Shown here: positions 1 through 64,000 of the stretch, one piece after another
How positions within the stretch are numbered: the first letter of the stretch is position 1
How the letters are laid out: every line of letters begins with the position of its first letter
Assembly: GCF_000760095.1 (NCBI RefSeq)
Contig: NZ_JNAR01000002.1
Span: 1-64,000, forward strand
Direction of reading: 5' to 3'
Length of the DNA stretch: 64,000 nucleotides
Source: Prochlorococcus marinus str. MIT 9401
Lineage (GTDB): Bacteria > Cyanobacteriota > Cyanobacteriia > PCC-6307 > Cyanobiaceae
The notes under the pieces: generated by a model
Databases searched by the model: none
The model's input: only the letters and a program-made list of their open reading frames with translations
What the model was told of the DNA's origin: nothing
Translations under genes and position numbers: made by a program

Positions 1-478
1 TACTGCTGCAGATTCTTCCTTCTTTGTCTTCTAAAATTGGAATAATTTTCAGTTTTATATCTGTATCTTTAATTGTATTTTTTATTGTATTTATGTCTCC
101 ACTTCTTCTAAACCCAAATTTAAAATTAGCACCCACAGAAATGTTTTTTGCTTGTAATTGATTTATTAAAATATCTTTCACAAATATTTCTGCACTTAAT
201 TTAGATAGTTCCTTGTCAAAAGGAATCAGAACTAATTGTTCAATCCCGAGATCTTCAAGAATAGGTAGTTTTTCATGAGGAAGATCAAGTCTAAGACGCA
301 CTTCTTTGTGTAGAACTTCTCTGGGATGAGGCCAGAAGCTTGCAATTGTTGGGGTATATTGATTCTCTTCAACTACACTTTTTATTAATTTTCTGTGGCC
401 AGCATGAAGACCATCAAAACTTCCAATAGCTATTGAAGTAGGGTTCTTAACTTCAGATGGCGATATTAAAGAGATCAA
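1..478 (-). CDS. ribF: Riboflavin kinase / FMN adenylyltransferase, N-terminal part (runs off the left edge)
   Basis: The minus-strand frame entering from the left edge encodes the FAD synthetase (nucleotidyltransferase) domain of RibF, the bifunctional enzyme that phosphorylates riboflavin to FMN and adenylates FMN to FAD in the cytoplasm. The diagnostic motif IAIGSFDGLHAGH lies near the N-terminus, followed by FWPHPREVLH and by VGANFKFGFRRSGD, which is the conserved FMN adenylyltransferase pattern. The C-terminal kinase domain is outside the window. No ATG is in frame upstream of the conserved block, so I take TTG at 478 (MISLISPSEV); an alternative non-ATG start a few codons upstream cannot be excluded. 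It is divergent from the DUF3611 gene with a short shared upstream region. Confidence 0.9.
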   Translation of the reverse strand, partial: MISLISPSEVKNPTSIAIGSFDGLHAGHRKLIKSVVEENQYTPTIASFWPHPREVLHKEVRLRLDLPHEKLPILEDLGIEQLVLIPFDKELSKLSAEIFVKDILINQLQAKNISVGANFKFGFRRSGDINTIKNTIKDTDIKLKIIPILEDKEGRICSS

Positions 479-546
479 AAGATTACGTGCAATTTTATGA
501 TTTTGATGGCAAATTTGAATAGATTATAGTTTATTCAATCAAATGA

Positions 547-1080
547 ATGTCTGACAAAATTGATTTTCAGTCCCTTTCATTTGGAATGCGGCGAATTGGG
601 TGGATACGCTTTTGGGTTCAATCCATTTTAGGTGTTGTTGTCGCAGCTGTTTTGCTTTTTTCAAATGTTGTAAATAATAGTGAAGGACAGCTTGGCTTAG
701 CGCCTGGTCTATCACTTACGACGATATCCTTGATTTTACTACTTTTTAGTCTTTGGCAAGGTTGGTTAATTGTTAGAACTGGAAGAGCAATCGCTAGCAA
801 CGCAAGGCCATCAAGAGGACAAACCAGTAAATTAATAAAAAGAGGACTAGTAGTTGATTTATTAGGAATTTTGTTTGGATTAATTGGATATCAAGCTCTT
901 ATGGGTGCCCTATTTATACAAGCATCCTCTCAGACTACTGGACAATTGATAACAGCGGCATCTGATATTCCAATTACTGGACTTGAAATATTATCAGTTC
1001 TCAGTAATACACAAGTTATTGCTGCTCATTTTTTTGGACTTTGCTTTTCTTTATGGCTTTTAAGAAGGATTTACAAATGA
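547..1080 (+). CDS. DUF3611 family membrane protein
   Basis: A 177-residue integral membrane protein with about four hydrophobic segments, at roughly residues 22-40, 55-77, 100-122 and 150-172. The opening [11 protein letters not shown] stretch and overall pattern match the cyanobacterial and plastid DUF3611 family, which as I recall includes the chloroplast inner-envelope protein TIC21/PIC1, proposed to act in protein import or iron transport. Function in cyanobacteria is not settled, so I assign none. The ATG at 547 follows a short gap from the divergent ribF. The 3' end overlaps the convergent surE by 21 bp, so any terminator would have to lie inside coding sequence. Confidence 0.8.
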
Positions 1081-1869
1081 ATTATTAATTTTAGGTAAGT
1101 CCTCTAGATTCCCTCTCCAAAATAAATCTGGTTCTACAGGAGTAAGAGATATTTTATTATCTTGTATTTGAGATACATCACTAGGCCAACTCTTAGGACC
1201 ATAACCTTTTGATTTAAGATCTAAAACTACCTCACCTGCTAACCAATAATAATCATCCCCCCTCGGATCTTCTCTTTTGGAAAATTGATTTTTATATTTT
1301 CTTACTGATAATCTTGTCCAGGATAATTCTTTGATTTTATTTTTCTCGCAAGGGGGTATATTTAAATTTAAAAGAAGTGAAGCTGGCCAACCATCTTTAA
1401 TTGCTTGTTCAGCAATATTCATTGCAATTTCTCCAGCGAATTCAAAATTCTTCCATTTAAAACTAGCTACACTTATTGCCATGGAGGGAACATTTTCTAA
1501 AGTGCCTTCCATGGCTGCAGCGACTGTGCCTGAACAAAAAATATCGGTTCCTAAATTGGGACCATGATTTATTCCAGATAGAACTAGATCAGGTTTATTA
1601 TCTAAGAGCTCAGAAAGTGCTAATTTTACGCAATCAGCAGGGGTGCCAGAACATCCCCAAGCTTCAATGCCTTCCTCAAATAATTTGTCCGCTCTTTCGA
1701 CTCTTAATGGAGATTGCAAAGTAAGACCATGACCAGTAGCTGATCTTTCTTGGTCAGGACAGACTACTTTCACCTTATGTCCTCTTTTTTGCGCTGATTT
1801 TGCTAAAGCTCTTATTCCCGCGGCAAAAACGCCATCATCATTGCTAATTAATATATTTAACGGTTTCAT
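1060..1869 (-). CDS. surE: 5'/3'-nucleotidase SurE
   Basis: A 269-residue protein of normal length for SurE, a metal-dependent survival-protein nucleotidase that dephosphorylates nucleoside monophosphates. The N-terminal [17 protein letters not shown] carries the metal-binding NDDG motif at residues about 10-13. Downstream, [27 protein letters not shown] and [13 protein letters not shown] are the conserved SurE active-site blocks, with SGINxGxNxG coordinating metal and phosphate. The ATG at 1869 is the only reasonable start. It is divergent from pheS (gap about 70 bp) and overlaps the 3' end of the DUF3611 gene. Confidence 0.96.
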
Positions 1870-1937
1870 ATATCAACAAATTTTATTTATGGACGATATT
1901 TAAGTAAGATAAAGCAATACTTATTTTTACTATATCA

Positions 1938-2945
1938 GTGAGTCAGATTGAATCATTAAGTCAAATTGAGGAAAAACTAAATAATCTTTCTCTAACAGCA
2001 AAAAATAATATAAATAATGCTAATACTCATGAAGAACTGGATCAATTGAGAGTATCATTGCTAGGCAAAAAAGGTGAATTGTCAATTATCTTGAAAACAA
2101 TGGGTCAATTATCTGCTACTGATAGACCGATTGTTGGCCAGAAGGCAAATCTAGTTAAGATAAATTTGCAAGAATTAATAACTGTAAGGAAAAGTCAACT
2201 AAATAGTGAAGCTTTAGATAAAAAGATTAAAACAGAAAAAATTGATGTAACTATTCCTTCAATTGGAACGCCCCCGGGAAATAAACATCCTTTAATTTCA
2301 ACTCAAGATGAAATAATAGATATTTTTTGTGGTTTAGGATATTCAGTTGAAAGTGGCCCAGAAATAGAAACTGATTTTTATAATTTTGAGTCTCTGAATA
2401 TACCGAAAAATCATCCTGCAAGAGATATGCAGGATACTTTCTACTTAGACGAAAATCGACTTTTGAGGACCCATACTTCTCCTGTACAGATAAGGTACTT
2501 AGAAAAAAATCCTCCTCCAGTAAGAATTATTGCACCAGGCAGGGTATATAGAAGAGATGCTGTAGATGCTACTCATTCCCCTGTATTTAATCAGGTTGAG
2601 GTTTTATGTATCGATCAAGATATTAATTTTAGTCATTTAAGAGGAACTGTCCTTTCTTTTTTAAAGACCTTTTTTGGTGATATTCCTGTAAGATTTAGAG
2701 CTAGTTATTTCCCATTTACTGAACCTTCAGCAGAAGTAGATGTTCAATGGAAAGGGAAATGGCTAGAAGTAATGGGATGCGGAATGGTAGATCCGAAGGT
2801 CTTAGAAAAATTAGGCATAGACTCTGAGAAATGGACTGGATTCGCAGCTGGATTAGGAGTTGAAAGATTTTGTATGGTAAGACATCAGATTGACGACATC
2901 AGAAAATTTTATACAAATGATCTTAGATTCTTAGAACAGTTCTAG
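1938..2945 (+). CDS. pheS: Phenylalanyl-tRNA synthetase alpha subunit
   Basis: A 335-residue class II aminoacyl-tRNA synthetase subunit that charges tRNA-Phe together with PheT, which is not in this window. The N-terminal third is a coiled-coil tRNA-binding arm ending in a [15 protein letters not shown] segment. The catalytic core shows [50 protein letters not shown] (motif 2 region) and [18 protein letters not shown] (motif 3). Length and motif order are normal. The start is GTG at 1938, the only start codon giving the usual N-terminal length; surE diverges immediately upstream. Confidence 0.97.
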
Positions 2946-3015
2946 TAAAATTAAAATTTTAAATTAGGATTGTCCAGCAAATTAGTTTAAGATAGTCATA
3001 GTTTTAGTTTTTTGA

Positions 3016-3924
3016 TTGGTACGTAAAGCAGGACTAATCGTTAATGATGGGAAAGAACTTGCTGTTCAAACTGCAAGTTCTGTTGAGAAAAAATTGGAAA
3101 AATCTAATTTTGAGGTTGTCAGAGTTAGCAGCTCTGGTGGAATGGTTGGATTCGCCAATCCTGATCAACATGTTCGTCCTTTGGGATATACGAATTGTGT
3201 TCCTGAGGGTTTTGACTCGTCAATGGAATTTGCAATCGTTTTAGGTGGAGATGGAACCGTGCTTTCAGCAGCAAGGCAAACAGCACCCGCTAAAATTCCA
3301 ATCCTTACTATAAATACTGGTCATTTAGGTTTTCTTGCAGAAGCTTATTTATCAAATCTTGATGAAGCGATAGATAAAATCATTGCTGGAAATTGGGGTA
3401 TTGAAGAAAGAACTTGCTTTATTATTAGTGTAATGAGGAATGATCAGAGGAGATGGGAGTCTCTCTGTCTTAATGAGATGGCTCTTCATAGAGAACCTTT
3501 GACAAGTATGTGTCATTTTGAGGTTTCTATAGGGCGACATGCACCTGTGGATATCTCGGCTGATGGAGTAATTTTATCTACTCCAACTGGTTCTACTGCA
3601 TATTCTTTAAGTGCTGGAGGGCCAGTTATTACTCCTGATTGCCCAGTCGTACAATTAACTCCAATTGCTCCACATTCATTAGCATCTAGGGCATTGGTTT
3701 TTAATGATTCCGAGCCAGTAACTGTTTTTCCAGCAACTCCTGAAAGGTTAGTAATGGTTGTTGATGGAAATGCTGGATGTTATGTTTGGCCTGAAGATAG
3801 AGTTTTAATAAGAAAAAGTAAGCACTCAGTAAAGTTTATTAGACTTGAAGATCATGAATTTTTCCAAGTTTTAAGAAATAAACTAGGTTGGGGTTTGCCC
3901 CATGTGGCTAAACCTGATAAATAA
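3016..3924 (+). CDS. nadK: NAD(+) kinase
   Basis: A 302-residue ATP-NAD kinase, which makes NADP from NAD. The glycine-rich nucleotide-binding motif [13 protein letters not shown] (GGDG at residues 77-80) and the second family block [15 protein letters not shown] are intact, followed by [15 protein letters not shown]. The start is TTG at 3016 giving [11 protein letters not shown]; there is no ATG before the conserved N-terminal strand, so TTG is the best choice. It stands alone on the plus strand and converges with cobL, with only 13 bp between stop codons. Confidence 0.96.
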
Positions 3925-3946
3925 AAAATAATTAAATTTATTTTTT
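3923..3946. terminator. Possible bidirectional AT-only hairpin between nadK and cobL
   Basis: The 24 bp are a perfect inverted repeat: nine bases AAAAAATAA, a six-base loop, then TTATTTTTT. It sits between two convergent genes and overlaps both stop regions, which is where a shared terminator is expected. With no G-C pairs the stem would be weak, and AT-rich DNA makes such palindromes by chance. Confidence 0.35.
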
Positions 3947-5209
3947 CCCTTTTAATAAAAAAACAGGATTATTTGGTTCTAATCTTATTCCCTCAGCAAT
4001 ACTTAAGCTTTTATATGTCTGAATTAAATTTAAATTCGTTTTGAAATCTTTATATTCTAATGCCTCTTTCAATTCTTTAATTATTTGAATGTCAATTATC
4101 GGGATAACGATAATATCTCCAATACTCATAGCCTGAGCTAGTTTATTAATAATTAGAAGTTTAGTCTTTTTATCACATCCACCAATTATTAATCTATTAG
4201 GTTTTTCAAAAGAACCTAAACTTCTCCTATTCAAGGTATTATTTATATCTTCTTCAAGAATAAATCTTGGTTGAACCCCAAGCCTTTTTGAGTTTTCAAG
4301 TATTAATGCTTTTGAGCCAATCCTTTTATCGATACAAAACAAATCTAAATTAGGTCTTAATTTTAATGTTTCTAAACCAATTGACCCACAACCTGCTCCT
4401 ATATCCCAGATGACACCTTTTTTAGGGAGCTCTAGCTCAGCTAAAATTTGAATTCTTACCTCCCTTTTAGTAAATAAATTTGGTCTATCATCAAAAGTTT
4501 TAAAAATATGGTCACTCACTCCGAAAAGAGGGAGATTATTATTTGAGTAATTTTTCTTTGTTTTTGTAAGAACAACAATGTTCAAATTTAATATGTCAGA
4601 GGGTAATGGTTCTTTAAGATTTATTTTTCTTATATTTTCATTGTCGAAGCCTATTTCTTCACAGAGCCAAAAATCATAGAAGTCAATCAGATTTAATTCT
4701 GATAAGTTTTTTTTGATTATTTCTAAACTTTGCTGATTAGAGTCTGTAAGTATAGCTATATTTGTAGGCCTTTCTTTAAGAGCCTCAATTAACTTAGTCG
4801 AATCTCTGCCGTGAATACTTACATTAAATGTATCTTGCCACGGTATCTTTAACTTACTAAATGCTAATTGAATGCAAGTATTTGAGGGGTAGAAACTTAA
4901 TTCATCTTTTGAAAAATTTTCTAGTAGTATTCTCCCGATCCCAAACCAAAGTGGATCTCCTCTCGAAATTAAAATAACATCAGTTTTTTGAGATTTAAGC
5001 CAGTTAATTAGTGCGTTATTACTATTGCTTAAAAAAAATGATTTCTTTTTTAAATCATTTTCGCTCCATGATTTAATTTCTTTAAAATATGAATTGGGAA
5101 CTGCAATATTTTTTGTCTTTAAAAATAGATCTTTTAATTTGGGAGGCAAATCTCCAAATAAATATGAATTAATTCCTACTACATGAATTTTTCTATTAAC
5201 TTCGGCCAT
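3938..5209 (-). CDS. cobL: Precorrin-6Y C5,15-methyltransferase (decarboxylating)
   Basis: A roughly 423-residue two-domain enzyme of the cobalamin (pseudocobalamin) corrin pathway, which methylates precorrin-6Y at C5 and C15 and removes the acetate side chain on ring C. The N-terminal half is a tetrapyrrole methylase fold, with VILISRGDPLWFGIGRILLE as its glycine/proline cofactor loop. The C-terminal half is a Rossmann methyltransferase of the CbiT type, with the SAM motif VIWDIGAGCGSIGLETL near residues 267-283. Fused E and T domains are usual for CobL. A TTG codon immediately precedes ATG at 5209; I use the ATG. Convergent with nadK. Confidence 0.93.
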   Translation of the reverse strand: MAEVNRKIHVVGINSYLFGDLPPKLKDLFLKTKNIAVPNSYFKEIKSWSENDLKKKSFFLSNSNNALINWLKSQKTDVILISRGDPLWFGIGRILLENFSKDELSFYPSNTCIQLAFSKLKIPWQDTFNVSIHGRDSTKLIEALKERPTNIAILTDSNQQSLEIIKKNLSELNLIDFYDFWLCEEIGFDNENIRKINLKEPLPSDILNLNIVVLTKTKKNYSNNNLPLFGVSDHIFKTFDDRPNLFTKREVRIQILAELELPKKGVIWDIGAGCGSIGLETLKLRPNLDLFCIDKRIGSKALILENSKRLGVQPRFILEEDINNTLNRRSLGSFEKPNRLIIGGCDKKTKLLIINKLAQAMSIGDIIVIPIIDIQIIKELKEALEYKDFKTNLNLIQTYKSLSIAEGIRLEPNNPVFLLKGKK

Positions 5210-5292
5210 CAATATTCAATGAAAAGGAACTAAATTGTTTGAATGTTTTATTAAATTATCTTATTATGATCTGAGTTATCATTGTAAATTAA

Positions 5293-5544
5293 TTGTCTGA
5301 AAGGAGAAAGAGATTACATGATTTATTGTTAACTCTAATTAATAAAGATGATGAATTTGAGCTTATTGAAGAAGATTCTAGTGACTTAACATCTGGCTAT
5401 TCTCAAAAAGACACTTTAAATTTATCCCGAGTGATAGAAAAAAATCGTAAAATAATTAAAAGATATCAAGCTATTGTTAGAACAGCTGTAACTTTAGACG
5501 CCCTGATGGATTCTGAAAATGAAGAAAACTACAAAATTAAATAA
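5293..5544 (+). CDS. Small conserved-looking cyanobacterial protein of unknown function
   Basis: An 83-residue charged, soluble, mainly helical protein (opens MSERRKRLHDLLLTL, ends in an acidic tail). I do not recognise a domain. Its support as a gene is positional: it has a clean frame between divergent cobL and the following gene, overlaps the next start by 26 bp, and its composition is like a protein rather than random AT-rich sequence. The start is TTG at 5293; there is no ATG in frame near the N-terminus. It is probably co-transcribed with the DUF3122 gene and ribD downstream. Confidence 0.65.
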   Translation: MSERRKRLHDLLLTLINKDDEFELIEEDSSDLTSGYSQKDTLNLSRVIEKNRKIIKRYQAIVRTAVTLDALMDSENEENYKIK

Positions 5545-6019
5545 AAAAATTTTTTTAAAAAGAATATTCCCTTTACTTTTACTACTATCCTTTATCTTCA
5601 ATCCATTAAAAGTATCTGCAGAAGTTGCAGAAACAGAAATAAATGGTGAATTAATAAATGCTAGTAGTGAGTTTTTAAGAGATTTGGACTTTGAAACTTG
5701 GCAATTAGTAGCTTACAAATCACCCCTCTATTCAGATAAATTGATCTTGAGAGTAATTGGATATCCAGGAAATCTTAGAATTGATCATCCCACTGATTTG
5801 AAGGTTGAATCAGGGAGAAAGCAGTGGCTTTTAGATGATAAAACATTACTTAATGTGGAATTAGCAAATGATGGAAGACAAGCTGCTGCAGAATTTGATC
5901 TTGATAAATTGATTAAAAATTTAGATAAAAATAGACCATTAAGATTATCTTTATCGGGAGTTTTTTCTGAGTTACCTGTTCCACCCTTTGTTGTTAAAGA
6001 GTGGAGAGCAATAAACTAA
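5519..6019 (+). CDS. DUF3122 family exported protein
   Basis: A 166-residue protein with a classical signal peptide: basic MKKTTKLNKKIFLKR, hydrophobic core to about residue 30, and a likely signal peptidase site after VSA (residues 32-34). The mature part has the cyanobacterial DUF3122 pattern: WQLVAYKSP, LRVIGYPGNLRIDHPT, then ELPVPPFVVKEWRAIN at the C-terminus. The family is restricted to cyanobacteria and its role is unknown; export to periplasm or thylakoid lumen is inferred from the signal peptide. It overlaps the preceding 83-residue gene by 26 bp and is followed closely by ribD, suggesting one transcript. Confidence 0.78.
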   Translation: MKKTTKLNKKIFLKRIFPLLLLLSFIFNPLKVSAEVAETEINGELINASSEFLRDLDFETWQLVAYKSPLYSDKLILRVIGYPGNLRIDHPTDLKVESGRKQWLLDDKTLLNVELANDGRQAAAEFDLDKLIKNLDKNRPLRLSLSGVFSELPVPPFVVKEWRAIN

Positions 6020-6035
6020 ATTTAATTTTTTGGAG

Positions 6036-7130
6036 ATGTCTAAAAAAAATATAAGCCATACAAAATGGATGAAAAGAGCAATTTTTTTGGCTTCTTTGGG
6101 CAAGAATACAACGAGTCCTAACCCTAATGTGGGAGCAGTGATACTTGATAAGAATGGAAATCTTATTTCAGAAGGATTTCATTACAAGGCTGGCATGCCA
6201 CATGCTGAGGCAATGGCTTTTAAAAATTTAAAAAAAGATGCTAAAGGAGGATCAATGTATGTAAATCTTGAACCCTGCTGCCACCATGGTAAAACACCTC
6301 CATGTGTAGAAACGGTTATATCCTCTGGGATAAAAGAGATATATATTTCAATTGAAGACCCTGATAAAAGAGTCTCTGGTAGAGGTATAAAGATGCTTAA
6401 AGAAGCTGGAATACTAGTTCACTTAGGATTGTGCAAAAAAGAATCCTTAGATTTAAATAAGGCTTTCATTCATAGGAACATTACTAAAAAGGCATTTGGT
6501 GTTCTTAAATGGGCAATGAGTATTGATGGAAGAATAGCTTTAAAAAATGGCAAAAGTAAATGGATTAGTAATGAAGAATCAAGGTCATTAGTTCACTCTT
6601 TTAGAGCAGAATTTGATGCAATAATCATAGGTGGAAACACCTTAAGAAGAGATAACCCACTTTTGACGACTAGAGGTTTAATAAGCCCTGAGCCTTTGCG
6701 AGTTGTTTTCACAAAAAGTTTAGATCTGCCTTCAAGATCTAATCTTTGGGATTGTATTAAGGCAAAAACTTTAATCATTTATGATTCTTCTACAGCAAAT
6801 GAAAATTATCTTACAAGGATTCCGAAATGCGTGGAGGTGGAAAAGGTATCATCAGATAATCCAGAGTTAATTGCCGAGTTATTAGCTAAAAGAGGGTGTA
6901 ATAAAGTTTTATGGGAATGTGGCCCTAAATTGGCTACCGCTGCTATACAAGCTAACTGTATTCAAGAAATTATAACTTTTATTGCTCCAAAAATTTTAGG
7001 AGGAATAAATAATAAGACTCCACTTGGTGATTTTGAATTTAGAGAAATGCATGAGGTTATTAAATTTAGTGAATCCCAGGTAAGTTTGGTTGGTAATGAT
7101 ATATGCGTGAAGAATAAATTAAAAAATTAA
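6036..7130 (+). CDS. ribD: Bifunctional riboflavin biosynthesis deaminase/reductase
   Basis: A 364-residue RibD catalysing the second and third steps of riboflavin synthesis from GTP. The N-terminal deaminase domain (about residues 8-150) has the zinc site: HAEAMAF, then NLEPCCHHGKTPPCVETVI. The C-terminal reductase (about 155-364) begins VLKWAMSIDGRIALKNGKS and contains the NADPH-binding IIGGNTLRRDNPLLTTR. I chose ATG at 6036 over an in-frame TTG six bases upstream. It lies 16 bp after the DUF3122 stop. With ribF at the left edge, two riboflavin-pathway genes are near each other but not in one operon. Confidence 0.95.
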   Translation: MSKKNISHTKWMKRAIFLASLGKNTTSPNPNVGAVILDKNGNLISEGFHYKAGMPHAEAMAFKNLKKDAKGGSMYVNLEPCCHHGKTPPCVETVISSGIKEIYISIEDPDKRVSGRGIKMLKEAGILVHLGLCKKESLDLNKAFIHRNITKKAFGVLKWAMSIDGRIALKNGKSKWISNEESRSLVHSFRAEFDAIIIGGNTLRRDNPLLTTRGLISPEPLRVVFTKSLDLPSRSNLWDCIKAKTLIIYDSSTANENYLTRIPKCVEVEKVSSDNPELIAELLAKRGCNKVLWECGPKLATAAIQANCIQEIITFIAPKILGGINNKTPLGDFEFREMHEVIKFSESQVSLVGNDICVKNKLKN

Positions 7131-7150
7131 ATTTAAGTACTAAATCAAAT

Positions 7151-7178
7151 GGGTTAAAGTACCGTACGGTTCTCACCC
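7151..7178. promoter_or_regulatory. Inverted-repeat element upstream of ftsH (operator or RNA hairpin)
   Basis: Positions 7161-7170 are the perfect palindrome ACCGTACGGT. It extends as an imperfect 16-bp dyad (7159-7174: AG, one mismatch, core, one mismatch, CT) and is flanked by GGGT (7151-7154) and ACCC (7175-7178). It is conspicuously GC-rich against AT-rich surroundings. It could be a protein operator, or as RNA a stem with a GTAC loop. It lies upstream of a TATAAT at 7218-7223, favouring a DNA operator if that hexamer is the promoter. Confidence 0.5.
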
Positions 7179-7217
7179 AAAAAAAATAAGACAGATACGG
7201 AACCTCTTGGTTTAGTT

Positions 7218-7223
7218 TATAAT
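7218..7223 (+). promoter_or_regulatory. Candidate -10 box of ftsH
   Basis: A perfect TATAAT lies 22 bp before the preferred ftsH start at 7246. No good -35 hexamer is visible at normal spacing, which is common for cyanobacterial promoters. If correct, the upstream ATG at 7222 falls inside the promoter and cannot be the start. Confidence 0.4.
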
Positions 7224-7245
7224 GGATTCAAAATTGACCATAACC

Positions 7246-9108
7246 ATGCCAATTAGACAAGATGATAATCAACCTAATAGAAGATTTGGAATTGTAAATA
7301 TCATTTTAATAGGTGTAGGCGCACTACTCTTATTTAGTAGCCTTTTCCCTAATCAAAATATGCAAATCCCTAGGGTTCCATATTCCTTATTTATAGATCA
7401 GGTTAATGATGGGGAAGTTAAGCGTGCTTATATCACTCAAGAACAAATTAGATATGAGTTGAATGGGGCTGAAGAAGGAGCGCCTTCAATTTTAGCGACA
7501 ACTCCAATTTTTGATATGGACCTTCCACAAAGGTTGGAAAGTAAAGGCGTCGAATTCGCTGCTGCTCCCCCAAAGAAACCTAATTTCTTCTCAACCATCT
7601 TGAGTTGGGTAGTTCCCCCTCTAATTTTTATTCTAGTTTTACAATTTTTTGCTAGAAGAAGTATGGGAGGCGGAGGAGCTCAAGGAGCTCTAAGTTTTAC
7701 CAAAAGTAAAGCTAAAGTATATGTACCCGATGATGAATCAAAAGTAACATTTGAGGATGTTGCAGGAGTTGATGAAGCTAAGGATGAACTAACGGAAATA
7801 GTTGATTTCTTAAAAAGACCAGAAAGATATACCGATATTGGAGCTCGAATACCTAAAGGAGTACTTCTTGTAGGACCTCCAGGGACAGGAAAAACTCTTC
7901 TTTCAAAGGCTGTTGCAGGGGAAGCAGAAGTCCCTTTCTTCATTATTTCAGGTTCTGAATTTGTTGAACTTTTTGTAGGTGCTGGTGCAGCTAGAGTAAG
8001 AGACTTATTCGAACAGGCGAAGAAGAAGGCCCCTTGCATAATTTTTATAGACGAATTAGATGCTATTGGTAAAAGCCGTTCAGGCTCAATGGGAGTTGTT
8101 GGTGGTAATGATGAAAGAGAACAAACTTTAAATCAGTTACTTACAGAAATGGATGGTTTTGCCTCTACTGATAAACCTGTAATTGTTCTCGCTGCAACTA
8201 ATCAACCAGAAGTTCTTGATGCCGCTTTATTAAGGCCAGGAAGATTTGATAGGCAAGTTTTAGTTGACAGACCTGATTTGTCAGGAAGAAAGACAATATT
8301 AGAGATATATACTAAAAAAGTAAAATTAGCTGAATCCATAGATTTAGATTCTATTGCTCAAGCTACTAGTGGATTTGCAGGGGCTGATTTAGCCAATATG
8401 GTTAATGAAGCAGCTTTATTGGCAGCTAGAGCAAAACGTAAAAGTGTTGAGCAGCAAGATCTTAGTGAGGCGATTGAAAGGGTAGTTGCAGGTCTAGAAA
8501 AGAAAAGTAGAGTTCTTCAGGATGATGAGAAAAAAGTCGTTGCTTACCATGAAGTTGGCCATGCTATTGTTGGCCATCTTATGCCTGGAGGATCAAAGGT
8601 CGCTAAGATATCAATAGTTCCACGTGGAATGAGTGCTTTAGGATATACCCTTCAACTACCCACCGAAGAAAGATTTTTAAATTCCAAGGAAGAACTGAAA
8701 GGACAAATAGCTACTCTTCTTGGGGGTAGATCCGCTGAAGAAGTGGTATTTGGGAAAATTACTACGGGTGCCTCAAACGATCTACAAAGAGCTACTGACA
8801 TAGCTGAGCAAATGGTGGGTACTTTTGGTATGAGTGATATTCTTGGTCCTCTTGCTTACGATAAGCAAGGTGGAGGCCAATTTCTAGGAGGTGGTAATAA
8901 TCCTAGAAGATCAGTTAGCGATGCAACAGCTCAAGCTATTGATAAAGAAGTAAGAGATTTAGTTGATGATGCTCATGAAACAGCATTAAATATCTTAAGA
9001 AATAATTTATCTTTGCTTGAATCAATATCTCAAAAAATCCTTAAAGAAGAAGTCATAGAGGGTGAAGATTTAAAATCTTTACTTGCTGAAAGTAAAATGC
9101 CTGCATAG
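7246..9108 (+). CDS. ftsH: ATP-dependent zinc metalloprotease FtsH
   Basis: A 620-residue membrane AAA+ protease of thylakoid or plasma membrane type, which degrades damaged membrane proteins such as photosystem II D1. Features in order: first membrane helix about residues 15-33, a lumenal or periplasmic region, a second helix about 115-132, Walker A GPPGTGKT, Walker [12 protein letters not shown], the second region of homology [19 protein letters not shown], and the zinc site [13 protein letters not shown] at 7246 gives [18 protein letters not shown], the N-terminus I expect for cyanobacterial FtsH2-type proteins; an in-frame ATG at 7222 would add eight residues. The HEVGH sequence has Val where many homologues have Ala, still fitting HExxH. 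Confidence 0.96.
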
Positions 9109-9135
9109 TAGAATTATGATTTTATAAATAAATTC

Positions 9136-10062
9136 ATGCTTAAACCAAAAAAGCTTTTTAATAATAATTTTTTATCAAGCTTGGATTTATCTTCTGAAGA
9201 AGTCATACACATACTAAATATTGCTTTTAATTTAAAGAGTAAAAATCTAAATTTAGAATTCAATGACAAAGTTCTTGGTTTAATTTTTGACAAGTCATCT
9301 ACTCGTACGAGAGTAAGTTTTCAAGTAGCGATGTCAAGACTTGGAGGCACAACAATTGATTTAAATCCTACTACCTCGCAAATCGGTAGAGGTGAGCCAA
9401 TCAAAGATACAGCAAGGGTTCTAAGTAGATATTGCGATGTGCTTGCAATTCGAACTTTTAAACAATCTGATTTAGAGGAGTATGCTAAGTGGTCATCCAA
9501 ACCAGTAATTAATGCATTAACCGACCTAGAACATCCCTGCCAGGCTTTGGCCGATTTTATGACAATTAAAGAGGAATTTACTGACCTTGAGAATACAGTT
9601 TTGACATTTATTGGGGATGGGAATAATGTGGCAAATTCTCTTATCTTATGCGGGGCATTATTAGATGTTGAAGTTAGAATTGCATGTCCAAAAGGGTACG
9701 AACCAAATTCTTTATTAATTAGTAAAGCACTCGAGCTATATAAGAATAAGAACATGTTGCGAATAACAAATGATATTAATTCCGCTATCTCAGGTGCAAA
9801 TGTTATTTATACTGATGTTTGGTCTTCAATGGGAGAAGAAAATCAAAAGGAAGAAAAAGATAAAGACTTTAAAGGTTTTACTGTAAATAGTAATTTATTA
9901 TGCAAAGCAGATAAAGAGGCAATTGTTCTTCATTGTCTTCCTGCGTATAGATCTAAAGAGATAAGTGATGAAGTATTTGAATGTAAAAACAGTAGAATTT
10001 TTGATCAAGCGGAAAATAGAATGCATGTACAACAAGCACTTCTTTCTTGTCTTCTTACATAA
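9136..10062 (+). CDS. argF: Ornithine carbamoyltransferase
   Basis: A 308-residue enzyme of arginine synthesis joining carbamoyl phosphate and ornithine to give citrulline. The carbamoyl-phosphate motif SSTRTRVSFQVAM, the HPCQALADF motif, and the ornithine-site HCLPAYRSKEISDEVF near the C-terminus are all present, as is FIGDGNNVANSL at the domain boundary. Length is normal. ATG at 9136 begins 28 bp after the ftsH stop. The gene is followed by lexA on the same strand with its own likely promoter. Confidence 0.97.
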   Translation: MLKPKKLFNNNFLSSLDLSSEEVIHILNIAFNLKSKNLNLEFNDKVLGLIFDKSSTRTRVSFQVAMSRLGGTTIDLNPTTSQIGRGEPIKDTARVLSRYCDVLAIRTFKQSDLEEYAKWSSKPVINALTDLEHPCQALADFMTIKEEFTDLENTVLTFIGDGNNVANSLILCGALLDVEVRIACPKGYEPNSLLISKALELYKNKNMLRITNDINSAISGANVIYTDVWSSMGEENQKEEKDKDFKGFTVNSNLLCKADKEAIVLHCLPAYRSKEISDEVFECKNSRIFDQAENRMHVQQALLSCLLT

Positions 10063-10089
10063 GATAGCTTGCGAATTTTACAATTAATA

Positions 10090-10103
10090 GGTACAAATGT
10101 ATT
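10090..10103. promoter_or_regulatory. Candidate LexA box upstream of lexA
   Basis: The 14-mer GGTACAAATGTATT fits the cyanobacterial LexA-box consensus as I recall it (RGTACNNNDGTWCB) with one mismatch, T for C near the 3' end. It lies 16 bp before the lexA start and directly abuts the TATAAA-like hexamer at 10106-10111, so a bound repressor would block RNA polymerase. This fits autoregulation. Confidence 0.5.
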
Positions 10104-10105
10104 AG

Positions 10106-10111
10106 TATAAA
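10106..10111 (+). promoter_or_regulatory. Candidate -10 box of lexA
   Basis: TATAAA sits eight bases before the lexA ATG. If used, transcription would begin at or next to the start codon, giving a nearly leaderless mRNA. It directly follows the putative LexA box. Confidence 0.35.
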
Positions 10112-10119
10112 TTTGCTTT

Positions 10120-10737
10120 ATGGTATTTTCTGAAGAAAATAATCTTACTGATGCTCAAAATGAGCTTTATGGTTGGATAAAGAATTATATGAAAACTTTT
10201 CAACATAGTCCATCAATTCGACAGATGATGAAAGCTATGGGTTTAAAATCTCCCGCTCCAATTCAAAGTCGATTGAGACATTTGCAAGAAAAAGGATACA
10301 TTTCATGGCAAGAAGGCAAAGCTAGAACTATGCAAATAGTTGATGAAATAATTGAGGGTGTGCCTATTATGGGTTCTGTTGCAGCAGGAGGTTTAATTGA
10401 AACTTATTCTGATGTGCAAGAAAACTTAGATATTTCTGATGTTTTAAGAAAGAAAAATGTATTTGCCCTAACGGTTAACGGAGATTCAATGATAGATGCT
10501 TGCATTGCTGATGGAGATATGGTTCTAATGGAGCCTATTAGTGATTCTTATTCTCTAAAGAATGGAACAATTGTTAGTGCAATGGTTCCAGGCTTGGGAA
10601 CTACTTTGAAATATTTTTTTAAAAGAAAAGGGAAAATATTTCTTGAGGCAGCAAATCCTGCTTATGATCCAATTGAGCTAAATGATGATGCAGTAATTTT
10701 TCAAGGAAAACTATTAGCCGTTTGGAGAAAAATTTAG
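10120..10737 (+). CDS. lexA: LexA repressor
   Basis: A 205-residue SOS-type repressor and self-cleaving serine protease. The N-terminal winged helix-turn-helix is visible as SPSIRQMMKAMGLKSPAPIQ followed by SRLRHLQEKGYI. The cleavage site Ala-Gly lies in GSVAAGGLIE, the catalytic serine in VNGDSMIDACIADGD, and the catalytic lysine in TTLKYFFKRKG, so the protein should be cleavable on RecA activation. ATG at 10120. It marks the end of the housekeeping block; all genes to its right concern surface polysaccharide. Confidence 0.96.
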   Translation: MVFSEENNLTDAQNELYGWIKNYMKTFQHSPSIRQMMKAMGLKSPAPIQSRLRHLQEKGYISWQEGKARTMQIVDEIIEGVPIMGSVAAGGLIETYSDVQENLDISDVLRKKNVFALTVNGDSMIDACIADGDMVLMEPISDSYSLKNGTIVSAMVPGLGTTLKYFFKRKGKIFLEAANPAYDPIELNDDAVIFQGKLLAVWRKI

Positions 10738-10867
10738 AGAAATATTTAAAAGTGATTGGTATTTATATTTTTCAAATAACTGGTATTTAAAATTAAAGTA
10801 CTAATTATGCTAATATTTTTGTATTAATTATTAGAAAATTTCAAGGATTTAAATCTATAAATATTAA

Positions 10868-12061
10868 ATGAATAAACAAATAAGTTCTATTAGATTAATC
10901 AGGCTTTTTAGATACTTAACTGTCTTATGTTTTTTTAATTTTCAAAATGTTATCCTTTCTGATGAATTTGTAGTCGATAATGAAAATGCTTCAAATAAAT
11001 CTAAAATTTTCTATCCAGAGAAACCAAATTTAAATGGAAACGAATATATTCTCTCAGGTGGGGATCTCATCAATATAGATTTTGCAGGTATTAAAGCTTA
11101 TAGTGGCCAATATTATGTAGATCCAGATGGCAATTTATTTTTACCTGATATAGGTATTTACAATGTAGAGGGTAAGACATTAAATGAATTAAGAAAGGAA
11201 TTATTAAATTCATATAGAGATTTTATTTTTGAACCTGAAATTACACTTCAAATCCAAAGCTATAGGCCAGTAAATGTATATTTAAGAGGTGAAGTAAGGA
11301 GTCCAGGACTGTACCGAGTAGAGTATGAAATTGTGAAAAAATCAAATACAACTTTCAACTCAACAAATGATTTTACTTCAAATAATTCATTTTCATCAAA
11401 TAGTCCATTTTCTTTAAATAGTCCATTAAGCAATGACAATCTAAAAAGCTATCAATTGCCGCCAACACTTTTTGATGTACTAACTCAAGCTAAAGGATTT
11501 ACTAAAAGTGCTGATTTATCTGAGATAAAAATAATAAGAAACAATACTATTTCACAAGGTGGAGGGAAAATATCTGCCAAAATAAATCTTTTATCTCTGC
11601 TTTTAGAAGGAGATCAATCAGTAAATATAAGAATTTTTGATGGTGATACTATTGTGGTTCCAAAGTCAGAAAATTTGTTGAAAGACCAAATTTTAGAAAT
11701 ACAGCGGAGTAATCTTAGCCCAGAATTTATATCAGTATTCATTACTGGTAATGTAAGAAAAGGCGGTGAAATATCTTTAAAAAAAGGTGCAAGTTTAAAC
11801 CATGCAATAGCTTCTACTGGTGGTAAAAAAATTCTTACAGGTAATATAGAATTTATAAGATTCAAGTATGACGGAGAGACAGATAAATCCCTCTTCAGAT
11901 ATGATTCAAATGCTCCAATTGCTTCCAAAAGAAACCCTATATTAATGGATGGTGATATTATCAATGTGAGAAGAACACCAATTGGTGCTGCAACAGAAAT
12001 TTTAGGTGAGATTTCTTCCCCAGTTTTAAGTGGTTATGGTCTCTACAATATTTTTAACTAA
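10868..12061 (+). CDS. Wza-type polysaccharide export protein with SLBB domains
   Basis: A 397-residue exported protein. An N-terminal hydrophobic stretch (about residues 13-32) looks like a signal sequence. Next comes a poly_export domain, YILSGGDLINIDFAG and YYVDPDGNLFLPDIG, then SLBB blocks with VNVYLRGEVRSPGLYRV and a second repeat near FISVFITGNVRKGGEISL. Family members form the outer-membrane channel for capsule or O-antigen-like polymers. I see no clear lipobox, so lipid anchoring is unproven. A serine/asparagine-rich stretch at about residues 160-193 interrupts the first SLBB region. It is two bases from the following wzz-like gene, so the two form an export operon opening the island. 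Confidence 0.88.
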   Translation: MNKQISSIRLIRLFRYLTVLCFFNFQNVILSDEFVVDNENASNKSKIFYPEKPNLNGNEYILSGGDLINIDFAGIKAYSGQYYVDPDGNLFLPDIGIYNVEGKTLNELRKELLNSYRDFIFEPEITLQIQSYRPVNVYLRGEVRSPGLYRVEYEIVKKSNTTFNSTNDFTSNNSFSSNSPFSLNSPLSNDNLKSYQLPPTLFDVLTQAKGFTKSADLSEIKIIRNNTISQGGGKISAKINLLSLLLEGDQSVNIRIFDGDTIVVPKSENLLKDQILEIQRSNLSPEFISVFITGNVRKGGEISLKKGASLNHAIASTGGKKILTGNIEFIRFKYDGETDKSLFRYDSNAPIASKRNPILMDGDIINVRRTPIGAATEILGEISSPVLSGYGLYNIFN

Positions 12062-12063
12062 AA

Positions 12064-13734
12064 ATGAATTTTAATGCTTCTAAAAATATGAATTCTAATT
12101 TCAATGAAGGCGAAGATGAAATAAATATACAAGAAATTGTTAATTACTTATTTAAGAGAAGATTTCTAGTTTCAGGAGTAACATTTTTTGTGACAGCTTT
12201 TGGAGTTGTTTTCTCTTTAATACAAAAACCTATTTATAAAGGTGAGTTTCAAATAGTCGTTGCTGGACAAAAATCAGAAAGTATTTTAAGTCAAGCAGCT
12301 GGGGCATTTGGAAATTTAACTGGAGGAGCTTTTGAATTACCTGGAGTTTCAAGTACAGAAATAAAAACGCAAGAATTCATATTAAAAAGTCCTTCCGTGC
12401 TAATGCCTGTTTATCAATTTTCAAAACAAAAATACAATGAAAGAGGAGAGAATAGTGAAAACCTAAGTTTTAAATCATGGAGAAAAAAATTCTTAAATAT
12501 CGAATTTGAGAAAAAAACTACAGTATTAAATATAACGTTTTTAGACAATGATAAAGATTTAATTTTAGAAGTACTAAATAAAATTTCCTCTAAGTATAAA
12601 GACTACTCTAGGAAGGACAGAATAAAATTATTAACAAAAGGAATATCTTATCTTGAAAGCCAACAAAAAATTTTGAAAAGCAATTCAATTCAATCTTTAA
12701 AAAATTTGAATGAATTTTCTATTGAAAATGGCTTGGGAGATATAGATGGATTTGTTGCGTTGGGGAATAATATCAATGGGTTTGGAGTTGAAAAATTTAA
12801 TAATTCTATATTAAATAAACTATCAGAATTAGAGGGTATCTCAAACCTTAATCTAAGAGCGGGAGGTGGAGCAATCCCAAATCTTAATTTAAGAACAGGC
12901 GGCGGTGGAACAGGAGCAGGACAACGTTTTACTTCTCAATTCTCATTATTAGAGCAATATGAATCACAATACACTGATTATTCTTCTAAGTTAAAACCAG
13001 AATCAGGATTGATGAAAGACTTAAAAGCTAAAATAGATAATCTTAGATCTTCATTAAAAAGACCAAATGAAATTTTAATTAAATATAGAGAATTAACATC
13101 AATATCTAGGCGAGATGAGGCTCTCCTCAATCAAATTGAGGATCAATTAGTATCTTATAAGTTGGAGCAAGCCAATAAGCAAGATCCCTGGGAATTAATT
13201 TCAGAACCAACAATTGCAGACTTACGAATCTATCCCAAAAGGAAAAGTATTGTAGCTTTATTTGGCTTTTCAGGTTTATTTTTAGGGATATCACTTGCAT
13301 ATTTAAGGGATAAGGCTAGAGGTTTAATTACAGGATTCAATGAAATTAAGCGTTTAATTGATCCAAAATTCTTAGATAATCTTTTTATAAGAAATAAATC
13401 TTTAAGTAATCAACTCCTCCAGAACTTTTTTAAAAATAATGAAGAATTTCAAAATGTTAAAAATGGAAATTGTATTTTAATGATTTCAAATCGTTCTTCA
13501 GCTATTGAAAATGAATTTTTAAATTATGTTTTGAAAAATAATGATAAATTAGTATCTATAGAATTTAGCGAAATCGATAAAATTAATAATTTTGATAATA
13601 TTGTCATTTTTATTAGCTCCCATGAAGTAAAAAGAAAAGATTTATTTTTATTGAATCAATACTACAAACTAAATCAAAGAAAAATAGTAGGGTGGTTTTA
13701 CCTTGATTGTTCGGAAAAAATTAACCTTTCATAA
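12064..13734 (+). CDS. Wzz/chain-length determinant protein (polysaccharide co-polymerase), no functional kinase domain
   Basis: A 556-residue inner-membrane protein with the Wzz topology: cytoplasmic INIQEIVNYLFKRR, first membrane helix about residues 35-53, a large periplasmic helical region, and a second helix near VALFGFSGLFLGISLAYL (about 397-415) preceded by a proline-containing RIYPKRKS segment. Such proteins set glycan chain length and work with a Wza channel. After the second helix about 135 residues follow where many homologues carry a tyrosine kinase, but I see no Walker A or B motif and no tyrosine cluster. A glycine-rich imperfect tandem repeat (SNLNLRAGGG, then PNLNLRTGGGG) lies around residues 260-285. 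Confidence 0.85.
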   Translation: MNFNASKNMNSNFNEGEDEINIQEIVNYLFKRRFLVSGVTFFVTAFGVVFSLIQKPIYKGEFQIVVAGQKSESILSQAAGAFGNLTGGAFELPGVSSTEIKTQEFILKSPSVLMPVYQFSKQKYNERGENSENLSFKSWRKKFLNIEFEKKTTVLNITFLDNDKDLILEVLNKISSKYKDYSRKDRIKLLTKGISYLESQQKILKSNSIQSLKNLNEFSIENGLGDIDGFVALGNNINGFGVEKFNNSILNKLSELEGISNLNLRAGGGAIPNLNLRTGGGGTGAGQRFTSQFSLLEQYESQYTDYSSKLKPESGLMKDLKAKIDNLRSSLKRPNEILIKYRELTSISRRDEALLNQIEDQLVSYKLEQANKQDPWELISEPTIADLRIYPKRKSIVALFGFSGLFLGISLAYLRDKARGLITGFNEIKRLIDPKFLDNLFIRNKSLSNQLLQNFFKNNEEFQNVKNGNCILMISNRSSAIENEFLNYVLKNNDKLVSIEFSEIDKINNFDNIVIFISSHEVKRKDLFLLNQYYKLNQRKIVGWFYLDCSEKINLS

Positions 13735-13772
13735 TCAAAGTTTATTTAATGTTTTAATACCTTTATCAAATA

Positions 13773-14588
13773 TTATTTTTGTGTAACTATTGTTGTTTCT
13801 GAGTAACCCTGACAATATGTAGTTGGTCCCTCTAATTTAATTATCCTATGGGTTTTCGAAATGCTCTCGAAGAATTTTTTATAGCGATCTCTAGATGAAT
13901 TATCAAAAACCAAAATTCCATTTTTATTGAGTTTTTTAAGTCCTTTTTCGGCACATTCGTTTCTACAATATCCATCAACCAATATTAAATCGAATAAACA
14001 GTCATAATCGTCTATTGCATTTACGTAATTTTCAAATGAATAACCTTTGAATTCTTTCCAAGCTGTTTCAAAAGTATTACTCGTTTTCAAATTAATTGGT
14101 TCTTTAACTAATAGTTCTATATTTGTTATATCTAATTCAGCTATTCTATTTTTAAGAGTATTTACCCATTGAGGATTATTTTCTACAGTAATAACTTTAT
14201 CACTTCTTTCAGAAAACCATAGAGTTGAAGTCCCTCCACCCCATTCAAAAACTTTCGGAGAAGTTGTTTGCAAAAGATGCCATTCTATAAAGTGTATAGC
14301 TTTTATATACATCCAAGGCAGAGGATCAGAATCATATATTGATTCCCATCCTCTTTCTGAATTTCTAAAAAATGATCTAATCCAATGAGAATATACATTG
14401 ATTTTACCTTCTTTATAGTCCAGATTATTTCTGAAAATCTCTCTTGAATAAAGATTATAAAGTCTCCAGTCAAATATTAATCCTATACCTTTTAAAAATT
14501 TCCATAATGGATAAATTTTTGTTTTCCTTAACTCTCCTCTATTATTTTTAAAGAAATTAAGATTCTCAATTATTTTAAATGGTTGCAT
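13773..14588 (-). CDS. Class I SAM-dependent methyltransferase-like protein
   Basis: A 271-residue cytosolic protein. The SAM-binding motif I is visible as VFEWGGGTSTLWFSE (residues about 113-127), followed by an acidic motif II in KVITVENNPQWV and a motif IV-like FDLILVDGYCRNECAEKG. The C-terminal LVFDNSSRDRYKKFF resembles the strand-5 region of the same fold. I infer methylation of a sugar or glycan; the substrate is unknown. It lies 9 bp downstream of the FkbM gene 14598-15518 on the same strand, so both are probably transcribed together, opposite to the wza/wzz pair. Confidence 0.75.
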   Translation of the reverse strand: MQPFKIIENLNFFKNNRGELRKTKIYPLWKFLKGIGLIFDWRLYNLYSREIFRNNLDYKEGKINVYSHWIRSFFRNSERGWESIYDSDPLPWMYIKAIHFIEWHLLQTTSPKVFEWGGGTSTLWFSERSDKVITVENNPQWVNTLKNRIAELDITNIELLVKEPINLKTSNTFETAWKEFKGYSFENYVNAIDDYDCLFDLILVDGYCRNECAEKGLKKLNKNGILVFDNSSRDRYKKFFESISKTHRIIKLEGPTTYCQGYSETTIVTQK

Positions 14589-14597
14589 TTTTAAAAA

Positions 14598-15518
14598 TTA
14601 TGTTTTTTTGTTTATAGTCTTGAGGTCTGATTTATAATCTGGACCCCATGGCATTCTCATAACTTTTTGTTCAATATCAGCTATTCTAAAATGAACTATA
14701 TTATTTAATAGTCTGCAAATTTTTTGTTTTCTTGAGAATAATTTATAATCTTTATCTATTCTTTCAAGATCTATCTTTTCATCTTTAGTACAGTAAATAT
14801 CATCATGTATTTGATTTTGTTTAGTAAACGAATTTTTAGACATAAAAATATTGTATCCACAAGATTCTAGAAAATCTTTAGTTATATCTAAAGTGTTAAA
14901 TTTTCCGCGTCTTACCTCTATAAATATATCTGGACTGAAATCTTTTATCAATTCTTTTGCACCTTCAAGTGATTTTACTTCATCACCCTCTATATCTATT
15001 TTTATAAAAATATTGGAATTGTGATTAAAAATTCCTTTGCAATAATTATCTAGTGTAGTTATCTTTGAAATTGTAGAAGTACCTGAATCATCTATACATA
15101 ATGATTTAGAAAAAGAATGTGAGCCTATTTTATTAGAGAAGAATAATTCAGCTTTTCCATGAAAATTACTTACTCCTAGTTTGTTAATTGTGGGAATTTT
15201 AATATTAGGCTTAAGATTTTTTTCTATACTAATTAATTTTTTTCTTTTTTCCAAAATTGAAAAATAATAAGGGTGCGGTTCAAAAGAATGACATTCGAAT
15301 CCTAGTCTGGATATAAAAAATGTAAACAAACCCATATTTGCTCCCAAATCTAAAAAAATTGGGTTTTTTTTATTCTCAACAAAAATTTTCGATGCTTTAT
15401 AGAAGTTAAAAGGCATTTTTCTAATCCTCATCCTTACTATATTCGCAGGGAGCATTTCAATAAAGGAAAATAAAATGAATCTGTAATAACTTGAAAATTG
15501 AATAATTTTTAAAAACAT
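14598..15518 (-). CDS. FkbM family methyltransferase
   Basis: A 306-residue protein with the FkbM pattern: PIFLDLGANMGLFTFFISR (SAM motif I, about residues 53-71), FECHSFEPHPYYFSIL (motif II), and FIKIDIEGDEVKSLEGA, the IDIEGxE block that defines the family. FkbM-type enzymes methylate hydroxyls on sugars or glycans. A C-terminal extension of about 80 residues follows the core and I do not recognise it. The start at 15518 (ATG) is 31 bp from the divergent tRNA-Ala. Confidence 0.88.
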   Translation of the reverse strand: MFLKIIQFSSYYRFILFSFIEMLPANIVRMRIRKMPFNFYKASKIFVENKKNPIFLDLGANMGLFTFFISRLGFECHSFEPHPYYFSILEKRKKLISIEKNLKPNIKIPTINKLGVSNFHGKAELFFSNKIGSHSFSKSLCIDDSGTSTISKITTLDNYCKGIFNHNSNIFIKIDIEGDEVKSLEGAKELIKDFSPDIFIEVRRGKFNTLDITKDFLESCGYNIFMSKNSFTKQNQIHDDIYCTKDEKIDLERIDKDYKLFSRKQKICRLLNNIVHFRIADIEQKVMRMPWGPDYKSDLKTINKKT

Positions 15519-15549
15519 ACTTTATTTGCTAATATTTATTACTTAGTTA

Positions 15550-15622
15550 GGGGCCATAGCTCAGTTGGTAGAGCACCTGCATGGCATGCAGGGGGTCAGC
15601 GGTTCGAGTCCGCTTGGCTCCA
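15550..15622 (+). tRNA. tRNA-Ala (anticodon GGC)
   Basis: A 73-nt cloverleaf. The acceptor stem pairs GGGGCCA with TGGCTCC (one G-U pair). The anticodon stem is CCTGC/GCAGG around loop ATGGCAT, giving anticodon GGC. The T arm is AGCGG-TTCGAGT-CCGCT. The discriminator base is A; CCA is not encoded (TCA follows). A degenerate copy of this gene lies 1.25 kb downstream. Confidence 0.96.
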
Positions 15623-15894
15623 TCAGGATTTTCGCAAGTAATACCAATTAGTTTGAACGAATATATACAGGAACAAACCATTTATTTTAGTGTATCAATG
15701 TGTATTAATATGTGTTCTCTGCGAGCAACTCTGCGAGCCACATCCCTTGCAAATAGTTAGAAGGGGTATAAGGGGCTAAGTAAAAAGATATTGAGAAAAA
15801 ACTACATAAAAAAGATATGATTAATTTTAGGATATGATTACTTTAATTAAATTTAAAAATTCTCTTAATCCTTCAATAACCTACGATAAATTAT
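15623..15894. other. Noncoding spacer downstream of tRNA-Ala
   Basis: The 272 bp between the tRNA and the next gene contain no convincing ORF. The only structured element is the pair of 12-bp direct repeats at 15717-15740. A GC-richer stretch at about 15740-15780 contrasts with the AT-rich remainder. I looked for remnants of an integrase on both strands and did not find a persuasive one. Confidence 0.6.
15717..15740. repeat. Tandem pair of 12-bp direct repeats (left copy)
   Basis: CTCTGCGAGCAA (15717-15728) is followed immediately by CTCTGCGAGCCA (15729-15740), 11 of 12 bases identical. A diverged pair of the same repeat is at 16822-16845, on the other side of the FkbM gene. Paired short repeats near a tRNA resemble recombinase arm-binding sites, but that is inference. 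Confidence 0.7.
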
Positions 15895-16728
15895 ATGTTA
15901 AAGAACTCTCTTAAAAATTTCTTAAAAAGGATAAAACTTTTACCTTTTGCCAAAAAAATAAAGAGACTTTTTTTTACAAAAAAGCATCCATTACAAAATT
16001 TTAAAAATGCTAAGTTAGACAATATTATCACTCTAGGAACTGAATATGGTGGTTGGAGTTTTGTTGACGAGGATAACTTAAAGAATTGTACAATAATAAG
16101 TGCTGGTCTTGGAGAGGATGCTTCATTTGATATAGAATTTGCTTCAAAATATGATGCAAGAATAATTATTGTTGATCCAACTCCTCGAGCTATAAAACAC
16201 TACGATGAAATAATTAATTCACTTGGAAATTCATCAAAAACTGAATATTTGGAAGGTGGAAAACAACCAATAAATTCATATAACCTCATAAATTTAAAAA
16301 AAGAAAATCTTATCCTTTTAAAAAAGGCCTTATGGAATAAAAATGAGAAACTAAGATTTTTCTCTCCTCCTAACCCAGAACATGTCTCACATTCAATAAT
16401 AAATTATCAAAATCAATATAAGGAAAATACAAACTTTATTGAAGTTGATGCTATTACTATTGATAAATTGTTGGATCAATTTAATTTGAATAAAGATGAT
16501 ATACCCCTCATTAAACTTGACATAGAAGGAGCTGAAATAGAGTTTTTAATTGATTGCTTTAGTAAAGGTTTTAGACCAAGACAAATTTTAGTCGAATTTG
16601 ATGAACTTAATGTTCCGTCGAGAAAGGGTTTTGAAAGGGTTACAGAAATTAATCAAATATTGATAAACAATAATTATCAATTAATAAAAACAGATGGCAA
16701 AGCTGATTTTCTTTACTTAAAGAATTAA
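15895..16728 (+). CDS. FkbM family methyltransferase carried between the two tRNA-Ala copies
   Basis: A 277-residue SAM-dependent methyltransferase-like protein. After a basic N-terminus, TIISAGLGEDASFDIEF (about residues 65-81) stands where motif I is expected, followed by IIIVDPTPRAIKHYDEI, and the family-defining IKLDIEGAEIEFLID appears near residue 205. Motif I is not a standard GxGxG, which is seen in some FkbM relatives. ATG at 15895. It is the only gene in the 1.3-kb interval flanked by the intact and degenerate tRNA-Ala and the 12-bp repeats, so it may have arrived as a single-gene cargo. Likely role: methylation of a surface glycan. Confidence 0.82.
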   Translation: MLKNSLKNFLKRIKLLPFAKKIKRLFFTKKHPLQNFKNAKLDNIITLGTEYGGWSFVDEDNLKNCTIISAGLGEDASFDIEFASKYDARIIIVDPTPRAIKHYDEIINSLGNSSKTEYLEGGKQPINSYNLINLKKENLILLKKALWNKNEKLRFFSPPNPEHVSHSIINYQNQYKENTNFIEVDAITIDKLLDQFNLNKDDIPLIKLDIEGAEIEFLIDCFSKGFRPRQILVEFDELNVPSRKGFERVTEINQILINNNYQLIKTDGKADFLYLKN

Positions 16729-16759
16729 TACTTTTACATCAAAAATTAAATATTAATTC

Positions 16760-16810
16760 AGTAATTTATTAATTTATAAATTTATTAATTTATTAATTTA
16801 TTAATATTTA
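16760..16810. repeat. AT-only low-complexity repeat
   Basis: About six imperfect copies of an AATTTATT-like octamer run across this stretch, immediately after the FkbM gene and before the right-hand 12-bp repeats. It is probably slippage-generated; no function is evident. Confidence 0.6.
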
Positions 16811-16821
16811 AATATTGTTAT

Positions 16822-16845
16822 CTGTGCGAGTAGCCCTGCGAGCAA
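16822..16845. repeat. Tandem pair of 12-bp direct repeats (right copy)
   Basis: CTGTGCGAGTAG (16822-16833) and CCCTGCGAGCAA (16834-16845) match the left-copy unit CTCTGCGAGCAA at 9 and 11 of 12 positions. The 12-bp periodicity is preserved. The pair lies 27 bp before the degenerate tRNA-Ala. Confidence 0.6.
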
Positions 16846-16872
16846 AATGCTAAAAACACCTGCAAAACCTAG

Positions 16873-16937
16873 TTATTGCTTAGTTGGTCATCTGCATGAC
16901 ATGGAGGGGGACAGCGGTTCGAGTCCACTTGGCTCCA
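16873..16937 (+). pseudogene. Degenerate tRNA-Ala copy
   Basis: The last 46 bases (16892-16937) match the last 46 of the intact tRNA-Ala at 42 positions, and weaker similarity continues through the D loop (TTAGTTGGT). The 5' acceptor strand is absent, three bases of the D arm are missing, one anticodon-stem pair and one T-stem pair are broken, and the anticodon reads GAC. It should not fold as a working tRNA. It looks like a tRNA duplicate or attachment-site scar. Confidence 0.85.
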
Positions 16938-16971
16938 TAAGTATTATTGTTCTTCTTTTGAAATAATATGT

Positions 16972-18702
16972 TTAGTTGATATTTATTTCTATCAAATAAG
17001 CAAATATATTTGATCCGCCATTTCTTATTTTATTATTCATTTCAAGATCTATTTGATTGATTTTTTCAAATTTTTTAATTACATTGATATCTAAATTTCC
17101 AGATAAGTAGATTTTATTTTTGTTGTTTATGTAATAAACTTGCTTTTCGGTTAAGGTTAATGGTTCTCTATGACTATAAATAAAAAATTTTTTATTATTG
17201 ATTGACTTTATATTATCAAAACTGCATTTTCTTTCTGAAAGAAGTTTATATTCTTTACTTCCTTGCATTGAAAGATTTGAAAATGGTTCATATGAATTTG
17301 GTAAATAACAGTCTGCATCTTTGATCAAACTTATAAGCTTCTCTTTATCTGGCTTTGTATATGAAATCTCTTTGACTGAATTATAAGCGCTTAAGGAAAA
17401 GATAAGAACTATGAATAAAATAAAGAATTTATTTATTTTTTTATTTCCTAAATTTATGAATATTTTGTCAATTAATAAAATAATAGGTATCCAAATTAAT
17501 GGATATATAAATATTGTATGCCTAGTAGGAGAATAAATAAAACTTCCTGTCAAAGTAAAAAATATTGTTAAAAGAATAATAAAAAATGAGAATATTTGAA
17601 AAACTTTCCCAAAATTATATTCTTTTCTAATAAAAAAAATAGATTTTACAAATATTAAAGATAAAACAATCGAAATTATTGTTTGAAAATTTCTTGATGG
17701 GTTTATAGATTGCCCAATAATTGATATTGTGTTTCTAAAAAAAATTAATCCATTTTTCAATAAACCATTATCAAATAAAGAGAGATCATAAATATTATTT
17801 ATTCCTTTAGCCCAACTACCTGGTTCAAATTTAAAATAAAATATCATTAAAGATAATTTGAAAATATAAGTTGAAATAAAAAAAGATAGACAAATAATTA
17901 AATAAAGTTTTAATTTGTTTTTATTAGAATCTTTTAATAAAGAATAAAAATAAATAATAATAAATTTTATTTTTATAAATTTTAAATTAAATTTAAATTT
18001 ATTTTTATTAGAAAAAAATACTATTGTAATAGCTAATGCTAAGATTAAAATAATCGATTGAAAAGTAAGGAGAAAGGAAAAAATTAAAGCGATAATTAAT
18101 ATTTCTCTCTTAATTAAAAAATAATTACTCTCTTTCAAACGAATATTATTACTTAAAAATTTATCTTCTCTTATTGAAAATAAAAATAATACAGCTAACT
18201 GCAAAGTAATAGTACCTAAATTGTAGGGCATATTAGAATTCGAATGTAAAATTATTTCAGGATTTAGGAAGTTAAATAAAATACTTAGAATTTCTAAAGT
18301 GTAATTATTTTGGAGCTTATAATTATTTTGTAAATTAATATTTTTAATACATGTACAAATTGAGAAGGTAAGAAAGGAAGAAAAAACTAAGGATATAGAT
18401 CCATAAAAAAAACAAATATATCTAACTGTATCTAATCCAAAAGGCTTAAATATATATGAAGAAAAAGTAAAATATTGCCATATTGGAGGATATGAACCCC
18501 ACCCCCACCATGAGAAAAGTTTGATGAATTCATTAATAGATTCTGCATTATAAAGTTTTAAAAGAGGTCCATAATCATCAATGTGTCTCCATGAGGGCAT
18601 TCCAACAAAGTTTAAGATCATAAAACAATAGATGGCTGCAATCCAAAAATATATTGATGGTTTATTTAAAAATAATGATTTTGAAGAATTATTTGTCTCC
18701 AT
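16972..18702 (-). CDS. Polytopic membrane protein, probable GT-C-type glycosyltransferase
   Basis: A 576-residue protein with about ten or more hydrophobic segments and a soluble C-terminal domain of about 130 residues. In the first extramembrane loop, WRHIDDYGPLLKLY (about residues 38-51) carries an adjacent acidic pair, the arrangement expected at the catalytic site of GT-C enzymes, which use polyprenyl-phosphate sugars. I recognise no specific subfamily. The sequence is extremely AT-rich and Lys/Ile/Asn-rich. It is the only minus-strand gene between the degenerate tRNA and the GtrA fusion gene. Another polytopic function, such as a polymerase, is possible. Confidence 0.6.
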   Translation of the reverse strand: METNNSSKSLFLNKPSIYFWIAAIYCFMILNFVGMPSWRHIDDYGPLLKLYNAESINEFIKLFSWWGWGSYPPIWQYFTFSSYIFKPFGLDTVRYICFFYGSISLVFSSFLTFSICTCIKNINLQNNYKLQNNYTLEILSILFNFLNPEIILHSNSNMPYNLGTITLQLAVLFLFSIREDKFLSNNIRLKESNYFLIKREILIIALIFSFLLTFQSIILILALAITIVFFSNKNKFKFNLKFIKIKFIIIYFYSLLKDSNKNKLKLYLIICLSFFISTYIFKLSLMIFYFKFEPGSWAKGINNIYDLSLFDNGLLKNGLIFFRNTISIIGQSINPSRNFQTIISIVLSLIFVKSIFFIRKEYNFGKVFQIFSFFIILLTIFFTLTGSFIYSPTRHTIFIYPLIWIPIILLIDKIFINLGNKKINKFFILFIVLIFSLSAYNSVKEISYTKPDKEKLISLIKDADCYLPNSYEPFSNLSMQGSKEYKLLSERKCSFDNIKSINNKKFFIYSHREPLTLTEKQVYYINNKNKIYLSGNLDINVIKKFEKINQIDLEMNNKIRNGGSNIFAYLIEININ

Positions 18703-18876
18703 AAAATATATTAAATAAATTTAATTATTTGATTTACATAAATATAATAAAAAATTAATTGAACTTGTATTTTTTCTTATAATTTCAGAATAATTATTTA
18801 GAGCTTTCAATAAACTATAATTTTAAAATAAAGATTAAAGATTACTTAAAAGTAATTGCATATTTCTCTAAAACTT

Positions 18877-19998
18877 ATGAAATTTTCCTTTATCGAAGTT
18901 TTAAGCTTTACCAGATATAGCTCTATAGGAATAATTTCTACACTTACTAATTACCTTATTTTTATTTTTTTTCTGCATGTTTTAGGTTTTGGTGTAACTC
19001 CAGCATTAATAATGGGATATTTAACTGGTTGTTTAATTTCTTTCCATTTTGGAAGAACATGGATTTTTGGAGTAAGAAATAGTTTTAAATTTACTCAACT
19101 TCTAAAATTTCTTATAAGTTATGCCATAGGATGTTTTCTTCTAAGCATAATAAGTAATTTTGTTGATAAATATATAATAAATTCTTCCCTAAAGTGGTTA
19201 ATTTCTACCCTACCAATCATTGCTGTTAACTATAGCTTATTAAGATTATGGGTTTTTGAAAATAATAAACAAATAAAAGATAAAAGGTGGGGTGGGATAT
19301 CTAAAATTGAATTTTTGCAAGTAATTGCTTCAAGATTAATATCTTATTTGAACCCTGCAGTTACTCATAATTTAGAAAAATATTATGCTATTAAAAAAGC
19401 ATTTTATTTATCTTGTATAGAGGATATTGAGGGAGACTATTTAGAATTTGGTGTGTTTGAAGGATCATCATTCTCGCATGCTATGAGATGTTACTTAAGT
19501 AAGAAAATATATATGCCTTTAAAAGAAAAAAAAATAATTAGATTTTTTGGATTTGATTCCTTTGAAGGTTTTGGACAACTAACTGAAGATGATAAGCATC
19601 CTTTCTATATCGACGAGCAATTTAAAACTTCTTATGAATTCGTTGAAAGAAAAATAAAAACAGTTAGTAATAAAAACTCAATAGAAGCACATCTCATAAA
19701 AGGTTTTCTTAATGAAACACTGAAAAATGGTCCGCAAAAATATAATATTAAAAAGGCTAGAATTATTTTTATTGACTTGGATTTATATGAACCAAGTTTA
19801 GAAGCTTTATTTTTCTGTCAAAATTTATTCCAGGAAGGCACAATATTAATATTAGATGACTTTTTTTCTTACAAAGGATCACTTAATAAAGGAGTAGCTA
19901 AAGCCTTTGAGAATTTTAAAAATCAAACTAAATTTAAATTTAGAGAAATAGTCTCTTATGGAATGGGTGGTAAAGTTTTTATATGTTGTGAAAAATGA
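18877..19998 (+). CDS. GtrA-like membrane domain fused to TylF/MycF-type O-methyltransferase
   Basis: A 373-residue fusion. Residues about 5-130 form a GtrA-like domain: RYSSIGIISTLTNYLIFIFF, then FHFGRTWIFG and two further membrane helices ending near LLRLWVF. GtrA proteins are thought to flip polyprenyl-phosphate sugars. Residues about 170-373 match the TylF/MycF macrocin O-methyltransferase family: DYLEFGVFEGSSFSHAM, FFGFDSFEGFG, ARIIFIDLDLYEPSLEAL and ILILDDFFSYKGS, with the Asp pairs that bind metal. I chose ATG at 18877 over an in-frame TTG at 18856. Tethering the methyltransferase to the membrane suggests it acts on a lipid-linked sugar. Confidence 0.82.
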   Translation: MKFSFIEVLSFTRYSSIGIISTLTNYLIFIFFLHVLGFGVTPALIMGYLTGCLISFHFGRTWIFGVRNSFKFTQLLKFLISYAIGCFLLSIISNFVDKYIINSSLKWLISTLPIIAVNYSLLRLWVFENNKQIKDKRWGGISKIEFLQVIASRLISYLNPAVTHNLEKYYAIKKAFYLSCIEDIEGDYLEFGVFEGSSFSHAMRCYLSKKIYMPLKEKKIIRFFGFDSFEGFGQLTEDDKHPFYIDEQFKTSYEFVERKIKTVSNKNSIEAHLIKGFLNETLKNGPQKYNIKKARIIFIDLDLYEPSLEALFFCQNLFQEGTILILDDFFSYKGSLNKGVAKAFENFKNQTKFKFREIVSYGMGGKVFICCEK

Positions 19999-20045
19999 AT
20001 ATTTTAGAAAAAATTATGATTTAATTTTATTGTCTTTTTAGTTAT

Positions 20046-22010
20046 TTATTTCTCACTAATATTATAAATACTAAGTGAAGCACCATTTATATTATTAAAT
20101 GTATTTATAAATTTACCCTTTTCTTCCAATTTTTCAACTAATTTTAAAAGATGAATATTTGCATTACTTTTTATAAAATTACCTCTAGTTACTAGAAGAT
20201 AACTTATTTTATTTTTATTTAGAGTGTCTAAAATTTCTTCACTGCCTTTTCCATTTTTTATTAAATCATCAAGTAATTTTTGGTTATTAGATATTTTTTT
20301 AATTTCTGTATTTGATGCTCCGGCATGAATATAAATCATTGAATTTACAATTTTTTGTTGAGAAATAATTGCAAAATCTTGGTTTGCTCTTGAATTGAGC
20401 ATGTATTGTATAGCTTTTTTTATTGGAAATGCTGGAGGATAATCAAATCTTTTTTTATAAAAATGACTACTCTTTTGGAGATAATTAAGATCATTACCTG
20501 AATAATTAATATAGTTTGAATTTAAGGCGATAATGGATAGAGGTATAAAAGAAAAATAAAGATTTTGAATTTTAATATTAGAAATAATATCCGCAGATAT
20601 AAGCATGCCAAATATTACTATTCCTCCTCCTAAATACTCTGCAAAATATCTTGGAACAGCATAATTATTTTCATTAGTTAGCAGAAAGATAATTGGAGAC
20701 CAAATCAAAGCAATTAATATAAGATAATCTTTAGTAAAGAAATTTGAGAAATTAATATTTTTTTTAACCAAAATTAAACTTAAAAATAATATGCAATAGA
20801 TAAATATCATAACAAACCCATTTTCTCCAATAGAGGATAATAGATAGTAAATATATTTCTTAAAGGATAATAAATTTATTGATTTTTCATTATTAGTCAT
20901 CTCTCTTAATGAGGAGTTACCAACTATTAAAGTGGTAATTGTTTGAAGCAAGGTAGTTAAAGAAAGAAGTGAAAAAAATAAAAAATCTTTCAAATATTTT
21001 TTATTTTTTTCAAATAAAAAAGTAGCCCAATAAATTGGCAATACTAATATTGAAGTAAACCTAATTAAAGATAAGATCGTTATTAAAAAATAACCAGATT
21101 TTATATATTCTTTTTGATTTGTGTTTTTATAATTAATAAAATATGCTGCTGCAATAAGCCAAGCACTTGTTGACCAGGTGGATTGTTCAACTAATGATGC
21201 AGTTAAGATATTTAAAGGTATGTATGCGCTTGCTATTAATGAAATAAAAAAGATAATTTTTGTGTAATTATTTTGATTTGAAATATTTCTATCAATATAA
21301 ATTGAATTTGCTAATAAACCTACTGAAAAGCTGTAAAAAACTAAACCAGGTAGTCTTGCGCTTGTACTACTTATTCCTAAAAAAACCTGGCTAAGCCAGA
21401 TAGGAAATCTACTAAGAATAGGAAAGCTATCTAAGATCTGAATACCCATTAAATTATATAAAATCAAAATCACAAAAATATATAGACTTAAATAACTAAA
21501 TTGCAAAATTCTAGTATTATATTTTTTTCTTATTAAAAAAATTGCTCCAAGAATTGTAGAAAGAATAATTATATTGAAAATTGCTATTAGCCAAATACTA
21601 GGAGTAGATGAAAAATTAAATAAACTTGAGTTTTCTATAATAATATTTAACGTTCTATAGCCTAATAAACTTTTTTGGTAATGAACCAACTCGTCATTTG
21701 CAAGTGGTAGATTTAGAAATTCTCGAAGTGATATAAGTGCTAAAGAAAATATTGTTAGGCTAGTAAATAAACCATATAGTTCATATCTAACTATAATTCG
21801 AAAATTCTTAAATTTTAAAGCTATAAAACTTATAAAAGTAGCAATTAAAAAAAATACAAAAGCTTCTGGAATATTTAATTTGTTAGAAATTATATAAGAG
21901 GGCATTCTTGAAATACCTAAACACCAAATTCCAATTATTGCAACAATACTATCTGTGCTTAAGTATTTTGTTCCAAATGTTTTTGTTTTTATTTTCTCTA
22001 TAAAGTTCAT
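20046..22010 (-). CDS. Large polytopic membrane protein, probable GT-C glycosyltransferase
   Basis: A roughly 654-residue protein with more than ten hydrophobic helices and a C-terminal soluble domain of about 130 residues. The first loop after two or three helices carries NLPLANDELVHYQKSLLG with an Asp-Glu pair, and ARLPGLVFYSFSVGLLANS is reminiscent of ArnT/PMT-type (PMT_2) transferases. These would move a sugar from a polyprenyl phosphate to a glycan on the outer side of the membrane. Specific donor and acceptor are unknown. ATG at 22010 is preferred to a TTG at 22025. It converges with the GtrA fusion gene. Confidence 0.65.
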   Translation of the reverse strand: MNFIEKIKTKTFGTKYLSTDSIVAIIGIWCLGISRMPSYIISNKLNIPEAFVFFLIATFISFIALKFKNFRIIVRYELYGLFTSLTIFSLALISLREFLNLPLANDELVHYQKSLLGYRTLNIIIENSSLFNFSSTPSIWLIAIFNIIILSTILGAIFLIRKKYNTRILQFSYLSLYIFVILILYNLMGIQILDSFPILSRFPIWLSQVFLGISSTSARLPGLVFYSFSVGLLANSIYIDRNISNQNNYTKIIFFISLIASAYIPLNILTASLVEQSTWSTSAWLIAAAYFINYKNTNQKEYIKSGYFLITILSLIRFTSILVLPIYWATFLFEKNKKYLKDFLFFSLLSLTTLLQTITTLIVGNSSLREMTNNEKSINLLSFKKYIYYLLSSIGENGFVMIFIYCILFLSLILVKKNINFSNFFTKDYLILIALIWSPIIFLLTNENNYAVPRYFAEYLGGGIVIFGMLISADIISNIKIQNLYFSFIPLSIIALNSNYINYSGNDLNYLQKSSHFYKKRFDYPPAFPIKKAIQYMLNSRANQDFAIISQQKIVNSMIYIHAGASNTEIKKISNNQKLLDDLIKNGKGSEEILDTLNKNKISYLLVTRGNFIKSNANIHLLKLVEKLEEKGKFINTFNNINGASLSIYNISEK

Positions 22011-22126
22011 TAGTGCTTTTTTCAATCTTAATTAGTTTATATCTTTATAACTTATGTAGATTGATAATAATGTTGTAGCATTATAAATCATTTTAATATA
22101 AGATTATTCATATTTAAGCTATTTAA

Positions 22127-23149
22127 GTGAATAATATAGATGCTGAAAAATTCTATTTAGCTTCTGAAACTATCGGCAAAGATATTAATCTTATTCAGGG
22201 AGCAGGAGGAAATACCTCATACAAAGAGGGGGAATCATTAATAGTAAAAGCCTCAGGATGTAAATTAAAAAAAGCAAGACAAGAAAAGATATTTGTTAAT
22301 TTAAATAGAAATAAGATTATAAAGCAATTATCAAAAAATGATAATGATCTGGAACAATCTTTTGAATACGAGAAGATTAAATTGAGACCATCAATAGAAA
22401 CATCAATGCATGCTGTAATACCCCATAAATATGTTTTTCATGTTCATTGTCTAAATACTCTGGGATTAATAGTTCAAGAAGGTTTTGAAGTTTATTTAAA
22501 AGATATTTTTGAAGATCTTAATTATGCAATTATTAAATATGTAAAACCTGGTATTTCTTTAGCCAAAGAAATTAGTAAAGTGTTTTCAAATTCAATACCC
22601 GATGTTTTATTTCTTTCCAATCATGGTTTGGTTGTTGGAGGAGAAGATTTAGATAAAATTATTGAAAAGATTTACTTCATATCAAATAAGTTAAAAAATA
22701 ATAAAAAAGAATATAAAAAATTAAATCATCATTCATTAGAAAATTTATCAATTAATTCTTTATTTCGCCCCACTTCTTTTTTAGAGGCGCATCAATTGGC
22801 CGCCTCAAAAAGATCAATAAATATAGCCAGTTCTGGCTCTCTTTATCCTGATCATGTTGTTTTTTTAGGTCCAAGTACATTATCAATTAATAATATTTCA
22901 GAATTTAATGATTTAAATTATTTCTTTAACAATAAAAAAAAATTACCAGTGATAATTTATAAAGATCTTGGTGTTTTGGTCCCTAAAGATATTAGCTATG
23001 AAGCTGAAGAGATGGTACTTGCTCTTTCAAGAGTTGTTTCGAATATTCCTGAAAATTCCAAAATTAATTATCTTACAAAGTTTCAAGAAAATGAATTAAT
23101 AAATTGGCCTGCAGAAACTTATAGATTTAAATTAAATTCATTAAATTAG
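22127..23149 (+). CDS. Class II aldolase/adducin family protein
   Basis: A 340-residue protein with the class II aldolase fold. NLIQGAGGNTSYKEG near the N-terminus is the phosphate-binding loop, VFHVHCLNTLGLIV supplies two zinc-ligand histidines, and FLSNHGLVVGG supplies a third. Enzymes of this fold are zinc aldolases, epimerases or decarboxylases acting on phosphorylated sugars. The C-terminal 130 residues extend beyond a minimal domain. The start is GTG at 22127. The next gene's ATG begins directly after this stop, so the two are translationally linked; this suggests the product feeds nucleotide activation. The exact reaction cannot be read from sequence. Confidence 0.82.
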   Translation: MNNIDAEKFYLASETIGKDINLIQGAGGNTSYKEGESLIVKASGCKLKKARQEKIFVNLNRNKIIKQLSKNDNDLEQSFEYEKIKLRPSIETSMHAVIPHKYVFHVHCLNTLGLIVQEGFEVYLKDIFEDLNYAIIKYVKPGISLAKEISKVFSNSIPDVLFLSNHGLVVGGEDLDKIIEKIYFISNKLKNNKKEYKKLNHHSLENLSINSLFRPTSFLEAHQLAASKRSINIASSGSLYPDHVVFLGPSTLSINNISEFNDLNYFFNNKKKLPVIIYKDLGVLVPKDISYEAEEMVLALSRVVSNIPENSKINYLTKFQENELINWPAETYRFKLNSLN

Positions 23150-24718
23150 ATGCAATTAATTATCCCAATGTCTGGTTTAGGCCAGAGATTCCAGAAAGCT
23201 GGTTATAAGATTCCAAAACCTTTAATTGAAGTAGAAGGGAAAATAATTGTTGAGCATATTTTAGAAATGTTTCCAGGAGTTAATAAGGTAATTTTTATTT
23301 GTAATAAGGATCATTTAAGAAATCCCAATTTTAAAATGCGTGAAAAGTTATTAAAATTAAATGTAAATGCAAAAATTATTTCTATTGATCAGCATAAAAA
23401 AGGCCCTATTCACGCTGTTTTAAAGTGTCTAAGTTATATAGATTTGGATGAAGCAACTATAGTTAATTATTGCGATTTTAATTGTATATGGGATTATAAA
23501 AAATTTATTAAGCATGTTAAAAACACAAATTGTGATGGATGTGTTGTCACATACACTGGATTTCATCCGCATATGGTTGGTAATACTAATTATGCATATG
23601 TAAAACTTTATAAAGACAAAATTATAGATATACAAGAGAAAAAGCCTTTTACAAATAACCCTATGAGTGAGCATGCATCAAGTGGGACTTATTATTTTAA
23701 ATCAGGAGAAATAATGTCTAAGTACTTTAAAAAGACTGTAGATGAAGATTTAAATACTAAAGGAGAATATTATGTCTCAATGAGTTATAAACCGATGATT
23801 AATGATAATTTAAATCTTAATATTTTTAATCTAGACAAATTTATGCAATGGGGAACACCTGAAGATCTTGAAGAATATAAATGGTTTTCAGAATTATTTA
23901 AAGTAAAAAATAACCCTTCGTATACAAAAAATTTTAAAATAGAAGGTAATACTCTAATCCCATGCGCAGGATTAGGAAAAAGATTTTCAAGAGAAGGATA
24001 TCTTTTACCCAAACCTCTTATAAAAGTATCAAAAAAACCTATGTTGATTCAGGCTTTGAATTATTTGCCTTCAACTAATAATCTTCAAATCGTTTTTAGA
24101 AATTCAATGAAAGGGGTTAATTCTCTTATGAAAGAAGTTAAAAAATATTATCCACAATCTAGTTTTTATTTATTAGATAGAGAAACAAATGGCCAGGCAG
24201 AAACTTGTACTTATGGGGCTAAATCTTTAAATAATGATTTACCTCTAACTATAAGTGCATGTGATAATGGGATACTATATAATCCTGATAATTTTAAGAA
24301 GCTTTTAAAAGATAAATCAATAGACATAATAGTATGGGGTTGTAAAAATTATCCAGGAGCAAAGAGGAATCCTGAAATGTATGGATGGATCGAAGAGAAA
24401 AATAATTTAATTAAAAAGATTCATGTAAAAAAAATTTATCAAGATCCTAAGTTAGATCCAATAATTATTGGCACTTTTACATTTAAAAAAGGTTCTTTTT
24501 TCCTTTCTTCAGTAAATGATTTAATGCAAAACGGTTCAAAAGTTAATGGTGAATATTATGTTGATAGCTCTATAAATCATGCTATTGAAATGGGATATAA
24601 AGTTGTATATTTCCCAGTAGATTTTTATCTTTGCTGGGGTACTCCTAATGATTTAAAAACCTATGAATATTGGGATAATTGCTTTTCATCTTGGGCAAAT
24701 CATTCTTATAAAAGATAA
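23150..24718 (+). CDS. Two-domain sugar nucleotidyltransferase (tandem NTP_transferase domains)
   Basis: A 522-residue protein made of two nucleotidyltransferase domains in tandem. Domain 1 (about 1-255) opens with LIIPMSGLGQRFQKAGYKIP followed by KPLIEVEGK; domain 2 (about 262-522) opens with TLIPCAGLGKRFSREGYLLP followed by KPLIKVSKK. Both keep the GxGxRF...KPLI signature and end in matching QWGTPEDLEEY and CWGTPNDLKTY blocks, so it is an internal duplication in which both halves look intact. The family transfers NMP to sugar 1-phosphates. The nucleotide and sugar are unknown. It is probably co-expressed with the upstream aldolase. Confidence 0.85.
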   Translation: MQLIIPMSGLGQRFQKAGYKIPKPLIEVEGKIIVEHILEMFPGVNKVIFICNKDHLRNPNFKMREKLLKLNVNAKIISIDQHKKGPIHAVLKCLSYIDLDEATIVNYCDFNCIWDYKKFIKHVKNTNCDGCVVTYTGFHPHMVGNTNYAYVKLYKDKIIDIQEKKPFTNNPMSEHASSGTYYFKSGEIMSKYFKKTVDEDLNTKGEYYVSMSYKPMINDNLNLNIFNLDKFMQWGTPEDLEEYKWFSELFKVKNNPSYTKNFKIEGNTLIPCAGLGKRFSREGYLLPKPLIKVSKKPMLIQALNYLPSTNNLQIVFRNSMKGVNSLMKEVKKYYPQSSFYLLDRETNGQAETCTYGAKSLNNDLPLTISACDNGILYNPDNFKKLLKDKSIDIIVWGCKNYPGAKRNPEMYGWIEEKNNLIKKIHVKKIYQDPKLDPIIIGTFTFKKGSFFLSSVNDLMQNGSKVNGEYYVDSSINHAIEMGYKVVYFPVDFYLCWGTPNDLKTYEYWDNCFSSWANHSYKR

Positions 24719-24846
24719 TTTTTAGGTTACTAAAAATAAAATAATAATTAAAAATAAGATTTTTATAAACTACATTTTTTGTAAATTTGACTTTTGAAAA
24801 TGTATATTTAAAATAAATCTAGAGAATTAAATAACTATATAAATAA

Positions 24847-25545
24847 ATGGTTTTATATTCACTTGTGATACCCTGTTTTAATGAATCAAAAAATATAACT
24901 TTATTATTAGAAAGAATAAATGATTATAAAAAACTTCATAATTTTGAATTGATTCTTGTTAATAATGGTTCAAATGATGATACAAAAAATTTATTACAAG
25001 ATATAAGTCTTAAGTATAAATTTTTAAGGATTGTAGAAATTAAAAAAAATATTGGATATGGTCATGGAATAATTAAAGGATTAAAATCCTCTAAAGGAGA
25101 AGTAATTGGATGGACACATGCAGATATGCAAACTGATCCTATTGATGTTTTTAAAGGATTTGAAATATTTAGAAATCTTAAGAATCCTCAGAACTTATTT
25201 GTTAAAGGAGTAAGAAAAAAAAGAAAAATTTTAGATAATTTTTTTTCAATAGGAATGTCATTAATAGCTTCAATTTTTTTAAAAACTTTTTTGTGGGATA
25301 TAAATGCACAACCAAATTTATTTCATAAAAAATTTTTCAATAAACTTAATAGTTTGCCAAATGATTTCTCCTTAGATTTATATTTGTTATATATGGCAAG
25401 GAAACAAAAATTAAAAATAGCTAGGTTTCCAGTTTTTTTTTATGATAGAAAATTTGGAGAATCAAGCTGGAATAAAGGCTTAAAATCCAAATTTATTTTT
25501 ATAAAAAGAAATTTTAATTATATTTTAAAATTATCATTTTCTTAG
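24847..25545 (+). CDS. Family 2 glycosyltransferase (DPM1-like)
   Basis: A 232-residue GT-A fold glycosyltransferase. YSLVIPCFNESKNITLLLER is the classic GT2 opening, followed by LILVNNGSNDDT and the DxD-like GWTHADMQTDP, matching the polyprenyl-phosphate mannose/glucose synthase branch. It has only one hydrophobic patch (about residues 132-148), so it may associate with the membrane peripherally. It probably makes a polyprenyl-phosphate sugar used by the GT-C enzymes nearby. It starts about 130 bp after the nucleotidyltransferase and 6 bp before the GDPD-like gene. Confidence 0.85.
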   Translation: MVLYSLVIPCFNESKNITLLLERINDYKKLHNFELILVNNGSNDDTKNLLQDISLKYKFLRIVEIKKNIGYGHGIIKGLKSSKGEVIGWTHADMQTDPIDVFKGFEIFRNLKNPQNLFVKGVRKKRKILDNFFSIGMSLIASIFLKTFLWDINAQPNLFHKKFFNKLNSLPNDFSLDLYLLYMARKQKLKIARFPVFFYDRKFGESSWNKGLKSKFIFIKRNFNYILKLSFS

Positions 25546-25551
25546 AAATAA

Positions 25552-26136
25552 ATGGAACTAATAGCTCATAGAATAAATACTGTAAAGCTTTTAAAACAAA
25601 TCCCCTTGAGCTGTGGAGTAGAAATTGATATAAGAACCGAAAATAATAATTTTATTTTGGCGCATGATCCTTTCCAAAAAGGAGAAAACTTAATTAAATG
25701 GTTAGAATATTTTGAGCATAAAATTTTGATTCTTAATGTAAAAGAGGAAGGTTTAGAAAAAGATCTTTTAAAAATAATGAAAAAATTTTCAATAAAAGAT
25801 TTCTTCTTTTTAGATCAATCATTTCCTTTCTTGGTCAAAACATCTTTTTCAGGAGAAAGTAGAACTGCAATAAGATTTTCAGAATTTGAATCTATTGAGA
25901 ATGCTTATAAACTTGCTAGGAAAATTGATTGGGTATGGGTAGATTTTTTTAATAAATTTCCTTTGGAATTTACTCAATTTAAAATTCTTAAAAAATATGG
26001 TTACAAGATTTGTATTGTTTCTCCTGAATTGCAGGGCAAAAGTTTTGAGATTGTAAAGGATCTCAAAGATTATTTAAAAATAAATAGAATTAAACCTGAT
26101 GCAATTTGCACTAAATTATTGGATTTTTGGTCATGA
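25552..26136 (+). CDS. GDPD/PLC-like TIM-barrel phosphodiesterase-like protein
   Basis: A 194-residue protein. MELIAHRINTVKLL (HR at residues 5-6), GVEIDIRTENNNFILAHDPF (Glu/Asp near 24-26, His-Asp near 35-36) and ILNVKEEGLEKDLL reproduce the HR...E.D...HD pattern of glycerophosphodiester phosphodiesterases. It is shorter than typical 240-residue GDPDs and lacks a signal peptide, so it should be cytoplasmic. It might hydrolyse, or be modified to act on, a phosphodiester intermediate. Its stop overlaps the next gene's ATG (ATGA), and the GT2 gene ends 6 bp upstream; so it belongs to the cassette. Confidence 0.72.
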   Translation: MELIAHRINTVKLLKQIPLSCGVEIDIRTENNNFILAHDPFQKGENLIKWLEYFEHKILILNVKEEGLEKDLLKIMKKFSIKDFFFLDQSFPFLVKTSFSGESRTAIRFSEFESIENAYKLARKIDWVWVDFFNKFPLEFTQFKILKKYGYKICIVSPELQGKSFEIVKDLKDYLKINRIKPDAICTKLLDFWS

Positions 26137-28160
26137 ATATCAATTCTATTTTTTCTAGTAAGAGTTTTTATTTAGGTTTATTTATAAGAGTTATATTTAT
26201 AATTTTTTTTGTACCAATAATACATATAGATTTATTTAATAACTTTATAATTCATTCTATTCAAAATCCTTCAATTGACCCTTGGGATAGTTTTCTTTCT
26301 AACGGAGGAGATCCACTTAGTTTTCCTTATGGATACATAATGCTTGCATTTTTGTCTCCTCTTTCATTTTTTGGTTTGATTATAGGATCGATATTTAATA
26401 ATTCGATTTATTTTTCCTCTTTAGGACTAGGCCTTTCTTTTTTACTAATTGACTATAGTGGACTTTTAATTTTTTCAAAGATATTTCCAAAAAATATTAA
26501 TGAAATTATTTCATATTACTGGCTTTCACCTTTATTGATTTATGTAACTTATTTTCATGGGCAGTTGGATTTACTTCCCTCTTTGATAATGTTATGCGGC
26601 TTTTTTTGCTTGATGAAGAGAAAGTTTAGTCTTTCAGGTTTTGTTTTTGGTATTGCATGCGCAGCAAAGTTAAGTATGGTCTTGGCAATTCCTTTTACTT
26701 TAATTTATCTTTGGCAAAATATGCGGTTGAGAGCGGCTTTTAGACCTTTTATTTTTTATTTTTGTTTAACAACAACTTTTCTATCATTAATTCCTTCCTT
26801 TCTTGAAGGATATAGAAAAATGGTTTTAGGAACTCCCCTAAAAAATAATATATTTTGGTTTTCAGTATCTTTTGATGGATTTACGATTTATATTTTGCCA
26901 ATAGTTTTCTCTATTTTAATTTATTTAATGTGGAGAATGTTAAAAACTAATTATGATCTTTTGGTCTCTTTTACAGGTATTTCATTTCTAATATCAATAT
27001 TAATGATGCCTCCAAATCCTGGCTGGTATTTATGGTCTTTACCATTTCTAATTTTTTATCAAATAAAAACTGATCTTCAAGGTAAATTTTTAATATCTCT
27101 TTTCTCAATTTTTTCAGTAATCCTACTATATCCTTTACATTCAGGATCTAATAATATTATATTCAAATCTTTCAATATATATAATGAGAATTCTAATAAT
27201 TCATTCATATATTCAATAATTTTATTCTTAGGCGTAATTATATGTCTTAGGTGGTATAGGGAAAGTATACAGAAAAATGATTATTTTATTTTAAGTAGAA
27301 GACCTCTTTGTATTGGGATTTCAGGTTCATCTCAAAGTGGTAAAAAACAATTATGTAATAATTTAAAAGATGTTTTTGGAGAAAGCTCTGTTAATCATAT
27401 TGATAGTAATAAATATCATAAGTGGTCAGATTATTCACCAATGAGGAGAACCTCTTCAATAAATGACCCCTTGAATTTTGATCTGTTAAAACTTTCTCAG
27501 ATTTTACAATTAAGCAAATTTAATAATTTTAATGAATTATCAAATAATAATAAGTTCCTAAGAAAATTAAATTTTCCGTCAAAAAGAATGGATTCAATAA
27601 TTATTTGTACTGGAATGCATATTTTTGCAGCAGATTCTTTAGCTGACAAATTTGATATAAAAATATTTATGGATCCTGCATTAAAGTTAAAGAAATTTTG
27701 GACAGAAGATTCTAAGAATAAAGTAAATGATGATTATTCTAAAGATTCAAAAAAGTTTAAAAATATATTTTTAAAACAAAAAAAAGTTTCGGATATAATT
27801 TTTTCAATAAAGCCGGTTAATGAAGATTTAAATGGTAAAGAACTTTTAGAAAAAATTCCTTTGAAATTAAAAGTTTATTTTTCAGATGCAATATTTGTTG
27901 ACAGATTATCTAAAGCTTTAATTTCAATATGCGGGGTTAAACTTGATAGTCAGATTAATTATGATAACCTATCAGCTATTATGACAATAGAAGGGGAAGT
28001 ATGGTCTGGTGATATAGAGTTGTTAGCTTTGCATCTGATACCTAATCTAGAAGAATTTTTAGATTTAAAACCCAAGTGGCAAGATGACGTATTTGGCATA
28101 ATGCAAATTATAGTTCTTTTGCAGATAGACCATACTTTGAATAAAGTTTATTTAAAATGA
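26133..28160 (+). CDS. Polytopic membrane protein fused to a PRK/uridine-kinase-like domain
   Basis: A 675-residue fusion. Residues about 1-385 hold around ten membrane helices resembling GT-C mannosyltransferases (WDSFLSNGGDPLSFPYGYIM in the first loop; LMMPPNPGWYLWSLPFLIFY later). From about residue 395, a P-loop kinase-like domain begins with CIGISGSSQSGKKQLCNNL, followed by NHIDSNKYHKWSDYSP as in uridine kinase and phosphoribulokinase. The canonical GxxxxGK[ST] ends in Lys here rather than Ser/Thr, so catalysis is uncertain. The C-terminal 100 residues are unassigned. I use ATG at 26133, giving an ATGA overlap with the GDPD-like gene; the downstream HAD gene also overlaps by ATGA. Confidence 0.72.
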   Translation: MNINSIFSSKSFYLGLFIRVIFIIFFVPIIHIDLFNNFIIHSIQNPSIDPWDSFLSNGGDPLSFPYGYIMLAFLSPLSFFGLIIGSIFNNSIYFSSLGLGLSFLLIDYSGLLIFSKIFPKNINEIISYYWLSPLLIYVTYFHGQLDLLPSLIMLCGFFCLMKRKFSLSGFVFGIACAAKLSMVLAIPFTLIYLWQNMRLRAAFRPFIFYFCLTTTFLSLIPSFLEGYRKMVLGTPLKNNIFWFSVSFDGFTIYILPIVFSILIYLMWRMLKTNYDLLVSFTGISFLISILMMPPNPGWYLWSLPFLIFYQIKTDLQGKFLISLFSIFSVILLYPLHSGSNNIIFKSFNIYNENSNNSFIYSIILFLGVIICLRWYRESIQKNDYFILSRRPLCIGISGSSQSGKKQLCNNLKDVFGESSVNHIDSNKYHKWSDYSPMRRTSSINDPLNFDLLKLSQILQLSKFNNFNELSNNNKFLRKLNFPSKRMDSIIICTGMHIFAADSLADKFDIKIFMDPALKLKKFWTEDSKNKVNDDYSKDSKKFKNIFLKQKKVSDIIFSIKPVNEDLNGKELLEKIPLKLKVYFSDAIFVDRLSKALISICGVKLDSQINYDNLSAIMTIEGEVWSGDIELLALHLIPNLEEFLDLKPKWQDDVFGIMQIIVLLQIDHTLNKVYLK

Positions 28161-28903
28161 CATTTAATATAATTAATAAAAAATCATTTATTGAAATACC
28201 CAAGGCAATTATTTTTGATACAGACAACACACTGTACCCATATAAGCCATCTCATAAAGTAGCATTAAAGGCTGCAATTAATAAAGCATCAAAAATTCTT
28301 TCTATTTCAGAAAGTGAATTTAAGAAAGCTTATTTAATTTCTAGGGAGGAAGTTAAATATAGATTGGGTGAAGTTGCTAGTTCGCATAGCCGATTATTGT
28401 ATTTTCAAAGAGCCATTGAAATTCTAGGTCTCCAATCTCAGATATTGCTTTCATTAGACTTAGAACAAACTTATTGGAGAACTTTTTTGCAAAATAGTGA
28501 ATTATTTCCTAATGTAATTGAACTATTAAAAATCTTAAAAAAACAAAATATTAAGACTGCAATTGTCACTGATTTGACTGCTCAAATTCAATTCAGAAAA
28601 ATTATATATTTTGGTTTAGAAGATTATTTTGACTACATAGTCACTTCAGAAGAATCTGGAAAAGACAAACCTTTTCAAAATTCGTTTGAGTTAGTTCTCA
28701 AAAAATTAGATATTGAGGCAAATAAGTGCTGGATGATTGGAGATTCTTTTAATTCGGATATGGTTGGATCTAATAAACTTGGTATAGTAAGTATTCATAA
28801 AAAAGAGAGGAGTCATTTCTTTAAAAAAGAAGTTTCTTATGTTGATGCAGAGTTTAGTGAATTTAAGTCCCTTCAAGATTTTTTCATAAGTAATATATTC
28901 TAG
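28157..28903 (+). CDS. HAD-superfamily hydrolase (pyrimidine 5'-nucleotidase-like)
   Basis: A 248-residue HAD phosphatase. Motif I is AIIFDTDNTLYPYKPSH (nucleophile Asp in FDTDNTLY), motif II is TAIVTDLTAQIQ, the motif III lysine falls in ESGKDKPFQNSF, and motif IV is CWMIGDSFNSDMVGSNKLG. The NTLYPY sequence is typical of the pyrimidine 5'-nucleotidase branch. It overlaps the fusion gene upstream by 4 bp (ATGA), so its substrate may be the phosphorylated intermediate of this cassette. It is the last plus-strand gene before about 220 bp of AT-rich DNA in which I see nothing. Confidence 0.88.
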   Translation: MTFNIINKKSFIEIPKAIIFDTDNTLYPYKPSHKVALKAAINKASKILSISESEFKKAYLISREEVKYRLGEVASSHSRLLYFQRAIEILGLQSQILLSLDLEQTYWRTFLQNSELFPNVIELLKILKKQNIKTAIVTDLTAQIQFRKIIYFGLEDYFDYIVTSEESGKDKPFQNSFELVLKKLDIEANKCWMIGDSFNSDMVGSNKLGIVSIHKKERSHFFKKEVSYVDAEFSEFKSLQDFFISNIF

Positions 28904-29124
28904 AAAATTTCATAAATTTATAAATAGTTTTTATAAGCATTTAAGTTATAAATATCTTTTTAAAAAAATTAGCTAAATCTAATAATTATTTAGTTCAATA
29001 CTTTTATTCTAAAAAGCAAAAATTTATAAATAATAGATATATATTTCAGCGTTAGTAATAAATTTTTTCATACTTTAAAATTAATAAAAATTTTTTTGTT
29101 GGTTTTTAACATTTAACTTTTTAT

Positions 29125-30180
29125 TTACAAAAAATTATCATCCAATTCAATACGATTAATATTATCATTAACTATCTTTGTCAGTTTCAAAGGGAAGAAT
29201 TTTTTTAGTCTTAGTAAGCTGTCCAAAGGTTGAAATATGTTATAAATTATTCTATCCCTTATTGTATTTGATATAAAATATTTCTTCTCATCCAATGAAA
29301 ACTTTCTGTAATTTTTCAAGAAAATTTTTGGATAATTTAAACCTATTAATTTATATATTCTGAAGCGAAAAAAATTTTCAAAAATAAACAAAAGAAATAT
29401 TTCAAAAAAGTTATTTCTTTTGATTGGACTTAGACTTCCTCTCCAAAAAATATTAAATTTTCTTAAAAATACAATTGATACTAAGGATGGGCTAATATTT
29501 TTTGCAAAATATATTTTATTTAATGAATTATCAATTGGTAAAAGCTCTAATTTTGTATCAATAAAAGTTTCTAATTCCTTTTTGAAGAAACTTTCATTTT
29601 TAAAAAATTTTTCGCAATCAACTTTTATTACTTTTTCAAATTTTTTAATTTCTTTGATATATTTATTGAATCTTAATCGAGAGAGGAGCGATATGCCCTT
29701 TTTTGTTTTTATAAATAAATCAATATTTTCTATCCCACCTCTTTTAATATATTCAGTGTAAATTGAAGCATATAGATCGTATCTATTTCTTGTAGTGATA
29801 ATAAAATATAAATCAAAGTAATCTTTTAATGAATTGTGAAGTCTTTTTGGTACCTGTAAAGCTGTACTCCCGAACCAATCTGTGCCTGAAGAAAATCCTT
29901 CTTCAGAGATAAGGTAGATGTTATTTTTTTTATTATTTTTAAAATTATGAAATTTTATAGTTTCTTCTAATAATTTTAATGATTTTTCTGGTTCAAAATC
30001 TAAATCATTTGAATACATTACATAATTATTAAAATTAAGTATGCTTGCATATTGCGATGAATTACTTTTTCCCAGAAAAGTTATATTTCCCATTCTAGGG
30101 AAAAATCTATTTTGCAGAAATGTAGTTCCTGTTTTATGGAGTCCTAAATGTATAATTAATTTTCTTTTCGGAAGACCCAT
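29125..30180 (-). CDS. Sulfotransferase-like protein
   Basis: A 351-residue protein opening with KLIIHLGLHKTGTTFLQNRF (residues 7-26), which is the 5'-phosphosulfate-binding P-loop of PAPS-dependent sulfotransferases. YFIITTRNRYDLYASIYTEY at about residues 133-152 fits the 3'-phosphate-binding segment (R...S). No signal peptide is seen. It would add sulfate to a glycan, giving a negatively charged surface; the substrate is unknown. The gene is alone on the minus strand between two plus-strand operons. The C-terminal third is hydrophobic and aromatic-rich and is less clearly part of the domain. Confidence 0.78.
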   Translation of the reverse strand: MGLPKRKLIIHLGLHKTGTTFLQNRFFPRMGNITFLGKSNSSQYASILNFNNYVMYSNDLDFEPEKSLKLLEETIKFHNFKNNKKNNIYLISEEGFSSGTDWFGSTALQVPKRLHNSLKDYFDLYFIITTRNRYDLYASIYTEYIKRGGIENIDLFIKTKKGISLLSRLRFNKYIKEIKKFEKVIKVDCEKFFKNESFFKKELETFIDTKLELLPIDNSLNKIYFAKNISPSLVSIVFLRKFNIFWRGSLSPIKRNNFFEIFLLFIFENFFRFRIYKLIGLNYPKIFLKNYRKFSLDEKKYFISNTIRDRIIYNIFQPLDSLLRLKKFFPLKLTKIVNDNINRIELDDNFL

Positions 30181-30349
30181 TTCTTTAGACTTATTTGCAA
30201 ATATAGTTTAATTATTTTTTACATATTAATATTTTAACTTTCAGGAAAGAAATTTAAATATTGTATTTATCGATTTTTATAAAATTTTGCATATATTTAC
30301 ATATTAATTTATTTGATTTAATATGAATTCTGAAAATAAATTTTGTTAG

Positions 30350-31417
30350 ATGAGTTATATAGTAAAAAGAAAAGATATATTAATTATTTTTCCTCATGGA
30401 TTAGGAGATTTTATACACTTAAGCGGAGTTTTTAAAAATTTATTTAATACAAAAAAAGTAAATATTTATTTTGCTCTTACTGACTATGTAATTTCTGCCA
30501 AACTCCCGGAAAGATATACTTTTATAAAGGGAATTATCCCTTTAACAAATCCTTATTCTTCTTACTTAATAAAGCCTAGAATAGATTCTATTCAAAGAAT
30601 TATAAAAAAATTTGAAATATATTTTGATGAAGTTTTTGACATCAAATTAAATAAAAGTATAAATTCAAATGCAATTAAAGATGTATCTAAAATTTTTCAT
30701 ATTAATCCATCTAATGATCTTAAACCTTTTTTCCCTATTCTTAATAAAGAAAAAAAAATTGCCCTTCAATTACTGCCAATTTACAAAATAAATAGTTCAA
30801 AAAAATTGTACTTTAGGCATTTAACTTCTTCAGATATGAGAAGAAATGTTAGAAAAAAAGTTAATCCAGAAAATTTTATAGAAATTGGTAAAAACTATAA
30901 CTATCAAAAATGGCCCCTCGGTGTTGCTGCCTACTTAATGAAAAAATCAAATCATGTAGAATTAGTAGATTCATGCATGTTGCATATTGCAGCTGCAATT
31001 AAAAAGGATGTAGATATCGCCTATCTTACAGAGAATGTTAGAAAAGATGGTTATACTCCCCCTCCAGATCTAGAAGTAAAGAATAAATATAAAAAAAATA
31101 TAAATACAGAATCTAGATTTAAATATATTTTGAATAGGCTCCGAATATCATTAAGAGCATTAATTCCTTTTATTACTCTCTCTAATCTAGTAGTTAAAAC
31201 TAAAAATTATAAAAAATTTATAATATCAATAGTGATAAAAAAACAAACTAACTTTTTTATAAATAAATGTTTGTTTTTATTAAAAATAGAAGATACCCGA
31301 AATAGAGTTGTCTATTTTGATCTGCTTATTAATTTTCCTTTTAGTAAATTATTCGATAATATGGATTATGAAAAAAGAAGATCTTTAATAAAAAAAATTA
31401 TTGCTTTAATAAAATAA
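30350..31417 (+). CDS. GT9-like (heptosyltransferase-fold) protein of unknown specificity
   Basis: A 355-residue protein. The N-terminus ILIIFPHGLGDFIHLSGVFK has the G-DxhHhs pattern of GT9 heptosyltransferases (usual form GDxLxxTP), and VELVDSCMLHIAAAIKKDVD resembles the conserved D/S...H block that binds the nucleotide. The region between is shorter than in a standard GT9, and about 100 residues follow the fold, so it is probably a distant or altered relative. Its TAA overlaps the ATG of asnB by one base (TAATG), making it the first gene of a coupled operon through 38556. Confidence 0.6.
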   Translation: MSYIVKRKDILIIFPHGLGDFIHLSGVFKNLFNTKKVNIYFALTDYVISAKLPERYTFIKGIIPLTNPYSSYLIKPRIDSIQRIIKKFEIYFDEVFDIKLNKSINSNAIKDVSKIFHINPSNDLKPFFPILNKEKKIALQLLPIYKINSSKKLYFRHLTSSDMRRNVRKKVNPENFIEIGKNYNYQKWPLGVAAYLMKKSNHVELVDSCMLHIAAAIKKDVDIAYLTENVRKDGYTPPPDLEVKNKYKKNINTESRFKYILNRLRISLRALIPFITLSNLVVKTKNYKKFIISIVIKKQTNFFINKCLFLLKIEDTRNRVVYFDLLINFPFSKLFDNMDYEKRRSLIKKIIALIK

Positions 31418-33201
31418 TGTGTGGTTTTTTAGGAGTTTTTGGGAATTCCAAATTTAATAAAATAATTGAGGATAGTAAAGTACTATCACATAGAGGAAAA
31501 GATGATGAAGGTGTTGTTAAAAACGATGATGGTGCTCTTAAATTTTTTAGATTATCGATAAATGATCTTTCTGAGAATGGCAACCAACCTTTCAAAATTA
31601 ATAATCAATATATAGCTATTAACGGTGAAATATATAATCATGAAGATCTTAGATTATCTTTAGAAAAACAAAATGTTTATGTAGAAAAAGGTTCTTCTGA
31701 TTGCAAGATTGCTTCTTTAAACCTAGTTAAAAACAATATTTCTGATTTGGAGGGAATGTTCGCAGGCGTAATTTGGGATACTGAGAAGAAGACAATTTCC
31801 TTATTTAGAGATCATTTAGGAATTAAGCCTCTATATTACCTTGTGGATAATCAAAGTAATTACTTGATTTATGCATCTGAAATTAAAGCTATTTTGGAAA
31901 TTTTTAAGGATAAAATTTCTAATAATGAATTGGTAAGTTATATTTTATTCAATGGATTGGATACAGAAGAGACTTTATATGAAAATATTAAATCAGTTAA
32001 GCCTGGAGAAAAAATAAAATTTTGGATTGAAAAATCTGGCGAAATCAAGAGTTGTCAAACCAACTTTTTTGATTCAAATTATAAGATATTAAAAGATCCA
32101 ATAGAAGTAATAATACCTACAGTTGAGGATGCTTTGATTCATGCAGTTGATTTACATACAAAAATGGATGTTAATTACGCATTTCAATTGAGTGGAGGAT
32201 TAGATTCCTCATTACTTTGTGCCTTGGAAAAAAAAATTTTTTCAAGAAATATCTACACTTTTTCTATCTCTTTGCCTGATGCGGGCAAATATAATGAATT
32301 TGAAAATCAACAAAAAGTATCATCATATTTAAATAGTAACCATGTCGATATTCCTTTTACAAAAAAAGACTTTATAGAAGATATTGAACATCTTAGTTAC
32401 ATTAATGACTTTCCACTGATTCATCCTAATTCAGTTCCAATTTATAAGCTAGCTAAGATTGCAAGAGAGAATTTTAAAGTCTTAATTTCTGGAGAAGGTG
32501 CTGATGAACTTTTTATGGGTTATCCAAAGTATACTTATGCCATTCATGAAAAAACACTAAATTTATTTGGTAAGCTTTTATTTTTAAATAATATAATACC
32601 TAGAGTTGGTAAATTTAAATCTTTATTTTTTTTATTAAATAATCAGAAAAGCGCTCTTAAAGCTTTTCTAAGTACTAGGCGAGAAAAACAAAATATTTTT
32701 AATAATCAATTTAATTATGATTTCAGAAAAATTGAAAAGAGTTTTGATTTAGGGAAAACGATTCAAAATGATGATATGTTTTTTAGCCTATATTGGCTTC
32801 TAAGTAGATATGATAGATTTACAATGTGTGCAAATGTAGAGGGTAGAGTTCCTTATTGCGATAAAAAACTCTTTGATATATGTAGATCTATTCCTACTAA
32901 ATATAATTTAAAAAGAGGATATAAGAAATTTATATTGAAAAATATTGCTTTAAAATATTTACCTATAGAAATCGTATTACAAAATAAAATAGGATTTTCA
33001 TTACCACTAGAAAAATGGTTTACAGATTCTAGTTTTTTTATCTCATATATGAATTATTTGCTCAAATCAGATTTTTTATCAGAGTTAAATATTGAACTGA
33101 ACAATGAAATAAGAAATTGCAATGCTGAATTAATAATTAAAAAGGATATTAATTTAGCTTGGAAGATTTTTTCAATTGCAATTTGGCTAAGAAATAAATG
33201 A
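31417..33201 (+). CDS. asnB: Asparagine synthetase B-type amidotransferase
   Basis: A 594-residue glutamine-dependent amidotransferase. It begins MCGFLGVFG, so the N-terminal cysteine nucleophile is correctly placed, followed by a class II glutaminase domain (SHRGKDDEG, FRLSINDL, AINGEIYNHEDL). The synthetase domain has the PP-loop FQLSGGLDSSLLCALEKK and ISGEGADELFMGYPKY. In surface-polysaccharide clusters such enzymes often amidate uronic acids rather than making asparagine; that is inference here. ATG at 31417 overlaps the preceding stop (TAATG), and its TGA overlaps the next ATG (ATGA). Confidence 0.9.
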   Translation: MCGFLGVFGNSKFNKIIEDSKVLSHRGKDDEGVVKNDDGALKFFRLSINDLSENGNQPFKINNQYIAINGEIYNHEDLRLSLEKQNVYVEKGSSDCKIASLNLVKNNISDLEGMFAGVIWDTEKKTISLFRDHLGIKPLYYLVDNQSNYLIYASEIKAILEIFKDKISNNELVSYILFNGLDTEETLYENIKSVKPGEKIKFWIEKSGEIKSCQTNFFDSNYKILKDPIEVIIPTVEDALIHAVDLHTKMDVNYAFQLSGGLDSSLLCALEKKIFSRNIYTFSISLPDAGKYNEFENQQKVSSYLNSNHVDIPFTKKDFIEDIEHLSYINDFPLIHPNSVPIYKLAKIARENFKVLISGEGADELFMGYPKYTYAIHEKTLNLFGKLLFLNNIIPRVGKFKSLFFLLNNQKSALKAFLSTRREKQNIFNNQFNYDFRKIEKSFDLGKTIQNDDMFFSLYWLLSRYDRFTMCANVEGRVPYCDKKLFDICRSIPTKYNLKRGYKKFILKNIALKYLPIEIVLQNKIGFSLPLEKWFTDSSFFISYMNYLLKSDFLSELNIELNNEIRNCNAELIIKKDINLAWKIFSIAIWLRNK

Positions 33202-34814
33202 AAAAACTTTTTTTTATAATATCAAGAAATAAAAATATTAATTTAGATAAAAATCTAACATATACTAAATTTAAATCAAAAAATAATAATCTGAATTGTA
33301 TTTTTTCAAAAGGGAGATTGTTTTGTAAAAAATTAGATAACTATCTAGAAATATATGATGATCCATTGGTAAGCAATTTAAAAATCTTTATTGATAATGA
33401 TGAATTTGTAGTACAAGCTGACCAATTTTCTTCTAGATGGATTTTCTATTTTAAAACTGCTAATTTATTTATTATTTCTGATTCTATAGATTTCATAATT
33501 GAAATAGCATCATCAAATGGATACAAACTTGATATCGCACCCTCTGCAATTCCTCAGGTTATACAGTCCTCATATATATATCAGACTAATTCTACTTATA
33601 TTACGGGAATCAATAAAATCGATTCTGGGATTAAAATGAATTTATGTTTAAAAAGCTTTAGATCTTCTTTTAAAAAAACAAATTTTGAAAAATTTTGTCT
33701 GAATAATCAGCAGCAAAAATTTAATCTTAAAAATGTTTCTCGCTTAATTGAAGACAAATTATTAGATAATTTATCGAAATTAAAAAATAAAAAAATAGCA
33801 ATAATGCAGTCTGCAGGATTGGATAGTAGGTTGATATTATTATTGTGCTTAAAAGCTGGAATAAAACCTGATTTAATTACCTTTGGTCAATCTACAGTCA
33901 ACAAAAGCGATTTTTATGTTTCATCTTTATTAGCTTCACATTTTAATTTAAATTTAATTCCTTTCAGAATCGATTCAAATAATATAAAAAAAAATGATGA
34001 ATTTCTTTCTGCTTCAAACTATTCAAATTTATGGATGTTAGCAAAACTTCCTAAAGAGTTTTTTGAATATCTTAAGAATTATGATTATTTACTAAGAGGC
34101 GACGGAGACGGTCTTTTTGGTTGGAAAGATGGATCTGCTAACTTGAATGATATGCTTCATAGATTAGAAATAACTCCTATTTCATATGTATTTGATTATT
34201 TGAAAAATTATTTAGAAGATAAATCAACTGATTTAATGTCTTTATATATTAATGCTTCTGAAATATATACTTTTAGCAGAAATCTTAAAAAATTTAATGT
34301 TTACAATTCAGGTTATTTTTATAGAATATTTAGACAAGAAAATCTTATCTCTAGTCATATTTCGACACTTAATAAATTTTCCAATATATATAATCCACTT
34401 TTAGATCAATATGTATTGAATCAATTTGATAAGTTAGAGGGAAAATATAAATTTGATAAAAGTCTTTTGAGATTCCTAACTAAAAAGTTAGAGTTGGAAT
34501 TATCTTCACCAGTTATTGAAGATAATATCGGTCCAAGTTGGAATAATAATATAGATAATTTTTTATCCAAAACTAATAAAATTTTTGAAAAAGAAATTAA
34601 AGATCAATTTAATTATTCAGAAAACTATTCAATAAAAACTTCTAGAAAAAAAACGATTTTCTTTAGAAAGGTTTTTGAAAAATTTAAGAAAATAAGGATA
34701 TTTCGTTTCCTTGCAATTTTTTTAAAACTATCAAAACCTACTCCTTCTTTTTCTTATGATTCAGGTTATAGACTATATGCCTTGGCAAAGCTGAAAAAGA
34801 AAATAAATGGATAA
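33198..34814 (+). CDS. Asparagine synthetase-like protein lacking the glutaminase cysteine
   Basis: A 538-residue paralogue of AsnB. It opens MKKLFFIISRN, so the Cys2 nucleophile is missing, and its N-terminal 180 residues keep only a weak outline of the glutaminase fold (SSRWIFYFKTANLFIISDSI). The synthetase domain retains an altered PP-loop IAIMQSAGLDSRLILLLC and LLRGDGDGLFGWKDGS. It might use ammonia, a different donor, or a glutaminase in trans, for example from the adjacent AsnB. It overlaps asnB by 4 bp and the next gene by 8 bp, which argues that the pair works together. Confidence 0.78.
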   Translation: MKKLFFIISRNKNINLDKNLTYTKFKSKNNNLNCIFSKGRLFCKKLDNYLEIYDDPLVSNLKIFIDNDEFVVQADQFSSRWIFYFKTANLFIISDSIDFIIEIASSNGYKLDIAPSAIPQVIQSSYIYQTNSTYITGINKIDSGIKMNLCLKSFRSSFKKTNFEKFCLNNQQQKFNLKNVSRLIEDKLLDNLSKLKNKKIAIMQSAGLDSRLILLLCLKAGIKPDLITFGQSTVNKSDFYVSSLLASHFNLNLIPFRIDSNNIKKNDEFLSASNYSNLWMLAKLPKEFFEYLKNYDYLLRGDGDGLFGWKDGSANLNDMLHRLEITPISYVFDYLKNYLEDKSTDLMSLYINASEIYTFSRNLKKFNVYNSGYFYRIFRQENLISSHISTLNKFSNIYNPLLDQYVLNQFDKLEGKYKFDKSLLRFLTKKLELELSSPVIEDNIGPSWNNNIDNFLSKTNKIFEKEIKDQFNYSENYSIKTSRKKTIFFRKVFEKFKKIRIFRFLAIFLKLSKPTPSFSYDSGYRLYALAKLKKKING

Positions 34815-35703
34815 GAAATTTTTATATAGCGGACATTTTGGTGATTTGTTTATAGTTTTATCTAAATTAAAAGCTTATATTAGTAAAAATAATATTGAAA
34901 AAATATCACTTACAAGGGTAAATTTTAATACCCCCTCACCATTTGATAAATCTATAAAAGAAATGGTGGATACCCTGGAATGGTGTGATTTCAATACTTA
35001 TCCCGAAATAGTTTCCAACTGCTTTCAGATAAAAAAGATATTAGAGAAAACTAAATTAAAATATATATCGCCATATATGAATGGATTTGATTTAGAAAAT
35101 GAATTCTTGAGTGATGGATGTAAATTACCTGAAGGTATTTATCCATTTTCTTTTAAACCAATTCTTCCAATAGATATCAATTTAAAAAAAAAGATTGTTT
35201 TAATACATAAGCAATCAGGCAAATGGGGGGGGAATTACAAAGAAATTTCTTTGACTTCTGTTTCTAAATTTTTTCCTAATTCCAAAAATATTTGTTTTCT
35301 TCTTACTGGTATAGGTGATTATCTTAGTGATGATATTAATAATTTTTGCTCTAAACATAATGTAATTAATCTTATAGATAAATTCAATGATGTAAGAGAT
35401 TGGATGCATTTAATTCATTTTGTTGACTTGGTAATTACTCCAGAGGGCTTTCCAGCATTTTATTCTATGTCTCTTTTAAAACCAACTATTTTTTTATACG
35501 AAGTTCCTGATATTCTAAGAAGGGCTTCAGTAGCGTGGATAGCTAATTCATTCTCAAATATAAATACAAACATATCATTAAAGGAAAAGATTGACTATAA
35601 AATCAGAAAAACATTTTCATTAAAACCTTCTAATTTATGTTTAAATGATTCCCATGACTTAAAAATCTATATAAAAAAAGTTTTAAATAAAACTAATCTT
35701 TAA
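34807..35703 (+). CDS. GT9-like protein of unknown specificity
   Basis: A 298-residue protein that begins FLYSGHFGDLFIVLSKLKAY, with a G-x-GD-like loop as in GT9 heptosyltransferases. A C-terminal half shows KIVLIHKQSGKWGGNYKEIS, CFLLTGIGDYL and DLVITPEGFPAFYSMSLLKP, which parallels the GT9 region binding ADP-sugar, with a Glu-Gly in place of the usual Asp-Ser/Thr. I infer a distant GT-B glycosyltransferase. It overlaps the asnB-like gene by 8 bp, and the polymerase-like gene follows within two bases. Confidence 0.58.
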   Translation: MDKKFLYSGHFGDLFIVLSKLKAYISKNNIEKISLTRVNFNTPSPFDKSIKEMVDTLEWCDFNTYPEIVSNCFQIKKILEKTKLKYISPYMNGFDLENEFLSDGCKLPEGIYPFSFKPILPIDINLKKKIVLIHKQSGKWGGNYKEISLTSVSKFFPNSKNICFLLTGIGDYLSDDINNFCSKHNVINLIDKFNDVRDWMHLIHFVDLVITPEGFPAFYSMSLLKPTIFLYEVPDILRRASVAWIANSFSNINTNISLKEKIDYKIRKTFSLKPSNLCLNDSHDLKIYIKKVLNKTNL

Positions 35704-35704
35704 T

Positions 35705-36898
35705 ATGCAAAATACTAGAAATTTAGGAATTGTTAAAATACTTTCAATAATATATATATGTCTATGTATTGCATACTCAACAAATCTATTAGATATTGAA
35801 TTATTAGGCATAAAAATATCAGATATATCATATTTCGCTTTAATAATATATTTAATAAAATACGTCTTCCAATACATTGATATAAATGGTTTAACTCAAT
35901 TCAAAATTATACTCTTAACTTATTATTTGCCGATAATATACAATGTTATTTATTATTTATATTATGATGGTTTTTATGGAATACTTATATATTTAAAACT
36001 TTTAACTATTCCTATCCTTCCAATTATAAATAAATTTAGTATTTCAGAAAAAAACTTTATTAATAATCTAAAAAATAATGTTTACATATTTTCAGTATTT
36101 ATTGTATTGCATATCATCTATTATAAATTATTTAGCGGAAATTTATTTTCTAAGGTTGGTTTAGGTAATATTTTAATAACTGGAATAGGTATGGCATTTA
36201 TAATTATTTTGATGCCATTATGTTTAAATTTTAGAAGACTTCAATTACCAAGAAATATTTTATTTAGTTTACTTTTGATTTGGTCTTATTTGGATTCTCA
36301 GAGAACAAGTTTAGCTCTCTTTTTATTAGTTATTTTTAATTCTTTTAGAATTAATATAAATAAACTTTACAAATTTAAAATTAAGTTAAGAGAAATTTTA
36401 ATTTCATTTGCCACATTCCTTTCTATCGGTATTTTCTCGAATAAAATATATGAATTATTCATTTTAAATAATTCTCTATATACGAGGGTTTTAGGGATAT
36501 TAACAGTAACAGAAAAAATAAGAGAAGCAGGGATGTTTGGATTAGGAATATCTGAAGATTTAGATATTGGATTTGAAACTATTACCGAAATGAACGTATT
36601 AGAAATGAACTCACTTCATACTGCAATAATATCGATATGGATAACTTGTGGGGCATTGGCCGCCTTTTCTTTTGTATTTTTAATTATTAACTATACAAAA
36701 AATAATTTCCATCGGATGAATATTAATAACATTAATTCTAATTATATTTTATTCCCTTTATTTCCTCTTGCTGTATTCCTAATAGCACCACTTGGAGATG
36801 GCGTAGTAGAAGGTTTGTCTATTTACATGATAGTCTTTTATTTATTTAAACCTAGTGATATGTTATTAGTTAATGGTAGTGCTTCTAATACTAAATAA
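35705..36898 (+). CDS. O-antigen polymerase/ligase-like membrane protein (Wzy candidate)
   Basis: A 397-residue protein with about ten to twelve hydrophobic helices. The segment TRVLGILTVTEKIREAGMFG followed by LGISEDLDIGFE and then NSLHTAIISIWITCGALAAF is the arrangement seen in Wzy/WaaL proteins, in which a large periplasmic loop with a Gly-rich start and an H-containing motif precedes the last helices. Wzy proteins share little sequence, so the call rests on topology and context (an export operon with an ABC exporter). It would polymerise lipid-linked repeat units. Confidence 0.65.
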   Translation: MQNTRNLGIVKILSIIYICLCIAYSTNLLDIELLGIKISDISYFALIIYLIKYVFQYIDINGLTQFKIILLTYYLPIIYNVIYYLYYDGFYGILIYLKLLTIPILPIINKFSISEKNFINNLKNNVYIFSVFIVLHIIYYKLFSGNLFSKVGLGNILITGIGMAFIIILMPLCLNFRRLQLPRNILFSLLLIWSYLDSQRTSLALFLLVIFNSFRININKLYKFKIKLREILISFATFLSIGIFSNKIYELFILNNSLYTRVLGILTVTEKIREAGMFGLGISEDLDIGFETITEMNVLEMNSLHTAIISIWITCGALAAFSFVFLIINYTKNNFHRMNINNINSNYILFPLFPLAVFLIAPLGDGVVEGLSIYMIVFYLFKPSDMLLVNGSASNTK

Positions 36899-36903
36899 AA
36901 AAA

Positions 36904-38556
36904 TTGATATTTAAATTTTACAAAGAAATTTTAAATACTTTAAATGCTTTTCAAAAGGCATTATTCGTTTTATTAATCCTTTGTACAATATTTCTTGGAC
37001 TGTCAGAATCATCGGCGATTTTTCAAAGCGGAAGAATATTTTCTTATTCTCAGATCTCAAAAGAGTCTCTTACTCCTTTGATATCAGTTTTAATTTTCTC
37101 AAGTATTTCTTCAAGTTTGAAATTATTAATTGCATATTTAGCAAAGATATTTTCTTCATCTATGACTTCTGATCTCGCTAATAAAACAGCTGGGAATATT
37201 CTTTTTGCATCAATAAAAGATCAACTTAAATATGCCGAATCAAGTAAATTAACACTTTTGATATTTTGGATGGTTCAGTTAAGTGGAGGATTAATGACAC
37301 CTTTAATTAATATTTGTTCATCACTTTCAGGCATCATTGGTATTATTCTAGGGATCATTCTTCTAGGTAATACTTATTCTTTATTAGGGATATTTTTTAT
37401 AGGATGTATTTATTTTATATTTAGTAAATTTACAAAGAAAAAATTAAATAAGGAGTCATATATCATTAAAAAATATACTTCTACTACTTCAGACTTTGCA
37501 AATTTAATAGCCTCTCAATCAAAACAAATGCAGGGAGCATCTTTAGGCAAGTATTTTTTAAATAGCTATAATAAATCTTTTAAAAAGCTTATAAATGCAG
37601 TAACAAATAAAGGTTTTTTAATGATTTATATTAAGTTTGTTATTGAACTTATAGGATATCTTTCTGTCCTTTTTATTCTTTTTATATTAATTAATAATCC
37701 TAACTTAGATTTAAAAGTTGTCTTTGGCTCGTTATTCGCAGGTCTTTTTTCAGCGTATAAGTTATTACCCTTTTGCCAAGCTTTATTTTTTAATTTTACT
37801 GCTATAAAAGCCATTTCTATTGAAGCAAAAAATCTTTATGAATGGCTTATATATAAAAAAAGGAAAATAAATAATTCACATATCATTTTCGATAATGATA
37901 AATCTCGTGAATCTAATTCTTTAATCATTAAATCAGCTAGTTATAAATTTAAAGATATTTCCGATTCCAAAAATAAGATTATAAGTTATCAGGATTTTGA
38001 GTTTAATAATGGAATTAATTACATATGCGGACCTAGTGGTTGTGGCAAGTCAACTTTAATTAATTTAATTTGTGGATTCGATGAATTAGAAAAAGGTTCT
38101 ATAATTTTTTGTAGTTCTGGTAGATATTCAAAAAAAGATAATATTATTTCTTATACTGACTCGGATCCATTTCTAATTGAAGGTTCAATTTTAGAAAATA
38201 TTACTCTTGGTAAATTAATAAGTAAGAAAAAATTGGATGAAATCATAGAGATATCTTGCCTTCGTTCAGGATTTAGCAATTTTGATTTAAATTCTCCTGT
38301 TAAATTAGATGGTTCTCTAGTAGTCTCGAAAGGACAACAGCAAAGAATAGGAATCGCTAGGTTACTCTTACGTGAAACGTATATATCTTGTTTTGATGAA
38401 ACTTTTTCAGGATTAGATAATGAAATTGCTTTGAGTATTTTTTCAAAAATTAATTATTCCATAAAAAATAGGGTATTTATTGTTGTTGGGCATCAATTAT
38501 TTTTATCTGAAAAGGCAAATAAAGTTATAGATTTAGGGAAAAGTTCTTTAAATTAA
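36904..38556 (+). CDS. ABC exporter (fused membrane and ATPase domains), probable glycan flippase
   Basis: A 550-residue half-transporter. Six membrane helices occupy about residues 1-305. The ATPase domain has Walker A NYICGPSGCGKSTLINLICG, a Q-loop-equivalent SYTDSDPFLIEGSILENITL, and Walker B TYISCFDETFSGLDN with the catalytic Glu, then the His switch VVGHQL. The ABC signature reads VSKGQQQR instead of LSGGQxxR, which weakens the first two positions, and the Q-loop Gln is replaced. TTG start at 36904. Placed after the polymerase candidate, it most likely exports or flips a lipid-linked oligosaccharide, like MsbA or PglK. Confidence 0.85.
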   Translation: MIFKFYKEILNTLNAFQKALFVLLILCTIFLGLSESSAIFQSGRIFSYSQISKESLTPLISVLIFSSISSSLKLLIAYLAKIFSSSMTSDLANKTAGNILFASIKDQLKYAESSKLTLLIFWMVQLSGGLMTPLINICSSLSGIIGIILGIILLGNTYSLLGIFFIGCIYFIFSKFTKKKLNKESYIIKKYTSTTSDFANLIASQSKQMQGASLGKYFLNSYNKSFKKLINAVTNKGFLMIYIKFVIELIGYLSVLFILFILINNPNLDLKVVFGSLFAGLFSAYKLLPFCQALFFNFTAIKAISIEAKNLYEWLIYKKRKINNSHIIFDNDKSRESNSLIIKSASYKFKDISDSKNKIISYQDFEFNNGINYICGPSGCGKSTLINLICGFDELEKGSIIFCSSGRYSKKDNIISYTDSDPFLIEGSILENITLGKLISKKKLDEIIEISCLRSGFSNFDLNSPVKLDGSLVVSKGQQQRIGIARLLLRETYISCFDETFSGLDNEIALSIFSKINYSIKNRVFIVVGHQLFLSEKANKVIDLGKSSLN

Positions 38557-38630
38557 ATCTCTTTGAACTTAAGATTTTTTTAACTCTAAGTGATTAAGAT
38601 TAGTTGTGAAATTTTCGTTTTTAGAAAGAA

Positions 38631-38646
38631 TGTAACTTAAGTCACA
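38631..38646. terminator. Possible hairpin followed by T-run between two operons
   Basis: TGTAACTTAAGTCACA is an imperfect palindrome (14 of 16 symmetrical) around ACTTAAGT, followed by ATTTTTCT. It could terminate the upstream operon or be an operator of the heptose operon. The stem is short and has one mismatch. Confidence 0.3.
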
Positions 38647-38707
38647 ATTTTTCTATGGTAATTATTATGGTCAATGATAAAATGGAATTTGGGTTTTAAT
38701 TTTTTTG

Positions 38708-39244
38708 GTGTATAAGGCCTTTTATAAATCTGTTTCAGAGGGTTGTTCTGATAAAGATATACAAAAGATAAGCGAACTAGCTAAAAAAGTTATAAATACT
38801 GATGGAAAGTTTTTATTTGCTGGTAATGGTGGCAGTATGGCTATATCATGCCACATATCTGCAGAACTAACTGGAAGATTTATTAAAGATAGGCCACCTA
38901 TAAAATCGTATGTCTTGGGCTCAAACTTATCTAGTACTACAGCTATTGCAAATGACTATAGCTTTTCAGATATTTTTTTAAGAGACTTAGGCTGTTTTCT
39001 TGAAAAAGAAGATTTGGTTATTTTGATGTCCACAAGTGGAAAAAGTAAGAACATTTTAGATTGTATTAATTATCTTAAAGAGAAAGAACATTTTAATTCA
39101 ATAATATTGACTGGTAAAACCTCAAATATATTTTCTCCCTCTTTAACCCATATTCAATCTCCTTCTACAGTTACTGCCAGAGTTCAAGAACATCACTTGT
39201 TCTTATTACATGAAATGTGTAATTTCATAGACAATTTATTTTAG
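38708..39244 (+). CDS. gmhA: Sedoheptulose 7-phosphate isomerase (SIS domain)
   Basis: A 178-residue SIS-domain enzyme, first step of ADP-heptose synthesis, converting sedoheptulose 7-phosphate to D-glycero-D-manno-heptose 7-phosphate. FLFAGNGGSMAISCHISAEL is the phosphate-binding block and LVILMSTSGKSKNIL the second Ser-rich sugar-phosphate block. The C-terminal VQEHHLFLLHEMCNFID carries the active-site Glu and His typical of GmhA. I start at GTG 38708 (MYKAFYKS); a TTG lies directly upstream. It begins the heptose operon, with hldD two bases after its stop. Confidence 0.92.
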   Translation: MYKAFYKSVSEGCSDKDIQKISELAKKVINTDGKFLFAGNGGSMAISCHISAELTGRFIKDRPPIKSYVLGSNLSSTTAIANDYSFSDIFLRDLGCFLEKEDLVILMSTSGKSKNILDCINYLKEKEHFNSIILTGKTSNIFSPSLTHIQSPSTVTARVQEHHLFLLHEMCNFIDNLF

Positions 39245-39246
39245 AA

Positions 39247-40182
39247 ATGAAAAAACTTTTGATTACTGGGGGATTAGGTTTTATTGGAAGTATTGCAGCT
39301 AATTACTTTCATAAGAAATTTCAAATATTAGTTTTCGATAATCCGAGAAATGAAATTATAGACTATTTTTCAAAGATACCTTTGAATTTAGTTTCACGTG
39401 AAGGAGGAATCCAAAAGATTTTTGATTTCAATCCAGATATAATTTTGCATTTGGGAGCAAAGTCTAACACTGACCTTGATAATGCCGATTTAGCTTACTT
39501 TAGTAATACCGATTTTACAAATAAACTAATTGATTACTCTATTAAGAGAAAAATAAAGCTTATTTATGCGAGTTCGGCCGCAACTTATGGTGATGGATCA
39601 AATGGATTTGATGATACTGATAAATTTCATGATTTAATTAAACTTAAGCCGCTTAATTTATATGGATGGAGTAAACATAATTCTGATTTATTTTTCTCTG
39701 ATTATTTAGATAATAATCCTAAATCAGAAAATATTATTGGATTAAAATTTTTTAATGTGTTTGGCAAGAATGAACTTCATAAAAAACATATGGCGAGTGT
39801 TATTTCAAAAATGATTCCAAAAATTAAAAATAACGAAAAAATTAATCTTTTTAAGCATTTCTATCAAGGTTTATATTGCGAGGCGGAGAGGGATTTTATT
39901 TTTGTTGATGATATTTGCAGGATCTTTGAATTACTAATGGGAATGGATTTTAAGTCTTCAATATATAATGTTGGGACTGGGACTTCTTCAAAATTTTCCA
40001 AACTAATTGAGGTAGGATTTAACTCACTAGGCAGGAAACCATTAATTGAATTTATTGATCTACCTAAGCAGTACCATGGTAAATACCAAATGAGAACAAA
40101 AGCTCCTATGAAAAGATTGATTAAATTGTTAAATGGATTTGAATTTACATCTATTGAAGACGCTGTTCCAAAACTTTTATGA
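39247..40182 (+). CDS. hldD: ADP-L-glycero-D-manno-heptose 6-epimerase
   Basis: A 311-residue short-chain dehydrogenase/reductase catalysing the final step of ADP-heptose synthesis. The Rossmann opening is LLITGGLGFIGSIAANYF. The catalytic Tyr-Lys pair is in LYGWSKHNSDLF and the Ser in YASSAATYGDG. HldD-specific segments GLKFFNVFGKNELHKKHMAS and FIDLPKQYHGKYQMRTKA distinguish it from GalE-type epimerases. It follows gmhA by two bases and overlaps hldE by four (ATGA). Confidence 0.93.
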   Translation: MKKLLITGGLGFIGSIAANYFHKKFQILVFDNPRNEIIDYFSKIPLNLVSREGGIQKIFDFNPDIILHLGAKSNTDLDNADLAYFSNTDFTNKLIDYSIKRKIKLIYASSAATYGDGSNGFDDTDKFHDLIKLKPLNLYGWSKHNSDLFFSDYLDNNPKSENIIGLKFFNVFGKNELHKKHMASVISKMIPKIKNNEKINLFKHFYQGLYCEAERDFIFVDDICRIFELLMGMDFKSSIYNVGTGTSSKFSKLIEVGFNSLGRKPLIEFIDLPKQYHGKYQMRTKAPMKRLIKLLNGFEFTSIEDAVPKLL

Positions 40183-41534
40183 AATTAGCAGTTTTAGGTG
40201 ATTTCCTGATTGATGAATTCATCTACTATCAAAGTTTGAGATTATCTCCTGAATCACCATGCCCTGTAGTAAATTTCCAGAAAAGTAGAAAAGTAGCAGG
40301 TGGAGCTGCCAATGTTGCCAATTCTTGTTTCTCTCTAGGGATAGAAGTATATTTTTTGTTTTGTTCCCCAAAAAATTTAATAAATAAAGATTTGTTATTT
40401 GATTATGAAATTTTTACATACACTAGGAATGATTTTGATCTGAGCATTAAGAAAAGGCATTGTGTAGATAATAGACAATTCTTCAGGGAGGATAAAGAGA
40501 CACCCTCAATTAACTTTAATGATTGCTTCGAAAATATTGATAAATGTATTGAATATATGAAAAATAATAAAATCACTGATTTATTGATAAGTGATTATCA
40601 AAAAGGGGCCTTAACCCCTAAAGAATTACAATATTTGCTTTTAGAAAGTAAAAAGTCCAAAATTAGGACTTTTGTAGATACCAAGATTAGTTCATCTGAA
40701 AATTTAAAAAATATTTATTTACTAAAACCCAATTTGAAAGAATTTAACCAATTAACTGGAATTCGTAATACATCATCTAATCGTTCGTTACTTATTGATG
40801 AACTAGAACTTCCTGCCCGCAAACTAATGCGCGAAAATTCAATAGAGAATTGCATAATTACACTTTCTGAAATGGGTTCGGTATGGTTTGGGGAAAATGA
40901 GACTATCTCATTTAAGTCTCCAAAAGTTTCGGTAATTGATATTGTTGGTGCAGGTGATTCCTTTATCTCAGCACTAGTTTTTACATACTTAAATAATGAA
41001 ACTTATACAAAGTACCAGAAATTAAAAATCGCAAATAACTTTGCAGAAATAACTATTAAAAAAGAGGGTACTAATCCTATTTGTAAAAGCTCACTTGATG
41101 AAGTTTTAAATAAAGTTGATATTGCTGAAATAGGATTTACAAATGGATGTTTTGATATTTTACATCCAGGACATATTTCTCTTTTAAAACAGGCTAAGAA
41201 AAGATGCAAATTTTTAATTGTTGGTTTAAATAGTGATGAATCAGTGAAGAGATTAAAAGGAAAAAAAAGGCCAATCAATTCAGAACTTGATAGAAAAAAG
41301 GTTTTAGAAAATATTAAGTTTGTGGATCAAGTAATAATTTTTAATGAAGATGATCCCTTAAATCTAATAAAAAAAATCAAACCAGATCTTCTTGTTAAGG
41401 GAGCAGATTACGATATAAAGAATGTTGTGGGAGCTGAATTTACAATAAAAAATGGAGGTAATGTTTTCTTGGCAAATTTGCTTAATACTAAAAGCACAAC
41501 AGAGAGAGTTCAAAATATAAATAATGAAGATTAA
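40179..41534 (+). CDS. hldE: Bifunctional heptose 7-phosphate kinase / heptose 1-phosphate adenylyltransferase
   Basis: A 451-residue two-domain enzyme. The N-terminal ribokinase-like domain (about 1-305) has RKVAGGAANVANSCFSLG and DIVGAGDSFISALVF with the catalytic Asp. The C-terminal cytidylyltransferase-fold domain (about 318-451) has FTNGCFDILHPGHISLL with the HxGH motif and KGADYDIKNVVGAEF. Both halves look intact and full length. It makes heptose 1,7-bisphosphate and later ADP-heptose. The stop overlaps the start of the broken gmhB homologue by 11 bp. Confidence 0.95.
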   Translation: MKLAVLGDFLIDEFIYYQSLRLSPESPCPVVNFQKSRKVAGGAANVANSCFSLGIEVYFLFCSPKNLINKDLLFDYEIFTYTRNDFDLSIKKRHCVDNRQFFREDKETPSINFNDCFENIDKCIEYMKNNKITDLLISDYQKGALTPKELQYLLLESKKSKIRTFVDTKISSSENLKNIYLLKPNLKEFNQLTGIRNTSSNRSLLIDELELPARKLMRENSIENCIITLSEMGSVWFGENETISFKSPKVSVIDIVGAGDSFISALVFTYLNNETYTKYQKLKIANNFAEITIKKEGTNPICKSSLDEVLNKVDIAEIGFTNGCFDILHPGHISLLKQAKKRCKFLIVGLNSDESVKRLKGKKRPINSELDRKKVLENIKFVDQVIIFNEDDPLNLIKKIKPDLLVKGADYDIKNVVGAEFTIKNGGNVFLANLLNTKSTTERVQNINNED

Positions 41535-42048
41535 GCCTGTTTATACAAGATTTATAAATGAAAAAAAAGGAAATAATATTATATTTTTTGATAGAGATGG
41601 AGTCTTGAATAAGGATACAAGTTATATTGATTAAACTAAAAGGATCGAGATCTTGCATAATAATCTAGAAAAAATATTGGATATTATTGAAGAGAAAGGT
41701 ATTGAAGACTCTATTAAAGTAATCGTAAGTAATCAATCAGGCATAGCTAGAGAATATTTTACAATTGATGTAGCAGATAAAATAATGAAAAAAGTGATTT
41801 TAGATATAAAAGGGTATTTTGATATTGATGCTTACTTATTTGCGCCTTATCACATTTCTGGTAGACATTTATTTGAGAGCCCTGATGATGCAAATTACTT
41901 CAGGAAACCAAATCCAGGCATGATAAATTTTATTTTAAGTAAATATGGAGTTGATAAAAATAATTCAATTTTGTTTGGAGATAGGGAAACTGATAAACTT
42001 GCAGCATTAAATGCAGGATTATCTAATGACAATATTTTTATTATTTGA
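41524..42048 (+). pseudogene. gmhB: Heptose 1,7-bisphosphate phosphatase homologue with an in-frame stop
   Basis: From ATG 41524 the frame encodes MKIKPVYTRFINEK, then IIFFDRDGVLNKDTSYID (HAD motif I with DRDGV), then TAA at 41632-41634, then continues without a frame change as TKRIEILHNNLEKIL, VIVSNQSGIAREYF (motif II), RKPNPGMINFIL (motif III Lys) and ILFGDRETDKLAALNAGL (motif IV). The whole, read through, is a 174-codon GmhB-like phosphatase. The downstream part alone (from TTG 41653) lacks the nucleophile Asp. One base change (TAA from AAA, CAA or GAA) would restore it. Either a pseudogene, a sequencing error or a recent mutation. Confidence 0.88.
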
Positions 42049-42051
42049 ATA

Positions 42052-43014
42052 ATGAAGATCATTTTAATTGGTTCATTTCTTGATGATTGGAGCACAAATA
42101 ATGAGATGTTTAAAGCATTGCAAAGTCTCAATCATGATGTAATTAAATTTGATTACAGAAAAGATCAAAAAAAACCAAATTTCATTTACTTTATAGTGGA
42201 TAAATTTTTTTCTTTCGGGCGCAGATTCGACTTAATATCTCATTTATTTATTAATATTTATACTTCAATTTTAGGTAGAAAAAAAATTGTTAGAAATGTC
42301 TTAAAACTTATAAAAAAAGAAGAGCCTGATTTAATTATTGTTTGTAAATGCGATACGTTAAAAATAAAAACTTTAGAAAAATATAAAGATAAATTAATTT
42401 ATTATTTTATGGATCCACTAAAAATGGCTAAAAAAATAAGAACCGATATAAATTCTTCATATTGTAAGTATTCAATCTCAACTTTTGGTAAGGTCTCAAA
42501 AAATTTGATGTTTTCTGATCATAATAGACATTATCTTCAGGGAGTTGACAAAAATATTTTTAATATAAAAGTACCTTGGGAAAAAAGAAAAGATAAGATA
42601 GTTTTTGTTGCAAATATAACTACGAAAAGGAAAAAATTTATAAATTTTTTTAAGAAACAATCAATACCAATAGATTGTTATGGATTAGGGTGGGAAAATT
42701 CACAAATATATCTAAAAGATTTGAACTTTCTCTATAACGAATATAAATATGTTCTAAATCTTTGCCAAGATAATTATGGATTCTCTGTGAGAGTTCAACA
42801 AGCTATATCATCTGGTTGTGTTGTATTCTCAGATTATTGCCAAGACTTCAAAACCTTTACTGACCTGCTGAGAAATTTCTATTCATTTAATAACCAATAT
42901 GATTTTAAAGATCTTTGGAATCAAAGAAAAAATATTTTTTATTCTGAAAATATTCCTGACTTATCATGGTCAAAAATAATGAATGAAAACTTTAAATGGA
43001 TAAATTCTCAATGA
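42052..43014 (+). CDS. CgeB-like glycosyltransferase
   Basis: A 320-residue GT-B fold protein. IILIGSFLDDWSTNNEMFKA starts the first Rossmann half, and KYVLNLCQDNYGFSVRVQQA followed by ISSGCVVFSDYCQDF is the C-terminal pattern of the CgeB/GT4-like family, with Glu-like nucleotide binding replaced by Gln. I infer cytosolic transfer of a sugar to a growing lipid-linked glycan. It begins three bases after the broken gmhB and ends with an ATGA overlap to the next glycosyltransferase gene. Confidence 0.72.
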   Translation: MKIILIGSFLDDWSTNNEMFKALQSLNHDVIKFDYRKDQKKPNFIYFIVDKFFSFGRRFDLISHLFINIYTSILGRKKIVRNVLKLIKKEEPDLIIVCKCDTLKIKTLEKYKDKLIYYFMDPLKMAKKIRTDINSSYCKYSISTFGKVSKNLMFSDHNRHYLQGVDKNIFNIKVPWEKRKDKIVFVANITTKRKKFINFFKKQSIPIDCYGLGWENSQIYLKDLNFLYNEYKYVLNLCQDNYGFSVRVQQAISSGCVVFSDYCQDFKTFTDLLRNFYSFNNQYDFKDLWNQRKNIFYSENIPDLSWSKIMNENFKWINSQ

Positions 43015-44069
43015 AAAAAACATTTGTAGTTTATCAGTCAGAGATACATAGTTATAGACTGCCTATTTGGCTTTCCTTTTCAAAAAAATTTAATCTAAAA
43101 CTATTTTTAAAAAATAAAAATTTAAAATTTCTTACAAAAGAACAAAAACTAAAAATCATAAAATCTAAAATAGTACATAGTTCCGGTTTTATGAATAAAA
43201 ATATTCTTTTAGAAATTTTCTTTAATAGGATAGATTACTTTTGGTTATCAATTGACACAAAAAAAACTTTAGAATTTATTTTTCTACAAATTCTTAAATT
43301 TTCTGGCACTAAAATCATTGTGCATAGTCAGGGCTTACATAATATTAAAAAACATAATTTATTTTCGGCAAAGCTGAAATATGTATTGCATTTTATATGG
43401 ATACTTTTAGCTAATAGGGTCATAATTTATTCATCTTTAAAGAACGGTCCATATAAAATCAACTTTTTCCAAGATAAAATAAAAGTTGTTAGAAATAGAG
43501 ATGCATATTTAGAACAATATTTAGATGAATTTTTAATTAATAAAAGTAAAGAAAAAAAAATTAGTTTAAAAGATAAAAAGAATATATTAGTTCTTGGAAG
43601 AGTAAGAGATAGTCTATTTGCTAATTTTCTAAAGGAAGTATCGATCTCTTTAAAAAAAAATGAAATACCTTTAAAAATTAATTTAGTGGGAGATATTAAT
43701 TTGGAACAAAAAAAACTTCTAAATTCAAAAAATTTGAAATGTTTTGGACCTATAAGAGATCCTAAAATTATTTTGGAAATTGCAAAGGATTGTTCTATTG
43801 GATTTCATCCCTCAGATACTGGCTTGTCAGCTACTTCATATCAAATGCTGGGATTAATCCCTGTTTTTCATTCATCTTTTTGTAATCATGGACCAGAACC
43901 CCTCGACTCCTACAAGGATGTTAAATGTTTTACTTTTGCTAAGAATAATGTTGATGAAGCTGTTGAGAGCATTAAAAATGCCTATTTGTATTATAAAGAA
44001 AATAGGATCACTCAAAAAAAAGTTTTTGTTGGAAAATACGCACAAGAGCTTATTGAAAACTTACCATGA
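43011..44069 (+). CDS. GT-B glycosyltransferase (group 1-like)
   Basis: A 352-residue protein beginning MKKTFVVYQSEIHSYRLPIW, an N-terminal half as in GT4 enzymes that act on lipid-linked saccharides. The C-terminal half has NILVLGRVRDSLFANFLKEV, CFGPIRDPKIILEIAKDC and SIGFHPSDTGLSATSYQMLG, corresponding to the nucleotide-sugar binding strands; the usual ExxxxxxxE motif is not clear. ATG at 43011 overlaps the previous stop by ATGA, so I prefer it to the ATG at 42996. The stop likewise overlaps the next gene by 4 bp. Confidence 0.72.
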   Translation: MKKTFVVYQSEIHSYRLPIWLSFSKKFNLKLFLKNKNLKFLTKEQKLKIIKSKIVHSSGFMNKNILLEIFFNRIDYFWLSIDTKKTLEFIFLQILKFSGTKIIVHSQGLHNIKKHNLFSAKLKYVLHFIWILLANRVIIYSSLKNGPYKINFFQDKIKVVRNRDAYLEQYLDEFLINKSKEKKISLKDKKNILVLGRVRDSLFANFLKEVSISLKKNEIPLKINLVGDINLEQKKLLNSKNLKCFGPIRDPKIILEIAKDCSIGFHPSDTGLSATSYQMLGLIPVFHSSFCNHGPEPLDSYKDVKCFTFAKNNVDEAVESIKNAYLYYKENRITQKKVFVGKYAQELIENLP

Positions 44070-45046
44070 AAAATAAAGTTATATTCGAAGCCGGGTTAGG
44101 CAATAAAATAATATTTATACATACTTTAATAGAAAATCTAAATATCAACGAAAAGGATAAATTCTTAAAGGTATTTTTACTTAATAATCAAATTGATAAA
44201 TTACCTTATAAATTTTTCTCTTTTCTTTTTCTAAGGTTAATTCTTCTTTCAATAATTTCAATATTTTCTAAAAATAGATATATCATATTCGGTCTTAACC
44301 TATCTGATTTTAAGAAGTTTATTTTAAGTAAAATTTCATATAAATTAAAATTTTATTCATACCCTTCTGTCGTTTTTAATGGAGAAAAATTTTTATATAT
44401 TTCTGAACAAGATTTTTACCGTCCTATAATTAATAAGGAATCATTCATAAAAAAATTAATCACAAATGAAATCCTAGAAAAGTATAAATTAGAAGATAAT
44501 TTCAATGATTTTAAACTTTACTTTAAAAGAGAAATTATAGCATTACACTTAGGATCTGATTTCAGAAATACCTATAAAAGGCCTTTTATAAATAATCTCG
44601 CAGAAGCTTTAAATAAAATACCTTGTAAAAATAAATTTATTTTTCTATTGTTAGGCCAAAGTCAGGATAAGGATACTTCTGATAAATTTTTAGAATATGT
44701 CAAATTTAAAGAAATTGACATTAAAGTAATTAATTTAATTAGTAAAACAAATTTATCTAAATTGATTGATATATTAAAATCCTCAAAATTCTTGATTGCA
44801 GGAGATAGTGGTATAAGACAAATAGCTGATTTTCTAGAAATTAATAACATTGCTTTATTTGGTCCAACATCTGAAGTTAAGAATTTAATAAAACCTATTA
44901 ACCATAAAAGAGCAGTTGTTAGGGGTTTGAAATGTAAAGGTTATTTTTATAATAAATGTGATTGTAGACAATTAAATGGTTATCCAGAATGTATGCTATC
45001 AATAAGTTCAGAAAATTTATATGAAAAAATTAAAAATTTTATTTAG
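44066..45046 (+). CDS. Glycosyltransferase family 9 (heptosyltransferase-like)
   Basis: A 326-residue GT9-like protein. IIALHLGSDFRNTYKRPFIN corresponds to the mid-protein HxGsxxxxKxWp region of heptosyltransferases. SKFLIAGDSGIRQIADFLEI has the Asp-Ser-G-xxH/Q nucleotide-binding block, followed by ALFGPTSE. The C-terminal cysteine-rich CKGYFYNKCDCRQLNGYPEC resembles the C-terminal cysteines often seen in GT9 proteins. With gmhA, hldD and hldE upstream in the same operon, transfer of heptose from ADP-heptose is the natural inference. It overlaps neighbours at both ends (4 bp and 26 bp). Confidence 0.82.
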   Translation: MKNKVIFEAGLGNKIIFIHTLIENLNINEKDKFLKVFLLNNQIDKLPYKFFSFLFLRLILLSIISIFSKNRYIIFGLNLSDFKKFILSKISYKLKFYSYPSVVFNGEKFLYISEQDFYRPIINKESFIKKLITNEILEKYKLEDNFNDFKLYFKREIIALHLGSDFRNTYKRPFINNLAEALNKIPCKNKFIFLLLGQSQDKDTSDKFLEYVKFKEIDIKVINLISKTNLSKLIDILKSSKFLIAGDSGIRQIADFLEINNIALFGPTSEVKNLIKPINHKRAVVRGLKCKGYFYNKCDCRQLNGYPECMLSISSENLYEKIKNFI

Positions 45047-46184
45047 AAAAATTTTAAGGTTTATTTATTTTTTTTTATTTTATATATTAGAAAATTTTGT
45101 TCTAACTTTCTTAAAGCTTTTAAAGATTAATAAACAAAAAAAATACTACAAAAATATATTTATAAAAATTGAAGGGATTGGTGATTGGATGTATTTTCAA
45201 CCTATTTTTTTAAACTTAATTAAGAATATTGGAGAAGAATATGAAACTAATTTAATAATTTTATCGAAAAAACTAAAACCTTTCGTTAAATGCTACGAAA
45301 GTAATTTTGAATTTTATTTTTTTGATGTAGATAAAATTTCCTCCCTTAATTTCTTTTACATTATAAGATGTATATTGGATTTCAATAAATTGAGGACATA
45401 TAGACTTTTAAATCTTAATTTTTGGTCAAAATATAATTGGTGTGATTTTCCTATGAGAATTATTAGTTCTACCAATAGAATATCTTTTGATTGCTATTAT
45501 GATTTATACCCTAAATATTTTTTACAATCAAAGTTTGAAAATAATCATATAAAATATTATTTTAAAGATGATAAATCTAAGTCTCTTGAAAAATATAGCT
45601 TGCCTTTGATTAATTTATTAGAGTATCAATCATTAAAGTTAAAAGAAATTTTTCCCAAATTAGAAAAAATAAATTTTTCTAATTTGATATCATGCCAAAA
45701 AGTAGAAAAATCAAATAATAGAACAATTGCATTATTTCCATTTGCATCAACTTTATCTAAGTCTTTAAATCCAATTTTATTAAAAAATTTATTGAGTTTA
45801 CTAGATTCCTATGGTTTTGAAATACTGGTATTTGGCTCTAAAGCAGATTCATTAAAATTCAAAAAGATAGAATCTATGTCTTTATCAAATAGAGTAAAAT
45901 TACTTTATGGGAAGGTCGCTTTAAATAATATTTATGAAGTTTTAAATAAATGCAGTTTAATATTAACTGTAGATTCATTTGTATCGCATCTTATGCTTTC
46001 AAATAAATTTTCGCCTCCTTTATTAATCGTAAATATTAAAAATAATTTTTCAGATATTCAGAAATTCTTTATTATCAAACACAGTCTGGTAAATTATGTA
46101 GAAATAGATAATAAATTTGGATTTAGTTGTAAAAAAGATATTGACACAATTGTGAATAGCTTTTTTAGTAGATTAAATTATTAA
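45021..46184 (+). CDS. Glycosyltransferase family 9-like protein
   Basis: A 387-residue protein with a hydrophobic N-terminal segment (about residues 13-33) that could anchor it to the membrane. IFIKIEGIGDWMYFQPIFLN is the GT9-type loop, with the GDxhhhxP spacing. RTIALFPFASTLSKSLNPIL and CSLILTVDSFVSHLMLSNKF match the two nucleotide-sugar-binding blocks (TxDS...H). It probably adds a second heptose or a related sugar. The start ATG lies 26 bp inside the preceding GT9 gene. Confidence 0.75.
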   Translation: MKKLKILFRKILRFIYFFLFYILENFVLTFLKLLKINKQKKYYKNIFIKIEGIGDWMYFQPIFLNLIKNIGEEYETNLIILSKKLKPFVKCYESNFEFYFFDVDKISSLNFFYIIRCILDFNKLRTYRLLNLNFWSKYNWCDFPMRIISSTNRISFDCYYDLYPKYFLQSKFENNHIKYYFKDDKSKSLEKYSLPLINLLEYQSLKLKEIFPKLEKINFSNLISCQKVEKSNNRTIALFPFASTLSKSLNPILLKNLLSLLDSYGFEILVFGSKADSLKFKKIESMSLSNRVKLLYGKVALNNIYEVLNKCSLILTVDSFVSHLMLSNKFSPPLLIVNIKNNFSDIQKFFIIKHSLVNYVEIDNKFGFSCKKDIDTIVNSFFSRLNY

Positions 46185-46213
46185 TATCGAAAAATAAGTA
46201 TCCAGGATTTTAT

Positions 46214-46963
46214 ATGAATTATTTGAAAAGATTGAGATTAAAAAAACTGATTTTCGTTCTACTAAGACCAAGATATTGGAGAGCTTTTTTCATGAATACC
46301 TACTCTTCATTAGAGCATTACTCAGTATTAAAATCGTTAAAGGAAAAAAAAATAAATTTTATCGTTGATGTAGGAGCTAACAAAGGTCAATTTTCTTTAA
46401 TGGCAAATTACTTTTTCCCTGAAGCTAAAATTTTTGCATTTGAACCTTTAAAACAACCGGCTTTAACTTTTAAAAATATTTTTTTAAATAATAAAAAAAT
46501 TGAACTCATTCAGTTTGGAATATCTTCTTACAAAGCAGAAAAAACGATTTATGAAACAAATAAAAACGATAGCTCTTCCTTCTTGTCTCCAAATCAATTA
46601 AATAAAAAATATTTTTCAATTCGATCTAAACAAAAATATAAAGTTCCAACTATCACACTAAATGACTGGGTTAGTGATTATAAAATTTATATTAATAAAA
46701 AAAACTCGCTTTTAAAAATTGATGTTCAAGGATTTGAGTTAGAGGTCTTGAGTGGAGCAAATATTGTTCTAAATAAATTTGGATATTTGATCGTTGAACT
46801 ATCTTCTCAGATTCTTTATGATAATCAACCCAAGGCTGAAAGTATAATAGATTTTTTAGTATCAAATAACTTTTATTTAAAAAAAATATATAACAAAGTT
46901 TTTGATAATTCCGATAGGCTTATCCAAGCAGATTATTTGTTCAAAAACGAAAAAATTGACTAG
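46214..46963 (+). CDS. FkbM family methyltransferase
   Basis: A 249-residue protein with the complete FkbM signature: INFIVDVGANKGQFSLMANY (SAM motif I, about residues 49-68), KIFAFEPLKQPALTF (motif II), and LLKIDVQGFELEVLSGA (the IDVQGxE block near residue 173). It probably O-methylates a sugar of the glycan built by the preceding glycosyltransferases. It is the last gene of the heptose operon, 29 bp after the second GT9-like gene, and its 3' end overlaps the convergent WcaI-like gene by 4 bp. Confidence 0.9.
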   Translation: MNYLKRLRLKKLIFVLLRPRYWRAFFMNTYSSLEHYSVLKSLKEKKINFIVDVGANKGQFSLMANYFFPEAKIFAFEPLKQPALTFKNIFLNNKKIELIQFGISSYKAEKTIYETNKNDSSSFLSPNQLNKKYFSIRSKQKYKVPTITLNDWVSDYKIYINKKNSLLKIDVQGFELEVLSGANIVLNKFGYLIVELSSQILYDNQPKAESIIDFLVSNNFYLKKIYNKVFDNSDRLIQADYLFKNEKID

Positions 46964-48192
46964 TTATTTTTTAGATTAGATTTTATTTTTTTTTCAAAAT
47001 TTTTCAATATATAATCTTTCTCATAGTTCTTTTGAACAAATTTTATACCTTTAAGACCAAGTTTTTTTCTTAAAACTTCATCAGATATTAGATCAAGTAA
47101 ACCTTCTTTGAAACTTTCTTTATTGTTTGGTTCTGTTCTCATGCCAACTGCATTAGCTATTTCTCCTAGTTCACTATTACTATCTGCATTTGTTATGAAG
47201 GGCTTACCGCTAGCCATTATTCCAAGTAGTTTGGATGGCATTACTAAGTCTTTAACCTCAGATTTTTGTGGAATTAAATGAATATCGGCAATATTTAGCC
47301 ATTTTTTTATTTCAGATGCTTTTCGCAGATTAAAAACTAAAACATTTCTCATGTTTTTTGTTTTTTTAATTAATTTATTTTTTAATGGTCCTTGACCTGA
47401 TAATATCCATTTAATATTATTTTTCTCTTCAAAGTTCTTTATAACCTCAATAAGTTCTTCAAGGCCTTGTTTTTTACTCATAGATCCTGAATACATCAAA
47501 ATTATGTCATCTTGTTTGATATTTAAATCTTTCCTGATTTTATTATTGGATAATAATTTTTCTTTTTTTGTTAAGGCTACTCTTGTATCAATCCAGTTGG
47601 GGAAAATAAATAATTTATCTTTTGGGACTCCCTTAGAAATGCACTTTTCAAGCATTTTTAAATTTAGTGTGCTTATTAAATCAAAATTTTGGTAAATTAT
47701 TTTCTCTAAGTAAGTCAGCAATTTTTTTATTTGATTTCCTTTAAGGATTTTTAAACTAAATGCTGCATCAATTTCAAAATCTTGTATGTGAAGCATTAAT
47801 AAACTTTTAGGAGATATTAATTTACTTATTAAAGCTATTGGTGCGCAGGCAATAGAAGGCGCTACAACAAAAATTACATTAGGTTTTGAAAAGCATTCTT
47901 TTATAAAAGGAATAAAACTTGTTATGGAAAAGCTAAATAAATGCATTATCCTTTTTAAGCCTGAGGGATTCATAGGAACCCATAATGGACATCTTTTGAT
48001 TAAAACATTATTGATGAATTCTTTTTTATAACTATTTTCTTTAACTCTCCAGTCAGGAAAATACTTTGTTGCTGTTATGACCCTTATTTCATATCCTTTA
48101 GAACTTAACCAAAATGCCAACTCACCGCTATATTTTCCTATCCCAACCAATTCTGGGTAAAAATTAATTCCATAAATAAGAAATTTGATCAA
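46960..48192 (-). CDS. WcaI-like family 4 glycosyltransferase
   Basis: A roughly 410-residue GT-B enzyme resembling colanic acid glycosyltransferase WcaI. The opening FLIYGINFYPELVGIGKYSG is characteristic, as are ITATKYFPDWRVKE and RCPLWVPMNPSGLKRIMHL. The C-terminal half has LMYSGSMSKKQGLEELIEV and HLIPQKSEVKDLVMPSKLLG, the nucleotide-sugar site. WcaI relatives transfer fucose, and fcl/gmd lie nearby, which fits but does not prove GDP-fucose use. I start at TTG 48192 because MIKFLIYGINFYPE matches the usual N-terminus; an earlier TTG at 48210 would add six residues. No ATG is available. Confidence 0.86.
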   Translation of the reverse strand: MIKFLIYGINFYPELVGIGKYSGELAFWLSSKGYEIRVITATKYFPDWRVKENSYKKEFINNVLIKRCPLWVPMNPSGLKRIMHLFSFSITSFIPFIKECFSKPNVIFVVAPSIACAPIALISKLISPKSLLMLHIQDFEIDAAFSLKILKGNQIKKLLTYLEKIIYQNFDLISTLNLKMLEKCISKGVPKDKLFIFPNWIDTRVALTKKEKLLSNNKIRKDLNIKQDDIILMYSGSMSKKQGLEELIEVIKNFEEKNNIKWILSGQGPLKNKLIKKTKNMRNVLVFNLRKASEIKKWLNIADIHLIPQKSEVKDLVMPSKLLGIMASGKPFITNADSNSELGEIANAVGMRTEPNNKESFKEGLLDLISDEVLRKKLGLKGIKFVQKNYEKDYILKNFEKKIKSNLKNN

Positions 48193-48270
48193 AACAACAA
48201 AACTTTTCAACTACTCTATGATATTTTTATACTAATTTAAAGCATTATTTTTTCTAGTAAGGTTTGTTTG

Positions 48271-49641
48271 ATGTTTAATGGTTTCTTTAAAGAAAATAGT
48301 GAAGATATTTCCAAAATTCAAGTTTTACTTGATCCTCTATTATTTACTTTTTCTTTTAATTACTTCTATAGAAATCAATTTGATGCACTAAATCAAAGTA
48401 TATTATTTAGTTTTTTTATATTTTTTCTCACTTATACTTTGTTGAGTGTTGGTGAACTCTATAAAAGCTATAGAAACAAAAATCTTTTTCAAATATTTTT
48501 CACTATTTTCAAAATTTGGATATTTTTTACCTTAATATTATTTATTTTCAGTAAATTCTTTTTAATTAATCTAGTCGTTAATCTTTTTAATTGGTCTTTA
48601 ATTTGTTTATTGATCCTTTTGATAAATCATGTGGGTGTTATATTTTTACTGCGATTTTTTAGGAGAAAAGGAAGAAATAGTAGAAATATTCTATTTTGGG
48701 GTTCATCTTCTCATTTTGAAAATTTAACTAATGAATTATCTCAAAATAAGTGGATTGGACTAAAAATTGAAGTTTGGTTTTCTAAAGATGAATTAGATCC
48801 TAATGAAACATTTTTGGGGATAAGACCTTTTGGAGGTATTAGAGAACTGAAAGAATGGCTTTCTCAAAATCAGATTGACTATATTATTTTCTCAGAAGAA
48901 GATCCACAAGTTATAAAAGAGCTTTTAAACATCTTTGGAAATACATCTTCACCGGTAAGTTTTTTACCGCCTTGGGACAATTTCTACATAAATTATAAAA
49001 AATATAATTTAGGATCAAAGACTCTTTTAGAGATTTGGGGTGATAATAAATCTTTTTTAGATTTAAAATTTAAACGTCTTTTTGATATTGTATTCTCAAT
49101 TTTATTGTTAATATTTCTTAGTCCAGTTTTCATTTTTGTATCTTTAGTTTTGCTTTTTGATAAATCAGGACCCATTTTTTACTTACAAGATAGGTATGGC
49201 TTAAATGGAGAAAAATTTAAGATGTATAAATTCAGATCCCTAAAAGTTTTAGATCCTGGCGATTTAAAGGGTTTAAGGCATGTTTCGGAAAATGACGATA
49301 GAGTCACAGATTTTGGGAAAATTATAAGAAGATGGAGTATTGATGAATTACCACAATTATTAAATGTACTCAAGGGTGAAATGAGTTTAGTTGGGCCTAG
49401 ACCTCATGCAGTAGAGCATAATGAATACTATAGAAAAATTTTACCAGGATATATGCAAAGACATTCTACAAAGCCAGGGATGACTGGCTTGGCCCAGATA
49501 AAAGGATATAGAGGGGATATAAAACATTTAGATGATATGGAAAATAGAATCAAAGCTGATTTGAAATACGTTGAATCATGGTCAATATATTTAGATTTAA
49601 AAATTCTTTTAAGAACGTTTATTTCTTTAAAAGGAATCTAA
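48271..49641 (+). CDS. WcaJ-like polyprenyl-phosphate sugar-1-phosphate transferase (initiating enzyme)
   Basis: A 456-residue membrane protein that starts the lipid-linked repeat unit by moving a sugar 1-phosphate onto undecaprenyl phosphate. About four N-terminal helices (residues 15-130) precede a Rossmann-like domain with NILFWGSSSHFENL. A fifth helix RLFDIVFSILLLIFLSPVFI leads to the catalytic domain: PIFYLQDRYGLNGEKFKMYK, IRRWSIDELPQLLNVLKGEM and SLVGPRPHAVEHNEYYRKIL, then KPGMTGLAQIKGYRGD. This is the complete WcaJ/Bac_transf pattern. I use ATG at 48271; a TTG directly upstream is possible. It diverges from the WcaI-like gene. Confidence 0.92.
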   Translation: MFNGFFKENSEDISKIQVLLDPLLFTFSFNYFYRNQFDALNQSILFSFFIFFLTYTLLSVGELYKSYRNKNLFQIFFTIFKIWIFFTLILFIFSKFFLINLVVNLFNWSLICLLILLINHVGVIFLLRFFRRKGRNSRNILFWGSSSHFENLTNELSQNKWIGLKIEVWFSKDELDPNETFLGIRPFGGIRELKEWLSQNQIDYIIFSEEDPQVIKELLNIFGNTSSPVSFLPPWDNFYINYKKYNLGSKTLLEIWGDNKSFLDLKFKRLFDIVFSILLLIFLSPVFIFVSLVLLFDKSGPIFYLQDRYGLNGEKFKMYKFRSLKVLDPGDLKGLRHVSENDDRVTDFGKIIRRWSIDELPQLLNVLKGEMSLVGPRPHAVEHNEYYRKILPGYMQRHSTKPGMTGLAQIKGYRGDIKHLDDMENRIKADLKYVESWSIYLDLKILLRTFISLKGI

Positions 49642-49667
49642 TAATTAAGCTTAAGTAATTTTAAGTT

Positions 49668-50969
49668 TTATGCACTGAAAATGTTTTTGGCCTTTTTAAA
49701 TCTACCTCTAGTATCAATAATTAATTTGCCCATCTTACTTATCAAGTCATAGTTAAACAAGTCATGGTCAGTTACCAAAATTATTGCATCTTGGGAAGAA
49801 ATTGCAGATTCAGTAAGTTCTATTTTTATTAATTTTTTTAAATTTTGATTTTCTAGTTTCTCAATATAAGGATCATTAAAAGTAATTGAGGCCCCTTTAT
49901 TCTGTAATAAACTTATTATCTCCAAAGCGGGGGATTCTCGTATATCATCTATATTTTTTTTATAAGCTAATCCCAGGATTAGGATTCTGGATCCGTTAAT
50001 GGGCATTTTTTTTGTATTTAAAATGTTTACAACTTGATCAACAACATAAGAAGGCATGGATGTATTTATTTCAGCGGCAAGCTCAATAAATTTAATATTG
50101 CAATTATATTCTTTAGCCTTCCATGATAAGTAAAATGGATCAATAGGGATACAATGACCGCCTAAGCCTGGTCCAGGATAATAGGGTACAAATCCGAAAG
50201 GTTTAGTAGCCGCAGCCTTAATTACTTCATAAATATCAATCCCCATTTTTTGTGTTAAAGGTTTTAATTCATTCATTAATCCAATATTGACTGATCGATG
50301 TATATTCTCTAATAATTTTGTCATTTCAGCAGTTTTAGTATCACTTACTGGAACTAATGAAGAAATAGTTTCTTTATAAAGTTCAATACCAACCTCCAAA
50401 CAAGATTTAGTTATTCCAGATACTATTTTAGGAATCTCTTTGGTTTTAAAAGCTTTATTTCCAGGATCCTCTCTTTCTGGAGAATAAACTATGAAAAAGT
50501 CTTCACCAACTTCAAATCCCTTTGATTCTATTCTTGGTTTCAATTCTTCTTCAGTTGTCCCAGGATAAGTGGTACTTTCTAAACTCATTACCTGACCTTT
50601 TTTTAAGTGAGGCGAGACTAAAGTTATGGCGTTGTATATGTAGTCTAAATTTGGTTGATTATGTTTATTTAATGGCGTTGGGACACAAATTATTAGAGCA
50701 TCTACTAGGGAGGCTTCTTTAAAGTTAATTGTTGGGATAAACTTTTTTGATTTTATGTAATCATAAAAAGAACTATCTACTAATTTAAATGTTGATTTAC
50801 CTTTTGATAAGGTATTTATTTTATGTAAATCAATATCAAATCCTATGACTTTGTAACCCGCCCTTACGTAATTTAGAGAGAGAGGCAAGCCTACATAACC
50901 CAGACCAAATATACCAATTACTGCATCTTTAGATTTGAATTTGTTTATCAGATTCTCTTTATATTGCAT
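49668..50969 (-). CDS. Nucleotide sugar dehydrogenase, UDP-GlcNAc 6-dehydrogenase (WbpA) type
   Basis: A 433-residue UDP-sugar dehydrogenase oxidising C6 to a carboxylate, giving a UDP-uronic acid. IGIFGLGYVGLPLSLNYVRA is the NAD site; CVPTPLNKHNQPNLDYI and SLESTTYPGTTEEELKPRIE are diagnostic for the WbpA/TviB branch rather than UDP-glucose dehydrogenase. The catalytic cysteine is in GPGLGGHCIPIDPFYLSWK and the C-terminal domain has LGLAYKKNIDDIRESPAL. The product could feed the UDP-glucuronate-type epimerase (56105) and the AsnB amidotransferases. It stands alone on the minus strand after the WcaJ-like gene. Confidence 0.9.
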   Translation of the reverse strand: MQYKENLINKFKSKDAVIGIFGLGYVGLPLSLNYVRAGYKVIGFDIDLHKINTLSKGKSTFKLVDSSFYDYIKSKKFIPTINFKEASLVDALIICVPTPLNKHNQPNLDYIYNAITLVSPHLKKGQVMSLESTTYPGTTEEELKPRIESKGFEVGEDFFIVYSPEREDPGNKAFKTKEIPKIVSGITKSCLEVGIELYKETISSLVPVSDTKTAEMTKLLENIHRSVNIGLMNELKPLTQKMGIDIYEVIKAAATKPFGFVPYYPGPGLGGHCIPIDPFYLSWKAKEYNCNIKFIELAAEINTSMPSYVVDQVVNILNTKKMPINGSRILILGLAYKKNIDDIRESPALEIISLLQNKGASITFNDPYIEKLENQNLKKLIKIELTESAISSQDAIILVTDHDLFNYDLISKMGKLIIDTRGRFKKAKNIFSA

Positions 50970-51106
50970 TTATATTAAATAAAAATTTTTAGTTAATCAA
51001 AATTTGTTTGAGCTATAGATTACTATATATCTTAATATTGCCAAAAAAAATAATTCTCAAATCATTTCATAATCATTAATTAAAGTATTTTTTTCTTTAA
51101 AAATGT

Positions 51107-52102
51107 TTATTTATTATGAAATTCGTTATCGAGAGTTTTTTTAATGCCATCATTTAGGCTGATTTTATGCTTCCAGCCTAATTCATGAATTCTATCAACA
51201 TTAAGAACTTTTCTAAATGTTCCATCAGGCTTAGACTTGTCCCAAATAATTTCCCCTTCAAAACCTGTAATTGAGGCAATTTTTTTTGATAATTCAAATA
51301 TACTCAGGTCTTTGCCGGTTCCAACATTTAGATAGGTCAAAGATTCTCCATTCTCATCTAAAGGTGCATTTTTATCAGAGGGATCCCAATTTTCTAAAGC
51401 AAATACTACCGCTTCGCCTAAGTCGTCAACATGCATAAATTCTCTCATGGGTTGACCTGTACCCCAGCAAGTAACTGCATCAAGAGAATTTTTTTTGGCA
51501 TTATAAAATTTTGATAATAGTGCTGCCATAACATGACTATTTAAGGGATGATAATTATCATTTTCGCCATAAAGGTTTGTAGGTAATAGACTTATGGCAT
51601 CAAAATTATGCTGTTTGCGCAATGCTTGACATAGTTTGATACCCGAAATCTTAGCTATTGCATACCATTCATTTGTTTTTTCAAGATCTCCGGACAATAA
51701 ATATTCTTCTTTTATTGGTTGAGAGGCAAATTTTGGATAAATACAACTGCTACCAAGGAATAGTAATCTTTTTACATTATTAATCCAAGACGCTTCTATT
51801 AAATTTGTTTGTATTTTTAGGTTTTCAAGAAGAAATGAAGATGGTTCACTCATATTCGCAACAATACCCCCAACCTTTGCTGCGGCAATTATTACAACTG
51901 TTGGTTTATTTCTTTTGAACCATTTATTTACTGCATATGTATCTAAAAGATCAAGTTCATTTCTTGAAGGGCTAAGAATTTCTCCACCGTTTATAGACTC
52001 GCCATAATTATATTTTTTCAAAATTCTTTTAATAGCACTGCCAGCCATTCCAGTTGAACCGGCTAAAAAGATTTTTTCACTTAGTGAGATTTTTTTTGAC
52101 AT
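51107..52102 (-). CDS. fcl: GDP-L-fucose synthase
   Basis: A 331-residue bifunctional epimerase/reductase making GDP-L-fucose from GDP-4-keto-6-deoxymannose. [20 protein letters not shown] carries the NADPH-binding GxxGxx[21 protein letters not shown] holds the catalytic Ser and Cys; [20 protein letters not shown] holds Tyr-xxx-Lys. [20 protein letters not shown] is a Fcl-specific block. It is also known as WcaG. The gene lies 53 bp after gmd on the same strand, so the two consecutive steps are co-transcribed. Confidence 0.96.
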
Positions 52103-52155
52103 TTGAGTAATTTATTACTATTAATTTTTTTTATTAATTAAAGCTTAATCAGAAT

Positions 52156-53271
52156 TTAATGAATATTTTTTTTCATAAGGAGCAACTCCTTATTCGCCTC
52201 ATTTTTATCATTAGAGATCATTTCCTCAATTAATTCTTCAAGCGATATTTTAGGAAACCAACCAAGTTTTTCTCTAGCCTTTGATGGATCTCCTAATAAT
52301 TCATCAACTTCTGTAGGCCTAAAATATTTTGGATCAACTTTAATAACTATTTCGTTATTATCATATCTTCTGCCAATTTGATTAATACCTTCACCCTCCC
52401 AATATATTCCAGATTCATTTTTACCTTTTCCCCAGCCAATTTTTTTAGAAGCAATTTCTATAAATCTACGTACAGTTTCCATTCTGCCAGAGGCGATGAC
52501 ATAATCTTGAGGCTCACTTTGTTGTAACATAAGCCATTGCATTTCAACATAATCTCTGGCATGACCCCAATCTCTTTTGGCGTCAAGGTTACCTAAATAT
52601 AAACATTTTTCTAGGCCCGCATTAATCCTTGCAAGACCTCTTGTTATTTTTCGAGTCACAAAAGTTTCTCCTCTTCTTGGACTTTCATGATTAAATAAAA
52701 TTCCATTACAAGTAAATAATCCATACGCCTCTCTATAGTTCACTGCAATCCAATAGGCATATAGTTTCGCCACCCCATAAGGACTTCTTGGATAAAAGGG
52801 AGTATTTTCGTTTTGAGGAGACTCTAAGATCTTCCCATAAAGTTCACTTGTGCTAGCTTGATAAATCTTTGTTTTTTCTTTAAGGCCTAATAATCTAACT
52901 GCTTCAAGGATTCTTAGAGTTCCTAGTGCATCGCTATTAGCAGTATATTCTGGTGTTTCAAAGCTAACTGCTACATGGCTTTGGGCACCTAAATTATAAA
53001 TTTCGTCTGGTTTAGCTTCTTGAATTATACGTATTAAATTTGTACTGTCGGTTAAGTCACCATAATGAAGAATAAAATTCCTATTAAAAACTTGGGGATC
53101 TTGATAAAGGTGATCTATTCTTTCTGTATTAAGACTACTTGATCTTCTTTTAATTCCATGAACAACATAACCTTTTTTCAATAGAAATTCTGCTAGATAA
53201 CTGCCATCTTGTCCTGTTATTCCTGTTATTAATGCAACCTTTTTTGATAATATTTCTTCCTCTCTATTCAT
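52156..53271 (-). CDS. gmd: GDP-mannose 4,6-dehydratase
   Basis: A 371-residue SDR enzyme producing GDP-4-keto-6-deoxy-D-mannose. [20 protein letters not shown] and [20 protein letters not shown] are the hallmark N-terminal blocks. The catalytic triad is in [13 protein letters not shown] and [40 protein letters not shown] is the family signature. The substrate is GDP-mannose, supplied by the ManC encoded at 54578. Length is normal; ATG at 53271. Confidence 0.97.
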
Positions 53272-53465
53272 AAATTTCTCCCTAAATAATTATTAAATTA
53301 TATAATAAGATGTTTTTTACTTAAAAATAAATTGGCTATCTTTTTATCTATAAATATTTCAAAGTATTTTCCAAAAATAAATGTTGAATTCTAAATTAAT
53401 AATTTATTTTCATATTTATATTTTTTATTTAAGCATTTATAATGCAAAAAATTATTAATAATTAA

Positions 53466-54527
53466 TTGTCATTAATTCTTACTACAGGTGGTCTTGGATT
53501 TATAGGGAGTCATACCTGTTTAAATTTAATTGATAAAGGATTAGATGTTCTTATAGTTGATTCCTTGATAAATAGTTCAATAAAAAATTTAGAGAATATT
53601 AAAAGTGTTTTAAAGTTAAGTAATAATTCAAATTTAGGAAAAATTTATTTTTCTGAGGGTGATTTAAGGGACCACCAGTGGCTTGATAGTCTTTTTGCTA
53701 AACAAATTTCTCTAAAAAAACCTATAACTTCAGTAATACACTTTGCAGGATTGAAATCTGTTAAGGAATCAGTTCTAGAACCACTAAAATATTGGGATTT
53801 TAATATAAATACCACATTATCTTTGATTTCTTCAATGCAGAAATATCAATGCAACACATTAGTCTTTAGTAGTAGTGCTACTATTTATAGACCTGTTGAG
53901 AGCGATAAACTTTTTGAAAACTCTTATAAAGATCCCATAAATCCTTATGGAAATACAAAACTTGCAATTGAGAAAATCTTGAAGGATTTGTACATGAGTG
54001 ACTCAAAAAAATGGAAAATAATTAACTTGAGATATTTTAATCCAGTTGGTGCGCACAATTCAGGCAAAATTGGGGAGGATTCTCAAGGTCCAGTTTCAAA
54101 CCTATTTCCTATTTTAGAAAAAGTTGTCTCTGGTAAATTAGATAAATTATCAATATATGGTAAAGACTGGCCCACGAAAGATGGAACGTGCGTAAGAGAC
54201 TACATTCACATTATGGATCTAGCTGAAGCTCACTTTGCCGCTTTAAATTTTTTAAAAAGTAATTCTCCACAAAATGTATCAGTTAATATTGGTACCGGCA
54301 AAGGTGTGAGCGTTCTAGAAATTGTAGAAGCTTACTCAAAATATAATAAGATCAGGATACCAATCCAATTTGTTTCCAGAAGATTAGGAGATACACCTTT
54401 TTTAGTCGCTGATAATAATTATGCTTTGAATTTGCTGGATTGGAGACCTGTTAAAACATTAGAAGATATTTGTGTTGATAGTTTTAGATATATAAAAAAT
54501 AAACTATTATTAAATAAAGGTTTTTGA
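53466..54527 (+). CDS. galE: UDP-glucose 4-epimerase
   Basis: A 353-residue NAD-dependent epimerase interconverting UDP-glucose and UDP-galactose. LILTTGGLGFIGSHTCLNLI is the NAD site; HFAGLKSVKESVLEPLKYWD and the catalytic Tyr-xxx-Lys in PYGNTKLAIEKILKDLYMSD match GalE closely, as does LRYFNPVGAHNSGKIGEDSQ. The start is TTG at 53466, since no ATG precedes the conserved strand. It is 195 bp from the divergent gmd; that intergenic region is nearly all A/T and holds no recognisable structure. It supplies UDP-galactose to the island glycosyltransferases. Confidence 0.93.
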   Translation: MSLILTTGGLGFIGSHTCLNLIDKGLDVLIVDSLINSSIKNLENIKSVLKLSNNSNLGKIYFSEGDLRDHQWLDSLFAKQISLKKPITSVIHFAGLKSVKESVLEPLKYWDFNINTTLSLISSMQKYQCNTLVFSSSATIYRPVESDKLFENSYKDPINPYGNTKLAIEKILKDLYMSDSKKWKIINLRYFNPVGAHNSGKIGEDSQGPVSNLFPILEKVVSGKLDKLSIYGKDWPTKDGTCVRDYIHIMDLAEAHFAALNFLKSNSPQNVSVNIGTGKGVSVLEIVEAYSKYNKIRIPIQFVSRRLGDTPFLVADNNYALNLLDWRPVKTLEDICVDSFRYIKNKLLLNKGF

Positions 54528-54577
54528 CCAAAATTAATTTTCTTCAAAAGTGTAAATTAATAATTAATTAGTTGTTT

Positions 54578-56008
54578 ATGAATAATTTACCGATACAACC
54601 TATTGTTTTGTGTGGAGGCAGTGGTTCAAGGCTTTGGCCATTATCAAGGGAAAGTTTCCCAAAACAATATTTAAATTTAATCGGTGAAAGTAAAAATTCT
54701 TTATTACAGAATACATTCCAGCGATTAAAAGCTTTAAAAAATATTGAAAGTCCAATCTTAATTTGCAATGAAAATCATAGATTTATTGTTGCGGAACAAA
54801 TGAGGGAAATAGGAATAAAGCCAAAAACTATAATACTTGAAACTTGCGGAAGGAATACAGCTCCTGCTGTTGCAGTTGGAGCTGTAAGAGCATTATCTGA
54901 TCATAATGATTCAATTTTACTAGTATTAGCCGCCGATCATAATATTAAGAATGAAGAAAAATTTATTGAAGTTTTAGAAGTTGGTTATACTACAGCTTAT
55001 TCAGATAATCTTGTAACATTTGGGGTCGTACCTAAAAGTCCAGAAACTGGATTTGGATATATTGAATCAGTTGAGCCATTTTCTAGTGAAATAAAACCTC
55101 ATAAAATAGTCAGGTTTATTGAGAAGCCAAATATTCAATTGGCAGAGAAATTGATTTTGGATAAAAAATTTAGTTGGAATAGTGGAATGTTCATGTTCAA
55201 AGCAAGTCAAATAATTAAAGAATTTTCAAATTATGAACCAAAGATATTGGAACTTTGCAAGAAATCACTTAGTAATTCAGAAATAGATCTAGATTTTCTT
55301 AGATTGGACAATAATTATTTTTCTAAATGTCAAGACATTTCTTTAGATGTTGCAATTATGGAAAAGACAAAATTAGGAAAAGTTATACCTTTAGATATTG
55401 GCTGGAGTGATATAGGAAATTGGCAAGCATTATGGGACAATGAAAAAAAAGATGCCAAAGGTAACTTTATAAAAGGAAATGTACTGATTGATAATGTAAA
55501 AGATTGTTATTTAAGAAGTGAAAGTAGAATTGTGGCGTGCTTGGATGTTGAAGATTTGATTATTGTTGAAAATAATGATTCCGTTTTAATATCAAAAAAA
55601 TCTTCTGCTCAAAAAATAAAATACTTAGTTCAGGATTTGAACAAAAAAGGATTTAAAGAAGGGAAATTTCATCAAAAGGTATATAGACCATGGGGCAACT
55701 ATACATCAATATCAAATGATAAGAGATGGCAAGTAAAAAAAATTGAGGTTAAACCTCAAGCCTCTTTATCCTTGCAAATGCATCATCATCGTTCAGAACA
55801 CTGGGTCATTGTATCTGGGACAGCATTAGTTGAAATTGATGAAAAGCAAGAACTATATTCAGAGAATCAAAGTGTCTATATACCTTTAGGCAGTAAGCAC
55901 CGCCTTACTAATCCTGGGAAGTTGAGCTTGACTCTTATTGAAGTTCAGAGTGGTTCATACCTTGGAGAAGATGACATACATAGATTTGATGATAAATATG
56001 GTAGATAA
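54578..56008 (+). CDS. manC: Mannose-1-phosphate guanylyltransferase / mannose-6-phosphate isomerase
   Basis: A 476-residue bifunctional ManC-type enzyme producing GDP-mannose. The nucleotidyltransferase opening is PIVLCGGSGSRLWPLSRESF followed by PKQYL. LAADHNIKNEEKF and GVVPKSPETGFGYIE match the GTP/sugar-phosphate site. The C-terminal cupin (from about residue 365) has RPWGNYTSISNDKRWQVKKI and SLQMHHHRSEHWVIVSGTAL, with His ligands for the isomerase metal. It feeds gmd/fcl and mannosyltransferases. I prefer ATG at 54578; an upstream TTG at 54572 adds two residues. Confidence 0.95.
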   Translation: MNNLPIQPIVLCGGSGSRLWPLSRESFPKQYLNLIGESKNSLLQNTFQRLKALKNIESPILICNENHRFIVAEQMREIGIKPKTIILETCGRNTAPAVAVGAVRALSDHNDSILLVLAADHNIKNEEKFIEVLEVGYTTAYSDNLVTFGVVPKSPETGFGYIESVEPFSSEIKPHKIVRFIEKPNIQLAEKLILDKKFSWNSGMFMFKASQIIKEFSNYEPKILELCKKSLSNSEIDLDFLRLDNNYFSKCQDISLDVAIMEKTKLGKVIPLDIGWSDIGNWQALWDNEKKDAKGNFIKGNVLIDNVKDCYLRSESRIVACLDVEDLIIVENNDSVLISKKSSAQKIKYLVQDLNKKGFKEGKFHQKVYRPWGNYTSISNDKRWQVKKIEVKPQASLSLQMHHHRSEHWVIVSGTALVEIDEKQELYSENQSVYIPLGSKHRLTNPGKLSLTLIEVQSGSYLGEDDIHRFDDKYGR

Positions 56009-56104
56009 ACTACTCGAAATTATTTTTTAAATTTACTATGAATCTTTTTTGAGTTAACTTAAGTTAAAGTTAAAAAGAAATATTCATAATATTTTCATAA
56101 GAAT

Positions 56105-57151
56105 ATGACTATAAAAGATATAAATATAGTTGTTACGGGTGCAGCAGGATTTATAGGAGCAGCTTTTGTTGAGAGACTTTTGTCTGAAGGAATAAGAGTT
56201 ATTGGTATTGATAATTTAAATAACTACTATAATATATTACTTAAACAAAAAAGAATTGAAAAAATCGAAAATAAAGATACACGGAATTTATGGAAATTTG
56301 CAAAAGTTGATTTAAAGGATAAGAAAAAGATAAATGAAATTTTTGAAAAATATAATCCTCAAGTTGTTGTAAATCTAGCGGCACAGGCAGGGGTTAGATA
56401 TTCTATAGATAATCCAATATCTTGTATTGAAAGCAATCTTTTAGGCTTTGTGAATATCCTTGAGGCTTGTCGTAATTATAAAGTTAATCATTTGATATAT
56501 GCATCAAGTAGTTCTGTATATGGTGGAAATAAGCTATTGCCATTTAGTGAAAGCGATAATGTAGATCATCCTCTAAGTGTGTATGCAGCGACTAAAAAGT
56601 CCAATGAAATGTTGGCTCATTCATATAGTCATCTTTTTCAAATCCCCTGCACAGGACTACGATTTTTTACTGTTTATGGCCCTTTTGGAAGACCAGATAT
56701 GGCTCCAATGATATTTGCTGATTCTATCTTAAGAAACAAAAAAATTAATGTATTTAATAATGGAGATATGTCAAGAGATTTTACTTATATAGATGATGTA
56801 GTTGATGCGATTTATAGATGTTGCTTTAAACAAACTTTTTCGAATAAATCTTTCTACGACAAGAGGCCTGACCCCTCAACATCTTTTGCTCCTCATAGAA
56901 TTTTTAATGTAGGAAGTAATAATCCAATAAACCTGTTAAATTTTATTGAGAGACTTGAGTTTGAATTTGGTATTAAAGCTTTTAAAAGAATGAAACCTAT
57001 GCAGATGGGTGACGTTAAGTCTACATTTGCTAATGTCAACAAGCTTCGAAATTGGGTAGATTATAAGCCAAATACTTCTTTTGAAAAAGGGATACATAAT
57101 TTTGCAAGTTGGTATAAAGAATATTTTGAATCAGACTACTATAAGCAGTAA
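56105..57151 (+). CDS. NAD-dependent epimerase, UDP-glucuronate 4-epimerase type
   Basis: A 348-residue SDR enzyme. NIVVTGAAGFIGAAFVERLL binds NAD; NLAAQAGVRYSIDNPISCIE, the Ser in IYASSSSVYGGNKLLPFSES, and Tyr-xxx-Lys in SVYAATKKSNEMLAHSY match the UDP-glucuronate 4-epimerase (CapI/WbpV-like) group, as does RFFTVYGPFGRPDMAPMIFA. It would convert UDP-GlcA to UDP-GalA, or the N-acetyl analogues made through the WbpA-like dehydrogenase. It follows manC by about 100 bp. The 3' end is 7 bp from the GtrA gene. Confidence 0.9.
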   Translation: MTIKDINIVVTGAAGFIGAAFVERLLSEGIRVIGIDNLNNYYNILLKQKRIEKIENKDTRNLWKFAKVDLKDKKKINEIFEKYNPQVVVNLAAQAGVRYSIDNPISCIESNLLGFVNILEACRNYKVNHLIYASSSSVYGGNKLLPFSESDNVDHPLSVYAATKKSNEMLAHSYSHLFQIPCTGLRFFTVYGPFGRPDMAPMIFADSILRNKKINVFNNGDMSRDFTYIDDVVDAIYRCCFKQTFSNKSFYDKRPDPSTSFAPHRIFNVGSNNPINLLNFIERLEFEFGIKAFKRMKPMQMGDVKSTFANVNKLRNWVDYKPNTSFEKGIHNFASWYKEYFESDYYKQ

Positions 57152-57158
57152 TATTTTA

Positions 57159-57530
57159 ATGATTAATAACCTAAAGAAAAAATTTTTAATTCTAGGATTT
57201 TTAAACTTTTTAATAACAAATTTTGTACTTCAGATCTTACTGTTTTTATCATCAGTATTGTTTGCAACTCTTGTAAGTCAAGTTATAAATTTGGTTCTTG
57301 GTTATTATCTTTATAGTAAATATGTATTTTCTATTGAGAAAAATAAAAATAAATTTTTTTTAAGATATTTTCATTTAGCTATTTTTAGTTGGTTTATTAA
57401 TAATTACTTTATAAATTTATTGACTATTAACTTTTTAATAAGTAAAAATATTTCTGCTTTATTAGTAATTCCATTATTAACTTTATTATCTTTCTATACT
57501 CAGAAATACTATGTATTTGCAAAAAAATAA
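57159..57530 (+). CDS. GtrA-like membrane protein
   Basis: A 123-residue protein with about four membrane helices. NFLITNFVLQILLFLSSVLF, then LVSQVINLVLGYYLYSKYVF and a closing TQKYYVFAKK correspond to the GtrA pattern, in which the second helix is followed by N/S-x-x-W/Y-x-F. GtrA proteins are believed to flip polyprenyl-phosphate sugars. I use ATG at 57159; an in-frame ATG at 57081 would overlap the epimerase gene by 71 bp and add a non-family extension. It overlaps the next gene by 20 bp, suggesting a joint role. Confidence 0.75.
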   Translation: MINNLKKKFLILGFLNFLITNFVLQILLFLSSVLFATLVSQVINLVLGYYLYSKYVFSIEKNKNKFFLRYFHLAIFSWFINNYFINLLTINFLISKNISALLVIPLLTLLSFYTQKYYVFAKK

Positions 57531-58635
57531 AAAATTAAGTAGTTTAAGAATCTTTTTAAATACCTTCTATGTTTTTATATTTTTTAGGATATTAGCAAGT
57601 TTTGCAATTTACCTTTTTTTAAAAGATTATGATAGTAGATTTTTTTCCTTTACTGATCTTGATTTTTATAATTCTGCAGAGGGATTAAATATTTTTAGTC
57701 CAAACTATTTTTATAGCAAACTAGTAAGTACTATTGGTTATAGTGCTAATACAATGCACGACAATATTTTTATATTTTTTTCATCAATAGTTTCAATAAT
57801 TTTTGTTTTTCCATATGTATTAATTTCTACTAAAGTTTTAAATAAAAAAAGTAGATATTTATTTAATATATTATTAGCTTCTCATCCATATTTAGTTTTA
57901 TATTCACTTAAGCTTGATTCAAGTATTTTCCCATTATTAGCAATTTCAATATTTAACTTATATTTATTTTTTAAGAATACTAGAAATTATATATTTTTAA
58001 TAATTACTTCGACATTATGTTTGTTTTTAAGAAATTCTTTATTACCTTTTTCAATGCTTATATACATTCTTTTATTTTTTGAAAAAAATAATTTTACAAA
58101 AATCCATAAATATTTGATTTTTGGATCAATGATTTGTACAACTTTTATACTCGTATCACAGATAGGTTATGGAATAGAGTATGTAAATCAAAATTTTGGA
58201 TGCTTTTCTTTTGAGAATATTTCAGAATTTTTCAATCAATATTTTGGAATTAATTTTTCAAAATTTATTTCATTAATAACTACCCCGTTGATACACTTAG
58301 GCTTAAATCTTGGAGCAAGGGAGGCTATCTCTTTATATTGTTTTAACTTGCCAGTTGAAATAGCATCTAGTAGTTTTGTTAACTTATTTTCAACATTAGG
58401 TTTCTTTTTATTTCATACTTTTTTATTAATAAAACTAATCTTTTGGATTAAAATGAATTTCTCTTTAAAAAATTTGATTATATTAATTCCATTTTCAATT
58501 TTATTACCAACATTGTATGGTGCAGCACATATGAGATATTTATTACCTTTAATACCTATGTTATTGTTATGGCAATTTATACCAAAAAGAGAAGAAACTA
58601 ATTTTTCTTATCTTAAATCTCAAAAAAACACATAA
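57511..58635 (+). CDS. Polytopic membrane protein, possible GT-C glycosyltransferase
   Basis: A 374-residue protein with about eight to nine hydrophobic helices. The first loop contains FSFTDLDFYNSAEGLNIFSP, with acidic residues where GT-C enzymes place theirs, and HMRYLLPLIPMLLLWQF at the C-terminus is like the last helix of several island transferases. There is no domain I can name. It overlaps the GtrA gene by 20 bp; a GtrA flippase coupled to a GT-C enzyme that uses the flipped polyprenyl-phosphate sugar is a common pairing, for example in serotype-converting gtr operons. That functional pairing is inference. Confidence 0.6.
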   Translation: MYLQKNKKLSSLRIFLNTFYVFIFFRILASFAIYLFLKDYDSRFFSFTDLDFYNSAEGLNIFSPNYFYSKLVSTIGYSANTMHDNIFIFFSSIVSIIFVFPYVLISTKVLNKKSRYLFNILLASHPYLVLYSLKLDSSIFPLLAISIFNLYLFFKNTRNYIFLIITSTLCLFLRNSLLPFSMLIYILLFFEKNNFTKIHKYLIFGSMICTTFILVSQIGYGIEYVNQNFGCFSFENISEFFNQYFGINFSKFISLITTPLIHLGLNLGAREAISLYCFNLPVEIASSSFVNLFSTLGFFLFHTFLLIKLIFWIKMNFSLKNLIILIPFSILLPTLYGAAHMRYLLPLIPMLLLWQFIPKREETNFSYLKSQKNT

Positions 58636-58645
58636 TACTTTATTC

Positions 58646-59305
58646 ATGAATTATTGGTCAAACTACAATAAAGCCATTATTAATTTGAATAATAAAATTA
58701 TTATTCATAATCAAAATAATAAATTTAATTTTGTAGAGGATTCGTTTTATAACCATATTCATGATATCTTGGCTTTAGTTATTTTAAAAGCTAGCAAAAA
58801 CGGAAGTTTAAGAGTTTTGGATTATGGATCTAATATTCTTCCATGGGCAAATTTAAAAAATAAAATCAATATTGATAAATTAAAAGTTTTTATATATGAT
58901 CCTTTTTGCTCAAATAATAAATATGAAAGAAACATTGATGATATTCAGATTGATTCAAGCTTGGAATCCATTATGAGCAGAAATTATGATTTATCTATTT
59001 TTGGATCTTCTACGCAATATATTGAAGGTTTGTTTGAGCTTTTGGAATCAAATAAAAATTTGTTATCCAAATATATTCTCTTTACTCATACACCCCTTTC
59101 AATTAAAAAAAATTTTGAATCATTGCAGTTTACAGGATATAAAGGGAAACAATACGTTAGATCTATAGATGAATTATTTACCTTTTTTGAAATAAGAGGG
59201 TACGAAATAAGTTTTAAATCTGTAATTGATAATAAGTTTGCTAGTGTAGAAAAAAAATATTTAGATAGGACTATATATACAAATATTTTATTTTCGAAAA
59301 AATAA
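58646..59305 (+). CDS. Putative methyltransferase, TIGR04325 (LIC12133)-like
   Basis: A 219-residue cytosolic protein. LRVLDYGSNILPWANLK (about residues 53-69) is a partial SAM motif I. YDLSIFGSSTQYIEGLFELL, then YILFTHTPLS matches the SS-QYl...FDRTPl pattern that I associate with the TIGR04325 family of putative methyltransferases in surface polysaccharide clusters. The DYG in place of DFGGxxG weakens the SAM site. It begins 11 bp after the membrane protein gene and converges with the DegT aminotransferase gene, leaving 10 bp between the stops. Confidence 0.6.
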   Translation: MNYWSNYNKAIINLNNKIIIHNQNNKFNFVEDSFYNHIHDILALVILKASKNGSLRVLDYGSNILPWANLKNKINIDKLKVFIYDPFCSNNKYERNIDDIQIDSSLESIMSRNYDLSIFGSSTQYIEGLFELLESNKNLLSKYILFTHTPLSIKKNFESLQFTGYKGKQYVRSIDELFTFFEIRGYEISFKSVIDNKFASVEKKYLDRTIYTNILFSKK

Positions 59306-59315
59306 TTTTCTAAAA

Positions 59316-60476
59316 TTACTCCCATCCCTCATTTATTGTTTTGCATATATTTAGGCAATCTGAATTTTGCATCATATGATGAAGGGGTAAAACTAAATAT
59401 TTATCTTCTAAGGAATTCATATTAGTAAGGTTATTAAGTCTTTTACCAAAAACTGAATATCTATCATTTCTATAATGTACTTGAGCACTTTCTATTCCAT
59501 TCTCTCTTAATTTTTTCATAAGTCCGTATCTATTTCTATTTACTATCACAGTGCATAACCAAGGAACTATATCAAAATCCAAATCCTTATTTGGATAAAT
59601 CAATTTAATATCATGATGATCAATATTATCATGATATATTTTAAATAACTCTTTTCTCTTAAGTATTATTCTGTCAAGATGTTTTAATCCAGATATACCC
59701 AAACATGCAGATAAATCTGTCATTTGATATTTGAATCCTATCTCTTTTATATCATTTTCCCAAGTACCTTTTTGTTTTAATTTCCTATCTATTCCAAACC
59801 ACCTAATTCTTTTTGCTAAATCGTAAAGTTTTTGATCCTTAATGGACAGTAAACCTCCATCAGCAGTTGTAATAGTTTTGATAGCTTGAAAAGAATAGGT
59901 TGTAAAATCAGCATATTCAGCGGGGGACTTTCCTTTTATCTTTGAGCCTAAAGATTGAGCAGAGTCTGAGATTAATTTTAAATTATATTTAACGGCAATT
60001 TTTTTTAAATTTATATAATCAGCTGGAATACCACCATAATCAACAGAGACAATTGCTTTGGTTCGCGAAGTAATTCTATGTTCAATATCATCCACATTTA
60101 TATTCATAGTTTCAGGATCTATATCTGCAAAAACAGGTTTTGCTCTCTCGTATAGGATAGGTAGATTTGTTGCTGTACAAGTGAATACTGGAGTTATAAC
60201 TTCATCACCCTCTTTTATACCAGCTAAAATGTAGGCCAAATGCAGCGAATCAGTCCCACTTCCTGTGGCAACTACATAATTATTAGGACAAATCATTTTC
60301 TTAAAAAGGTTTTCAAATTTATCAACTTTCGGACCTTGTCCTATCCATCTTGATGAGAGAGTATCTAATATTTCATCTTTTGCTTCTGGAGCTATGAATG
60401 GATAGAACAATGGGATACCTTCTTCAGGTTGAAGTATTGGAAATTCATTCATCCCTTTCTGAGAAATATTATGCAT
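59316..60476 (-). CDS. DegT/DnrJ/EryC1/StrS family sugar aminotransferase
   Basis: A 386-residue PLP-dependent aminotransferase of the sugar aminotransferase type. VVATGSGTDSLHLAYILAGI is the cofactor phosphate site, GDEVITPVFTCTATNLPIL follows, and the PLP-binding Lys is in TTYSFQAIKTITTADGGLLS, with the conserved Asp-Ser-Ala-Gln in LISDSAQSLGSKIKGKSPAE. It converts a 3- or 4-keto nucleotide sugar into an amino sugar. Candidate substrates are keto intermediates from Gmd or from the rfbB-like product at the right end. ATG at 60476; an in-frame ATG at 60452 is also plausible. Confidence 0.92.
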   Translation of the reverse strand: MHNISQKGMNEFPILQPEEGIPLFYPFIAPEAKDEILDTLSSRWIGQGPKVDKFENLFKKMICPNNYVVATGSGTDSLHLAYILAGIKEGDEVITPVFTCTATNLPILYERAKPVFADIDPETMNINVDDIEHRITSRTKAIVSVDYGGIPADYINLKKIAVKYNLKLISDSAQSLGSKIKGKSPAEYADFTTYSFQAIKTITTADGGLLSIKDQKLYDLAKRIRWFGIDRKLKQKGTWENDIKEIGFKYQMTDLSACLGISGLKHLDRIILKRKELFKIYHDNIDHHDIKLIYPNKDLDFDIVPWLCTVIVNRNRYGLMKKLRENGIESAQVHYRNDRYSVFGKRLNNLTNMNSLEDKYLVLPLHHMMQNSDCLNICKTINEGWE

Positions 60477-60558
60477 AAAACTTTTAAAAATTAAGATAAG
60501 TCTAATTTGTAGACTATAAATATGGTGATTTTATTCTAAATAATATAAATTTAATTTT

Positions 60559-62316
60559 TCAACAATTACTTTCTAGTTCAATTATTTCATCGCAAAATCC
60601 TAATAACGATTTTTTGTGGCTAACAATGATTATGGTCACTTGGCGCTTTAGGTTTTTAATAGTTTCTATTAAAGATTCTTCAGTCTTTACATCCAATGCA
60701 CTTGTAAATTCATCAAGAATTAGCAAATCGCCACCTTTATATAAAGCTCTAGCAAAACCTATTCTCTGTTTTTGACCTCCACTCAACAAAGCCCCTCTTT
60801 CTCCAACATACATATTTAAACCATATTTGGTGTTGCGAATTAATGAATCAAGTTGTGAATTTTTTATTGCTTTTAATAATTGCGCATTGTCTATTGAGTC
60901 CTTATTTATTCCAAATGCAATATTTTCTTGTATTGAATTATCAGAAATAAAGATTTCCTGTGGAACATGAGAAATTCTTGGGAACCATTGCTTCGTATTT
61001 CCATTCTCTCCAAATAATAGTTCCACTCCATCTACTTTAACGGAACCTTTTTGAGGTTTAATCAAGCCCATTATTATATCTATAAGTGTACTCTTGCCAG
61101 ATCCTGACTTGCCAATAATTCCAAGAACTGAGCCTTTTTTTATATTTAAATTTAAATTTTCAATAATATATTTAGGGTTATTTGAATACTTAAAGGAGAT
61201 TTTTTCTAAAGAAATTTCTTCTTCAAATTTAAGAATTTTTCGAGATGAGGCGTTAATAAATTCCTGACTTTTACCAGTATGTTTTAATATCTCAACTAAA
61301 TCTAATATTGAATCTTTATTAGTAGAAAGAATGACAAAAGAGGAATAAATTTGTTGTATTACTGGAAGAATTCGCTGCATTCCAAATGCAATAGATCCTA
61401 ATAAAGGTATTATTGATAATTCATTGCCTATATTTTCTTTATACAAAATTGAAGTTACTAATAAAAATATAATTCCAAGAACTTCTAAAATATACTTTGG
61501 TGAGCCAGCTATAAAATAACTTCTTGCATCTATTATTCTTAAAGACCGATCATTAAAAGTAAATATTTTTAAAAAATAATTTTGACAATTATCAATTATA
61601 ATATCTCTAATAAATCCAAGCCCTTCCTGTATTGATTGTGTTTGCGATCTTATTAAAAAAGATCTCTTTTTGCTGATGACTCCAAGTCTTTTTCTAAGTA
61701 TTAAAGCGAGCAGTAAATAAAATAAGAGAATAGAGGCTAATGTTGCTGTTGTGATAAAAATATTTATTCCTATTAGTGTAGTGAATATAGAAATTAGAAT
61801 TATTGCTGAACAAATTATATTTATGATGCTTCTTATAGAATCTATTGCTGAATCAATTTTCGTAACAATTAAAGATATCATTTTACTTGTATTATTTTCT
61901 AAATGAAATTCATATGGTCTATATAGAAAACTTGAAAATGTTTTTACTCCTAATTCATTGCCAATAAGTGCGGAAATGAAATCATTTAAATATAAAATTA
62001 ATAATCTAATTAATGCAGATAATGTTAAAAATAAAAGAAAAACGATAAGCATAAAGGTTAACTTATCTAGACTTAAAAAACTAAATTGTAAATCATAAAT
62101 ATTTCTGAGAATGTTATTTTCAATCTTGCTTTGTGGATTAGCTAGTATTTCTAAAAAAGGAGCAATAGATGTGAGAGTAAAGATTTCACTTATTCCGCTT
62201 ATAATAATTAGTATGCTTAAAAATCCGAGTTGACGTTTCCTTTTATTTGAGATATATTTCCATAAATTAAAAGATAAAAAAACATCTAAAAAATTATTTT
62301 TTAAAGCCATATTCAT
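60559..62316 (-). CDS. ABC exporter (fused membrane and ATPase domains), MsbA/PglK-like
   Basis: A 585-residue half-transporter with about six helices over residues 25-320 and a standard ATPase domain: Walker A VLGIIGKSGSGKSTLIDIIM, Q-loop SHVPQEIFISDNSIQENIAF, signature LLSGGQKQRIGFARAL, Walker B LLILDEFTSALD and H-switch IIVSHKK. All catalytic residues are normal, unlike the exporter at 36904. It probably flips lipid-linked oligosaccharide across the plasma membrane, the job done by PglK in Campylobacter. It is the upstream partner of the DegT gene on the minus strand, about 80 bp apart. Confidence 0.92.
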   Translation of the reverse strand: MNMALKNNFLDVFLSFNLWKYISNKRKRQLGFLSILIIISGISEIFTLTSIAPFLEILANPQSKIENNILRNIYDLQFSFLSLDKLTFMLIVFLLFLTLSALIRLLILYLNDFISALIGNELGVKTFSSFLYRPYEFHLENNTSKMISLIVTKIDSAIDSIRSIINIICSAIILISIFTTLIGINIFITTATLASILLFYLLLALILRKRLGVISKKRSFLIRSQTQSIQEGLGFIRDIIIDNCQNYFLKIFTFNDRSLRIIDARSYFIAGSPKYILEVLGIIFLLVTSILYKENIGNELSIIPLLGSIAFGMQRILPVIQQIYSSFVILSTNKDSILDLVEILKHTGKSQEFINASSRKILKFEEEISLEKISFKYSNNPKYIIENLNLNIKKGSVLGIIGKSGSGKSTLIDIIMGLIKPQKGSVKVDGVELLFGENGNTKQWFPRISHVPQEIFISDNSIQENIAFGINKDSIDNAQLLKAIKNSQLDSLIRNTKYGLNMYVGERGALLSGGQKQRIGFARALYKGGDLLILDEFTSALDVKTEESLIETIKNLKRQVTIIIVSHKKSLLGFCDEIIELESNC

Positions 62317-62492
62317 TGGATGTAATAATTAACATACAGCGATATCAAAAATCCTATTACAGTCTATCTTTAAATGACCTTTCTGTAATAAATTTTTTTA
62401 ATATAAAATCAAAAAATTATTACTTGGTAAATTGATTTGATAATAAATTTTTTAATCAAAATGTATAATAAAATTGAAAATAATTTTGCTTT

Positions 62493-63491
62493 ATGAAAGC
62501 TTCTATTTCAATAATAGTTCCCTGTTATAAAGCTAAAAATAAAGTAGGTAAATTTATAGATGAAGTTTTTAGAGTTAGAGATGCAATATCAGACTCATGT
62601 AAACTTTTTGTTTATCTTATTGATGATTGTTGTCCAGATAAAAGTTTTAAGGAAGTTGGTAAAAGGGAGGGACTATTTATATTTCACTTAGGCAAAAATC
62701 AAGGCGTTGGTTTTGCTACTTTTTTTGGGTTCAAAAAGGCACTCCAGGATAAGCATGATTTTTTTATAAAAATGGATGCTGATGGACAACATCCAGCAGA
62801 TTATTTATTTGATTTAATCCCTTATCTTTTGACTATTTCAGCTAACAAACTTGTCCTTGTCAAAGGTAGTAGATTTTGTATGCCTGTTTCAAATATTGAA
62901 TCACCTTATTTCAGAAGATTAGGCTCTTATTTTCTTGAACCTTTGGCAAGAATCTCATTATCGTATAAAGGCTTAACTGATATAGCTAATGGGTTTATTT
63001 CATTGAATAAATTGACTCTTCTATATTTAATTTCTCCAAAATTTTCTCAGAAAATAGAAAAGCGTTATTTATTTGAATCTAGTCTTTTAAAGGCTTGTAG
63101 TAATCTAAACGTGGATATTCATGAGTTTCATATGGAAGCTATCTATGGTGAAGATTGGGAAAGTGCTATGAATAGCATAGATATGATTGTACCGATTTTA
63201 AAATTTTGGATCTTTTCAATAGCAAGAAGAATAAATCAACATTATTTTTTAAAATTAAATCTTGGCACACTTTTTTTTATTGCTTCATTTATTAATTTTT
63301 TAATAGCATCTATATTTTTTATTTATAAAATATATCCAAGTATTATCAGTCAAAAATTTGTTTCAGCTGGAAATGCTAATGCATTTGTTGGTTCTATATT
63401 AATTACAATAATATTTTTTATTTTTTTTGTTTTCTATGACTTATCAAATAGAAAGAAAGTAAGAAAAATCTATTTTAGAAATCGTATCTAA
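62493..63491 (+). CDS. Family 2 glycosyltransferase with C-terminal membrane helices
   Basis: A 332-residue GT2 enzyme of the DPM1/GtrB type. SISIIVPCYKAKNKVGKFID, then VYLIDDCCPD and FFIKMDADGQHPADYLFDL (DxD motif) define the catalytic domain, and two C-terminal helices (about residues 255-280 and 295-318) anchor it. It should transfer a sugar from a nucleotide donor to polyprenyl phosphate, supplying the GtrA and GT-C proteins of the island. ATG at 62493. The region from 62317 to 62492 is A/T-rich with no recognisable element. Confidence 0.88.
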   Translation: MKASISIIVPCYKAKNKVGKFIDEVFRVRDAISDSCKLFVYLIDDCCPDKSFKEVGKREGLFIFHLGKNQGVGFATFFGFKKALQDKHDFFIKMDADGQHPADYLFDLIPYLLTISANKLVLVKGSRFCMPVSNIESPYFRRLGSYFLEPLARISLSYKGLTDIANGFISLNKLTLLYLISPKFSQKIEKRYLFESSLLKACSNLNVDIHEFHMEAIYGEDWESAMNSIDMIVPILKFWIFSIARRINQHYFLKLNLGTLFFIASFINFLIASIFFIYKIYPSIISQKFVSAGNANAFVGSILITIIFFIFFVFYDLSNRKKVRKIYFRNRI

Positions 63492-63581
63492 AAATCAAAT
63501 TTTTTTAAATCTTAATTATACAGCAAAATAATTTTATAAATCTCAACTATTTTTAATAACTTGTTTAAGTTAATACTATAA

Positions 63582-64000
63582 TTGAGTATTGCAATTAAAC
63601 TTTTGTCTAGATCTTTTAAAAATATTCTCATAACAGGCGGTTCAGGCTTTATTGGAGGAGCTTTGGTAAGGTATTTTTTAGAAAATACAAATTGCAATAT
63701 ATTTAATTTAGATAAATTAACTTACGCCAGCAACCCAGAGAGTATAAATCAATTTATAGATAGCAATAAATCTATAGATAGAAATAGATATAAATTTTTT
63801 AAGGCTGATTTAAATCATTTTTCATCTACAAAAGAGATAATTTCATTATCAGAACCAGACATTATAATGCACTTAGCGGCTGAAAGTCATGTAGATAGAT
63901 CAATAAAAAATCCAAGCAGTTTTATATCAAATAATATTTGTGGAACTATAAATTTACTTGAATCTGCTACTGAATATTGGAAAACATTAAGTTATGAAAA
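63582..64000 (+). CDS. rfbB: dTDP-glucose 4,6-dehydratase-like protein, N-terminal part (runs off the right edge)
   Basis: The frame from TTG 63582 encodes an extended SDR start: NILITGGSGFIGGALVRYFL (NAD site), FNLDKLTYASNPESINQFID, and IIMHLAAESHVDRSIKNPSS, a combination characteristic of RfbB. These features (LDKLTYA and AAESHVDRSI) point to dTDP-D-glucose as substrate and to dTDP-4-keto-6-deoxyglucose as product, the precursor of dTDP-rhamnose and dTDP-amino sugars. The catalytic Tyr-xxx-Lys and C-terminal half are beyond base 64000. No ATG precedes the conserved strand; a second TTG at 63603 is possible. It shows that the island continues to the right. Confidence 0.85.
   Translation, partial: MSIAIKLLSRSFKNILITGGSGFIGGALVRYFLENTNCNIFNLDKLTYASNPESINQFIDSNKSIDRNRYKFFKADLNHFSSTKEIISLSEPDIIMHLAAESHVDRSIKNPSSFISNNICGTINLLESATEYWKTLSYE

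Follow-up and report, generated by a model that had tools for sequence, protein, structure and literature searches.

A probable non-autonomous integrative element with one methyltransferase gene at tRNA-Ala(GGC) of Prochlorococcus marinus MIT 9401

The tRNA-Ala locus and its displaced 3′ end

The window, i.e. the whole 64-kb stretch of P. marinus MIT 9401 DNA analysed here, carries an intact tRNA-Ala(GGC) gene within a polysaccharide island, followed on the same strand by one gene and a second, incomplete tRNA-Ala copy (Table 1). Both had been pointed out in an earlier note on this DNA. The copy indeed repeats the last 46 nt of tRNA-Ala(GGC) at 16892–16937 in the same orientation with 4 mismatches, and the gene between the two copies is a single intact ORF of 277 aa assigned to Methyltransf_21/FkbM. 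A local alignment of tRNA positions 7–73 with 16875–16937 showed 84% identity with one 4-nt deletion and reached a score of 80, whereas no other place in the window, on either strand, exceeded 22. The displaced copy, in which the anticodon GGC is changed to GAC, was called as a tRNA by neither ARAGORN nor Rfam. Rfam matches to HPnc0260 did not reach the gathering score and were regarded as chance. In the own genome (1.67 Mb, 17 contigs), the sole other full-length tRNA-Ala match (86%) is located on contig 3.

Table 1. Coordinates of the features at the tRNA-Ala(GGC) locus of the window
Feature	Position	Strand	Basis or remark
Intact tRNA-Ala(GGC)	15550..15622	+	Called by both ARAGORN and Rfam
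Whole integrase-less unit, 1315 bp	15623..16937	+	Limits given by tRNA ends and arms
Left arm of element	15623..15775	+	Conserved in several other genomes, immediately following intact tRNA-Ala
Left paired arm sites, TCTGCGAGC-AAC-TCTGCGAGC	15718..15738	+	12-nt period
Cargo gene, FkbM-type methyltransferase, 277 aa, intact ORF	15895..16728	+	Methyltransf_21/FkbM, E 9.5e-11
Right arm sites, TGTGCGAGT-AGC-CCTGCGAGC	16823..16843	+	12-nt period
Conserved right end including D-arm-like stretch CTAGTTATTGCTTAGTTGGTCAT	16844..16891	+	Right-arm query matches
Displaced tRNA-Ala 3′ end, positions 28–73, 4 mismatches (putative attR)	16892..16937	+	Alignment

Past the tRNA 3′ end, weak matching was found for only ~8 nt and the similarity stops short of the flank; the continuation into flanking DNA that the earlier note had named as an argument against integration was not seen. 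The same note had traced weaker similarity through the D arm. The alignment does reach tRNA position 7, but the D-arm-like stretch 16875–16891 with its 4-nt deletion most likely belongs to the element and is not simply decayed tRNA, because a near-identical TTATAGCTTAGTTGGTGAT forms the right end of similar elements elsewhere. The tRNA part that is truly duplicated begins at position 28 and comprises 46 nt.

The FkbM methyltransferase probably acts in surface polysaccharide. At the threshold used, homologues were obtained from only two other genomes. The homologue in G118 shares 82% amino acid identity at a dN/dS of 0.20, and the cargo gene is accordingly under selection. The DNA match to G118 spans positions 159–1165 of the unit, both arms being excluded, and the G118 copy has in its vicinity a 3′ fragment similar to tRNA-Pro (85% over 47 nt). 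Its position suggests that cargo may be exchanged between elements of different tRNAs.

tRNA-Ala fragments and element ends in relatives

For comparison, 151 genomes of the genus were used for tRNA-Ala and 266 genomes for the flank and integrase searches; the panel includes P. marinus MIT 9302 (G143), MIT 9201 (G092), SCGC AAA795-I06 (G033), AG-321-E21 (G021) and AG-355-A09 (G209). A tRNA-Ala-type match was present in 147 of the 151 genomes, mostly as an intact GGC gene. Most tRNA-Ala loci have nothing tRNA-like downstream, and a minority carries one to three 3′ fragments at 0.1 to 8.6 kb from the intact gene, with differing genes in between; a copy and gene common to all relatives, which the earlier note had held against integration, were not encountered. 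Behind the gene at 62 intact tRNA-Ala loci of the genus lie 36 such fragments. Position 28 of the tRNA is the start of 15 of them, and position 26, 27 or 29 that of another 7; earlier starts at positions 6–22 mostly belong to units with an element-borne D-arm-like stretch before the core, as in the window.

About twenty relatives possess tiny integrase-less elements with matching ends and unrelated genes at this same tRNA-Ala site. Most units contain one to a few genes and no integrase; they measure 0.7–4.5 kb with cargo and 125–208 bp without genes, and compact units of 1.0–1.5 kb with a kept right end and unrelated single genes occur in many genomes. FkbM methyltransferases are the cargo in the window and in L070, L106, L110, L054 and L047. 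Other units carry, among others, an AT3-SGNH acyltransferase, PhyH, a trypsin-like protease, a formyltransferase with GT4, a sulfotransferase-like protein, a GDSL esterase or a nitroreductase. The cargo-only remnant considered in the earlier note thus stands insofar as an integrase is lacking; it is no one-off, since defined, arm-bearing mini-elements of this kind recur as a class.

Some genomes have two or three units in an array at tRNA-Ala, and tandem accretion was found in L048, L074, L110, L111 and L071, with none in the window itself. The sequence behind a fragment matches, at offset 0, the sequence behind the intact tRNA elsewhere, namely from L074 to L108 (91% over 134 nt), from L111 to L202 (90.5% over 201 nt) and from L110 to the window (83.6% over 116 nt). 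Insertions that followed one another at a single site would leave this pattern. Also, intact and displaced 3′ halves often bear different T-stem alleles, each internally paired, such as GGGG/CCCC (intact) versus GCGG/CCGC (displaced) in MIT 9302, as would be expected if every insertion brought a tRNA 3′ half of its own. An empty site for the exact window insertion was not found among the 266 genomes and cannot be demonstrated with them, because the downstream flank is present in no other of these genomes, save weakly in G052; nor was this flank found beside a tRNA in other genomes.

The ends of the unit are shared as well. The left arm has 77–81% identity over 130–145 nt in L036 and L058, and in L036 and L201 left-arm sequence is followed by integrase starts. 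The first left site CTGCGAGC lies 96 nt after the tRNA, and the first right arm site precedes the tRNA core by 68 nt; in other genomes, units with unrelated cargo are delimited by 9-bp repeat arms placed at these distances too. Behind the intact tRNA, the consensus left end reads TCTCTGCGAGC AAC TCTGCGAGC, then CCCTTGCAAATAGG; upstream of the fragments, the consensus right end reads TCTGCGAGC AGC CCTGCGAGC AAAATGCCGAAAACACCTGCAAAACCTAGTTATAGCTTAGTTGGTGAT. Identity to the right-arm query was 93% in the window, 100% in G021, 99% in G143 and 96% in G209. Genus-wide, the right-end query matched in 23 of 249 genomes, and matches of at least 90% over at least 63 nt were obtained in six genomes, the own genome counted, with differing cargo.

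Paired CTGCnnnY units were scored in 31 elements with a cut-off of 16.5. Among the 31 left ends, 18 passed (null 0.1%), of which 16 have the pair at +92 to +97; among the 31 right ends, 21 passed (null 0.3%), with the pair at 66–69 or 78–81 nt before the core. The arm motif had been defined on these very data, and the right-arm values are partly ascertained, since the right-arm query had served to find many of the elements. The left ends and the agreement between both ends are therefore the cleaner evidence: of the 14 elements scoring at both ends, 13 have the same triplet in the left and the right arm, which was equalled in 0 of 100,000 permutations that ignore shared ancestry. The exception is L210, whose 7.9-kb interval may be composite. 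Several elements, e.g. L070 and L113, have no recognisable left arm. The paired arm sites are probable integrase arm-binding sites.

These data bear on the old tRNA duplication that the earlier note had offered as an alternative. Following a segmental or tandem duplication of tRNA-Ala, the FkbM gene would have arrived later by homologous recombination, and the locus does lie within a polysaccharide island, where gene turnover by this route is common. In many genomes, however, the fragments begin at a sharply defined position inside the tRNA and lack the tRNA 5′ end, conserved element ends stand upstream of them, and T-stem alleles are swapped. The pattern among the relatives decides clearly for integration; in view of the fragment boundaries and the T-stem alleles, a tandem duplication was rejected as largely refuted, and we consider this origin very improbable.

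Integrases and probable mode of insertion

In agreement with the earlier note, in which no integrase was visible, the 1315-bp unit contains no integrase match; beyond the left arm of the window no integrase remnant was found either, the score there being equal to that of shuffled sequences. A search of the own genome for a cognate integrase, as the note had proposed, yielded none. The only candidates were a core 389-aa recombinase, which adjoins a cobalamin adenosyltransferase-like gene, and one broken phage-type integrase (L076, G000:C13:95204-95671) with an internal stop, located shortly downstream of two adjacent tRNA genes.

Among the relatives, the left arm of the window is shared by units with integrase starts in G111, G134 and G247: behind arms of its class, G111 has an integrase start of 82 codons, and G134, G247 and G051 have broken integrase remnants. 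Full-length relatives of that integrase lie behind a tRNA-Arg-like 5′ half, with arms TGAGTGACC-AAC-TGAGTGACC in the same layout. An intact integrase of the window's arm type was found at tRNA-Ala in none of the 266 genomes. A complete tRNA-Ala element is present in G244 (L157). It spans 6.8 kb with matched CTC arms. Its 429-aa recombinase, located 136 nt behind the tRNA, scored as a single protein just under the Pfam cut-off (25.4 vs 27.1 bits); one HTH and one AAA protein are also encoded. By Pfam, L157 has no relaxase or conjugation domain, and several of its proteins match nothing. For integrase P0001, which goes with CTC arms, no relatives were confirmed in IMG/VR and no solved structure was obtained at E 0.01; a search of IMG/VR for the arms by exact pattern gave no match.

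Taken with the varied copies in the relatives, the fixed-distance arms and the stacking at offset 0, which support the integration at the tRNA 3′ end proposed in the earlier note, 15623–16937 is very probably an integrative element, non-autonomous and with a single gene, that was inserted into tRNA-Ala(GGC) by site-specific recombination of the tyrosine-recombinase type. The crossover is placed in the anticodon stem-loop, because 3′ fragments begin at position 28 and position 42 is the last one kept in the 5′ fragment of G088; it would have occurred within tRNA positions 28–42, at the palindrome CTGCATGGCATGCAG. The element would have supplied a replacement tRNA 3′ half, and the old half of the host would have moved to the far end. 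The intact tRNA-Ala may accordingly be seen as a chimera of a host 5′ half and an element-supplied 3′ half (attL), and 16892–16937 as the former host 3′ half (attR). Since paired 9-bp arms stand at fixed distances, the unit could be recognised by an integrase provided in trans or since lost. Most likely it was inserted by such an enzyme, to which the arms would bind, and arose by internal deletion of an integrase-bearing, tycheposon-like tRNA-Ala element that left one cargo gene. The window copy is probably no longer able to excise precisely, as the displaced anticodon core GAC mismatches GGC in the exchange region.

Plain decay would leave a similar picture: a full tycheposon integrated once and lost its integrase and other genes in place, and the small form was never mobile. 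Broken or truncated integrases beside tRNA-Ala in several genomes fit this course, among them L115 (G051), where only the first 20 integrase codons remain after the left arm. It accounts less well for the many compact units of 1.0–1.5 kb with a kept right end and unrelated single genes, for right arms 90–100% identical to the query in six genomes despite differing cargo, and for the window, which has no integrase remnant past the arm. Any single unit may have decayed in place; for the small form in general we take this course to be possible without favouring it.

Full-length divergent integrases were detected ~136–148 nt upstream of tRNA-Ala in seven genomes (G050, G067, G088, G100, G106, G111 and G118). 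In G088 (L214, positions on the strand read), a tRNA-Ala 5′ half (positions 1–42) is located at 4742–4783, 69 nt after lexA, and the intact tRNA-Ala at 11113–11185, 6.4 kb from the 5′ half, with the divergent integrase just upstream; this is an insertion on the 5′ side of tRNA-Ala. Some of the seven genomes have mini-units downstream and arrays of two or three units do occur, as if a resident integrase divergent from tRNA-Ala stacked single-gene cassettes, newest first, in the manner of an integron. The integrase of G088 is, however, part of a separate 6.4-kb insertion bounded by the tRNA 5′ half, the window has no divergent integrase, and most mini-unit genomes gave no match at that place, which makes such capture unlikely. 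The seemingly ancestral lexA–tRNA-Ala spacing is 69 nt (L058, L059, L044, L038). In the window, lexA and tRNA-Ala are 4.8 kb apart (10737–15550), with polysaccharide export-type and other genes between them, and a search of this interval revealed no remnant of a tRNA 5′ half.

Comparison with known systems and significance

Tycheposons of Prochlorococcus were reportedly described by Hackl et al. in 2023. In the parts of the literature consulted, they are elements of 4–200 kb with a recombinase (PMC10872708; further background in PMC10187409). The tRNA-Ala units resemble them in the insertion at a tRNA gene, the cargo genes, the remodelling of genomic islands, the tyrosine recombinase beside the tRNA in complete relatives and the displaced tRNA part at the far end, which is present in the window unit. 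Unlike tycheposons, the window unit has 1315 bp, a single FkbM ORF and no recombinase, and the hallmark genes for replication and packaging are absent.

Streptococcal CIMEs and microCIMEs have kept their recombination sites, lost the recombination genes and occur in tandem at one att site; CIMEs measure 1.2–13 kb with cargo, and the microCIMEs of Streptococcus salivarius are gene-less with 130–220 bp (PMC7563491). Similarly, the window unit retains both putative att sites, with 4 mismatches in the attR core, and no recombination genes, and the tRNA-Ala units come with cargo or gene-less in the sizes given above. Two gene-less units ending in a tRNA-Ala fragment, comparable to microCIMEs, are located at 12545–12752 of L110 (208 bp, with both arms) and at 9142–9266 of L048 (125 bp), each on the strand read. 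A possible difference is that CIMEs derive from conjugative or mobilizable elements, whereas no conjugation gene was recognised by Pfam in L157; the matched arm-site variants are an added detail of the tRNA-Ala units.

In the additive flexible genomic islands of Alteromonas, cassettes follow a conserved tRNA whose 3′ end is repeated (PMC4119200, as excerpted), and the tRNA-Lys cassettes of Methylopumilus are given in the consulted part of PMC10872708 with 330 bp to 42 kb and 1–63 genes. As far as these excerpts go, both share with the tRNA-Ala units the addition of cassettes behind a conserved tRNA whose 3′ end is repeated; they describe tRNA-end repeats and do not mention conserved ends or arm sites. 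In integrons, a tyrosine recombinase stacks cassettes of one gene each at a single site. The tRNA-Ala units are likewise stacked single-gene units, but would recombine at the anticodon stem-loop of a tRNA and have arms at both ends. As far as checked, arm-bearing, integrase-less tRNA-Ala units with one gene and matched arm variants are new, and the original tycheposon description may cover some of them.

Prochlorococcus is the most abundant photosynthetic organism, and these ocean cyanobacteria appear to swap single genes via non-autonomous mini-elements. Tentatively, one might go further and see a single-gene cassette system, in which units of two arm sites, a tRNA 3′ half and one gene would be moved in trans by the integrases of larger tycheposons, the GAG, GAC, CAC and CTC arm variants would represent separate specificities, and surface-modification genes would circulate much like integron cassettes. 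If units with defined ends do move in trans, they provide a route for one-gene changes in genomic islands; the cargo often codes for surface-modifying enzymes and could alter recognition by phages. The arm sites offer a sequence signature for finding units even without an integrase, and matched arm variants predict which integrase moves which unit.

A further integrase family of 424–425 aa is located beside tRNA-Pro-like sequence in L155, L159 and L163 (G050, G143 and G212), the L163 integrase having 389 aa as called. Since several further tRNA-Pro-like fragments cluster near these integrases, a similar array at another tRNA is suggested.

Follow-up and report, generated by a model that had tools for sequence, protein, structure and literature searches.

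Six consecutive genes of Prochlorococcus marinus str. MIT 9401, located at positions 22127-28903 of the analyzed window (the whole stretch GCF_000760095.1 NZ_JNAR01000002.1:1-64000, 64,000 nucleotides), form a conserved travelling unit whose export side is of the Gtr type (GT2, GtrA and GT-C). Taken as a whole, the unit is probably a self-contained mobile cassette for surface-glycan conversion that is fed by ribulose 1,5-bisphosphate (RuBP).

ORF calling placed all six genes on the + strand. The first (22127-23149) encodes a class II aldolase-type enzyme of 340 aa with a conserved C-terminal extension (Pfam Aldolase_II, 1.1e-15). Its stop codon directly adjoins the start codon (23149/23150) of the gene for a tandem double sugar-phosphate nucleotidyltransferase of 522 aa (23150-24718), whose two homologous domains match Pfam NTP_transferase in two stretches. 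These are followed by a GT2 glycosyltransferase of the GtrB/DPM-synthase type (24847-25545; Glycos_transf_2, 5e-18), predicted to be a polyprenyl-phosphate glycosyl synthase, and by a small cytosolic TIM barrel of the GDPD fold (25552-26136), recognized by AlphaFold and structural matches. The fifth gene encodes a fusion protein that consists of a GT-C membrane domain (26133-27290; weak GT87, with profile and fold matches) and a degenerate phosphoribulokinase (PRK) domain, a pseudokinase in MIT 9401 (27294-28160; weak PRK, with predicted structure). The fusion most likely starts at the ATG at 26133, inside an ATGA shared with the GDPD stop, and not at the TTG at 26127. Another ATGA overlap joins it to the last gene (28157-28903), which encodes a HAD phosphatase (HAD, 4e-26) with ribulose-1,5-bisphosphate 5-phosphatase (NF053830) as nearest model. 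The layout claimed in the original prediction, six consecutive same-strand genes with one adjacent stop/start and two ATGA overlaps, was borne out, and so was its domain set, by family searches and, for the GDPD-like protein, by the predicted fold. The source genome is 1.67 Mb in size, and the window is a large glycan island.

A total of 84,980 species genomes were searched with an alignment of the GDPD-like protein, which yielded 154 relatives, and 80 loci were kept. Relatives with named records are Prochlorococcus and Synechococcus. All six families were present in 61 of the 80 loci anchored on the GDPD-like protein, and in 51 of the 58 loci with at least 4.5 kb of flank on both sides; the six genes shared one strand in all complete loci except one (60/61). 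Hosts with all six families belonged to about eight phyla, namely Pseudomonadota, Cyanobacteriota, Acidobacteriota, Nitrospirota, Planctomycetota, Thermodesulfobacteriota, Myxococcota and Bdellovibrionota, where several hosts were metagenome bins and the phylum is given as labelled. Rugamonas rubra ATCC 43154, an environmental laboratory strain, also carries the set. The fusion protein of MIT 9401 alone, used as query of the genome collection, gave no matches, and the GDPD alignment succeeded. A fusion-protein search of 300 Cyanobiaceae genomes found seven genomes from five genera, and in all seven, MIT 9401 and six others, the order of the six genes was identical and the flanking genes were unrelated. 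Most relatives across phyla shared this gene order. Since the GDPD-anchored loci had been selected by one member of the set, a search starting from the double nucleotidyltransferase was also run. Among the genomes picked in this way, the full set was present in 12 of 13 Cyanobiaceae and four of five Gammaproteobacteria. One Cyanobiaceae genome (L153) was missing the fusion and the HAD. Homologues of these genes therefore clearly do co-occur, against the possibility, raised with the prediction, that they never do so elsewhere.

Most relatives also carried a gtrA gene between the nucleotidyltransferase and GT2 genes, and a variable polytopic protein of at least 380 aa (roughly 400-800 aa) was encoded near 45 of 55 complete loci. 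In MIT 9401, GtrA was found only as a fusion with a TylF-type methyltransferase (18856-19998, + strand; Pfam GtrA_DPMS_TM 6e-14, TylF 1e-10), about 5 kb upstream of GT2, which is a candidate flippase of the cassette. A large polytopic membrane protein encoded on the - strand (20046-22025) adjoins the cassette and is a candidate acceptor-specific GT-C transferase; it had no Pfam match and no PHROG match. These two proteins are presumably the counterparts of the GtrA and the polytopic protein of the relatives. Among the variable polytopic proteins tested, those of three relatives (L108, L144 and L145) matched a PHROG phage 'glucosyltransferase' family. The GT2 of MIT 9401 matched dolichol-P-mannose synthase in the PDB (3e-17) and PHROG 841, 'GtrB-like O-antigen conversion' (8e-21), and GT2 proteins of relatives also matched the PHROG annotation 'GtrB-like O-antigen conversion'. 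The GT-C half of the fusion showed a weak match to GT87 and matched GPI mannosyltransferase 1 by profile, with the homologue from L108 matching ALG3; the predicted structure of this half in MIT 9401 matched 9wno, GPI mannosyltransferase I, a GT-C enzyme, by fold. The cassette fits a three-component (Gtr-type) surface-glycan conversion system with its own precursor enzymes.

The set was also found in O-antigen and mobile contexts. In Erwinia psidii the whole set lies between gnd and the his genes, an interval that is the usual O-antigen site in enterobacteria. A 33 kb E. coli plasmid carried all eight genes between two IS26 copies, and matches were found in two of 5,426 E. coli genomes. The cassette was further present on two IMG/VR viral contigs, one (L144) with portal and terminase genes as neighbours and the other (L145) with genes for a CI-like repressor, an Rz-like spanin, an endolysin and a tail fibre, while annotated phage records gave zero matches to the cassette. 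That the set moves as a block and lies at sites where serotype-conversion genes are typically found argues for a surface-glycan modification that is self-sufficient, and a surface-glycan role is well supported by this context. It could be argued that glycan islands gather unrelated genes and that no single pathway is encoded, as the locus is itself part of such an island and one genome is without fusion and HAD. This is extremely improbable, being refuted by the recurrence of six families, mostly on one strand, in several phyla, among neighbours that are unrelated, and also on a plasmid and phages.

Most hosts, Rugamonas and Erwinia psidii included, have a fusion protein with an intact P-loop kinase as its C-terminal domain. 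The best PDB matches of this domain were to Synechococcus PRK with 191 bits versus 95 bits for uridine kinases, and the equivalents of RsPRK His45, Arg49, Tyr98, His100, Lys165, Arg168 and Arg173 were present in all 56 intact copies. The residues of PRK that contact ribulose 5-phosphate (Ru5P) and ATP have been named, and an archaeal PRK was active on Ru5P only (PMC5241800). Scores against the curated PRK model NF005655 were 130-211 bits, under its cut-off of 236. As judged from sequence, the fused kinase is phosphoribulokinase-like. An identity as uridine kinase was ruled out by the PDB scores and by the residues: at four discriminating sites Erwinia Udk has Tyr, Ser, Tyr and Arg where PRK-type fusions have His, Arg, His and Lys. 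One fusion copy is annotated in RefSeq as uridine kinase.

The copies from MIT 9401 and all other Cyanobiaceae have largely lost the PRK residues that contact Ru5P and ATP, and MIT 9401 does not retain the P-loop together with the Ru5P residues. The predicted structure of the MIT 9401 domain matches PRKs over about 300 residues, ahead of uridine kinases. Since the PRK residues are lost and the PRK fold is retained, the domain is a pseudo-PRK in MIT 9401. The kinase-like domain of the original prediction needs this one correction, that it is degenerate in this strain. A divergent yet living kinase was rejected for Cyanobiaceae and Nitrosomonas, in which the P-loop and/or the Ru5P contacts are gone.

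Besides the Cyanobiaceae, three genomes of the Nitrosomonas type and one Nitrosospira had dead kinases. The Nitrosospira copy kept the P-loop and lost the equivalents of His45, Arg49 and His100. The host genomes were searched for RuBisCO. Ten of the 14 RuBisCO-positive genomes had dead kinases and four had intact ones, compared with none dead and 52 intact among the 52 RuBisCO-negative genomes, in a tally that omits two Prochlorococcus assemblies from single cells, which are incomplete and gave no RuBisCO match. The kinase was kept in Nitrospira, where RuBisCO was looked for and not found, and in two non-photosynthetic hosts of the same phylum (L121 and L122). On the tree of the membrane half, parsimony placed five kinase losses, three of them forced by well-supported branches, and relatedness lowers the association with RuBisCO to 3-5 losses. 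A paired test on supported branches gave two cases for and none against, too few events for significance (p 0.5). Kinase decay solely in RuBisCO-bearing genomes, among those tested, is what a supply of RuBP by the Calvin cycle would predict; read most simply, this supply would make the fused kinase dispensable.

The HAD phosphatase of MIT 9401 scored 178 bits with NF053830, ahead of the next model (113 bits), and was the sole match to NF053830 in the genome; since the curated cut-off of 330 was not reached, it is not called a member of this family. In seven genomes the cassette HADs scored 146-184 bits with the RuBP 5-phosphatase model and other HADs at most 69, and the cassette HAD led by more than 75 bits in every tested genome with another HAD match. 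In the aldolase, E91, H105, H107 and H166 were invariant in 55 loci; we take the three His to be the Zn-binding triad and E91 to be the catalytic Glu. The catalytic positions of both enzymes were invariant or nearly so across loci, including those with dead kinases. L-ribulose-5-P 4-epimerases have Asp at the position of E91, and such a role is less likely for the cassette enzyme with its invariant Glu. The PDB profile match of the aldolase was 3m4r (1e-24), with weaker matches to fuculose-1-P aldolases. It scored 25 bits with the ribulose 1-phosphate (Ru1P) aldolase model NF053831, whose cut-off of 300 was not reached, and came nearer to RhaD-type models. Homologues of Ru5P kinase, RuBP phosphatase and class II aldolase stand side by side in the cassette. 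In haloarchaea, an RuBP phosphatase and then a FucA-type aldolase convert RuBP to Ru1P and further to DHAP and glycolaldehyde (PMC9700705).

The surface-glycan role could be the same with kinase, HAD and aldolase acting on some other pentulose or hexulose phosphate, and the link to RuBisCO would be coincidental. Family assignments under curated cut-offs and an aldolase nearer to RhaD-type models agree with this. However, all PRK contacts with Ru5P are invariant in the intact copies, and every dead kinase resides in a RuBisCO-positive genome where tested. We therefore consider another ketose phosphate rather unlikely, and entry through RuBP is the preferred reading.

The GDPD-like protein had no family match in Pfam or NCBIfam searches. 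Its AlphaFold model (pLDDT 96) is a GDPD TIM barrel, with bacterial and archaeal GDPDs as the best structural matches (TMq 0.66-0.74). This confirmed the fold suggested for it, and the active-site positions are conserved, with H6, R7, E24, D26, H38, N62 and K64 near-invariant in 67 loci. The Asn-x-Lys presumably stands in place of the usual Glu-x-Lys of GDPDs. PDB matches of the nucleotidyltransferase were 4evw, GlmU and heptose-pathway enzymes, and both domains kept the G-x-G-x-R...PKPLI motif and the acidic site in 64 loci. Other cyanobacterial loci retained GT2, GDPD and the two nucleotidyltransferase domains with a different front end. In L113 this was a protein of 1,293 aa with kinase-like, ketose-bisphosphate-aldolase-like and ribulose-phosphate epimerase domains. 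In L114 it comprised a ribulose-phosphate epimerase, an isomerase-like barrel and two zinc dehydrogenases, one of them nearest to galactitol-1-P dehydrogenase. The more distant loci L115-L119 encoded GDPD, HAD, two nucleotidyltransferases and a cupin-like protein. Since the variants keep one part and swap front ends, GDPD and the two nucleotidyltransferase domains are the common core, and pentulose phosphates are a recurrent input theme.

These variants bear on the proposal that a phosphorylated polyol or sugar is made, activated as an NDP-polyol and attached via phosphate, with the GDPD trimming or remodelling the product. The GDPD-like core is conserved in all variants, and the two zinc dehydrogenases and ribulose-phosphate epimerase of L114 could make a pentitol phosphate. 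However, the main-variant cassette contains no recognized polyol-phosphate transferase, no LicD- or TagF-like phosphotransferase, and no polyol dehydrogenase or reductase. Furthermore, GT2, GtrA and GT-C constitute a route for sugar transfer, not phosphate transfer, and both kinase and HAD point to RuBP. A polyol phosphate is thus possible but less likely, and we regard this full scheme as improbable. The earlier suggestion of an unusual phosphorylated polyol or sugar attached to the surface glycan stands in so far as one unit makes and attaches a surface-glycan component, as indicated by co-occurrence, the Gtr-type set and the phage and O-antigen contexts; its phosphorylated polyol is not supported as stated. 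Because the kinase is PRK-like and the HAD is nearest to RuBP 5-phosphatase, entry through RuBP is likelier.

In the RuBP-fed pathway, the fused kinase of most hosts would convert Ru5P to RuBP and the HAD would then remove the 5-phosphate to give Ru1P, two steps that are strongly suggested. With moderate confidence, the class II aldolase would act on Ru1P, either cleaving it to DHAP and glycolaldehyde or performing another aldol-type step. The double nucleotidyltransferase might perhaps activate the product of the Ru1P route. The link to activation is the weakest step, and Ru1P and glycolaldehyde are not obvious substrates of a sugar-1-phosphate nucleotidyltransferase. The GT2 would put the resulting sugar on undecaprenyl phosphate, and GtrA would flip the undecaprenyl-linked sugar. 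Its transfer to lipopolysaccharide or some other surface glycan would fall to the fusion's GT-C half together with the variable, putatively GT-C protein. A phosphodiester intermediate may be cleaved or recycled by the GDPD-like enzyme; its conserved active-site residues make a phosphodiester step possible. In MIT 9401, with its decayed kinase, RuBP would be drawn from the Calvin cycle. Points against this pathway are the HAD scores under the curated cut-off, the four RuBisCO-positive genomes with an intact kinase and the different front ends of the variants.

More broadly, there is about an even chance that RuBP, familiar chiefly as the acceptor of CO2 in carbon fixation, serves as committed precursor for a surface glycan that is widespread and encoded on phages and plasmids, with RuBP supplied by the fused PRK in non-autotrophs and by the Calvin cycle in marine picocyanobacteria and nitrifiers with a decayed kinase, and that it is hence a metabolite common to carbon fixation and surface antigen synthesis. 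If true, RuBP would have a use outside carbon fixation and nucleoside breakdown, and the pattern of kinase and RuBisCO would be a natural experiment in which host central metabolism shapes a mobile cassette. A widespread, unstudied gene set would also gain a role in surface variation, phage serotype conversion and perhaps phage defence. The set is more general than the sequence of MIT 9401 alone could show. In agreement with the claim that no named pathway has this set, no description of the cassette was found in the open-access literature, which is weak evidence as most subscription papers were outside its scope.

Classical Gtr systems consist of three genes, for the GtrA flippase, the GtrB GT2 and a strain-specific GT-C protein, and use a ready-made nucleotide sugar. 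The cassette shares with them the GtrB-like GT2, GtrA and carriage by phages and plasmids, and its variable polytopic protein is a candidate for the GT-C component. It differs in that enzymes for a precursor side come with it, namely the PRK-like kinase with HAD and aldolase, the GDPD and the two nucleotidyltransferase domains, and in its constant GT-C/kinase fusion. The GDPD-like protein shares the TIM-barrel fold and the His-Arg, Glu-x-Asp and His motif positions with known GDPDs (2pz0, 7e0v), but has about 195 aa and no Pfam match and is paired with two nucleotidyltransferase domains. With Calvin-cycle and archaeal PRKs (6hzk, 5b3f), intact homologues of the fusion have in common the fold, the P-loop and all listed Ru5P contacts. 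Unlike these PRKs, the cassette kinase is joined to a GT-C membrane domain, is present in non-autotrophs and is degenerate in picocyanobacteria and Nitrosomonas. The haloarchaeal non-carboxylating pentose bisphosphate pathway (PMC9700705) likewise combines an RuBP phosphatase-like HAD with a class II (FucA-fold) aldolase, and RuBP would be an intermediate common to both. The setting differs, nucleoside breakdown in haloarchaea and a glycan cassette here, and the cassette sequences are under the curated cut-offs. The source of RuBP would differ as well, being ribose-1,5-bisphosphate isomerase in the haloarchaeal pathway (PMC9700705) and, in all likelihood, the PRK-like kinase in the cassette.

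The full cassette, comprising the aldolase, double nucleotidyltransferase, GT2, GDPD-like, GT-C/kinase fusion and HAD genes, was detected on two phage contigs, L144 and L145 (IMG/VR UViG_3300034110_001068, locus 2775-12412), where it adjoins repressor, lysis or packaging genes. Both copies are apparently lysogenic conversion modules carrying a full sugar-precursor pathway. On an E. coli plasmid (L146, NZ_CP145712.1:4923-17377), the cassette is flanked by IS26 copies and adjoins a frameshifted gene for an AIDA-repeat protein; a further match was located on another E. coli plasmid, NZ_JCAPUP010000005.1.

In Polynucleobacter necessarius (L043:10588-12680), the fusion gene is divided among several reading frames and the other cassette genes are intact; either this copy is defective or the sequence contains an error. 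Two Prochlorococcus loci (L153 and L056) have the aldolase, nucleotidyltransferase, GT2 and GDPD genes without the fusion and HAD genes.

The window contains other candidate glycan genes. A GtrA membrane domain is fused to a TylF-type methyltransferase at 18856-19998, which is an unusual combination. As read from the sequence, positions 38705-42048 encode a phosphoheptose isomerase-like protein, an epimerase, an HldE-like bifunctional kinase/cytidylyltransferase and a HAD protein, which are likely heptose-type sugar genes. At 57081-57530, the same kind of reading gives a second small membrane protein of the GtrA-like type, with a polytopic protein after it; the pair perhaps represents another glycosylation set.

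A variant cassette from a genome of the same genus includes a 1,293 aa protein (L113:10828-14709) with kinase-like, ketose-bisphosphate-aldolase-like and ribulose-phosphate epimerase domains. A distant module (L115-L119), found in cyanobacteria and non-photosynthetic relatives, combines GDPD, HAD, two nucleotidyltransferases and a cupin-like protein, and a related set is present on a Pseudomonas aeruginosa plasmid (L150).
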